Source of the DNA: an uncultured Eubacteriales bacterium
GTDB taxonomy: Bacteria; Bacillota; Clostridia; Christensenellales; CAG-138
Length of the DNA stretch: 35,340 bases
NCBI GenBank assembly: GCA_902765005.1
Contig: CACWYB010000015.1
Coordinates: 1 to 35,340, forward strand
Reading direction: 5' to 3'
Shown: positions 1 through 35,340 of the stretch, piece by piece
How positions within the stretch are numbered: the first letter of the stretch is position 1
How the letters are laid out: each line of letters opens with the position of its first letter
Translations under genes and position numbers: made by a program
The notes under the pieces: generated by a model
What the model saw: the letters and a program-made list of their open reading frames with translations, nothing else
Databases searched by the model: none
Told to the model about the DNA's origin: nothing

Positions 1-1
1 C

Positions 2-1606
2 GGCGGGAACATGAAGCGGGAGAGCGTGGTCATGGACTGCTGGTTCGACTCCGGCTCCATGCCCTTCGCCCAGTGGCACTATCCCTTTGAGAACAAGGAG
101 AAGTTTGAGCGCCGGTACCCCGCCGACTTCATCTCCGAGGCCATCGACCAGACCCGGGGCTGGTTCTATACGCTGCTGGCCATCGCCACGCTGCTCTTCG
201 ACGAGGCGCCTTTCAAAAACTGCGTGGTGCTGGGCCTGGTGTGCGACAAGGACGGCAAGAAGATGAGCAAGCACCTGGGGAACGTGGTGAACCCCTTCGA
301 TGTGCTGAGCGCCCAGGGCGCCGACGCGGTCCGCTGGTATTTCTACACCGGGTCCAGCCCCTGGCTGCCCTCCCGGTTCTCCGCGGACGCGGTGAGCGAG
401 TATCAGCGCAAGTTCATGGGCACCTTCTGGAACACCTACGCCTTCTATGTGCTCTACGCGGATATCGACAGCTTCAACCCGGCGGAGCACACCCTCAAGC
501 GGGAGAACCTGAGCTTTATGGATCGCTGGGTCCTCTCCCGGATGCAGACCCTCATCCGGACGGTGGACGCGGATCTGGAGGCGCTGAAGATCACCGAGGC
601 GGGCCGGGAGCTGCAGGGGTTCGTGGACGAGCTGTCCAACTGGTATGTGCGCCGGTGCCGGAACCGGTATTGGGGGAGCGAGATGACCGCCGATAAGGAA
701 GCGGCCTACATGACCCTGTACACCGTGCTCAAGGAGCTGACCCTCATTTGTGCGCCCTTCGTGCCGTTCATGAGCGAGGCCATCTACCAGAACATCGTGC
801 GCCGGGTGGAGAAGGACGCGCCGCTGAGCGTGCACCTGTGCGACTTCCCCGCGGCGGACGAGAGCCTGATCGACGCCGAGCTGGAGGAGAACATGGAGGA
901 GGTCCTGTCCCTGGTCACCCTGGGCCGGGCCGCCCGGAACAACGCCGCCATGAAGATCCGCCAGCCCCTGGCCGCCATGTACGTGCAGGGCCGGGCGCTG
1001 AGCGAAGGGTATCGGACCATCATCGCCGAGGAGCTGAACGTGAAGGAGGTCTCCTTCGTGGACGACGCCTCCAGCTTCATCAGCTATGCCGTGAAGCCCC
1101 AGCTTCGGACGTTGGGCCCCAAGTACGGCAAGCTCCTGGGCGCCATCCGAAATAAGATGGCGGAGCCCGGGGCGGGGGATGAGATCGTGAACGCCATCAA
1201 GGCGGACGGGAAGTTCGTCTTTGAAACCGACGGCGAGACCGTGGAGCTCACGGAAGGGGACGTGCTGGTCACCGCCGTGAAGAAGGAGGGGCTGGTCTCT
1301 GAGACCGACGGCCAGGTGACTGTGGTGCTGGACACCAATCTGACGCCGGAGCTCATCGAGCTGGGGTTCGTGCGCGAGCTCACCAGCAAGCTCCAGACCA
1401 TGCGCAAGGAGGCCGGCTTTGAGGTGGCGGACCATATCCGCATCGGCTTCCAGGGGAGCCAGAAGGTGCAGCAGGTGTTCGGAAAGTTCGGTGCCGACAT
1501 CGCCGCCGATACCCTGGCCGACGCCGTCACCGAGACCCTCTCCGGCTACGAGAAGGACTGGGACATCAACGGCGAAGCCGTGCGGCTGTCTGTGGAACGG
1601 GTGTAA
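2..1606 (+). CDS. ileS: Isoleucyl-tRNA synthetase, C-terminal part (5' end outside window)
   Basis: Open from the left edge in one frame; 534 residues visible. It charges tRNA-Ile in the cytoplasm. The class I synthetase core is recognisable: WFDSGSMP, DQTRGWFYTLL, and the KMSKH-type ATP-binding loop (KKMSKHLGN, codons near 261-287), followed by AVRWYFYTGSSPW and an anticodon-binding helical domain. The tail has no visible Cys-rich zinc finger. Instead it has a region like that of the eukaryote-like IleRS class (IleS2), around ELIELGFVRELTSKLQTMRK. Known of that class: lower sensitivity to mupirocin. The assignment to the class is inferred from the tail and KMSKH context. The ATG at 11 is internal, not the true start. 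TAA stop at 1604-1606. Confidence 0.95.
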   Translation, partial: GGNMKRESVVMDCWFDSGSMPFAQWHYPFENKEKFERRYPADFISEAIDQTRGWFYTLLAIATLLFDEAPFKNCVVLGLVCDKDGKKMSKHLGNVVNPFDVLSAQGADAVRWYFYTGSSPWLPSRFSADAVSEYQRKFMGTFWNTYAFYVLYADIDSFNPAEHTLKRENLSFMDRWVLSRMQTLIRTVDADLEALKITEAGRELQGFVDELSNWYVRRCRNRYWGSEMTADKEAAYMTLYTVLKELTLICAPFVPFMSEAIYQNIVRRVEKDAPLSVHLCDFPAADESLIDAELEENMEEVLSLVTLGRAARNNAAMKIRQPLAAMYVQGRALSEGYRTIIAEELNVKEVSFVDDASSFISYAVKPQLRTLGPKYGKLLGAIRNKMAEPGAGDEIVNAIKADGKFVFETDGETVELTEGDVLVTAVKKEGLVSETDGQVTVVLDTNLTPELIELGFVRELTSKLQTMRKEAGFEVADHIRIGFQGSQKVQQVFGKFGADIAADTLADAVTETLSGYEKDWDINGEAVRLSVERV

Positions 1607-1619
1607 CTTCTCTTGTTGT

Positions 1620-1669
1620 CCCTTTTTTCTCTTCGTGAGAAGAGAAAAAAGGGACCGAAAAAAGAGAAG
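1620..1669 (-). repeat. Palindromic intergenic element, copy A
   Basis: A perfect 15-bp stem (1620-1634 with 1639-1653) closes a GTGA loop. It is followed by a purine arm (1658-1669) that echoes the stem. Read on the minus strand it matches copy B at 1718-1766: pyrimidine arm, 4-nt spacer, then a stem of the CTTTTTCTCTT type with loop TCAC. There is no T-tract after the stem on the plus strand, so a simple terminator for ileS is less likely than a dispersed repeat, though it may still stabilise the mRNA end. Confidence 0.6.
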
Positions 1670-1717
1670 CAAAGAAGGATACATGCTTTTCTGAACTAAG
1701 ATATACTGTTTTGTCTG

Positions 1718-1766
1718 TTTCTCTTTTTGCGCCGCTTTTTCTCTTTTCACAAAGAGAAAAAGCGGC
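1718..1766 (+). repeat. Palindromic intergenic element, copy B
   Basis: A perfect 16-bp stem (1731-1746 with 1751-1766) closes a TCAC loop and is preceded by a pyrimidine arm (1718-1728) that repeats the stem motif. It is the inverted partner of copy A, 48 nt away. Two such units in inverted orientation resemble a REPIN (paired REP elements). It lies directly upstream of the ribosome binding site of the DUF554 gene. Confidence 0.6.
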
Positions 1767-1792
1767 AAAATAAATCCAAAGGTAAGTATCCC

Positions 1793-2476
1793 ATGAAAGG
1801 TCTCGGCACCATCGTCAACGCCGCCGCCATATTGCTGGGAGGCGGCGCGGGGCTGCTGCTTCACAAGGGCATCCCCCAAAAGCTCCATGAGCGGGTCATG
1901 GAAGCCCTGGGCCTGGGGGTCATCCTCATCGGCCTTTCCGGCGCCCTGAAGGGGGAAAAGACCCTGGTCATGATCCTCTCCCTGGCGGTGGGCGCGGCCC
2001 TGGGCGCGCTGCTCGGTATCGACGACGGTTTCCACCGCCTGGCGGACAACATCAGCGGCAGGCTGGTCGGCCCTCAGAAGCAGGGGACCTTCGCCGCCGG
2101 GTTCGTCAGCGCGTCCATGCTCTTTTGCACCGGCGCCATGGCGGTGACCGGCGCCCTCCAGGACGGCTTTGCCGCGGACCACTCGGTGCTCTTTGCCAAA
2201 GCCCTTATCGACGGCATCTCCGCCATGCTCATGGCCTCGGCCCTTGGCGGCGGGGTGCTTTTGTCCGCGGCGGCGGTGTTCCTCTACCAGGGCCTGTTCA
2301 CGGTCCTGGGCATGTTCAGCGCCAGCTTCTTTGCCGCTTCGGCGGCGGAGATGGGCGCCGTGGGCTCCCTCCTTTTGGTGCCCATCGGCCTCAACATGCT
2401 CAAGATCACGAACATCAAGGTCATGGACCTGCTGCCGGCGATCTTCCTGCCAATAGTGTTCTGCCTGTTCCTCTAA
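1793..2476 (+). CDS. DUF554 family integral membrane protein (YdfK/YqgA-like)
   Basis: 227 residues with an opening typical of the DUF554 family (MKGLGTIVNAAAILLGGGAG), then repeated hydrophobic, Gly/Ala-rich membrane segments and the family-like stretches FCTGAMAVTGALQDG and LIDGISAMLMASALGGGV. The length fits the family (about 230 residues). The start at 1793 is chosen because a purine-rich site (AAAGG near 1778-1782) lies just upstream. An in-frame ATG at 1727 would place the hairpin of copy B inside the coding region. The family has no firmly assigned function; some members are annotated as putative transporters. It is monocistronic, between two repeat elements and a two-component system. 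Confidence 0.85.
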   Translation: MKGLGTIVNAAAILLGGGAGLLLHKGIPQKLHERVMEALGLGVILIGLSGALKGEKTLVMILSLAVGAALGALLGIDDGFHRLADNISGRLVGPQKQGTFAAGFVSASMLFCTGAMAVTGALQDGFAADHSVLFAKALIDGISAMLMASALGGGVLLSAAAVFLYQGLFTVLGMFSASFFAASAAEMGAVGSLLLVPIGLNMLKITNIKVMDLLPAIFLPIVFCLFL

Positions 2477-2510
2477 GGTTCAGGCTTTTTTCAGGTTCAC
2501 GTCGTACACT
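2477..2510 (+). promoter_or_regulatory. Putative response-regulator binding repeats and -10 box
   Basis: TTCAGG occurs at 2479-2484 and again at 2490-2495, an 11-bp period typical of OmpR/PhoB-family direct repeats. A -10-like TACACT follows at 2505-2510 with no consensus -35, as expected for an activator-dependent promoter. It sits directly upstream of the response regulator gene at 2539, so autoregulation is the likely role (inference). Confidence 0.4.
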
Positions 2511-2538
2511 CAAGAAAAACCGTGAGGGGGAAACATAC

Positions 2539-3219
2539 ATGCGCGCACTGATCGTGGAGGACGATAAAGCCCTGGCCAGGACCCTGGGGGAGATGCTGGG
2601 CAGCGCCCGCTTCGAGAGCGACATCTGCTACGACGGGGAGAGCGGCTGTGACTACGGCCTCTCCGGGGATTACGATCTTATCATCCTGGACATCATGCTG
2701 CCCAAGAAGGACGGCTTCACCATCGCCAAGGAGCTGCGGCGGGAGAAGATCGACACCCCCATCCTCATGCTCACCGCCCGGACCGAAACGGGCGACCGGG
2801 TGAAGGGCCTGGACAGCGGCGGGGACTATTATCTCACCAAGCCCTTTGAGATGTCGGAGCTCATGGCCTGCGTGCGGGCCCTGACCCGGCGGCAGGGGGA
2901 GGTGATCATGGACGAGCTGAGCTTCGGCGCCCTGAAGCTGAACCTGTCCACCGGCGATTTGATCTGCGGGGAGAAGAAGGTGCGGCTGGGGAAGAAGGAG
3001 TTCTCCATCATGCACATCCTCATGAGCAACGGCGGCGCCATCGTCAGCAAGGAGACCCTGATCAACAAGGTCTGGGGCGTGGAATCCGACGCGGAGGACA
3101 ACAACGTGGAGGTGTACATCTCCTTCCTGCGCAAAAAGCTTTCCTTCCTGAAGGCGCCGGTCCAGATCGCCACCCTGCGCAAGTTCGGCTATCGCCTGGA
3201 GACGGGGGCCGGGGCATGA
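2539..3219 (+). CDS. OmpR-family two-component response regulator
   Basis: 226 residues. The receiver domain (about 1-118) has acidic pocket E7/D8/D9, phospho-acceptor D51 in LIILDIMLPKKDG, switch T79 in LMLTAR, and K101 in LTKPF. A C-terminal winged helix follows (LSFGALKLNLSTGDLICG, then KKEFSIMHILMSNGGAIVSKE... and RKFGYRLE). The usual GADDY before the TKPF motif reads GGDYY, a minor variation. The start at 2539 has a strong GAGGGGG site at 2524-2530. The stop overlaps the kinase start by ATGA (3216-3219), so the pair is translationally coupled. The signal is unknown. Confidence 0.93.
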   Translation: MRALIVEDDKALARTLGEMLGSARFESDICYDGESGCDYGLSGDYDLIILDIMLPKKDGFTIAKELRREKIDTPILMLTARTETGDRVKGLDSGGDYYLTKPFEMSELMACVRALTRRQGEVIMDELSFGALKLNLSTGDLICGEKKVRLGKKEFSIMHILMSNGGAIVSKETLINKVWGVESDAEDNNVEVYISFLRKKLSFLKAPVQIATLRKFGYRLETGAGA

Positions 3220-4412
3220 TCAAGCGGCTGAAAAAAAGATTCATCTTCACCAGTATGGCCGTGGCCACGCTGGTGCTGCTGATCGTGTGGGGGCTTTTGT
3301 TCGTGGGCGCCCGGCGGGTGATCTACTCCGACGCGGACCAGATGCTCAAGCGCGCCCTCCACACCGCCCTGGGCGAGAAGGAGAAGCCCGGGACGAACCG
3401 GCCCGGGGAGCGGGCCGTGGTGCTCATGATCGACCCGCAGACCGGCACCATCGAAAAAAAGGGCAGCGCCACGCTGGAAAACTTCTCCGAGGAGGAGCAG
3501 CAGACCATGGCCCGGGACGCCGCCGACGGCAAGGACCTGAAGCGCAAGGGCGTGCGCTCCTTTGTGGAGGAGAAAAACGGCAAGACCTATGTGGCGGTGA
3601 TCGACACCACCATGGAGGATAACCTTATGGCCGCGGCCCTGAAGGCCATGGTCCTCTTTGCCCTGGGGATATGGGCGGCCCTGCTGCTGGTGGTGTATCT
3701 GCTTTCGGGCTGGGCGGTGAAGCCCATGGCCCGGGCCTGGGACATGCAGCGGCAGTTCGTGGCGGACGCCTCCCACGATTTGAAGACGCCGCTGACGGTG
3801 ATCCTGAGCAACACGGAGCTGCTGAAGCAGCAGACCGAGGGCGCCGAGTCCCCGGAGGTGGACCGGATCCAATCCGCGGGGAAGCGGATGAAGGATCTGG
3901 TGCAGAAGATGCTGACCCTGGCCCGGATGGAGGACGACCCCAACCAGGGCGCCCGCGAGAGCATGGACCTTTCGGATATGGTCATGGAGACCGCCCTGGC
4001 TTTCGAAGCCACGGCCTTTGAGAAGGGGCTGACCATCGAGGAGAACGTAGAGAGCGGCCTTGCGGTGAAGGGGAACCGGGCTCAGGTCCAGAGCGTGCTG
4101 GAGTGCCTGCTGGACAACGCCTGCAAGTACGCGGACCCGGGCAGCGTTATCACCGTGACCTTGGAGAAGACGGGGAAGCGGGCCAAGCTCACCGTCCACA
4201 ACACGGGCTCCTACATCCCGCCGGAGGACCTATCCCATGTGTTCGAGCGGTTCTACCGGGCGGACAAGAGCCGGACCGGGGGCGAAAGCTCCGGCCTGGG
4301 CCTGGCCATCGTCCAATCGGTGGTGGAGGGCATGAAGGGCAGCGTGTCCGCCGAGAGCTCTAAGGAGGGCGGCACAGCCTTCCATGTGCTCCTGCCCCGG
4401 GAAAACGCATAA
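3216..4412 (+). CDS. Two-component sensor histidine kinase
   Basis: 398 residues. TM1 (about 11-31), a short extracytoplasmic loop (about 32-138), and TM2 (about 143-166) lead to a HisKA dimerisation domain with phospho-acceptor H187 in FVADASHDLKTPLTVI. The HATPase domain has an N-box (LLDNACKYADPGS), an F-box (FERFYRADKSR) and a G-box (SSGLGLAIVQ). There is no PAS domain and no obvious HAMP. The gene overlaps its response regulator by 4 nt. The sensory loop has no recognisable ligand motif, so the stimulus cannot be named. Confidence 0.93.
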   Translation: MIKRLKKRFIFTSMAVATLVLLIVWGLLFVGARRVIYSDADQMLKRALHTALGEKEKPGTNRPGERAVVLMIDPQTGTIEKKGSATLENFSEEEQQTMARDAADGKDLKRKGVRSFVEEKNGKTYVAVIDTTMEDNLMAAALKAMVLFALGIWAALLLVVYLLSGWAVKPMARAWDMQRQFVADASHDLKTPLTVILSNTELLKQQTEGAESPEVDRIQSAGKRMKDLVQKMLTLARMEDDPNQGARESMDLSDMVMETALAFEATAFEKGLTIEENVESGLAVKGNRAQVQSVLECLLDNACKYADPGSVITVTLEKTGKRAKLTVHNTGSYIPPEDLSHVFERFYRADKSRTGGESSGLGLAIVQSVVEGMKGSVSAESSKEGGTAFHVLLPRENA

Positions 4413-4433
4413 TTTGTATAGGGAAAACTGTCG

Positions 4434-4475
4434 CACCCTCTCTTGCACAGACGCAAGGGAGGGTGTATACTATTT
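4434..4475 (+). terminator. Probable terminator after the two-component operon
   Basis: A 13-bp stem with one G-T pair (4434-4446 with 4453-4465) and a 6-nt loop is followed by TATACTATTTT. The same bases also contain a -35/-10-like pair (TTGCAC 4443-4448, TATACT 4466-4471, 17-nt spacer). The spot could therefore combine termination with a promoter for glnS; the promoter reading is weak (3/6 match at -35). Confidence 0.5.
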
Positions 4476-4543
4476 TAGTTAAACTGGGGTGGAAGAGGTA
4501 TCGCCCGGCCCCATGACATGGCAAAATGACCAGGAGAGGTATG

Positions 4544-6277
4544 ATGAACATGGAAGAAGCACCGAAGATCAAGAATTTTATAGAGGAAGCCATTGAGGAG
4601 GACCTTGCTAAGTTCCGGGCCCTGTACCCCGACAAGGAGCCCCGGGTGAAGACCCGGTTCCCGCCGGAGCCCAACGGATATCTGCATATCGGCCACGCCA
4701 AGGCGCTGACCATCGATTTTTCCATGGCGGAGACCTATGGCGGCACCTGCAACCTTCGCTACGACGACACCAACCCCACCAAGGAAGGGACGGAGTATGT
4801 GGACGCCATCGAGGAGGACATCCGCTGGCTGGGGTTCAAGTGGGACAAGCTGGTCTTCGGTTCCTCCTACTTCGATGAGTGCTATGAGCTGGCCAAGAAG
4901 CTGATCAAAAAGGGCGTGGCCTACGTGGACGATCTCACGAAGGAAGAGATGAAGGCCTACCGGGGCACCCTCACCGAGCCCGGGAAGAACAGCCCCTATC
5001 GGGATCGGTCCGTGGAGGAGAATTTGGACCTCTTCGAGCGCATGAAGAACGGTGAGTTCGAGAACGGCGCCAAGACCCTGCGGGCCAAGATCGACATGTC
5101 TTCCCCCAACATCAACATGCGCGACCCGGCCCTCTACCGGATCATCCACATGAACCATCATCAGACCGGGGACAAGTGGTGCATCTACCCCATGTACGAC
5201 TTTGCCCATCCCATCCAGGACGCCCTGGAGGGGGTCACCCACAGCCTGTGCTCGCTGGAGTATGAGATCCACCGGCCCCTCTATAACTGGGTGGTGGAGC
5301 AGTGCGGGTTCGACAACCGGCCCAACCCCCGGCAGATCGAGTTTGCCCGGCTCAATCTCACCAACACGGTCATGAGCAAGCGCAAGCTCCGCATGCTGGT
5401 GGAGGAGGGCATCGTGTCCGGGTGGGACGACCCCCGGATGCCCACCCTGTGCGCCATGCGCCGGAGGGGCTACCCCGCCGAGGCCATTCGGGACTTCCTC
5501 TCCCGCATCGGCGTGGCTAAGGCCGACTCCGTGGTGGAGACGGCCCTCCTCGAAGCCTGCGTCCGGGACAACCTGAACGCCACGGCCCACCGGATGATGG
5601 CGGTGACGGAGCCCGTGAAGCTGGTCATCGAGAACTGGCCCGAGGGAAAGACGGAAGAGATCGAGCTGGAGAACCTGCCCGGCAGCGAGGAGGCCGGCAC
5701 CCGCACGGTGACCTTCTCTAAGGAACTGTACATCGAAAAGAGCGACTTTGACCCCGACCCGCCCAAGAAGTTCTTCCGCCTCAAGCCCGGCGGCGAGGTC
5801 CGCCTGAAGGGAGCCTACATCGTCCTGTGCACCGGGTATGAGACCGACGAGGCGGGCAACGTGACCCTGATCCGTTGCACCTACGACCCGGAGACCCGGA
5901 GCGGCGAGTGCCAGCGGAAGGTGAAGGGCACCATCCACTGGCTGTCCACCCTGGATGCGGTTCCTGCGGAACTGCGGCACTATGAGCCCCTGCTGGCGGA
6001 GACGGAGGCGGACGACGCCGAGGCGGAAGCCGAAGCGGAGGCCGAGGGCGAATACGTGGGCGGCGCCAAGGACCGGGATTTCTTGAAGACCATCAACCCC
6101 GACAGCCTGCAGATCCTTCATGGCTTCGTGGAGCCCGCGGCGGCGAATGCCCCCGCCGGGACCCGGTATCAGTTCCTGCGCATGGGTTACTACTGCGCCG
6201 ACAAGGACACCAGCGCCGACAAGCCCGTGTTCAACCGGGTGGTGGGCTTGAAGGATTCCTTTAAACCGACGAAATAA
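4544..6277 (+). CDS. glnS: Glutaminyl-tRNA synthetase
   Basis: 577 residues from this start. It charges tRNA-Gln directly. The class I signature HIGH is present (YLHIGHAK), with the GlnRS-specific [15 protein letters not shown] context, the KMSKS-like loop VMSKRKL, and the C-terminal two-barrel anticodon-binding domain. Near the C-terminus an acidic Ala/Glu repeat (from about 6000 to 6050) interrupts the second barrel. The start is chosen from ATGs at 4526, 4541, 4544 and 4550: AGGAG at 4532-4536 gives a 7-nt spacing to 4544; 4550 is also possible. No T-box is visible upstream. Many Gram-positives lack GlnRS and use GatCAB, so its presence is notable. It heads a glnS-gltX-ychF operon (17 nt to gltX). 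Confidence 0.95.
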
Positions 6278-6294
6278 TTAGGAGAGAAAAGTTT

Positions 6295-7740
6295 ATGGAT
6301 ACGGTTCGCACACGGTTTGCCCCCAGCCCCACGGGGTATATGCATCTGGGGAATTTGCGCAGCGCCCTGTATACCTATCTGTACGCCAAGGCCAACGGCG
6401 GCAAGTTCATCCTGCGCATCGAGGACACGGACCAGGCCCGCTACGTGCCCGGGGCGGTGGACGTGATCTACCGCACCCTCAAGAGCATCGGCATGCAGTG
6501 GGACGAGGGCCCGGACATCGGCGGGGACTATGGCCCCTATGTGCAGAGCGAAAGGAAGAGCATGTATCTGCCCTATGCCCAGGAGCTGGTGAAGAAGGGC
6601 AAGGCCTACTACTGCTTCTGCACGGAGGAGGAGCTCTCGGCGCGCCGGGAGGAAGCCGCCAAGCGGGGCGAAACCTTCAAGTATGACAAGCACTGCCTGC
6701 ACCTTTCCCCCGAGGAGGTCCAGCGGCGCTTGGACGCCGGGGAGCCCTACGTGATCCGGCAGAACGTGCCCGAGAGCGGGGAGGCCTCCTTTGATGACGC
6801 TATCTACGGCCACATCGCCGTGGACTGCAGCGATCTGGACGATATGATCCTCATCAAGGCCGACGGCATGCCCACCTATAACTTTGCCAACGTCATCGAC
6901 GACCACACCATGGGCATCACCCACGTCATGCGAGGCAACGAGTATCTGGCCAGCACGCCCAAATACAACCTGCTCTACGACGCCTTCGGCTGGGAGAAGC
7001 CCACCTACATCCACATGACCCCCATCATGCGGGACGCCTCCCACAAGCTGAGCAAGCGGGACGGAGACGCCTACTTTGAGGATTACATCAACAAGGGGTA
7101 CCTGAAGGAAGCCATCGTGAACTACGTGGCCCTGCTGGGCTGGAACCCCGGGGATGATCGGGAGTTCTTCACCATGGACGAGCTCATCGGGGCCTTCTCC
7201 GTGAAGGGCATGTCCAAGTCTCCCGCCATCTTCGATGTGGATAAGCTCACCTGGATGAACGCGGAGTATATCCGCCGGATGACCCCGGAAGCCTTCACCG
7301 CCCAGGCCATGCCCTACTACGAGAAGGCGGGCATCGACACCAAGCGCACCGATGTGCTCTGCCGGATCCTCCAGCCCCGGGTGGAGGTGTTCACCCAGAT
7401 CCCCGAGATCGTGGACTTTTTAGCTAAGCTCCCCGACTACGACACGGAGCTGTTCACCAACAAAAAGAGCAAGACCAACCCGGAGGTGGCCCGGGACGTT
7501 CTCGACATGGTCATCCCTCTGCTGGAGTCCCTGCCCGATTGGGAGGAAGCCACGGTCCATGACGCTCTCATGAACCTGGCGGCTGAAAAGGGCCTGAAGA
7601 ACGGCACCCTCCTTTGGCCCGTGCGCATCGCCCTGGCCGGCAAACAGGTGACCCCCGGCGGCGCCATTGAGATCGCGCTGCTGCTGGGCCGGGAGGAGAG
7701 CCTCAGGCGCCTGAAGGCCGGAAGGGAGAAGCTCAAATGA
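6295..7740 (+). CDS. gltX: Glutamyl-tRNA synthetase
   Basis: 481 residues, normal for bacterial GluRS. The N-terminus RTRFAPSPTGYMHLGNLRSA holds the HIGH-type motif (here HLGN). The KMSKS-type loop is KLSKRDGD, after IHMTPIMRDASH. The C-terminal half is the helical anticodon-binding domain. AGGAGAG at 6280-6286 precedes the ATG at 6295. With glnS just upstream, this enzyme is probably discriminating (Glu onto tRNA-Glu only), though that is an inference. The stop overlaps the ychF start by ATGA at 7737-7740. Confidence 0.96.
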   Translation: MDTVRTRFAPSPTGYMHLGNLRSALYTYLYAKANGGKFILRIEDTDQARYVPGAVDVIYRTLKSIGMQWDEGPDIGGDYGPYVQSERKSMYLPYAQELVKKGKAYYCFCTEEELSARREEAAKRGETFKYDKHCLHLSPEEVQRRLDAGEPYVIRQNVPESGEASFDDAIYGHIAVDCSDLDDMILIKADGMPTYNFANVIDDHTMGITHVMRGNEYLASTPKYNLLYDAFGWEKPTYIHMTPIMRDASHKLSKRDGDAYFEDYINKGYLKEAIVNYVALLGWNPGDDREFFTMDELIGAFSVKGMSKSPAIFDVDKLTWMNAEYIRRMTPEAFTAQAMPYYEKAGIDTKRTDVLCRILQPRVEVFTQIPEIVDFLAKLPDYDTELFTNKKSKTNPEVARDVLDMVIPLLESLPDWEEATVHDALMNLAAEKGLKNGTLLWPVRIALAGKQVTPGGAIEIALLLGREESLRRLKAGREKLK

Positions 7741-8825
7741 AGCTGGGCGTGATCGGCCTTCCCAACGTGGGGAAGAGCACCCTGTTTAACGCCATCACCC
7801 AGGCCGGGGCCCAGGCCGCCAACTACCCCTTCTGCACCATCGAGCCCAACGTGGGCGTGGTGGCGGTGCCGGATAAGCGGCTGGACGTGCTGGCGGACAT
7901 GTATCACCCGGAGAAGTATACCCCCACCACCATCGAGTTCGTGGATATCGCGGGCCTGGTCCGGGGGGCCAGCCGGGGCGAGGGCCTGGGCAACAAGTTC
8001 CTCTCCCACATCCGGGAGGTGGACGCGGTGGTCCATGTGGTACGCTGCTTTGAGGACGGGAACGTGGTCCATGTGGACGGGAGCATCGACCCGGTTCGGG
8101 ACGCGGAGACCGTGAATCTGGAGCTGATCTTCGCGGACATGGACACCCTGCAAAAGCGCATCGACAAGAACGTGCGCCTAGCGAAAGCCGACAAGAAGCT
8201 GGCCGCCGAGGGGGAGCTCTTAAAGCGTCTCTATGACCATCTGGAATCCGGCAAGCCCGCCCGCACCTTCGAGGCGGACAAGGAGGAGCGGGAGGTCATC
8301 CGCAGCTGCTTCCTGCTCACGGATAAGCCGGTCATTTACGTGGCCAACATCTCCGAGGACGACATCGGGAATGAAGATAATCCCTTCGTGAAGGCGATCC
8401 AGGGGGTCGCCAAAGCCGAGGGGGCCGGCTGCCTCACCGTCTGCGCCCGCATCGAGGAGGAGATCGCCGAGCTGGAGCCGGAGGAGAAGGCGGAATATCT
8501 AAAGGAGCTGGGCATCGAGGAGAGCGGCCTGGACAAGCTCATCGCCACCTGCTACGACCTTTTGGGCCTCATGAGCTTCCTCACCGCCGGGCCCAAGGAG
8601 GTCCGGGCCTGGACCATCAACAAGGGCACCAAGGCCCCCCAGGCCGCGGGCAAGATCCACACGGATTTCGAGCGGGGCTTCATTCGGGCGGAGGTGGTTT
8701 CCTTCGATGAGCTGGTCCAAAACGGCACTATGCAGGCCTGCAAGGACAAGGGCCTGATCCGTTCCGAGGGCAAGGATTACGTCATGCGGGACGGTGACGT
8801 GGTGGTGTTCCGGTTCAACGTGTAA
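7737..8825 (+). CDS. ychF: YchF/OLA1-family redox-regulated ATPase/GTPase
   Basis: 362 residues, standard for YchF. Walker A/G1 is GLPNVGKST at the N-terminus, [19 protein letters not shown] is the G3 region, and the C-terminal TGS domain ends in [16 protein letters not shown]. The family prefers ATP over GTP, associates with ribosomes and is linked to stress responses. It is the last gene of the glnS-gltX-ychF unit (4-nt overlap with gltX) and is followed directly by a terminator. Confidence 0.96.
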
Positions 8826-8829
8826 CGAT

Positions 8830-8868
8830 AAAGGGCGGCGCCAAAAAATGGGCGGCCGCCCTTTTTTT
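8830..8868 (+). terminator. Rho-independent terminator after ychF
   Basis: A 10-bp stem (8830-8839 with 8855-8864) with a 15-nt loop merges into a T-run. It starts 4 nt after the ychF stop. Confidence 0.85.
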
Positions 8869-8878
8869 GACAGCCTGC

Positions 8879-8903
8879 AGCTCCCCTTGTTGGGGAGCTT
8901 TTT
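8879..8903 (+). terminator. Second tandem terminator
   Basis: An 8-bp perfect stem (AGCTCCCC 8879-8886 with GGGGAGCT 8892-8899) and a 5-nt loop are followed by TTTT. It lies 10 nt after the first terminator, giving a double stop at the end of the operon. Confidence 0.75.
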
Positions 8904-9278
8904 GCATGGGAAAAAAGGCGATGGAGGGGAGTTTTTGTTTAAGAACGTATAATAATAGCGAGAAATGCAAGATTATGCGTACATAGAATATGCACACTTT
9001 ATCCGAAACTTGTTTACAATTCCATAAAGTCCTGTTCAAATCCTGCTGTTACAATGCATATAGTGGTCAATTTGGGAAAGTATAAACATTCGGTTTTGGG
9101 TCCTATATTTAGTTTATGATCGGACGAGAGCCGCAAGATGCGGGCCGAAGCGTCTCTTGGAAACAGGGAAAACTGCAAAGAAACGGGAAATTTTAGCGAG
9201 CCAAACAAACCACGTTCCCCGGAGAAAAAAGAGCCGATCCGCGGTGCATGAACGGGGAAAATGCAAGGAGGGCCATGT
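8904..9278. other. Long non-coding upstream region, unassigned
   Basis: 375 nt without a gene, clearly more AT-rich than its surroundings up to about 9120. Possible promoters are weak: TTTACA 9013-9018 with TCAAAT 9036-9041, or TTCAAA 9035-9040 with TATAGT 9059-9064. From about 9120 to 9260 the sequence is purine-rich with a short hairpin (CCGCA/TGCGG, near 9132-9144). No known riboswitch class (c-di-GMP, c-di-AMP, T-box, TPP, cobalamin) could be matched by eye. It may be an untranslated leader of the downstream gene. Confidence 0.4.
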
Positions 9279-11141
9279 ATGGCGACGAAGAAGAAAAAAC
9301 ATAAAAGGCGTAAGCGTCTAATCATCCACCCCCGATTCTTTTTGGTGGTGGCGCTGTTGGCGCTGGCGCTTGGGGTACTGGTCTTGCTGATCGTGTCCAT
9401 CCTGTCCGGCGGCAGCGGCAGCAAGTCGGAGCAGATCCAGTCCACGGAGGGGAAGAAGAGCGGCGGCATATTCCAGATCTTTGCCAAGGAAACGCCCACC
9501 CCCACCCCCAGCCCCACGCCAACGGCCACGCCGGTGCCCACCGCCACGCCTACGCCCAAGCCCACCCCCTACTATCAGGAGAGCAGCAACCCTAGCCGCT
9601 ATGGCTACGTGGCCCATCTGCAGGTGGACGGAAAGGACGTGGATCCGGGCTCCTACAAGCGGCAGGAGGAGATCTCCTTTGGAGACGCCAGCCTCTACCC
9701 ACAGGTCCCCGGCGTGCTGACCTTTAGAGGGAACAACTATCGGAACCTGTCCGCGGCGTCGGAGCTGAATCTGACCGAGTTCAAGATGACCGAGGCCGCC
9801 AAGGTCTCCATCGGCTCCCTGAAGAAGGGCAATCGAAGCGGCAAGGGCAGCTGGTCCGGCTGCGGCTGGACGGGACAGCCTCTGATCGTGGAGTGGTCCG
9901 AGGAAGTGAAGGCGGTCATGAACCTGTATGACTGGGCCAAGCAAAAGGCGGACCTGGTGGAGGTCATCTACCCCACGGAGGACGGCCACATCTACTTCCT
10001 GGATCTGGAGACGGGGAAGAAGACCCGTGACGATCTGAACTTCCGGATGCCCTTCAAGGGCACGGGCTCCCTGGATCCGAGGGGCCTGCCCCTTCTTTAC
10101 GTAGGCTCCGGCGACGAATACGAGGAGGACGACCAGAGGTCTCGGGCCATGATCATCTCCCTCATCGACGGCCGCAAGCTCTATGAGTTCGGCATCCAGG
10201 GGAAGGACAGCTTCGCCGTGCGGGATTGGAATGCCTACGACAGCGCCCCCCTCGTCGACGAGACGACGGACACCCTGATCTGGCCTGCGGAGACCGGGAT
10301 CCTTTGGACCATGAAGCTGAACACGGTCTTTGACGCCCGGGGCGGCACCATCAGCGTGAACCCCTCCCATATCGTCAAGCTCCGCTACGACAGCAACAAC
10401 TCCTACGACAAGATCGACAAGGCGGATTCCTCCCACAAGTGGCTGGGTTACGAGGGCAGCGCCTCCGTGTGGAACGGGTTCATCTACCTGGCCTCCAACG
10501 ACGGTCTGTTCCAGTGCATCGATCTGAACACCATGCAGATCAAGTGGATCGCCGACACCAAGGACGACACCAACGCCTCCCCCGTGCTGGACGTGATCTC
10601 GGAGACGGAAGCCTATCTCTACGTGGGCACCTCCCTCCACTTCACCAAGGACAGCAGCAACAAGGGCATCACCCCCTTCTTCAAGATCGACGCCATGACC
10701 GGCGAGATCGTGGGCCAGTATCAGCTGACCGTGGAAACGGTGTCCGGCGTGTCCGGCGGCATCCAGGCCACGGCGGCGGTGGGGCAGCAGAACCTGAGCG
10801 ATTTGGTGTTCGTGCCCTTCGCCCGGTATAACGGCAAGGACAAGGGCGTGCTGGTGGCCCTCTATAAGGACACCATGGAGGTGGCCTGGACCATGCCCAT
10901 GGAGCACTACGCCTGGTCGTCCCCCGCCATCTTCTACAACGGCAAGGGGGATGGATTCCTGGTGCAGGCCGACAGCGGCGGGGACATCTTCCTCATCGAC
11001 GGGCGCACCGGCACCCAGCTGGACAAGATCAGCCCCACCAAGAACGGCAGCAACTTTGAGGCCTCCCCGGCCATCTTCGGCAACATGATGGTGGTGGGCA
11101 GCCGAGGCGACCAAACCATCTTCTTCATCCGGCTGTCATAA
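9279..11141 (+). CDS. Membrane-anchored PQQ-like beta-propeller protein
   Basis: 620 residues. A very basic N-terminus (about 3-14) and one TM helix (about 20-42) make it a type II membrane protein. A Pro/Thr-rich linker (about 71-97) follows, then a large extracytoplasmic domain with repeated blades of the PQQ/quinoprotein-like propeller type. Examples are GHIYFLDLETGKK, GFIYLASNDGLFQCIDLNTM and GDIFLIDGRTGTQLD, each a strand of the 'display then value' type. The start at 9279 is chosen for AAGGAGGG at 9265-9272; an ATG at 9261 lacks a site. No PQQ ligand set is evident. Function unknown; a scaffold or cell-surface role is a guess. It is monocistronic, with its own terminator. Confidence 0.8.
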   Translation: MATKKKKHKRRKRLIIHPRFFLVVALLALALGVLVLLIVSILSGGSGSKSEQIQSTEGKKSGGIFQIFAKETPTPTPSPTPTATPVPTATPTPKPTPYYQESSNPSRYGYVAHLQVDGKDVDPGSYKRQEEISFGDASLYPQVPGVLTFRGNNYRNLSAASELNLTEFKMTEAAKVSIGSLKKGNRSGKGSWSGCGWTGQPLIVEWSEEVKAVMNLYDWAKQKADLVEVIYPTEDGHIYFLDLETGKKTRDDLNFRMPFKGTGSLDPRGLPLLYVGSGDEYEEDDQRSRAMIISLIDGRKLYEFGIQGKDSFAVRDWNAYDSAPLVDETTDTLIWPAETGILWTMKLNTVFDARGGTISVNPSHIVKLRYDSNNSYDKIDKADSSHKWLGYEGSASVWNGFIYLASNDGLFQCIDLNTMQIKWIADTKDDTNASPVLDVISETEAYLYVGTSLHFTKDSSNKGITPFFKIDAMTGEIVGQYQLTVETVSGVSGGIQATAAVGQQNLSDLVFVPFARYNGKDKGVLVALYKDTMEVAWTMPMEHYAWSSPAIFYNGKGDGFLVQADSGGDIFLIDGRTGTQLDKISPTKNGSNFEASPAIFGNMMVVGSRGDQTIFFIRLS

Positions 11142-11158
11142 CAAAGCAACAAGCCAGC

Positions 11159-11182
11159 GCCCCGCACACGCGGGGCTTTTTT
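11159..11182 (+). terminator. Rho-independent terminator
   Basis: A GCCCCGC/GCGGGGC stem (11159-11165 with 11170-11176) and a 4-nt loop are followed by TTTTTT. It closes the propeller gene. Confidence 0.85.
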
Positions 11183-11245
11183 GTTTTCCACATATAATCC
11201 TCACAACCGGAGGGTATGATGGAGCCATGGAAAGGAGGCGGAGCC

Positions 11246-13225
11246 ATGGAAACGGGGAAGAGGATCCGACTGAACATCAAGGGCATGACCTGCGTGAATT
11301 GCAGCAACAAGATTGAGCGGGCCCTTGGCCGGTTGGAGGGCGTCCTGGAGGCAAAGGTCAGCTTCGAGCGGGGCACGGCGGACGTGAGATACGACGAGGA
11401 GATCACCTCGGCGGATCGGATCGTCGCCTGCATACAGGAAGCCGGATATCAGGTGGTGACGAAGGAGCAGGGGCGGTCGGAGGTGCTGAACATCATCTGC
11501 CTGATGCTCATCATCGTGCTCAGCTACATCCTGCTTCAGGGCACGGGGCTGCTGAACCTGCTGGCTCCCGGCCGGCTGGCGGACCCGGGCATGAGCTACG
11601 GCATGCTGTTCGTGATAGGGCTTGCCACCTCGATCCACTGCATCGCCATGTGCGGCGGCATCAACCTGTCGCAGTGTCTGCCCACCCAGGGGAAGAAGCG
11701 CGCCGCCATGGGGCCCTCTCTGCTCTACAATCTGGGCCGCGTCACCTCCTACACCGCCATGGGGCTGATACTGGGGACCGCGGGTTATCTGCTGGGAGGC
11801 GGCCGCGGGCTGTCCATCTCTCCGGTGTTCCAAGGGGCGTTGAAGATCCTGGCGGGCCTGTTCATGGTGTCCATGGGCGTCTCTGCCCTGGGTCTGTTTC
11901 CGGGGATAAAGAAGCTGAGTCTGCATTTACCCAAGGGCCTGGCCAGGACTTTGGGCAAGGCGGGCGCACGCTCCGGGCGACCCTTTGTGATTGGCTTTTT
12001 AAACGGCTTCATGCCTTGCGGGCCTTTGCAGTCCATGTGGCTGGTGGCCCTGGCCGCCGCATCTCCTCTTGAAGGCGCCCTGTCCATGCTGCTTTTCAGC
12101 CTGGGCACCGTGCCGCTGATGCTGGGGCTGGGCACCCTGGTCTTTGCCCTGGGAAAGCGATTCACCCAGACTGTTTCCATGGTCGGCGGCGTGCTGGTGG
12201 TGGTGCTGGGCCTGGCTATGCTTTCCCAGGGCGGGGCCCTCAGCGGCTGGCTGCCCCCCGACCTGCTGCTTGCCCTTATCATCGCGGCAGCCGTGGCGGG
12301 GGTGGCGCTCAGCATCCCCACGGAAAAGCACTGGGCCCGCCTGGCGCTGCGAGGGGTTGCCCTGGCGGCGGTGGCGGTGTCCCTGTTGTTCTGGGGCATG
12401 GGCGCCGGCGTGCAGGTGGCCGCGGCGGAAACGACGCCGACCGACACGCCCGCTGCCCAGGAGGAACAGGGGGTGCAGGAGGTGTACAGCGTTCTGAGAG
12501 CGTCCGCCTATCCGGACATCACCGTGCAGGTGGGGATTCCTGTGCGCTGGACCATCTCCGCGCCGGCGGGGAGCATCAACGGCTGTAACAACCGGATGAT
12601 CATTCGGGAGTACGGCATAGAATACACCTTCCACGAGGGGGACAATGTGATCGAGTTCACCCCCGCCAAGGTAGGGACCGTGCGCTACAGCTGCTGGATG
12701 GGCATGATCCATGCCAGCATCTTTGTGGTGGAAGCGGGGCAAGAGGCGCCGGCTCAAGCGGCTGCCGGCAGCGCACCCGTGCCGGCGGAATATTCCGTTC
12801 CCACGGACCAGATCGGCAAGGCCGTCCTGACCGGAAGCATCGACGGCAGCCGCATCCAGACCCTGACCACCACCCTCACGGCGGAGGGCTTTTCCCCGGC
12901 GGTGCTGGTGGTGCAGAAGGGGGTCACCCTCTACTGGGACATCGAGAACCAGGGGGAGGCTTTGGATCTTGTCGTGCCCAGCTTCTCCACCTCGGTGACC
13001 CTGGAGAAGGGAATGAATCGGCTGAGCGCTTACCCGTCGGAGAGCTTCGATGTGGCCACCGGCGACGGGCGGTTCTTTGCCTATGTGAAGGTGGTGGACG
13101 ATCTGTCCGCGGTGGACGAGGCGGCCCTTCGGGAGGAGGTCGGCGCCTTCTGTCCCATGATCTATCCCGAGGGTTCCTTTGATAGCGCCACCCGCACCTC
13201 CTGCTGCTGCAGAGGCGGATATTGA
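11246..13225 (+). CDS. HMA - SafE/UreH-type membrane - cupredoxin fusion (copper handling)
   Basis: 659 residues. An N-terminal heavy-metal-associated domain carries GMTCVNC (C16, C19). A six- to seven-helix membrane domain of the SafE/UreH/DsbD_2 type follows, with its paired motifs HCIAMCGGINLS and GFMPCGPLQS. Then come further helices and two extracytoplasmic cupredoxin-like segments. The first segment contains a Cys/Met/His set, SCWMGMIH. The C-terminus ends in a Cys cluster (SCCCRGGY). The start at 11246 is set by AAGGAGG at 11232-11238; ATGs at 11216 and 11219 lack such a site. A TATAAT lies at 11193-11198 and a partial CsoR-like half-site (AGGGTAT) at 11211-11217. The likely role is moving copper across or out of the membrane and holding it outside; the transport direction is unproven. 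First gene of the copper locus. Confidence 0.8.
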   Translation: METGKRIRLNIKGMTCVNCSNKIERALGRLEGVLEAKVSFERGTADVRYDEEITSADRIVACIQEAGYQVVTKEQGRSEVLNIICLMLIIVLSYILLQGTGLLNLLAPGRLADPGMSYGMLFVIGLATSIHCIAMCGGINLSQCLPTQGKKRAAMGPSLLYNLGRVTSYTAMGLILGTAGYLLGGGRGLSISPVFQGALKILAGLFMVSMGVSALGLFPGIKKLSLHLPKGLARTLGKAGARSGRPFVIGFLNGFMPCGPLQSMWLVALAAASPLEGALSMLLFSLGTVPLMLGLGTLVFALGKRFTQTVSMVGGVLVVVLGLAMLSQGGALSGWLPPDLLLALIIAAAVAGVALSIPTEKHWARLALRGVALAAVAVSLLFWGMGAGVQVAAAETTPTDTPAAQEEQGVQEVYSVLRASAYPDITVQVGIPVRWTISAPAGSINGCNNRMIIREYGIEYTFHEGDNVIEFTPAKVGTVRYSCWMGMIHASIFVVEAGQEAPAQAAAGSAPVPAEYSVPTDQIGKAVLTGSIDGSRIQTLTTTLTAEGFSPAVLVVQKGVTLYWDIENQGEALDLVVPSFSTSVTLEKGMNRLSAYPSESFDVATGDGRFFAYVKVVDDLSAVDEAALREEVGAFCPMIYPEGSFDSATRTSCCCRGGY

Positions 13226-13239
13226 GAGAATGGCGATGC

Positions 13240-13272
13240 CGGCTCCGGAATCGATCATCCGGGGCCGCTTTT
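13240..13272 (+). terminator. Probable terminator
   Basis: A 10-bp stem with one G-T pair (13240-13249 with 13258-13267) and an 8-nt loop are followed by CTTTT. It separates the fusion gene from the two-component operon. Confidence 0.6.
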
Positions 13273-13288
13273 CGTATGGGTGGGGGTA

Positions 13289-13317
13289 TTGCATTCGCCG
13301 TGACCGAATGGTATACT
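13289..13317 (+). promoter_or_regulatory. Promoter of the second two-component operon
   Basis: TTGCAT at 13289-13294 and TATACT at 13312-13317 with a 17-nt spacer. A G-rich CsoR-like half-site (GGGTGGGGGTAT, 13278-13289) overlaps the -35, and a full 17-bp CsoR-type site starts at about +1. Confidence 0.55.
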
Positions 13318-13322
13318 GTATT

Positions 13323-13339
13323 ATACGGGCGGGGGGTAT
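13323..13339. promoter_or_regulatory. CsoR-type operator upstream of the two-component operon
   Basis: ATACGGGCGGGGGGTAT, 17 bp, fits the spacing ATAC-N9-GTAT with a G-rich core like the Bacillus copZA operator type. It covers the expected transcription start (about 13324) of the promoter at 13289-13317. Binding by the CsoR encoded at 15598 is inferred. Confidence 0.6.
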
Positions 13340-13400
13340 ATAAAATCTCTGCCCGGCGGTCCCAGGAAGAGAACGATATGGAGGAGGGGAGACACAGCCT

Positions 13401-14105
13401 ATGACTGCGGCAAAAAACGTGCTGATCGTGGACGATGAGGCCATGCTGCGAGAGTCTGTTTCCGCCTTCCTGAAGACAAAAGGCTACGGGGTATATGAGG
13501 CGGAGAACGGAAAGGACGCCCTGGATATCCTGTCTCGCCGGCCGGTGGCGCTGGTGCTGCTGGATCTGATGCTGCCGGGCCTGCCCGGGGAGGAGGTGTG
13601 CCGGGCCATCCGGCGCCAGTCCCGGGTGCCCATCATCATGCTCACCGCCAAAGCCGCTGAGCAGGATCTGCTCGACGGCCTCATGAACGGCGCCGACGAC
13701 TATGTGACCAAGCCCTTCAGCGTGCTGGAGCTATACGCCCGGATGGAGGCGGTGCTCCGACGCGCCGGAGATGAGCTCAAACCTCTGGCCCAGCGTTTCT
13801 CCTGGAATGGGGACGATCTTGTGATAGATCTGGAGCATGACGAGGTGTATAAGCAGGGCCGTCGCCTCAATCTGACCGGCAGCGAATGGCGTATCCTTTT
13901 GGCCCTGGTGCAGCACCCCGGCAAGACCTTCAGCCGGGAGGCGCTCATCGACCTGGTCTATGGCCCCGCCTTCGACGGCTTTGACCGGGCCATCGACACC
14001 CATATCAAAAACCTGCGCAAGAAGATGGAGACCGATCCCAAGGCCCCCCGATATATTCGGACCGTTCACGGCATGGGCTATCGGTTCGGAGGGAACGAGC
14101 CATGA
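13401..14105 (+). CDS. OmpR-family response regulator, probable copper-responsive
   Basis: 234 residues. The receiver domain has D11/D12, phospho-acceptor D55 in LVLLDLMLPGLPG, switch threonine in IIMLTAK, and lysine in DDYVTKPF. The winged-helix domain ends in RYIRTVHGMGYRF. GAGGAGGGGA at 13381-13390 precedes the start. The stop overlaps the kinase start (ATGA, 14102-14105). Its place between a copper fusion protein and csoR, plus a CsoR-type site at its promoter, suggests a CusR-like copper or metal-stress role (inference). Confidence 0.9.
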   Translation: MTAAKNVLIVDDEAMLRESVSAFLKTKGYGVYEAENGKDALDILSRRPVALVLLDLMLPGLPGEEVCRAIRRQSRVPIIMLTAKAAEQDLLDGLMNGADDYVTKPFSVLELYARMEAVLRRAGDELKPLAQRFSWNGDDLVIDLEHDEVYKQGRRLNLTGSEWRILLALVQHPGKTFSREALIDLVYGPAFDGFDRAIDTHIKNLRKKMETDPKAPRYIRTVHGMGYRFGGNEP

Positions 14106-15502
14106 AGCAGTATGGCTTGCGGAGCATCGTCGCGATGCGGATGGTGGCGCTGGTGCTGGCCACGGTGGCGCTCATCAGCTTGCTGGCCAACCTGCTGATC
14201 GGCCGGGAGTTCCACGCCTATGTGGAAAAGCAGCAGCAGCGGGAGGCGGACGATATCGCCGAGAACATCTCCGCCCAGTATCGGGCGGAACTGGGGGGCT
14301 GGAATCTGGACTATGTCCACGGCATGGGCATGTATGCCCTGAACGACGGCTACTCCATCCGGCTCTATGATGGGGATAAGAACGTGCTTTGGGACGCGGA
14401 AAACCACGACATGACCCTGTGCGCCGAGATGATGCACACCATCTTCGTTCGCCGGGAGCAGGAGCAGCCCGAGACACGGGGCCAGTATATCACCCAGCGG
14501 TATGATCTGAAGCGGGCAGGGGCGCGCATCGGGTATCTGGATATCAGTTACTATGCGCCCAATTATATGAAGGAGAGCGACTTTCAGTTTTTGCAGGCCC
14601 TGAATCAGATCCTGCTCATCGTGGGCGGGATCTCCCTGCTGGGCGCGGCGGCTTTGGGCGTATTGATGGCGGACGGCATCGCCAAGCCGGTGGCCCGGGT
14701 GGTGGCTGTAACGCGGCAGATCTCTCAGGGGAGCTATGATGTCCGCATTGAGGAGAGAGGAAACGTGCAGGAGCTGCGGGAGCTGTCCGAGGCCGTGAAC
14801 GACATGGCGGGCGCGCTGGCGGCCCACGAGGATCTGCGCCGCCGCCTCACCTCCGATATGGCCCATGAGCTTCGGACCCCGGTGGCCAACCTATCCTCCT
14901 ATGTGGAGATGATGCGGGAGGGCGTTCTCTCGCCCACGCCGGAGCGACTCAAAAGCTGCAGCGAGGAGCTGGTCCGGCTGTCCGAGCTCATTCGGGATCT
15001 GGATCAGCTTCGGGAGCTGGAGGACGGCCGGCTGACCTTGAACAAAACGGAGTTTGCTTTGAAGGAGCTGGCCCAAACGGTGAGCGGTGCCTTTGAAAGC
15101 GCGCTGCGGGAAAAGGGGATGGAGGTTCGGATCCAGGGGACGGAGGGGAGGCTCTTCGCCGATCGGCAGAAGCTGCAGCAGGTGTTGACCAACCTGCTTT
15201 CCAACGCCGTCAAATATTCCCCGGCTGGCGGAAAGGTCACCATGAGCCTATCGGAAACGCCCGATACCGTGCTGTTTGAGATGGGGGATCAGGGTCCGGG
15301 CATACCCGCCGGGGAGGAGGAGAAAATATTTGAACGTTTATACAGAGCGGATCTCTCCCGAAACCGGAAAACAGGGGGTGCGGGCATCGGCCTGGCCATC
15401 GTGAAGAAGATCGTGGAAGCGCATGGAGGCTCCGTGGGCGTGCGTAGCGCATCGGGGGAGGGAAGCTGCTTTTTCGTGGCATTGCCCCGCGGTGATTCGT
15501 GA
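14102..15502 (+). CDS. Sensor histidine kinase, probable copper/metal sensor
   Basis: 466 residues. TM1 (about 13-33), an extracytoplasmic loop (34-165), TM2 (about 168-190), a HAMP segment (about 190-243: DGIAKPVARVVAVTRQISQG), HisKA with H255 in LTSDMAHELRTPVANL, then HATPase with LLSNAVKYSPAGG, FERLYRADLSRN and GAGIGLAIVKK. The architecture is BaeS/CusS-like. The sensor loop has clustered soft-metal ligands: H73, M75 and M77 in HGMGMYAL, and H102, M104, C107, M110, M111 and H112 in NHDMTLCAEMMH. That pattern fits Cu(I) or Ag(I) binding, but this is inferred from residues and context only. Confidence 0.9.
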   Translation: MKQYGLRSIVAMRMVALVLATVALISLLANLLIGREFHAYVEKQQQREADDIAENISAQYRAELGGWNLDYVHGMGMYALNDGYSIRLYDGDKNVLWDAENHDMTLCAEMMHTIFVRREQEQPETRGQYITQRYDLKRAGARIGYLDISYYAPNYMKESDFQFLQALNQILLIVGGISLLGAAALGVLMADGIAKPVARVVAVTRQISQGSYDVRIEERGNVQELRELSEAVNDMAGALAAHEDLRRRLTSDMAHELRTPVANLSSYVEMMREGVLSPTPERLKSCSEELVRLSELIRDLDQLRELEDGRLTLNKTEFALKELAQTVSGAFESALREKGMEVRIQGTEGRLFADRQKLQQVLTNLLSNAVKYSPAGGKVTMSLSETPDTVLFEMGDQGPGIPAGEEEKIFERLYRADLSRNRKTGGAGIGLAIVKKIVEAHGGSVGVRSASGEGSCFFVALPRGDS

Positions 15503-15529
15503 AATAACTCTAAAGAAACAGGAAAAAAG

Positions 15530-15559
15530 TTGACACACTTGCTCAAAATATGATATGTT
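15530..15559 (+). promoter_or_regulatory. Promoter of csoR
   Basis: TTGACA at 15530-15535, an 18-nt spacer, and an extended -10 TGA-TATGTT (15551-15559). Unlike the copA, copZ2 and transporter promoters it has no ATACC-N7-GGTAT site in its spacer, so csoR is probably expressed constitutively or by another factor. Confidence 0.7.
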
Positions 15560-15597
15560 CAATTCATAAATCTTGAAGATCTTAGGAGATTGGTATC

Positions 15598-15912
15598 ATG
15601 AGCGAAGCTGTGGCAAAAAACTGCTGCTGCGAAGAAAAATCGAAGGATCGCAGCCCGGAGGAATACAAGAAACTAATCCATCGGTTGAATCGAATTGAGG
15701 GGCAGGTGCGCGGCATTCGCAACATGGTGGAGCGTGGCGCCTACTGCACGGATATCCTGATGCAATCGGCGGCGGTCTCCGCGGCGGTCAACGCCTTCAA
15801 CAAGGAGCTGTTGGGCAACCATATCCGCACCTGCGTGGCCTCGGACATTCGAGACGGCAAGGACGAAGTGATCGACGAGCTGGTGGTTACCCTTCAAAAA
15901 CTGATGAAATAA
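15598..15912 (+). CDS. csoR: Copper-sensing transcriptional repressor CsoR
   Basis: 104 residues, helical DUF156 family. RLNRIEGQVRGIRNMV is the family signature. The Cu(I) triad is present: C50 in GAYCTDIL, H75 and C79 in NHIRTC, matching the Cys-His-Cys set of CsoR rather than the RcnR or FrmR ligand sets. The known role is to bind operators as a tetramer and release on Cu(I). An extra CCC (C9-C11) sits in the short N-terminal tail, which is unusual. Start set by AGGAGA at 15584-15589. It lies between the two-component genes and the transporter operon; its probable operators are listed separately. Confidence 0.93.
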   Translation: MSEAVAKNCCCEEKSKDRSPEEYKKLIHRLNRIEGQVRGIRNMVERGAYCTDILMQSAAVSAAVNAFNKELLGNHIRTCVASDIRDGKDEVIDELVVTLQKLMK

Positions 15913-15934
15913 CCCAGAACAATCCATATTTTTC

Positions 15935-15965
15935 CACCCATACCCTCTTTGGGTATGGGTGTTTC
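15935..15965 (+). terminator. csoR terminator hairpin containing a CsoR-like palindrome
   Basis: An 11-bp perfect stem (15935-15945 with 15951-15961) and a 5-nt loop are followed by TTTCT. The stem contains the 17-bp palindrome ATACCCTCTTTGGGTAT (15940-15956), which has the CsoR operator spacing. It may be both terminator and binding site, or the resemblance may be a by-product of the stem. Confidence 0.6.
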
Positions 15966-16177
15966 TATATACCCCCTAATTCGATTGCATTAAAATACAT
16001 ACCCAGATGGTAGGTTGATAAAACCGCTCTCCCGGATCCGCCGAAAAAAGAGGGCGATCCCAGCTGACGACAAAAAATTATAAGCTATTATTACCGGAAA
16101 ATCAGCGTTTTTGATTCTACAAGCTTTTTTGCCAGCTTGGCGCTCCTTCGACAAGTGAATTATAAATAAAACAGGAA
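15966..16177. other. AT-rich intergenic region, nothing definite
   Basis: 212 nt, less GC-rich than the genes around it. A half-site of the CsoR type (ATACCCCC, 15969-15976) sits near its left edge, and a partial ATACC/GGTAG pair with the wrong spacing at 15999-16013. A TTG-start reading frame on the minus strand (15990-16184) has no ribosome binding site and overlaps the transporter promoter. No gene or RNA could be supported. Confidence 0.4.
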
Positions 16178-16206
16178 TTGACAAATACCGGATGAGGGTA
16201 TATTAT
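16178..16206 (+). promoter_or_regulatory. Promoter of the peptide-transporter-like operon
   Basis: TTGACA at 16178-16183 (perfect) and TATTAT at 16201-16206 (5/6) with a 17-nt spacer. A CsoR-type palindrome fills the spacer from 16185 to 16201. The expected start is near 16213, giving a leader of about 168 nt. Confidence 0.8.
16185..16201. promoter_or_regulatory. CsoR-type operator 1 of the transporter operon
   Basis: ATACCGGATGAGGGTAT, 17 bp. It begins 2 nt after the -35 box and ends on the first base of the -10 box, exactly as at copA (25558-25574). Confidence 0.7.
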
Positions 16207-16217
16207 AATTATACAAG

Positions 16218-16234
16218 ATACGGTACACGGGTAT
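16218..16234. promoter_or_regulatory. CsoR-type operator 2 of the transporter operon
   Basis: ATACGGTACACGGGTAT, 17 bp, starts about 5 nt after the expected transcription start. A position just downstream of the -10 is also seen at the two-component promoter (13323-13339). Confidence 0.55.
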
Positions 16235-16380
16235 ATTCCATCAAGGCAACGCTTCTTTCCCCGGCTGCGGGCTCGTCTGCAAGGTTCGAATCACGGGCAA
16301 TATCGACGCCAATCGTCTTTTCATCGTGAGGTAAACGGCTTTTAAGTCGTTACAATAAAAAAAAGAAAGGAAGCAAAAGC

Positions 16381-18588
16381 ATGAAGAGGATCATAGCACT
16401 GGTACTGACAGTCATGATGCTGCTCAGTGTGGTCGCCTGCTCGGGCGGCACTGCCGCACCCGCCGCCACCAGCGAGGGCAGCGCAAGCAGCAGCACCACG
16501 ACCAACGCCGCAGACAGCAAACCCGCTGACTCTGCCGGAAACGAGGAGACCCCCAAAGCGGCCTTCACCGTCTCCGATGACGATGAAGAGATTTACATGA
16601 ACAACCTGGGCGAGTTCTACGAGTATTATCAGAACGCCGTCCAGACCTCCAAGAGCGATTCCGAGCGCTGGGCCAAGCTGGCCCTGGCCGAGGCCAAGTT
16701 CCTGGAGACCGGCTGCGGCACGCCCATGTATGCGCCCTTCGTATCCTACAGCCTGACCCGTCTTGTGTACAACACCTCCGGCTATGCCCCCTGGCGCGGC
16801 ACCATGACTCACTGGGGCGAGTACCTGATCACCAACGAGATCATCCTCAAAGAGGACTTTGATGCCCTCAAGGAGATCTGGAACGAGACCCGCGGCACCG
16901 GCACCTATCTGGATTCCGCCAAGAAATATCTCACCGACAAGGGTTACACCTTTGCCGATACCTATCGCGGCACCTTCACCGACATCATCAACTCCTGGAG
17001 CGTTTGGGAGATGTCCACCGGCGGCGCTGGTGCAGCTGTGACCTCCGCCGCTGACTTCCTCTTTGCCTATAACTCCGAGGGCACTTTGGTTCCCCACCTT
17101 GCGGAGAGCTATGAGATGTCCGAGGATGGCAAGGTCTACACCATCCATCTGAAGAAGGACCAGATCTGGGTCGACTCCCAGGGCCGCTACGTGGACGACG
17201 TGCAGGCTGACGACTGGGTGGCCTCCGCTCAGCACATGGCCGATATCCTGGGCTGGTACTTCAACCGCTTCACCCAGTATGTGGAGAACGCTGCCGAGTA
17301 TTACAACGGCGAGATCACCGATTTCGGCGAGGTAGGCATCAAGGCTCTCGACAAGTACACCCTGCAGTATACCCTTAAGGAGCCCTGCCCCTACTTCATG
17401 ACCCTGTCCGACAACCTGGCCTTCTACCCCCTGTGCCGGAGCTACTACCTGTCCCAGGGCGGCGCCTTCGGCCAGGCGGAGTATGCGGCGGCCGCTGCCT
17501 CCCCCAGCTACACCTACGGCATCGACCAGAACCACATCCCCTATTGCGGCCAGTTCATCTGCACCAACATGACGGAGAAAAACTCCATCACCTGCGTGCT
17601 GAACCCCAACTACTGGAATGCGGAGAATGCTACCCTGAAGGCCGTGGAGCTGGTCTATGACGACGGCTCCGATGTGGCCCGGAACTACGAGAACTTCAAG
17701 AACGGCCTCAACTACTCCATGTATCTGAATTCCGCGCTCATGGAGACCGCCAAGAACAATGGCGACTTCGACAAGTACGCCGTGACCAACCCGCCCAACA
17801 AGGCCACCTTCATGCTCTGGTTCAACCTGAACCGGAAGACCTATGCCAACGTGGCTGACGGCGCCCTGGCGTCCCGGAAGACCGATGAGCAGAAGGAGAT
17901 CACCCGGGCGGCGCTTCAGAACAAGCACTTCCGCCTGGCGCTGGCCTACTCCATCGACCGTCCTCTGTACATCGTGCAGAACACGGTGGAGGAGCTGAAG
18001 TACGCCAACAACCGGAACACCCTGACCCCCGGCGACTATGTGTCCCTGCTGGAGGACGTGACCATCGACATCAACGGCACGCCCACCACCTTCCCCAAAG
18101 GCACCTGGTACGGCGCCATCGTCCAGGCCCAGCTGACGGCGGATGAATTCCCCATCAAGGTGTGGGACGAAGAGCTGCAGACCACCGACTTCCCCGATGC
18201 CTGGCATCAGCCGGAGCTGGCCAAGAAGGAGATGGAGCTGGCCATCGAAGAGCTGGCGACCCTGGGCTACAAGGTGTCCAAGGAGAACCCCATCGTTCTG
18301 GATTATTACAATCCCGTCATCGATGAAACCAGCGCCCGCATGTCCTATGTGCTCAAGACCTGCATCGAGTCCGGCACGGACGGCAACGTCTTTGTGGACC
18401 TGATCGACATGAATGCCTGGAGCGAGCGGAACAACATGCTCAACAACGTGAACTATGGCTACGAGGTCAATGAGGATATGGGCGGCCTTGGCACCGTCGG
18501 TTCCGATCATGGTGATCCCCAGTGCTTCACCGAAGGCCTGCTGCCCTATGGCGACGGCTATATGGTGATCCGGATGGGTCTCTGGTAA
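16381..18588 (+). CDS. Peptide-type ABC transporter substrate-binding lipoprotein
   Basis: 735 residues. The signal peptide ends in a lipobox LLSVVAC (lipidated C20), followed by a low-complexity Ser/Thr/Ala linker (about 21-55). The body has family 5 (SBP_bac_5, Opp/Dpp/Nik/Ami) features: LVPHLAESYEMSEDGKVYTI, YTLQYTLKEPCPYF, and ALAYSIDRPLYI. It is long for the family, because of the linker and an N-terminal region (about 70-200) that precedes the usual first motif, as in AmiA-type proteins. AAAGGAAG just upstream sets the start. First gene of a six-gene operon with a CsoR-type promoter. Ligand unknown: peptide, thiol compound or metal chelate are all possible. Confidence 0.88.
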   Translation: MKRIIALVLTVMMLLSVVACSGGTAAPAATSEGSASSSTTTNAADSKPADSAGNEETPKAAFTVSDDDEEIYMNNLGEFYEYYQNAVQTSKSDSERWAKLALAEAKFLETGCGTPMYAPFVSYSLTRLVYNTSGYAPWRGTMTHWGEYLITNEIILKEDFDALKEIWNETRGTGTYLDSAKKYLTDKGYTFADTYRGTFTDIINSWSVWEMSTGGAGAAVTSAADFLFAYNSEGTLVPHLAESYEMSEDGKVYTIHLKKDQIWVDSQGRYVDDVQADDWVASAQHMADILGWYFNRFTQYVENAAEYYNGEITDFGEVGIKALDKYTLQYTLKEPCPYFMTLSDNLAFYPLCRSYYLSQGGAFGQAEYAAAAASPSYTYGIDQNHIPYCGQFICTNMTEKNSITCVLNPNYWNAENATLKAVELVYDDGSDVARNYENFKNGLNYSMYLNSALMETAKNNGDFDKYAVTNPPNKATFMLWFNLNRKTYANVADGALASRKTDEQKEITRAALQNKHFRLALAYSIDRPLYIVQNTVEELKYANNRNTLTPGDYVSLLEDVTIDINGTPTTFPKGTWYGAIVQAQLTADEFPIKVWDEELQTTDFPDAWHQPELAKKEMELAIEELATLGYKVSKENPIVLDYYNPVIDETSARMSYVLKTCIESGTDGNVFVDLIDMNAWSERNNMLNNVNYGYEVNEDMGGLGTVGSDHGDPQCFTEGLLPYGDGYMVIRMGLW

Positions 18589-18621
18589 GAAAAGCGTGTA
18601 GAGCGCGTCACATGAAATCAC

Positions 18622-18649
18622 GGAGTGGAGGGATTTTTCCCTCCACTCC
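18622..18649 (+). promoter_or_regulatory. Intercistronic hairpin after the substrate-binding gene
   Basis: A perfect 12-bp stem (18622-18633 with 18638-18649) with a TTTT loop and no T-tract after it. Such hairpins between a binding-protein gene and its permease usually stabilise the upstream mRNA and limit readthrough, so that the binding protein is made in excess (known for mal and opp systems; inferred here). Confidence 0.6.
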
Positions 18650-18684
18650 CCTTAGGACCAAAGCCGGGAAGAGGGCTCCAACCC

Positions 18685-20256
18685 ATGTTAAAATACTTTT
18701 TTAAGCGATTGTTTCGTGGCTTGCTCTCCGTGATCGTGGCCGTCGTCGCCATCATGATCCTTTTGTTCGTGGTGATGGACAAAATGACGATTTTCCAGGA
18801 GGACGAGCAATATCAACGATTGCTCAACAATCAAAAGATTATTTATCGCTATACCATGTGGGAAAAGTACAGCTACTTGGACTACGTGACCTATAACGAT
18901 TATTTGAATGAGCTGGTCCGCGATGGCGAGCTGGAGGAATCCTTTAAGGAATCCATCGCCAAGATCGGCAAGACCGCCGCCCAGGATAAGCCCGACGTGG
19001 CGGAATATGTGGCCAAGTTCACCGAATACTATGAATCCAAGGGATACGAGGTCATCCGCCTGGATGCGGTCATGGCGACCCCCGTGCGGGTGGCCTCCGG
19101 CGGCCAGCAGCATCTTTTTGCAGCGCAGAACACGCCCGTCCTGATCCGGGTGGCCAAGTTCTTCGGAGGCTTGCTCCATTTTGATTCCATCCACTATGCG
19201 GATGGCGACATCGAGGATCGGGGCCTTTCCTTCACCTTACACGATCCGGTCTATGGGGGCGAAAAGTTTTCCCCCGCCATCATCGGCAACGGAACCTATC
19301 ACAAGTATCTGCTCTATTTTGACAGATATTTCCCCTATATCCATCAGAACTTCACCTGGATCACCCTGGGCCAGTCCTACACGGTCAACAAGGGCGTGGA
19401 GGTGCTCAAGACCATGGGGCAGCGTCAGGGCGCCTATATCACGTCCACGACCTATTACCCCACGGGCCTCGTTGCGGAAGGCGCGGAGGACCTGCATTCC
19501 GCCACCTACGCCAAGGGCACCCGGGAGACCACCAACGTGAACATGAGGCTCTACAGCGACGACTATACCAGCGTGGACCTGGTGAAGACCAGCGGGTCCA
19601 AGGTGTTCTACTCCTTCGTGGTCAGCATCTTCGGCTCCATCTTCTCCTACCTGCTGGGGCTGCCGCTGGGCGTGCTCCTGGCGAAGAACAAGGACACCTG
19701 GATCGATCAGCTGGGCAGCGCCTACAACGTGTTCATGATCGCGGTGCCGTCCCTGTCCTACTACTTCATGATCAAGGCGCTGGGCAGCAAGCTGGGCTTG
19801 CCCACCTCCTTCTCTCTGGACAATCCATCGGTGCTCATGTATCTTATGCCCGTGGTCACCATCGTGCTGGCGGGCATCGCGGGCCAGATGAAGTGGATGC
19901 GCCGCTACATGGTGGACCAGATGAACTCCGACTACGTGAAGTTCGCCCGGGCGGAGGGCCTCTCCGAGCGGGAGATCTTTTCCAAATACATCTTTAAGAA
20001 CGCCGCCATCCCCATCGTCCATGGCATTCCCGGCATGTTCGTGGGCGCCATCAGCGGCTCCATCATCATGGAGCGGGTATACATCATCCCCGGCGTGGGC
20101 GGCCTGTTCCTCCAGTCCATCAGCTCCTATGATAACGGTGTCATCGTGGGCCTGGCCGTGTTCTATGGCCTGCTGTCCATCCTGTCCACCATCCTGGGCG
20201 ACATCCTGATGGCCATCATGGATCCGAGAATTTCCTACACATCCAAGGCGAGGTGA
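18685..20256 (+). CDS. Opp/Ami-type ABC permease with large extracytoplasmic insert
   Basis: 523 residues. TM1 (about 9-31) is followed by an insertion of about 275 residues (31-305) before TM2 (about 306-333), then four more helices. The EAA-type coupling loop is KFARAEGLSEREIFSKYIFKNA, followed by PIVHGIPGMFVGAISGSIIMERVYIIPGVGGL. A typical DppB/OppB has about 310-340 residues; the long insert is known from AmiC/OppB of streptococci. The start at 18685 is used because an ATG at 18625 would cover the upstream hairpin and lacks a site. TGA stop at 20254-20256. Confidence 0.88.
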   Translation: MLKYFFKRLFRGLLSVIVAVVAIMILLFVVMDKMTIFQEDEQYQRLLNNQKIIYRYTMWEKYSYLDYVTYNDYLNELVRDGELEESFKESIAKIGKTAAQDKPDVAEYVAKFTEYYESKGYEVIRLDAVMATPVRVASGGQQHLFAAQNTPVLIRVAKFFGGLLHFDSIHYADGDIEDRGLSFTLHDPVYGGEKFSPAIIGNGTYHKYLLYFDRYFPYIHQNFTWITLGQSYTVNKGVEVLKTMGQRQGAYITSTTYYPTGLVAEGAEDLHSATYAKGTRETTNVNMRLYSDDYTSVDLVKTSGSKVFYSFVVSIFGSIFSYLLGLPLGVLLAKNKDTWIDQLGSAYNVFMIAVPSLSYYFMIKALGSKLGLPTSFSLDNPSVLMYLMPVVTIVLAGIAGQMKWMRRYMVDQMNSDYVKFARAEGLSEREIFSKYIFKNAAIPIVHGIPGMFVGAISGSIIMERVYIIPGVGGLFLQSISSYDNGVIVGLAVFYGLLSILSTILGDILMAIMDPRISYTSKAR

Positions 20257-20261
20257 GAAGC

Positions 20262-21251
20262 ATGGGCAATGATACGGATAAATTGATCGACCTGACCGAT
20301 ACGGGCCTACCCGATGAGGAGCTGTTCACCCAGATCCCCCAGGACATGAGCTCTGTGGAGAAGATCGTGGCCCCCAAGTATTCCTATTGGCATTCGGTGT
20401 TCCGGGTGTTCTTCTCCAAGAAATCCAACATCGTCATCATCGCTCTGCTGGTGATGGTGCTGGCCTTCGCCTACATCTATCCCGTCTTCCATCCCTACGA
20501 CAAATTCGAAAACATTCTGGATACCACCGCCAAGCATCTGACCCCTATGCAGGCCATGAAGCGCTTTGGGTTCAGCATCCGCTGGCTCTTCGGCACCGGC
20601 GAATCGGGCCAGTCCACCTTTGACGCCATCTGGTATGGCTCCCGCATCTCCATGTCCCTGGCCATCATCTGCACGCTGATCAACTTCTCCATCGGCCTGG
20701 TGGTGGGCGCCCTGTGGGGCTTCTCCAAGAAGGTGGACATGGTGATGAATGAGATCCGCAACGTGGTCTGGATCATCCCCGGCACCTTCGTCACCTCGGT
20801 GCTCATCATGATCTTCAGCCCCAGCTTCTGGACGCTGATCTTCGCCATCTGCATCACAGGCTGGCTGGGCGTGGCCTATTCCCTTCGTACGCAGGTCATC
20901 ATCATCCGGGATAGGGAGTACAACCTGGCCTCCAAGTGCCTGGGCTCCTCCACGGTGCGCATCGCCACCCGGAACATACTGCCCTACATGATTTCCTATA
21001 TCGTCACCGTCATGGCCACCTCCATCCCCGCCTACATCGGCATGGAGGCAGGGCTAAGCTATATCGGCCTGGGCATAGCGGACACCACCCTGGGCAAGAT
21101 CGTCAATAACGCATCCAGCGCCATGATGGTGCCTGGCTGGGGGTGGGAGTTCTGGTGCCCGGTCATGTTCTCCGCCTTCCTGTCCATCGTTCTGTTCCTG
21201 GTGGGCCAGAGCCTGGGCGACGCGGCCGACCCCAGGACCCATATGCTATAA
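20262..21251 (+). CDS. Opp/Ami-type ABC permease, second subunit
   Basis: 329 residues, OppC/DppC/AmiD family. A cytoplasmic N-terminal tail (about 1-50) precedes TM1 (VIIALLVMVLAFAYIYPVF). A BPD_transp_1 domain contains SRISMSLAIICTLINFSIGLVVGALWG, and the coupling loop YNLASKCLGSSTVRIATRNILPYM is followed by AGLSYIGLGI. The ATG at 20262 with GAGGTGA at 20250-20256 is preferred over an in-frame GTG at 20253 that overlaps the upstream stop. Confidence 0.9.
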   Translation: MGNDTDKLIDLTDTGLPDEELFTQIPQDMSSVEKIVAPKYSYWHSVFRVFFSKKSNIVIIALLVMVLAFAYIYPVFHPYDKFENILDTTAKHLTPMQAMKRFGFSIRWLFGTGESGQSTFDAIWYGSRISMSLAIICTLINFSIGLVVGALWGFSKKVDMVMNEIRNVVWIIPGTFVTSVLIMIFSPSFWTLIFAICITGWLGVAYSLRTQVIIIRDREYNLASKCLGSSTVRIATRNILPYMISYIVTVMATSIPAYIGMEAGLSYIGLGIADTTLGKIVNNASSAMMVPGWGWEFWCPVMFSAFLSIVLFLVGQSLGDAADPRTHML

Positions 21252-21264
21252 GGAGGGAGAGAGC

Positions 21265-23013
21265 ATGGTAGAGAAGAAAGTGCTTTTATCCGTCCGGAAC
21301 CTGAACGTGAAATTCCGGGTCCGCGGCCGTGTTTTGACCGCCATCCGCAACGTGTCCCTGGACATCTTTGAGAACGAAACCATTGCCATCGTGGGGGAGT
21401 CGGGCTGCGGAAAGTCCGTGTTCACCAAGACCTTCGCGGGCATGCTGGACAACAACGGCTTTATCGACCAGGGGGATATTATCTTTTTCGACGATTCCCT
21501 GACGGACGAGCATGCGCCCCTTACCCCCGTTTCCCGGCAGTTTATCGCCCGGGAGGCCCGGAAGCTGAACCAGTACGCCCAGCGGGAACTGGGAGCCCCC
21601 ATCTATCGGCAGATGCTGGCCCTGCAGCAGGAGCGCAAGGAGAAAATGGGCCTTAGCCCTCAAGAGGAGGCCCAATTCGCCGCCCGCCGCCGGGAGCTGC
21701 GGTTCGAGCACAGCGAGACAAACAACCTGAAGCTGACCTTGGACGCCAACAAGGACCGGGAAGCCTATAAAGCCGCAAGCCAGAAGCTGGAAGCCCTTGA
21801 AAAGCAGCTCAAGGCCCTGGAGCAGGAACAGAAGGACCTGGCGGCCAGAAATCGCCGCGCCACACGGCAGGACACCGCCTACAACCGGGACTATGCCGCG
21901 CGGATGGCGGAGCTGAAGGCAGCCTATACGAAGGCCTGCGCCGGGCAGGTCACCCAGCAGACGAGGGTGCGGAACGAGCGCCTGGCGCGGGAGGTGTATC
22001 TCTCCGTGGCCCGGTATCCTGCCCGCCGCCAGCCCAAGCTCACCTGTCAGCTGAACAAAGCCCTGCGCACGGCCATGCAGCTGGGGGTTGACCTTTCCAA
22101 CGAAACGGAGCTGAACCATGTCTTCGAAACGGCGGTGTTCCGGGTGAAGTATCTGGAGGAGAGCGAGGACCAGCTCCACGGCGTTTCCTACCTGAACCTG
22201 GCCAAGACCCATTGCGTGGTGGATTGGACCCACATCCGGGGCAACAAGATCGCCACCATCTTCCAGGATCCCATGACCAGCCTGAACCCGATCCTGACCA
22301 TCGGGCATCAGATCACCTCCGTGATCATCAAGCATCAGCATGTGTCCGAAACGGAGGCGCGCAAGCGGGCCATCATCCTCATGAAGAAGGTGGGCATCCC
22401 CAACGCGGAAAACCGATTCGACGATTACCCCTTCCAGTATTCCGGCGGCATGCGGCAGCGCATCGTTATCGCCATCGCCCTGTCCTGCCAGCCGAAGATC
22501 CTCATTTGTGACGAGCCGACCACGGCGCTGGACGTGACCATCCAGGCCCAGATCCTGCAGCTGATCAAGGATTTGCAGAAGGAGTTCGGGTACACCATCG
22601 TGTTCATCACCCACGATTTGGGCGTGGTGGCCAACGTGGCGGACCGAGTGGCGGTGCTCTATGCGGGCCAGATCGTGGAGGTGGGCACGGTGGAAGAGGC
22701 GTTCTATGATCCCCGCCACCCCTACACTTGGGTTTTGCTGTCCTCCTTGCCCCAGCTGAGCGAGCGGGACACGGAGCTCTTCTCCATTGCGGGCACACCT
22801 CCTTCCTTGTATAACAAGATCCACGGCGACGCGTTTGCCCCCCGCAATCCCTACTGCCTCAAGGTGGACACCCTGCGGGAGCCCCCCATGTTTCAGGTGT
22901 CCGAGACCCACTTTGCCAAGACCTGGCTGCTGGACCCCCGGGCCCCCAAGGTGGAGAAGCCGGCCATCATTCGGGATGTGCACGGCACGCTGAAGAAAGT
23001 ATTCAATATCTGA
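21265..23013 (+). CDS. OppD/AmiE-type ABC ATPase with a long coiled-coil insert
   Basis: 582 residues against about 330-360 for the family. Walker A is GESGCGKS (44-51), the Q-loop is [11 protein letters not shown] (Q334), the signature SGGMRQ (393-398), Walker B ILICDEPT, and the H-loop H450. Between Walker A and the Q-loop there are about 280 residues instead of about 50. The insert is charged and helical, including a coiled-coil stretch (about 165-195) rich in Lys, Glu, Gln and Leu. The C-terminal region ([29 protein letters not shown] region) resembles the Ami/Opp type and lacks the Cys cluster found in many DppD proteins. AAGGAGGGAG at 21250-21259 sets the start. Confidence 0.88.
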
Positions 23014-23023
23014 GGAACGGCCG

Positions 23024-24334
23024 ATGATGAGCAAAGAGAAGCAAACCACGGCTCTTACGGAAAGGGCAAATCACTTTCCGGAGCACGGGCCCATAGCAGA
23101 GAACGGGAAGGAGATCCTTCTTTCCGTAAAGGATGTGGACATCAACTTCGGCAAGGGCGAAAACATCGTCAGAGCCGCCAGGGGCGTATCCTTCGACATC
23201 TACAAGGGGGAGACCTTCTCCTTGGTGGGAGAGTCGGGTTCCGGCAAGACCACCGTTGGCCGCGCCGTGATCCGGGCCAACACCTGCTCCAAAGGCGCCA
23301 TCTACTATAAGGGCGTGCGCATCTCGGGCAGGATTCCCCATTCCCTGGACCGTGAGGTCATTCGAAACATTCAGATGGTGTTCCAGGACCCGGCGGCCTC
23401 GCTGAACGAGCGAGCCACCGTGGATCAGATCATCTCCGAGGGCCTCAACAACTTCCATCTGTACAAGAACGAAGCGGACCGGGTCCGCAAGGTGGAAAAG
23501 ATCGTGGAGGACGTGGGCCTGCTGCCGGAGCATCTCACCCGGTACCCCCATGAGTTTTCCGGCGGTCAGCGCCAGCGCGTGGGCCTGGCTCGGGCCATGG
23601 TCATGGAGCCGGAGCTGGTCATCGCCGACGAGCCCATCTCCGCTCTGGACGTGTCCATCCGCGCGCAGATCCTGAACCTGATCAATAAGTTCAAGCGGGA
23701 GCGGAACACCACCTGCCTGTTCATCGCCCACGACCTGTCCATCGTGCGCTACATTTCCGACCGTATCGGCGTCATCTACAAGGGGCGGATCATGGAGATC
23801 GCCTCCTCCGAGGAGCTGTTCAGCTATCCGCTCCATCCCTACACCCGGTCGCTGATCTCCGCTATCCCTCTGCCCGACCCCAGGCTGGAGCGGAACAAGG
23901 TGCTCTTCACCTATGAGAAATCCCCCAACGAGGAGGACGATGCCCAGCGCCGTCTGGTCATGATCGGCCATGACCACTATGTGTACGGCAACGAGCAGGA
24001 GATCGAGGAATACAAAGCGGTTCGGGAGAAAAATGTGCCTCTGAAGACCCTGCTCATCCGGGGCGAGAACACGGATGTGAGCCAGGAGGCGGCGGTGGAT
24101 ACCACGCCCCATGAGGTGATATTGGATCGACCCATTCACGATACGGGCAGTCCCTGGCTGGTTTTGCTGTCCTTCCTGCTGCCCATCGTGGGGTTCCCCC
24201 TGGCGCACATCTTCCGCAAACGCAACTATATCCGCAACTTTAAGGCGTGTCGGAAGGGGGCCATCGCCGGGGTCAGCTGCCTCGGATTGCTGGTGTTGTT
24301 CTTCATCTTCCTGATCCTTATCACGCTCAGATGA
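23024..24334 (+). CDS. OppF/AmiF-type ABC ATPase with C-terminal membrane segments
   Basis: 436 residues. Walker A GESGSGKT (69-76), Q-loop Q121 in MVFQDPAASLN, signature SGGQRQ (179-184), Walker B LVIADEP, H-loop H236. The ATPase proper ends near 300. A tail of about 135 residues follows, with two predicted TM helices (about 377-396 and 411-434) near the C-terminus separated by a basic loop. Membrane segments on an OppF-type ATPase are unusual. The frame is continuous with no sign of an assembly error. The stop overlaps the next start by ATGA (24331-24334). The start could also be the next ATG at 23027. Confidence 0.87.
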   Translation: MMSKEKQTTALTERANHFPEHGPIAENGKEILLSVKDVDINFGKGENIVRAARGVSFDIYKGETFSLVGESGSGKTTVGRAVIRANTCSKGAIYYKGVRISGRIPHSLDREVIRNIQMVFQDPAASLNERATVDQIISEGLNNFHLYKNEADRVRKVEKIVEDVGLLPEHLTRYPHEFSGGQRQRVGLARAMVMEPELVIADEPISALDVSIRAQILNLINKFKRERNTTCLFIAHDLSIVRYISDRIGVIYKGRIMEIASSEELFSYPLHPYTRSLISAIPLPDPRLERNKVLFTYEKSPNEEDDAQRRLVMIGHDHYVYGNEQEIEEYKAVREKNVPLKTLLIRGENTDVSQEAAVDTTPHEVILDRPIHDTGSPWLVLLSFLLPIVGFPLAHIFRKRNYIRNFKACRKGAIAGVSCLGLLVLFFIFLILITLR

Positions 24335-25506
24335 AGCTGCCCTGGAACAAGGGCCGAGAGGCCTCACAGGAGGAGATCGTCATACCGGAGGGGAGGATAC
24401 TCCTGCGGGTCATCCTGCTGATCGTGTGCGTGGCGATCACCGTACTCTCCCTGGCCTACGGCCTGCGCACCTGGCTGACGGCGGAGGGAGGCGTGCAGAA
24501 GATCATCCCTGTGAACGACCGGCAGCTGAGCAGTTGCGAAGACTTCACCTTCGTCTACGATCTGGGGGCGGGAGAAGCATCGGCTACCGTGGAAAAGAAA
24601 GCCCTGCGCGCGCTGTATACACAAGCGGGGCGGGAGGCTTATGAGATCTTTTCGGCGGAATGCGAATCCGATGACTGCAAGGGCCTTTGGTATCTGAACG
24701 GGCATATCAACGAGCCGGTGACGGTGGAGAAGGCCCTGTATCAGGCCCTGGAGCTGGTGCAGCAAAGCGGCAGCCGATACGCCTATCTGGCGCCCATCCA
24801 GGAAGGATACGACGCCCTGTTCGCCTGGGGGGATGCCCGGGAGGCGGCGGAGATGGACCCCGGCGAAAATGAGGCGCTCCGCGCGTTCTATGCCGCGGCG
24901 GCGGCCTTCGCCCGGGATCCGGGCAAGATCGATCTTGTTCTGTTGGGAAAGGATACCGTTTGCCTGTCGGTATCGGAGGACTATATGGCCTTTGCCCGGG
25001 AGAACGATATCCACCGATGGATAGACTTTGGCTGGATGAAGAACGCTTTCACCGCAGACTATCTGGCAGAGAGCCTGGGCGCTGCGGGGTACACCCGGGG
25101 CACGCTGATCAGCAGCGACGGATTCATCCGGCATTTGGACGATCGGGAGGGAAAGGAGTTCACCTTCCTTCTGCCCTTTTCCCGTGGGGGCGTGGAGGAG
25201 CTGCGCTTTGATCGGCCGGTGAGCCTTGTGTACCTGCATGATTACCCTGTGGAGCCGGACAATGGCCGGTATTGGACGGCGGGGGACGGGCGCGTCATCA
25301 CCGGGTATCTGGACGTGGCCGACGGCCTGTGTCGCAGCGCCGTGCCCGAGATGCTGGCCGGTTCCGCGACCCGGGGCTGCGCGCAGATCGCCCTGCAGGT
25401 CGCTCCGCTGTTCATTGCGGGCAGCCTGGACGCTTCGGCGGCGGCGCTTCTTGCGAGCCGGGAGGACATACAGATCTGGACTGCGCAAACGGTCAACGGA
25501 GAGTAA
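24331..25506 (+). CDS. Membrane-anchored, divergent ApbE-like protein
   Basis: 391 residues: a cytoplasmic N-terminus, one TM helix (about 22-44), then an extracytoplasmic domain. By eye the domain follows the ApbE (FAD:protein FMN transferase) layout. There is an early helix pair, then YAYLAPIQEGYDALF at the place of the FD-T-PL motif, then IDFGWMKNAFTADYLAESL in place of the DLG-KG-A-D helix, then TLISSDGFIRHL in place of NLGG. A late segment APLFIAGSLDASAAALL is in place of the DA-ATA helix. Several residues of the flavin/Mg site are changed, so it may be inactive or have another substrate. It overlaps the ATPase gene by 4 nt and ends the transporter operon. The family call is tentative. 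Confidence 0.5.
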   Translation: MKLPWNKGREASQEEIVIPEGRILLRVILLIVCVAITVLSLAYGLRTWLTAEGGVQKIIPVNDRQLSSCEDFTFVYDLGAGEASATVEKKALRALYTQAGREAYEIFSAECESDDCKGLWYLNGHINEPVTVEKALYQALELVQQSGSRYAYLAPIQEGYDALFAWGDAREAAEMDPGENEALRAFYAAAAAFARDPGKIDLVLLGKDTVCLSVSEDYMAFARENDIHRWIDFGWMKNAFTADYLAESLGAAGYTRGTLISSDGFIRHLDDREGKEFTFLLPFSRGGVEELRFDRPVSLVYLHDYPVEPDNGRYWTAGDGRVITGYLDVADGLCRSAVPEMLAGSATRGCAQIALQVAPLFIAGSLDASAAALLASREDIQIWTAQTVNGE

Positions 25507-25550
25507 GGGGCCTGCGAGAAAAATGATGCATTATTTTCTTCAAAAAGGTA

Positions 25551-25579
25551 TTGAAATATACCGGTAGGGGGTATATAAT
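25551..25579 (+). promoter_or_regulatory. copA promoter
   Basis: TTGAAA at 25551-25556 and a perfect TATAAT at 25574-25579 with a 17-nt spacer. The spacer carries a CsoR-type operator. Confidence 0.85.
25558..25574. promoter_or_regulatory. CsoR-type operator at copA
   Basis: ATACCGGTAGGGGGTAT, 17 bp, has the same length and arms as the known Bacillus copZA operator (ATACCCTACGGGGGTAT). It starts 2 nt after the -35 and ends on the first base of the -10. Confidence 0.8.
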
Positions 25580-25665
25580 GCAGACAGTAATGCAGGAAAT
25601 GTTCAAAAAGGGCTAAGCCTGCGAAAAAAGTATACGACGATGGATCGTCGGGTATGGGAGGTAGT

Positions 25666-28431
25666 ATGAAGCAGTACAACGTAACGGGCATGAGCTGCGC
25701 GGCCTGCAGCGCCCGGGTGGAGAAGGCTGTGAACAAGGTGCCGGGAGTCACCTCCTGTTCCGTGAGCTTGCTGACCAATTCCATGGGCGTGGAAGGCACC
25801 GCGGCACCCCAGGACATCATCAAGGCAGTGGAAGGGGCAGGCTATGGCTGCTCCGAGAAGGGCGCCTCCAAGAGCAATTCCCAGAGCGCGGCCAACGCGG
25901 CGGCAGAGGATGCCCTGAAGGACCGGGAGACCCCCATCCTGAAGAAGCGCCTGCTGCTGTCCGTGGGCTTCCTGCTGGTGCTCATGTATTTCTCCATGGG
26001 CCATATGATGTGGGGATGGCCTTTGCCCGCCTGGTTCAACGGCAACCATGTGGCCATGGGCCTGGTGCAGATGATCCTGGCGGCCATCGTCATGATCATC
26101 AACAAGAAGTTCTTTGTAAACGGTTTCAGCAGCCTGTTTAAGGGCGCGCCCAACATGGATACTCTGGTGGCCCTGGGCTCCGGCGTTTCCTATGCGTACA
26201 GCGTGGTCGCCCTCTTCCTTATGTCCGACGCCGTGGTCAAGGGCAACCATGAGCAGGTCATGTACTACATGGACAACTTCTATTTTGAAGCGGCGGCCAT
26301 GATCCTGACCCTCATCACCGTGGGCAAGATGCTGGAGGCCCGGTCCAAAGGCAAGACCACCGACGCCCTCAAGAACCTCATGAAGCTGGCCCCCAAGACC
26401 GCCGTGGTCCTGCGGGACGGCCAGGAGGTGGAGGTTTCCATCGAAGACGTGCAGAAGGGCGACATCTTTGTGGTCCGCCCCGGCGAGAACATCCCCGTGG
26501 ACGGCATCGTGCTGGAGGGCCACAGCGCCGTGAACGAATCCGCCCTCACAGGCGAGAGCATCCCGGTGGATAAGGCGGAGGGAGATGTGGTCTCCGCCGC
26601 CACGCTGAACCAGTCCGGCTTCATCAAGTGCCAGGCCACCCGGGTAGGCGAGGACACCACCCTGAGCCAGATCATCCAGATGGTCAGCGACGCGGCCGCC
26701 ACCAAGGCGCCCATCGCCAAGGTGGCCGACAAGGTCTCCGGCGTGTTCGTGCCCGTGGTCATCAGCATCGCCGTGGTGGTCACCATCATCTGGCTGATCC
26801 TGGGCCGGCCCTTCGGCTTCGCCCTGGCCCGCGGCATCTCCGTGCTGGTCATCAGCTGCCCCTGCGCCTTGGGCCTGGCCACCCCCGTGGCCATTATGGT
26901 GGGCAACGGCAAGGGCGCCAAGAACGGCGTGCTCTTTAAGAATGCTGTCTCCCTGGAGGAGACCGGCAAGGTGGATATCGTGGCGCTGGACAAGACCGGC
27001 ACCATCACCACCGGCGAGCCCAAGGTCACCGACATCGTGCCCGCTGCGGGCGTGAGCGGCAAGGATCTGCTTACTTTGGCCTATGCCCTGGAGAAGAAGA
27101 GCGAGCATCCTCTGGCCCGGGCCATCCTGCAGAAGGCGGAAGAGGATAAGCTGACGGCGGACGAGGTGAGCGATTTCACCGCCCTGCCCGGCAACGGCCT
27201 CACCGCCACCTGGAAGGGCCAAAAGCTTTCCGGCGGCAACTATAAGTTTATCAGCACCCAGTGCCCCGTCCCCGAGGCGGTGAAAAAGGATTCCGAGCGG
27301 CTGGCCGAGCAGGGCAAGACCCCCCTGTTCTTTGCCCAGGGCGATACGCTGATGGGTATCGTGGCCGTGGCGGACGTGATGAAGGAAGACAGCGCCCAGG
27401 CCGTGAAGGAAATGCAGAACATGGGCATCAAGGTGGTCATGCTCACCGGCGACAACGAGCGGACCGCCAAGGCCATCGGCGACCAGGCCGGTGTGGACCA
27501 GGTCATCGCCGGCGTGCTGCCCGACGGCAAGGAAAGCGTCATCCGGGAGCTGAAGAAGCAGGGCAAGGTGGCCATGGTGGGCGACGGCATCAACGACGCC
27601 CCGGCCCTCACCCGTGCGGACATGGGTATCGCCATCGGCGCGGGCACGGATGTGGCCATCGACGCCGCGGACGTGGTGCTCATGAAGAGCCGTTTGCTGG
27701 ACGTGCCGGCAGCCATCCGCCTGAGCCGTGCCACCCTGCGGAACATTCACGAAAATCTGTTCTGGGCATTCTTCTACAACTGCATCTGCATTCCTCTGGC
27801 GGCGGGTGCCTTCGTCCATTGGGGCATCACGCTGAATCCCATGATCGGCGCGGCGGCCATGAGCCTTTCCAGCTTCTGCGTGGTGACCAACGCCCTGCGT
27901 CTGAACCTGTTTGATATGCACAATGCCAGCCGGGATAAGAAAAAGAAGCACGCCGTGAAGGAGCTGGCCCCTCAGAAGAAGAACATCGAAAAGACCATGC
28001 AGATCACGGGCCTCATGTGCGGCCACTGCGAGGCCACGGTGAAGAAGGCCCTGGAAGCCATCCCCGGTGTGGAGGAGGCCAATGCCAACCATGAAACCGG
28101 CATCGCCCGCCTGGTTTTGAGCGCGGACGTTCCCAACGAGCAGCTGAAGAAGGCTGTGGAGGCCGTAGGGTATGTGGTGGACGCCGTGCTGGAGGGCCGT
28201 CAGGAGCCCCAGGTGAAGACCGTGGAAAAGATCGCCACCGTGGAGGGCCTCATGTGCGGCCATTGCGAAGCCACGGTGAAGAAGGCCCTGGAAGCCATCC
28301 CCGGCGTGAAGGAGGCCACGGCCGACCATGAGACCGGGAAGGTCAAAATCGCACTGACCGGCGACGTGGCCGAGGAGGATATGAAGAAGGCCATTGAGAC
28401 CGTAGGCTATGTGTGGAAGGGCGTCGAATAA
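25666..28431 (+). CDS. copA: Copper-exporting P1B-type ATPase with three HMA domains
   Basis: 921 residues. An N-terminal HMA carries GMSCAAC (C11, C14). Then come the TM core, the actuator loop with LTGES, the metal-site CPC (398-400) in [12 protein letters not shown], phosphorylation site D442 in [20 protein letters not shown], and the hinge [20 protein letters not shown]. After the last TM pair come two more HMA domains in tandem, each with [20 protein letters not shown] (C785/C788 and C864/C867). C-terminal HMA pairs are uncommon, and they make the protein longer than a typical CopA. The start at 25666 uses GGGAGGT at 25656-25662. Role: Cu(I) export from the cytoplasm, fed by the CopZ proteins downstream. 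Confidence 0.95.
28008..28317 (+). repeat. Tandem duplicated HMA-coding segments inside copA
   Basis: The segments starting at 28008 and 28245 (237 nt apart, 79 codons) share near-identical DNA over about 70 nt around the CGHC motif, with only a few changes. This points to a fairly recent internal duplication or gene conversion. Confidence 0.75.
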
Positions 28432-28473
28432 GGCGATCCCTAAAGATAATTCATTTGAAAGGAAGCGAAATGT

Positions 28474-28686
28474 ATGAAGACGATCAAGATGAAGGTAGAC
28501 GGGATGCATTGCGGCGGCTGCTCTGGCCGGCTTAAGAGGACGCTGGAGGCCCTGCCCCAGGTGGAGAGCTGCGAAGCGAACCACGAGACCAAGGATGTGG
28601 TGGTGACCCTGAAGGAGGAGCTCTCCGTGGAAGCCATCACCAAGGTGTTGGCCGACGGCGGCTTCACCGTGCTTAGTGTTGACTAA
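28474..28686 (+). CDS. copZ: CopZ-like copper chaperone, copy 1
   Basis: 70 residues: a single HMA domain with GMHCGGC (C13, C16). It is a soluble cytoplasmic Cu(I) carrier for CopA. The fold pattern beta-alpha-beta-beta-alpha-beta is recognisable. AAAGGAAG at 28458-28464 precedes the start. It sits 42 nt after copA with no promoter seen, so it is probably cotranscribed with it. The TAA stop overlaps the first base of the operator of the next gene. Confidence 0.93.
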   Translation: MKTIKMKVDGMHCGGCSGRLKRTLEALPQVESCEANHETKDVVVTLKEELSVEAITKVLADGGFTVLSVD

Positions 28687-28708
28687 TACCGGAGTTTCGG
28701 TATATCAT
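28679..28708 (+). promoter_or_regulatory. Promoter of the second copZ
   Basis: TTGACT at 28679-28684 and TATCAT at 28703-28708 with an 18-nt spacer. It overlaps the 3' end of copZ copy 1. Confidence 0.65.
28686..28703. promoter_or_regulatory. CsoR-type operator at the second copZ
   Basis: ATACCGGAGTTTCGGTAT, 18 bp with arms ATACCG/CGGTAT. As at copA and the transporter operon it begins 2 nt after the -35 and ends on the first base of the -10. The extra base in the site matches the extra base in the promoter spacer. Confidence 0.65.
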
Positions 28709-28735
28709 GTAAGCATCAGAAAGGAGTATAGGATC

Positions 28736-28948
28736 ATGAAGACTCTCAAAATGAAGGTTGACGGTATGCATTGCGGCGGCTGCTCCGGCCGGCTCAAGAG
28801 GACGTTGGAGGCCCTGCCCCAGGTGGAGAGCTGCGAAGCGAACCACGAGACCAAGGACGTGGTGGTCACCCTGAAGGAGGAGCTCTCCCTGGAAGCCATC
28901 ACCAAGGTATTGGCTGACGGCGGCTTCACCGTGCTCAGCGCGGAGTAA
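28736..28948 (+). CDS. copZ: CopZ-like copper chaperone, copy 2
   Basis: 70 residues, 66 identical to copy 1 (differences I4L, one V to L, and the last two residues), with the same GMHCGGC motif. AAGGAG at 28721-28726 sets the start; an upstream in-frame ATG at 28676 would run through the operator. It has its own promoter with a CsoR-type operator. Tandem duplication of the chaperone suggests dosage selection for Cu(I) buffering. Confidence 0.93.
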   Translation: MKTLKMKVDGMHCGGCSGRLKRTLEALPQVESCEANHETKDVVVTLKEELSLEAITKVLADGGFTVLSAE

Positions 28949-28964
28949 ACCCACACATCTTTGG

Positions 28965-28995
28965 CAGGAGAGGTCCTCAAGGCCTCTCCTGTTTT
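28965..28995 (+). terminator. Terminator of the copA-copZ-copZ unit
   Basis: A 9-bp stem (CAGGAGAGG 28965-28973 with CCTCTCCTG 28983-28991) is followed by TTTT. Confidence 0.75.
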
Positions 28996-29019
28996 ACAGG
29001 CGGAGCAGAAGGAGGCAAT

Positions 29020-30318
29020 ATGAGCGTTTTTGAAAGAACCGATCCTGTCTACCAGGAGTATATCCGCATTCTGGAGGCGGAGCTGATCCCCGCCACGGGC
29101 TGCACCGAGCCCATCGCCATCGCCTACGCAGCGGCTAAGGCCCGGGCGGTGTTGGGGGCAATGCCGGAAAGATGCACCGTGGAGGCCAGCGGCAACATCA
29201 TCAAGAACGTGAAGAGCGTGGTGGTGCCCAACACGGGCCACATGCGGGGCATTGCCGCTGCCGCAGCCGCCGGCATCGTAGCGGGGAACCCCGACGTACA
29301 GCTGCAGGTGATCTCCCATGTGACCCTAAAGGATCAGGAGGACATCCAATCCTACTGCGAAGCCCATCCCATCGAGGTGGTCCCGGCCTGCAACGGCAAG
29401 GTGTTCTACATCGCGGTGAGCGTGGCAGCGGGGGAGGAAACCGCCCGGGTGGTCATTGAAAACTATCATACCAACATCACGCTTCTGGAGAAAAACGGGA
29501 TGTGCCTATTCCGGCAGGCGCCGGAGGAGCAGGAGACCAGCCACGATCGGGAGCTGGACTATGATTCCCTCAGCGTGGAGAGGATCATCGACTTTGCGGA
29601 CAACGTGGACACGGGGGATGTAGCTGCCCTGCTGGACCGGCAGATCGCGTACAACACCGCCATCTCCCGGGAGGGGCTGACCCACGATTGGGGCGCCCGC
29701 ATCGGCCAGACCCTGCTCCAGGCCCAGGGGAACGGGGTGCGCGTTCGGGCCAAGGCCGCGGCGGCCGCCGGGTCCGACGCCCGGATGAGCGGGTGCGAGA
29801 TGCCGGTGGTCATCGTGTCCGGCAGCGGCAACCAGGGCATGACCGCCAGCCTGCCCGTCATCGAATACGCCCGGGAGCTGGGGGCCAGCCGGGAGCTGCT
29901 GCTTCGCTCGCTGGTGGTCTCCAACCTGGTCACCATCCACCAGAAAACCAGCATCGGCCGCCTCTCCGCCTTCTGCGGGGCGGTGAGCGCGGGCTGCGGG
30001 GCAGCGGCGGGCATCGCCTATCTTCACGGAGACGGATTTGAGGTCATCGCGCACACCATCGTGAACACCCTGGCCATCCTCTCCGGCATGGTCTGCGACG
30101 GGGCCAAGCCCTCCTGCGCGGGGAAGATCGCCATGGCGGTGGAGGCTGGGCTCATGGGCTACGAGATGTACAAGCACGGCAAAAACCAGTTTTTCGGCGG
30201 CGAGGGCATCGTGAAGAAGGGCGTGGACAACACCATCCGCACCGTGGGGCGCATGGCCCGGGAGGGCATGCGGGACACGGACCGGGAGATCCTGAACATC
30301 ATGACCGAAAGCTGCTGA
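29020..30318 (+). CDS. cyuA: L-cysteine desulfidase family protein (UPF0597/CyuA-like)
   Basis: 432 residues. The family signature LIPATGCTEPIAIAYAA lies near the N-terminus. Further cysteines that could hold a 4Fe-4S cluster occur in AFCGAVSAGCGAA and MVCDGAKPSCAGK, matching the Cys pattern known for the L-cysteine desulfidase/serine dehydratase alpha-like family. The expected reaction is L-cysteine to sulfide, ammonia and pyruvate. AAGGAGG at 29009-29015 sets the start. It follows the copper genes behind a terminator, so cotranscription is uncertain; no CsoR-type site was seen upstream. A link through sulfide and copper detoxification is only a hypothesis. Confidence 0.85.
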   Translation: MSVFERTDPVYQEYIRILEAELIPATGCTEPIAIAYAAAKARAVLGAMPERCTVEASGNIIKNVKSVVVPNTGHMRGIAAAAAAGIVAGNPDVQLQVISHVTLKDQEDIQSYCEAHPIEVVPACNGKVFYIAVSVAAGEETARVVIENYHTNITLLEKNGMCLFRQAPEEQETSHDRELDYDSLSVERIIDFADNVDTGDVAALLDRQIAYNTAISREGLTHDWGARIGQTLLQAQGNGVRVRAKAAAAAGSDARMSGCEMPVVIVSGSGNQGMTASLPVIEYARELGASRELLLRSLVVSNLVTIHQKTSIGRLSAFCGAVSAGCGAAAGIAYLHGDGFEVIAHTIVNTLAILSGMVCDGAKPSCAGKIAMAVEAGLMGYEMYKHGKNQFFGGEGIVKKGVDNTIRTVGRMAREGMRDTDREILNIMTESC

Positions 30319-30330
30319 TTTGCATCACAA

Positions 30331-30359
30331 AAAAACCTCCGACGTCGTCGGAGGTTTTT
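30331..30359. terminator. Bidirectional terminator
   Basis: A 13-bp perfect inverted repeat (30331-30343 with 30347-30359) with an A-tract on one side and a T-tract on the other. It serves the convergent desulfidase and aldo/keto reductase genes. Confidence 0.88.
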
Positions 30360-30396
30360 CAATGTCGTCACGGCTTTCGACAGACTGCGCGTGTCG

Positions 30397-31488
30397 TCAG
30401 CCCATATAGTCCCGGATCTCCAGCATCCGCTCACTCTGCCGCACGGAGAAGGGACAGCGGCTGTCGCAGTGCCCGCAGCCAATGCAGTCGGAGGCGTTCT
30501 TTTCCAGCGTCCGGTAATGCTCCAGAGCCATGGCGTCGCCGGCTTTGGCCAGATCGTAATACTTGTTCACCAGGCCGATGTCGATACCCATCGGGCAGGG
30601 TTTGCAATGGTTGCAGTAGACGCACTTGCCGCTGGCCTGGGGCGGAGCGAAGGAGGCGATGATAGAATAATCAGTAGCTGCCTCCGGTTGCGCATAGAAG
30701 GCCAAGAGGGATTCCACCTCCTGCACGCTCTGGGCGCCGGGAAGCACCGTCAAAACGCCGGGCTTGTCCAGGCAGTAACGGATACATTGATACGGCGTCA
30801 GCGCCCGGCCGAAGGGGGACTGCTTGGCGTCCAGAAGCTGCCCGCCGGAGAAGGGCTTCATAACACAGATGCCCACGCCCTCCTTTTCGCAGCGGCGGTA
30901 AACGGCGCTGCGCTCGTCCACGGTGCCGTTGGCGTATTCGCCCTGACCGTAATCGTAGGCGGGGTTCACGGAAAACATCAGCATGTCCACCGAGGCGTCG
31001 TCCATGATCCGCTGGATCACGGCGGGGGTATGGGACGAAAGCCCGATGTGCCGCACGACGCCGGTTTTTTGCAGCGAAAGAATATAGTCGTAGACGCCGT
31101 TTTGCAGATAGGTTTCCCAGTCGGAAAGCTCGTCCTGGCAGTGGATAAAGCCATAGTCGATGTAGTCCGTCCGAAGCTCCTTGAGCTGCTTTTCCACGGA
31201 ACGCTGGATGGTGTCCAGATCCAAGGACCATCCGTAGGTGCCCTTTGCGTAATCCGCGCCGAAATGGATCTGATAGAAGATATTCTTGCGCACGTCGTGG
31301 AGCGCCTCGCCGTAGATGGGGAAGGTTGACCCGTCCCCGGCAGCCAGATCGAAATAGTTGATCCCGCCGTCCACCGCCCGGCGCAGGGCGCGGACAGCCT
31401 CGTCCATGCCCGCTCCGAACATGTAGGAGGAGCCGATGCCGATCTCGCTGATCTTGTCGCCGGTCCTTCTGTTGAGCCTATACTTCAT
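30397..31488 (-). CDS. Aldo/keto reductase with C-terminal 4Fe-4S ferredoxin domain
   Basis: 363 residues. A TIM-barrel aldo/keto reductase core starts MKYRLNRRTGDKISEIGIG, with NYFDLAAGDG at the catalytic Asp region, DYGFIHCQD at the usual His site and GLSSHTPAVIQ. The tail carries two cluster motifs, CVYCNHCKPCPMGI and CIGCGHCDSRCPF, for two 4Fe-4S clusters. The start at 31488 is chosen for GGAGGGA just upstream; an alternative ATG at 31524 would overlap the upstream stop (ATGA) but lacks a site. It is the last gene of the minus-strand operon. Such fused reductases are common in anaerobes; the substrate is unknown. Confidence 0.9.
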   Translation of the reverse strand: MKYRLNRRTGDKISEIGIGSSYMFGAGMDEAVRALRRAVDGGINYFDLAAGDGSTFPIYGEALHDVRKNIFYQIHFGADYAKGTYGWSLDLDTIQRSVEKQLKELRTDYIDYGFIHCQDELSDWETYLQNGVYDYILSLQKTGVVRHIGLSSHTPAVIQRIMDDASVDMLMFSVNPAYDYGQGEYANGTVDERSAVYRRCEKEGVGICVMKPFSGGQLLDAKQSPFGRALTPYQCIRYCLDKPGVLTVLPGAQSVQEVESLLAFYAQPEAATDYSIIASFAPPQASGKCVYCNHCKPCPMGIDIGLVNKYYDLAKAGDAMALEHYRTLEKNASDCIGCGHCDSRCPFSVRQSERMLEIRDYMG

Positions 31489-31520
31489 GATTCCCTCCGA
31501 AACACGCTCTTCCCTTTCCT

Positions 31521-32162
31521 TCATGCCGCATCCGCAAGGCTGATGGTGATCGTCACGTCGCCGTGAGCAAGCAAGGCCGCCATGCCTTCTGCATCCGGAT
31601 CGGTGATATGTCCGAGTCGGGTATAGGCCCAGGAATTGGAGCCATAGAACACCACGATCTGATTGCCGGAATACAGAACGATATCCCCTGCCTGCGTCGT
31701 CGTCTGACTGTCGTTTCTCGGAAGGCTCTGTCCTATGGGCCCCACCTGCTCAAAGCCGCCGTACATGGACAGTTGGATCACAAGGGGCTCGTTTTCGCAC
31801 AGCGCTTTGAGCGCCTCCACGGATTCGTTCTGTTCCCATGCCACGGCCACGGCCGTATCGTCGATTCTCAGTTGCAGCATTTTCTCTTTCTTCTCCTCCA
31901 TGATGGGTTGGCTCGCTGTTTCCGCCGGCCCGGGTTCCGCCGGGGCCGACGGTTCAACCGTCGCTTCCGGCGCGATCACTTCGGTTGCCGCTGTTTTCTG
32001 CGGGACCGCTGTGGGCTCGATCGCTTCCGATACGGCTTCCGCCCCCAAAGCAGGCTGCGGCTTCGGGCCGCAAGCAACCGACAACAGGAGCAGAATCATC
32101 GCAACAACAGCAAGCGACCGCGTTTTGCGGGGCCAACGGCTTTTCAGATGCAAATGTTCCAT
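31521..32162 (-). CDS. Cyclophilin-like lipoprotein
   Basis: 213 residues. A signal peptide with basic n-region (RWPRKTR) and lipobox LLSVACG (lipidated C31) leads to an Ala/Pro/Glu-rich linker (about 32-92). The C-terminal domain of about 115 residues has the cyclophilin-like fold pattern (MLQLRIDDTAVAVAWEQN start, GGFEQVGPIGQSLP, GDIVLYSGNQIVVFYG, YTRLGHITD end). This family is often found with NADPH- or flavin-dependent reductases in anaerobes; its molecular role is unknown. 12 nt downstream of the hydrolase stop. Confidence 0.8.
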   Translation of the reverse strand: MEHLHLKSRWPRKTRSLAVVAMILLLLSVACGPKPQPALGAEAVSEAIEPTAVPQKTAATEVIAPEATVEPSAPAEPGPAETASQPIMEEKKEKMLQLRIDDTAVAVAWEQNESVEALKALCENEPLVIQLSMYGGFEQVGPIGQSLPRNDSQTTTQAGDIVLYSGNQIVVFYGSNSWAYTRLGHITDPDAEGMAALLAHGDVTITISLADAA

Positions 32163-32174
32163 GCTGTCCGCCCT

Positions 32175-33176
32175 TTACTGCAAATATGCGTTGAAAAACG
32201 CTTCCAGCTTATCAAAGGGGATAGCGCCCTTGCCGCCGCCGTCGTAAAGGTCCGTGTGCGTAGCCCCGGGGATGATGAGCAGCTCCTTGTTCTCGGTATA
32301 CCGGCTCTCCCGGACCATGTTGGTAAAGGCGTCCTTGCCAAAGTAGCAGGAATGGGCCCTATCGCCGTGCATCACCAGCACAGCGGAACGGATTTCGTTG
32401 CTGTATTGCAGGATCGGCTGATTGAGAAAGCTCTCGCAGCCGATGACGTTCCAGCCGCCGTTGGAGTTCAGAGACCGGGGATGGTAGCCCCGGGGGGTCT
32501 TATAATACGCGTAGTAGTCCTTCACGAAGAACGGCGCATCCTCAGGCAGCGGGTCGACGACCCCGCCGCCGAGGGCATATTCGCCGTTTTCCAGATCTTT
32601 CAGCCGCTGGGCGCACAGAGCGGACCGCTTCTGATAGCGGGCTTCTTCGCTGTCCTCGGAATCAAAATACCCCTTGGCGTTGACGCGAGTCATGTCATAC
32701 ATGGTGGAGGCCACCGTGGCCTTGATGCGGGTGTCCAGGGCCGCCGCGTTGAGGGCTAAACCGCCCCAGCCGCAGATGCCGATGATGCCGATTCGGTTGG
32801 GATCGACCTTCTCGTGGAGGGAAAGAAAGTCCACCGCCGCCATGAAATCCTCGGTGTTGATGTCCGGGGAGGCCATATAGCGCACGTTCCCGCCGCTCTC
32901 GCCGGTGAAGGAGGGGTCGAAGGCGACCGTGAGGAACCCACGTTCCGCCATGGTCTGGGCATAGAGGCCGGAGCACTGCTCCTTGACGGCGCCGAAAGGA
33001 CCGGAAACCGCAATGGCCGGGAGCTTTTCTTTGGCGTGCCTGGGGGTATACAGATCAGCCGCCAGCGTGATGCCGTAGCGGTTCACAAAGGTCACTTTGC
33101 AGTGGTCCACCTTGTCGCTCTTTGGGAATGTCTTGTCCCATTCGTTCGTGAGGATGAGCTCTTCTTTTCGGATCAT
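32175..33176 (-). CDS. Alpha/beta hydrolase (YcjY/dienelactone hydrolase-like)
   Basis: 333 residues. The oxyanion and first strand region is KLPAIAVSGPFGAVKEQ, the nucleophile elbow is GIIGICGWGGLALNAAA, the Asp region VLVMHGDRAHSC, and the His region IPGATHTDLYD. The elbow shows Cys and Trp where a Ser is usual; the Cys could be the nucleophile as in dienelactone hydrolase. The start at 33176 is set by AAGGAG just upstream; the longer frame to 33296 overlaps the upstream gene. Second gene of the minus-strand operon. Substrate unknown. Confidence 0.85.
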   Translation of the reverse strand: MIRKEELILTNEWDKTFPKSDKVDHCKVTFVNRYGITLAADLYTPRHAKEKLPAIAVSGPFGAVKEQCSGLYAQTMAERGFLTVAFDPSFTGESGGNVRYMASPDINTEDFMAAVDFLSLHEKVDPNRIGIIGICGWGGLALNAAALDTRIKATVASTMYDMTRVNAKGYFDSEDSEEARYQKRSALCAQRLKDLENGEYALGGGVVDPLPEDAPFFVKDYYAYYKTPRGYHPRSLNSNGGWNVIGCESFLNQPILQYSNEIRSAVLVMHGDRAHSCYFGKDAFTNMVRESRYTENKELLIIPGATHTDLYDGGGKGAIPFDKLEAFFNAYLQ

Positions 33177-33199
33177 GGGTTTCGCTCCTTTTCTTTTTC

Positions 33200-33424
33200 T
33201 TACTGAATCGCTTTTGCCGACTGCCGGATCAGGTAGTCCAGGCAGTCCACCTTGCGCTGCATGCTGTGAAGCTCCTCCATCCGCCTGCAGCGGCATTTTC
33301 GGAAGTACCGGACTAAAGCTGCCCTATCCCCGGCTTCATAGAACCGAGCGGCCGTATTCAATTCCTCGTTTCCGCATCCGGCGTCCGAAAGAGTCATGAG
33401 GATCTTTTCCAATTCAGTATCCAT
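33200..33424 (-). CDS. Small conserved hypothetical protein
   Basis: 74 residues. A helical, charged protein with a Cys-rich middle (FRKCRCRRMEELH) and a C-terminal RKVDCLDYLIRQ motif. I recall similar small proteins beside LysR or reductase genes in Clostridia, but have no function for them. GGGAGAG lies about 8 nt before its ATG, and it is the first gene behind the divergent promoter, 23 nt before the hydrolase. These features support it as a real gene. Confidence 0.7.
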   Translation of the reverse strand: MDTELEKILMTLSDAGCGNEELNTAARFYEAGDRAALVRYFRKCRCRRMEELHSMQRKVDCLDYLIRQSAKAIQ

Positions 33425-33463
33425 CGGCGTGCTCTCCCATACGCTTTTTCTGCCTTCCCTCTC

Positions 33464-33492
33464 AGTATACGGGCTTTACGAACGCTTCGCAA
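33464..33492 (-). promoter_or_regulatory. Promoter of the minus-strand operon
   Basis: On the minus strand, TTGCGA (33492-33487) and TATACT (33469-33464) are 17 nt apart. It overlaps the lysR promoter on the other strand. Confidence 0.6.
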
Positions 33493-33503
33493 ATGGTTAT
33501 AAT
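33475..33503 (+). promoter_or_regulatory. Promoter of the lysR gene
   Basis: TTTACG at 33475-33480 and a perfect TATAAT at 33498-33503 with a 17-nt spacer. A palindrome follows immediately. Confidence 0.65.
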
Positions 33504-33519
33504 GAATATCATGATATTC
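33504..33519. promoter_or_regulatory. Palindromic LysR-type binding site
   Basis: GAATATCATGATATTC is a perfect 16-bp palindrome that includes the T-N11-A pattern. It lies over the likely lysR start and just upstream of the divergent promoter, so it fits both autorepression and activation of the minus operon. Confidence 0.6.
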
Positions 33520-33563
33520 GTTTTTAGCATATCAATGAAGGAAGACCTGGGAGGGAGCAAGGT

Positions 33564-34445
33564 ATGGAGATCCGCATCTTACGGTATTTCCTGGCGGTGG
33601 CCAGGGAGGAGAATATGTCCCGGGCGGCAGAGCTTCTGCACGTCACACAGCCGACGCTGTCCAAGGCGCTGAAAGCCTTGGAGGATGAGCTCGGCAAGAA
33701 GCTGTTCACCCGTCACAGCTTCAGCATCGCGCTGACGGAAGAAGGCGTGCTGCTCAGAAACCGGGCGGAGGACCTGGTGTCCATGGCGGACAAGATCGAA
33801 CAGGAGTTTCTGTCCCTGGACGACATCACCGGCGGGGATCTGTATTTCGGTCTGGCGGAATCCTACCAGATACGGTATCTGGCCAGAGCGATCCAAGCAT
33901 TCAGGAAAGCCTATCCGGACCTGCGCTATCACATCACCAGCGGCGATACGGAGCAGGTCACGGAACGGCTGGATAAGGGGCTCCTGGATTTCGCGGTCAT
34001 CTTTGAACGCCCCGATGCGCGGAAGTATACTTTCATCCCATTCCCGGAGGCGGATCATTTCGGGGCGGTTGTTCCGGCAGGCTCCGCTTTGGCAAAGAAA
34101 GAATTCGTCACCGTCGATGATCTGATCGGTCTGCCGCTGTTCACCTCGGAACAGAGCTGGGAAAATGATATTCGGCCATGGGCGGGGGATCGTTTCTCGC
34201 AGCTTCATCTGGAAGGCACTTTCCGCCTTGCCTATAACGGATCGATGTTTGCAAAGGAAGGCTTGGGGATCCTGCTCACGCTGAACAATCTGGTCGACAC
34301 TTCGCCGGAAAACGGCCTGGTCTTCCGGGCGTTGCGGCCCCGCCTGGAAATGAAGCTGTATCTGATTTGGAATAAGTATCAGAGCTTCACCCCCATCGCG
34401 GAACGATTCCTGAAGCAGATCGAGGCTTCCTTCTCCCGAGAATAG
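33564..34445 (+). CDS. LysR-family transcriptional regulator
   Basis: 293 residues, typical length. The N-terminal winged helix-turn-helix is MEIRILRYFLAVAREEN, SRAAELLHVTQPTLSKALKALE, then KLFTR. The C-terminal ligand-binding domain runs from GDLYFGLAESYQIRYLARAI with RLDKGLLDFAVIFE. GGGAGGG upstream sets the start. Divergent from the hydrolase/lipoprotein/reductase operon, which it probably controls through the palindrome at 33504-33519. The inducer is unknown. It is followed by two short hairpins (34445-34457 and 34458-34475) without a T-tract. Confidence 0.93.
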   Translation: MEIRILRYFLAVAREENMSRAAELLHVTQPTLSKALKALEDELGKKLFTRHSFSIALTEEGVLLRNRAEDLVSMADKIEQEFLSLDDITGGDLYFGLAESYQIRYLARAIQAFRKAYPDLRYHITSGDTEQVTERLDKGLLDFAVIFERPDARKYTFIPFPEADHFGAVVPAGSALAKKEFVTVDDLIGLPLFTSEQSWENDIRPWAGDRFSQLHLEGTFRLAYNGSMFAKEGLGILLTLNNLVDTSPENGLVFRALRPRLEMKLYLIWNKYQSFTPIAERFLKQIEASFSRE

Positions 34446-34575
34446 AGGGCAACCCTCCTGCGGCGTTGACCGCAGACGATCTCAAAGCGCCTGATCATCG
34501 GTACGCATATGCCTTGGAAAGCAAATGTATCTCAAAAAAAGGACCGTGATCCGACGCAAAACCGAGATTATCTTC
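34446..34575. other. Non-coding spacer after lysR
   Basis: 130 nt with two small hairpins at its left end (GAGGG/CCCTC and CTGCGG/CCGCAG). No gene with a ribosome binding site is seen. Its right edge abuts the first tRNA-end repeat. Confidence 0.4.
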
Positions 34576-34576
34576 G

Positions 34577-34672
34577 GTGCCGGAAGCGGGGGTCTGCCCA
34601 TGCTGCTAAAAACACCACACTGTGGTGTTTTCTTAACGCAGCTTCGCCCCCCGTCCATCACAACAGTAAAGG
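34577..34672. repeat. Hairpin unit 1 with tRNA 3'-end sequence
   Basis: It begins with GTGCCGGAAGCGGGGGTC, the reverse complement of the 3' end of tRNA-Leu (34576-34594 with one more G). Nested inverted repeats follow: CGGGGG with CCCCCG, GCTGC with GCAGC, and a central ACACCACA/TGTGGTGT stem with A- and T-runs. It is a 96-nt near copy (3 differences) of unit 3 at 34848-34943. Confidence 0.7.
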
Positions 34673-34693
34673 GACCCCAAATGGGGTCCCTTT
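34668..34693. terminator. Terminator-like stem 1
   Basis: A perfect 11-bp stem AAAGGGACCCC/GGGGTCCCTTT with an AAAT loop. It occupies the same place relative to the tRNA-end copy as the stem at 34939-34964 but with different base pairs. Confidence 0.65.
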
Positions 34694-34795
34694 GGTGCCG
34701 GAAGCGGGGGTCGATTCGCGCCTGCGGGCTTGGTCGGGGTGCGGCTCTTGGGTGCCACTGGCACCCAATTCACTTCCGCACCCTTCGACCCCCGC
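34694..34795. repeat. Hairpin unit 2 with tRNA 3'-end sequence
   Basis: It starts with the tRNA end copy (34694-34712). The outer stem is an exact 11-bp pair GCGGGGGTCGA (34704-34714) with TCGACCCCCGC (34785-34795). A middle stem GGGTGCGG/CCGCACCC (34737-34744 with 34776-34783) and an inner stem TTGGGTGCCA/TGGCACCCAA (34748-34757 with 34759-34768) are nested inside. Confidence 0.7.
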
Positions 34796-34808
34796 ATAGA
34801 TCATAAAC

Positions 34809-34846
34809 AAAAACAAAAGCCGCCCTGAGGGGCGGCCCTTGTTTTT
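34809..34846. terminator. Bidirectional terminator inside the repeat array
   Basis: A GCCGCCC/GGGCGGC stem (34819-34825 with 34830-34836) flanked by an A-run on the left and TTGTTTTT on the right. Confidence 0.75.
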
Positions 34847-34847
34847 A

Positions 34848-34943
34848 GTGCCGGAAGCGGGGGTCTGCCCATGCTGCTAAAAACACCACACTGTGGTGTT
34901 TTCTTAACGCAGCTTCGACCCCCGTCCATTACAACAATAAAGG
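34848..34943. repeat. Hairpin unit 3 with tRNA 3'-end sequence
   Basis: 96 nt, a direct repeat of unit 1 at an offset of exactly 271 nt with 3 differences. The outer stem is perfect here: CGGGGGTC (34858-34865) with GACCCCCG (34917-34924). The middle stem is GCTGC 34873-34877 with GCAGC 34909-34913, and the inner stem is centred on 34891. Confidence 0.7.
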
Positions 34944-34964
34944 AGCTCCTGAAGGAGCTCCTTT
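34939..34964 (-). terminator. Terminator-like stem 2, after the tRNA-Leu 3' end
   Basis: A perfect 11-bp stem AAAGGAGCTCC/GGAGCTCCTTT with a 4-nt loop, directly after the CCA of the tRNA fragment on the minus strand and followed there by a T-rich stretch. Probably the original terminator of the tRNA gene. Confidence 0.7.
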
Positions 34965-35021
34965 GGTGCCGGAAGCGGGGGTCGAACCCGCACGGTGTCG
35001 CCACCACGGGATTTTGAGTCC
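34964..35021 (-). tRNA. tRNA-Leu(CAA) 3' fragment, truncated; probable att site
   Basis: Read on the minus strand it contains, from 5' to 3', part of the anticodon stem, the loop CTCAAAA (anticodon CAA, 35014-35016), a class II variable arm (GGTGGCGACACC), the T-arm (GCGGG, TTCGACC, CCCGC; 34975-34991), the 3' acceptor strand TTCCGGC, A73 and an encoded CCA (34964-34966). The 5' acceptor strand and D-arm are absent. The anticodon stem pairs until 35021, and the base at 35022 breaks pairing, so the junction is there. A tRNA 3' portion ending in the anticodon stem is the usual trace of site-specific integration. The intact gene should lie at the other end of the element. Confidence 0.8.
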
Positions 35022-35284
35022 TGTTTCGTAAAGCGAAGTTGGTTCGCTCTGACGCCGGTCAGGAGAACCTGGAGCAGTTGAAAAAGAGCCGGAAAACAAG
35101 AACATTTTGGCTGGAAGAAGGAAAAAAGTCCGTTGCGCCTGACAAAGTGCTTTTTCGGGAGCGTCGGAAAAAACATCGGAAATCGGAGGCCAAACGGAGG
35201 CCACGGCCCCAAAATCGGCCTTCCGGGACTATCTGGAACAGGCGTGCCATCTGCCATTGACAAACCACACACAGGAGGCAACCC
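35022..35284. other. Left end of a probable integrated element, non-coding
   Basis: 263 nt without a convincing gene. An AGCGAA/TTCGCT hairpin lies at 35032-35048. CGGAGGCCA is repeated directly at 35184-35192 and 35195-35203 (11-bp period), a possible arm-type or Xis binding site. Reading frames on both strands here have low-complexity, unrecognisable products. Confidence 0.45.
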
Positions 35285-35340
35285 ATGACCAGATTCGAGT
35301 ATGAACGCAAATTTGAAACCTACCCCGACCTGTTGACCAT
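35285..35340 (+). CDS. Start of a small gene, possibly excisionase-like (3' end outside window)
   Basis: Only 18 codons are visible (MTRFEYERKFETYPDLLT). AGGAGG at 35273-35278 is 6 nt upstream, an excellent site. The YPDLLT opening resembles the start of small helix-turn-helix/excisionase-type proteins of integrative elements in Clostridia, as I recall them. This is a weak match on few residues, but its position next to the tRNA junction supports it. Confidence 0.45.
   Translation, partial: MTRFEYERKFETYPDLLT

Follow-up and report, generated by a model that had tools for sequence, protein, structure and literature searches.

Bacterial resistance to copper is usually presented in terms of export, chaperones and storage, and CsoR, a repressor, is released from DNA when copper is in excess. 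Concerning oligopeptide importers, the excerpted text of PMC11192437 describes how AmiA (D507/W504) and AliB (D503/W500) hold the N-terminus of a peptide, the Trp packing on it. An imported ligand has been linked to copper in Streptococcus pyogenes, where, according to the excerpts of PMC7733945, imported glutathione buffers excess copper and protects alone, Cys by itself, gamma-Glu-Cys, Cys-Gly and an amino-acid mixture being without effect. Among the matches listed for the open-licence PMC literature, and within their excerpts, neither a CsoR-linked or copper-linked oligopeptide importer nor an ApbE-oligopeptide transporter system was apparent; in PMC11317968 the terms 'oligopeptide permease' and 'copper stress' each occur once.

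Here we analysed a stretch of 35,340 nucleotides from an uncultured Eubacteriales bacterium (the window), in which an operon of oppABCDF and an ApbE-like gene (16381-25506) is flanked by a Cu-type csoR and by copA. We propose that this operon would encode a CsoR-repressed, copper-induced importer of a small sulfur-containing ligand, with an inactive ApbE-like accessory protein, and we give this proposal as a whole a probability of roughly 0.45. The features concerned are the following.

15598 to 15912, forward strand: csoR, encoding a Cu-type CsoR (Cys50-His75-Cys79, spaced as C-x24-H-x3-C; Pfam Trns_repr_metal, 2.3e-29)
15940 to 15956, no strand assigned: operator-like palindrome ATACCCTCTTTGGGTAT within the probable csoR terminator hairpin
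16178 to 16206, forward strand: predicted opp promoter, TTGACA-17 bp-TATTAT
16185 to 16201, no strand assigned: CsoR-type operator 1, ATACCGGATGAGGGTAT, inside the -35/-10 spacer of the opp promoter
16218 to 16234, no strand assigned: CsoR-type operator 2, ATACGGTACACGGGTAT, a weaker match, 33 bp 3' of operator 1
16381 to 18588, forward strand: oppA, Ami-type substrate-binding lipoprotein (SBP_bac_5), circularly permuted relative to AmiA and with an altered ligand motif
18685 to 20256 (ORF start 18625), forward strand: oppB, permease with a large insert
20253 to 21251, forward strand: oppC, permease
21265 to 23013, forward strand: oppD, ATPase with an insert of about 200 aa (NF043079 at 701 bits, under the cut-off of 740)
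23024 to 24334, forward strand: oppF, ATPase with a C-terminal hydrophobic hairpin (by eye)
24331 to 25506, forward strand: ApbE-like protein with an N-terminal hydrophobic segment, predicted inactive
25551 to 25579, forward strand: predicted copA promoter, with CsoR-type operator ATACCGGTAGGGGGTAT at 25558-25574
25666 (about) to 28431, forward strand: copA, Cu P-type ATPase with three HMA domains
28474 to 28686 and 28736 to 28948, forward strand: two HMA-domain proteins, CopZ/MerP-like (Pfam)
29020 to 30318, forward strand: L-cysteine desulfidase-like protein (Pfam SDH_alpha), 3' of copA

By Pfam the cassette comprises an SBP_bac_5 lipoprotein, two BPD_transp_1 permeases and two ABC ATPases with oligo_HPY, which is the composition of an Ami/Opp-type importer. 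A previous sequence-only reading of this DNA had placed an Ami/Opp-like operon with an ApbE-like gene between csoR and copA, and had described a near-consensus opp promoter with one CsoR-type operator in its spacer and a second further on; our gene calls agree with the former, and operators 1 and 2 with the latter.

The CsoR of the window falls in the DUF156 family (PF02583) and reaches no NCBIfam cut-off, the best being that of RicR (62.7 of 175 bits). Its C50, H75 and C79 stand 25 and 4 residues apart and the trio is kept in all ten aligned CsoRs; we take the Cu(I) site of M. tuberculosis CsoR to be C36-H61-C65. The two-site layout of the opp promoter is found also in four csoR promoters of the family (L079, L088, L089 and L091), the second site lying 34-37 bp downstream. 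We counted the operator pattern ATACYNNNNNNGGGTAT at four places in the genome of 2,376,722 bases, three of them at the csoR-opp-copA locus (15940, 16185 and 25558), and a reversed control of the pattern gave no match in the same genome. The fourth place, C3:60538, lies 5' of a gene resembling an XRE-type regulator (by eye), and visual inspection of the 3-kb stretch there showed no recognisable copper gene. In 26 genomes, together about 58.7 Mb (rounded sizes), we counted 25 strand matches to the reversed control, or 0.43 per Mb, so that about 1e-4 chance matches are expected in a given upstream region of 330 bp. Bound within the spacers of the opp and copA promoters, CsoR would very probably repress both, and a rise in cytosolic Cu(I) would free both; as a prediction from sequence, membership of the opp operon in the CsoR copper regulon is well supported. 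A plain copper-acquisition metallophore system is disfavoured by the sign of this regulation, because derepression comes at copper excess.

That the operon belongs to a copper regulon had also been suggested by the sequence-only reading, and a search for the co-occurrence of csoR, opp, an ApbE-like gene and copA found the arrangement again in one genome of another genus (L005, from goat rectum), two genomes in total. The suggestion stands by sequence, on the spacer operator, the rarity of the motif, the recurrence in a second genus with another gene order and the absence of strict operator matches at 26 other loci of the family, but the conservation of the arrangement is thin, the congeners examined being without the cassette. 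In L005 the genes run lipoprotein-oppABCDF-apbE-csoR-copA, an order unlike that of the window; TTGACA-operator promoters lie 5' of the lipoprotein, opp and csoR genes, and five of the six places at which the operator pattern occurs in that genome are in its opp-csoR-copA locus. Among the congeners examined, three of the window and one of L005 possess csoR and copA and no opp cassette: csoR and copA are separated by 9.75 kb in the window and by 0.11 kb in the congener L075, and the occupied site of L005 measures 11.2 kb against 0.3 kb in the congener L078. The Opp subunits of the window and L005 are sisters (support 0.998-1.000), whereas copA tracks the genera.

An OppA of this kind was found in 2 of 103 family genomes, and across all searches two instances of the cassette are known, those at class, order and phylum level having scored the best two candidates per genome, so that further members may exist. 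At 26 other loci of the Opp family (24 genomes) there was no csoR, copA or strict operator match in the stretches examined, several of which are truncated (contig ends cut the operon in L026, L032, L033, L090, L122 and L123, while L024, L083 and L085 have short flanks). To this set the search of the 103 family genomes contributed OppA matches of at least 180 bits, and L124 and L125 lie outside it. Six looser operator patterns gave one site each in three of these loci (within oppB in L025, distant from apbE in L026, and in L122 1.4 kb 5' of oppA with no -35 hexamer in place), and we take these as chance. Such rarity, together with the 26 loci showing no copper link, is what would be expected if a general Opp cassette, functionally unrelated to copper, had twice entered a copper locus. 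However, operators sit within the opp promoter spacer in both genera, the linkage holds despite the differing gene order, and the window and L005 have OppA changes in common, which makes simple hitch-hiking very unlikely.

Concerning OppA itself, its profile matches AmiA, AliC, AliB and AliD at 1.7e-120 or better (AmiA at 3.4e-132). A nickel/opine importer of the Cnt or Nik kind was rejected on NCBIfam scores (CntA 22.5 bits of 800, NikA 36.7 of 393). In the profile of 23 OppAs, positions 186-716 align with residues 14-499 of the AmiA chain and positions 64-167 with residues 518-625, a circular permutation of the domain order of AmiA. The ligand motif GWGPDYGDPST has become G(T/A)(V/I)GSDHGDPQC in both copper-linked OppAs: all 23 sequences compared retain Asp709, the equivalent of Trp706 is W in all 21 others and V or I in these two, and the kept Asp is flanked by His710 in place of Tyr/Phe and by Cys715 in place of Thr/Ser. 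The Asp-plus-Trp site for a peptide N-terminus is thus halved in copper-linked OppAs, with the Asp present and the Trp gone. The changed residues fit an altered substrate, and the copper-linked lineage appears to have remodelled the ligand site of this Ami-type protein, which makes an ordinary peptide, gripped at its free N-terminus, an improbable substrate. The sequence-only reading had offered uptake of thiol or peptide ligands, handling of a copper chelate and a metallophore as possible roles, which stay conjectural. On the stem branch of the window/L005 pair OppA is the longest (0.60, against 0.23 for B, 0.35 for C, 0.17 for D, 0.18 for F and 0.32 for ApbE), although the OppC stem exceeds it when each is scaled to its own tips.

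Cys, Met and His account for 11 of 60 clade-specific OppA residues; in 80 other pairs, which are not independent of one another, the count is 34 of 420 (binomial 0.008, Fisher 0.015). This is a modest enrichment, for a class picked with copper in mind after the list had been seen. A first Fisher test (p 4e-6) and a plain-composition test (2e-4) were discounted, since a rare residue is more likely to be missing from other sequences. In a composition control the counts were 11/63 for OppA (3.5e-4), 3/43 for B, 4/29 for C (0.13), 4/17 for D (0.014), 1/13 for F and 0/8 for ApbE, OppD thus also deviating slightly; the comparison pair L119/L120 gave 5/64. An OppA that binds a copper-bearing ligand (a Cu-peptide, a Cu-thiolate or a chalkophore-like chelator), and either recycles a secreted chelator or traps copper at the surface under excess, would be in keeping with His710 and Cys715 next to the Asp of the ligand site and with the further clade-specific Met and Cys. 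The Trp/Cys-rich lipoprotein of L005, under its own CsoR-type promoter, points the same way; a search of the other 102 family genomes at E 1e-5 found no homologue of this lipoprotein, and it has no Pfam match. We nevertheless consider such a ligand unlikely: importing copper while CsoR signals excess would be a paradox, a Pfam scan of 20 window proteins (a subset of the ORFs) showed no gene for chelator biosynthesis, and the AlphaFold model of OppA, built like that of the ApbE-like protein from a two-sequence alignment, is of too low pLDDT for use (means 31.0 and 32.1, respectively).

The ApbE-like protein of the window has by itself no Pfam match at E up to 1, while 8 of 16 aligned members of its family match PF02424 (best 3.4e-6) and the family profile matches the solved ApbE/Ftp structures 1vrm (1.8e-5) and 4xdt (3.6e-5); the ORF earlier called ApbE-like is recognisable as such at the family level. 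The Asp and Thr of the ADALATA motif, presumably the Mg ligands in ApbE, correspond in the profile alignment to Gln352 and Gln356 of the window protein. Across the 16 aligned proteins, Thr never occupies the second Mg place and Asp occupies the first in six. We infer that the protein may be an inactive accessory subunit, anchored to the membrane on its extracytoplasmic side.

The protein predicted at 29020-30318 matches solved L-cysteine desulfidases (9he0 at 1.3e-24, 9fsl at 4.5e-24). A homologue lies 3' of copA also in L075, L076 (as two split ORFs) and L077, and the gene adjoins copA also in genomes without the copper-linked opp. Among the matches listed for copper and cysteine desulfidase in open-licence PMC, the excerpts held nothing on copper resistance. 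A run of ilv/leu genes, identified by eye and with a T-box leader (the only result from Rfam at gathering thresholds), adjoins the cassette in L005. Copper damages Fe-S dehydratases such as IlvD and LeuC, and this neighbourhood could mean that an ordinary peptide importer under CsoR supplies amino acids when these enzymes are inactivated. But the congener L078 shows the same ilvB-csoR neighbourhood without opp, so that the ilv adjacency is independent of the cassette; the Trp for peptide N-terminus recognition is gone in copper-linked OppAs, and no ilv gene is among the 20 window proteins scanned. Amino-acid supply is thus quite unlikely.

These sequence features suggest a copper-induced importer whose specificity has moved from ordinary peptides to another substrate, perhaps a thiol. 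In the proposal that we prefer, it would take up a glutathione-like thiol, cysteine or a Cys-containing peptide as a cytosolic Cu(I) buffer; that glutathione alone helps S. pyogenes, as excerpted, argues against a plain supply of cysteine. The imported sulfur ligand may also supply the desulfidase-like enzyme, whose sulfide could precipitate copper. This choice of substrate and its use are tentative, the odds being somewhat against them. It is conceivable, and equally short of probable, that the whole is a mobile cassette in which a permuted Ami-type importer, its peptide site turned Cu(I)- or thiol-coordinating, came under CsoR control and serves as a copper-resistance effector with a pseudo-ApbE subunit. 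If the proposal is true, copper defence would include the regulated uptake of an external ligand, and there would be a route to asking which molecule buffers Cu(I) in anaerobes. With occupied and empty sites paired in two genera, and with the ligand motif altered, the proposal can be tested directly.

Compared with known systems, the proposal is akin to glutathione uptake by GshT of Streptococcus, in which import of an external thiol guards against copper (PMC7733945, in excerpt), but there the partner is the cystine importer TcyBC, not one of Opp type, and the same excerpts mention no CsoR control. The ApbE-like protein is similar to ApbE, the FAD:protein FMN transferase, at the profile level (1vrm and 4xdt), and differs by the Gln residues of the window protein at the presumed Mg-ligand positions. 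With the Ami/Ali permease of Streptococcus pneumoniae (AmiACDEF with AliA-D) the cassette shares the lipoprotein, two permeases, two ATPases and the conserved ligand Asp; it departs from it in a circularly permuted OppA without the Trp for the N-terminus, in the CsoR-type promoter and in an ApbE-like sixth gene. Finally, the locus resembles the csoR-copA-copZ efflux operons of Firmicutes in its Cu-type CsoR, HMA P-type ATPase, HMA chaperones and spacer operator, to which the window adds an ABC importer and an ApbE-like protein under the same predicted regulation.

All recognised genes between 15598 and 30318 lie on the plus strand, and their order bears out the sequence-only reading, which had placed an opp operon between csoR and copA. 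The features of the window are as follows.

15598-30318, plus strand: csoR, oppABCDF, ApbE-like gene, copA, two HMA genes and L-cysteine desulfidase-like gene, in this order
16178: opp promoter, TTGACA-17-TATTAT, spacer holding ATACCGGATGAGGGTAT

One CsoR-type operator had been claimed in the spacer of the opp promoter and another further on; both sites were located, the second being a weaker operator-like site at 33 bp. The copA promoter of the window carries ATACCGGTAGGGGGTAT at the same place in its spacer, and in the family the csoR/copA promoters show TTGACA followed by a spacer operator in the related loci L075, L076, L077, L078, L079, L088, L089 and L091, with a second operator 34-37 bp downstream in four of them (L079, L088, L089 and L091). 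The repressor of the window has Cys50-His75-Cys79, spaced as in Cu-type CsoR. The strict operator pattern, ATACYNNNNNNGGGTAT, occurs at four places in the window's own genome, three of them in the copper locus. At the opp operon of 18 genomes possessing a family operon with no copper link no such place was found, and when the pattern and oppA share a contig in these genomes they are at least 19 kb apart; in G004 and G009 the pattern falls at csoR-copA. These two congeners also have a non-copper-type opp-apbE on the csoR-copA contig (G004:C17 and G009:C12), with oppA 32 and 27 kb from csoR.

A scan for close relatives was run on a GTDB-based contig collection, from which records of the window's own genome were possibly left out, and one of nine candidate stretches was confirmed. 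This locus, L005 (JAFSEB010000046.1, Clostridia bacterium RGIG3058, goat rectum), encodes an OppA 56% identical to that of the window, and provides one further case of the predicted co-occurrence of csoR, opp, ApbE-like gene and copA, with a different gene order: lipoprotein, oppABCDF, apbE, csoR, copA. Its TTGACA-operator promoters are the following.

8309: before the lipoprotein gene
about 9574: opp promoter
about 19304: csoR promoter

In its genome, G031, five of the six ATACYNNNNNNGGGTAT places are in this locus. An additional CsoR-type promoter on the minus strand (at 9837; 9600-9837) faces the opp promoter with no evident gene; the 213 nt downstream fold strongly (z -4.3), in part owing to a palindromic second operator, and may possibly yield a small RNA. 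The lipoprotein (8383-9108), with its own CsoR-type promoter, is rich in Trp/Cys with YYCW repeats, and had no homologue in the other 102 family genomes (E 1e-5) and no Pfam match.

L005 aligns with its congener L078 at 88% up to 8089, a part with ilvB (named by eye) and its T-box leader, and again at 90% from 19296 on, where the csoR promoter lies. The stretch between is 11.2 kb in L005 versus 0.3 kb in L078; the csoR-copA gap is 9.75 kb in the window versus 0.11 kb in its congener L075. From these alignments, both genera have the cassette in the same copper locus, at a different point in each, and with two instances either gain or loss may explain the pattern. By copA phylogeny the window clusters with its congeners, and L005 with L078, while the Opp subunit trees join the window and L005 as sisters. 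Hitch-hiking of the opp cassette is hard to reconcile with the operators present in both genera. The window is one entire 35,340-base contig of a 2.38 Mb genome, 77% complete; a chimeric assembly is unlikely, because long blocks at the copA end have 78-83% DNA identity to congeners L075 and L077 and the same operon occurs in a second, separately assembled genome. Upstream of csoR, beside a two-component system, an HMA - DsbD_2 - weak cupredoxin-like (E 0.027) protein (11216-13225) is possibly also copper-related.

Related opp operons occur also elsewhere in the order and class. Within the stretches fetched, none of 26 other opp loci from 24 genomes (12/12, 9/17 and 5/7 of three candidate sets) showed csoR, copA or the strict operator; looser patterns gave a single site in three loci, never in a recognisable opp promoter. 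An ApbE-like gene was recognised in 18 of these 26 loci; four of the remaining eight are cut by or near contig ends, and L085, L087, L119 and L120 have none at E 1e-4. OppA matches were found in 23/103 family genomes at E 1e-30 (csoR: 32/103 at E 1e-10), exceeding 1500 bits only in G000 and G031 (next best 438); at E 1e-100, counting the window's genome each time, they were 13/396 in the order, 5/391 in the class and 2/398 in the phylum. We also noted by eye that the OppF ATPase (23024-24334) ends in a two-segment hydrophobic hairpin, which the shorter OppF of L029-type operons does not have.

The best profile matches of OppA (16381-18588) are AmiA, AliC, AliB and AliD, relative to which its family (alignment A4) is circularly permuted: a segment of about 100 residues close to the N-terminus (profile positions 64-167) aligns with residues 518-625 of the AmiA chain, which lie close to its C-terminus. 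In AmiA/AliB an Asp (D507, D503) binds the amine at the peptide N-terminus, which also packs against a Trp (W504, W500); the authors suggest that the way the first three residues are recognised might count as a hallmark of this system (PMC11192437). The corresponding site here is the GWGPDYGDPST motif, whose Asp is kept in 23/23 aligned OppAs. Its Trp is present in all 21 OppAs that are not copper-linked and is Val or Ile in both copper-linked ones, where His710 adjoins the Asp, Cys715 replaces Thr or Ser, and the peptide-facing domain-I loop is altered. Eleven Cys/Met/His are shared by these two and by none of the 21 others (M73, M116, M142, H239, C394, M397, M447, C661, H710, C715, M732), a modest enrichment against a fair baseline (11/60 vs 34/420 over 80 other, non-independent pairs; binomial 0.008, Fisher 0.015). 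Of the six subunits, OppA has the longest stem branch for the pair in absolute length, although the OppC stem exceeds it relative to its own tips. From the motif, the loop, the shared residues and the stem branch, our reading is that the substrate would have changed.

The sixth gene (24331-25506) encodes a protein whose ApbE-like domain shows at profile level only and which has, judged by eye, a hydrophobic segment at its N-terminus. In ApbE enzymes an Asp and a Thr are magnesium ligands; Gln352 and Gln356 stand at their places, suggesting that flavin transfer is unlikely.

Copper loading of CsoR would derepress opp along with copA, and uptake induced at high copper is best explained as import of something protective. 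The operon might instead recycle a copper chelate or act as a surface trap, or supply amino acids under Fe-S damage. As regards protective import, Streptococcus pyogenes buffers copper excess with glutathione that it takes up, whereas Cys alone, gamma-Glu-Cys, Cys-Gly or an amino-acid mixture did not help there (PMC7733945); this speaks for a glutathione-like ligand rather than plain cysteine. The L-cysteine desulfidase-like gene (29020-30318) directly follows copA and the two HMA genes, and has homologues after copA in three congeners, L075, L076 (split into two ORFs) and L077; cysteine supply and sulfide production would thus also fit, and a link of sulfide production to copper through this gene is possible. 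Every component family is already known; among the open-access papers listed in literature searches, none appears to describe an oligopeptide transporter controlled by copper or CsoR.
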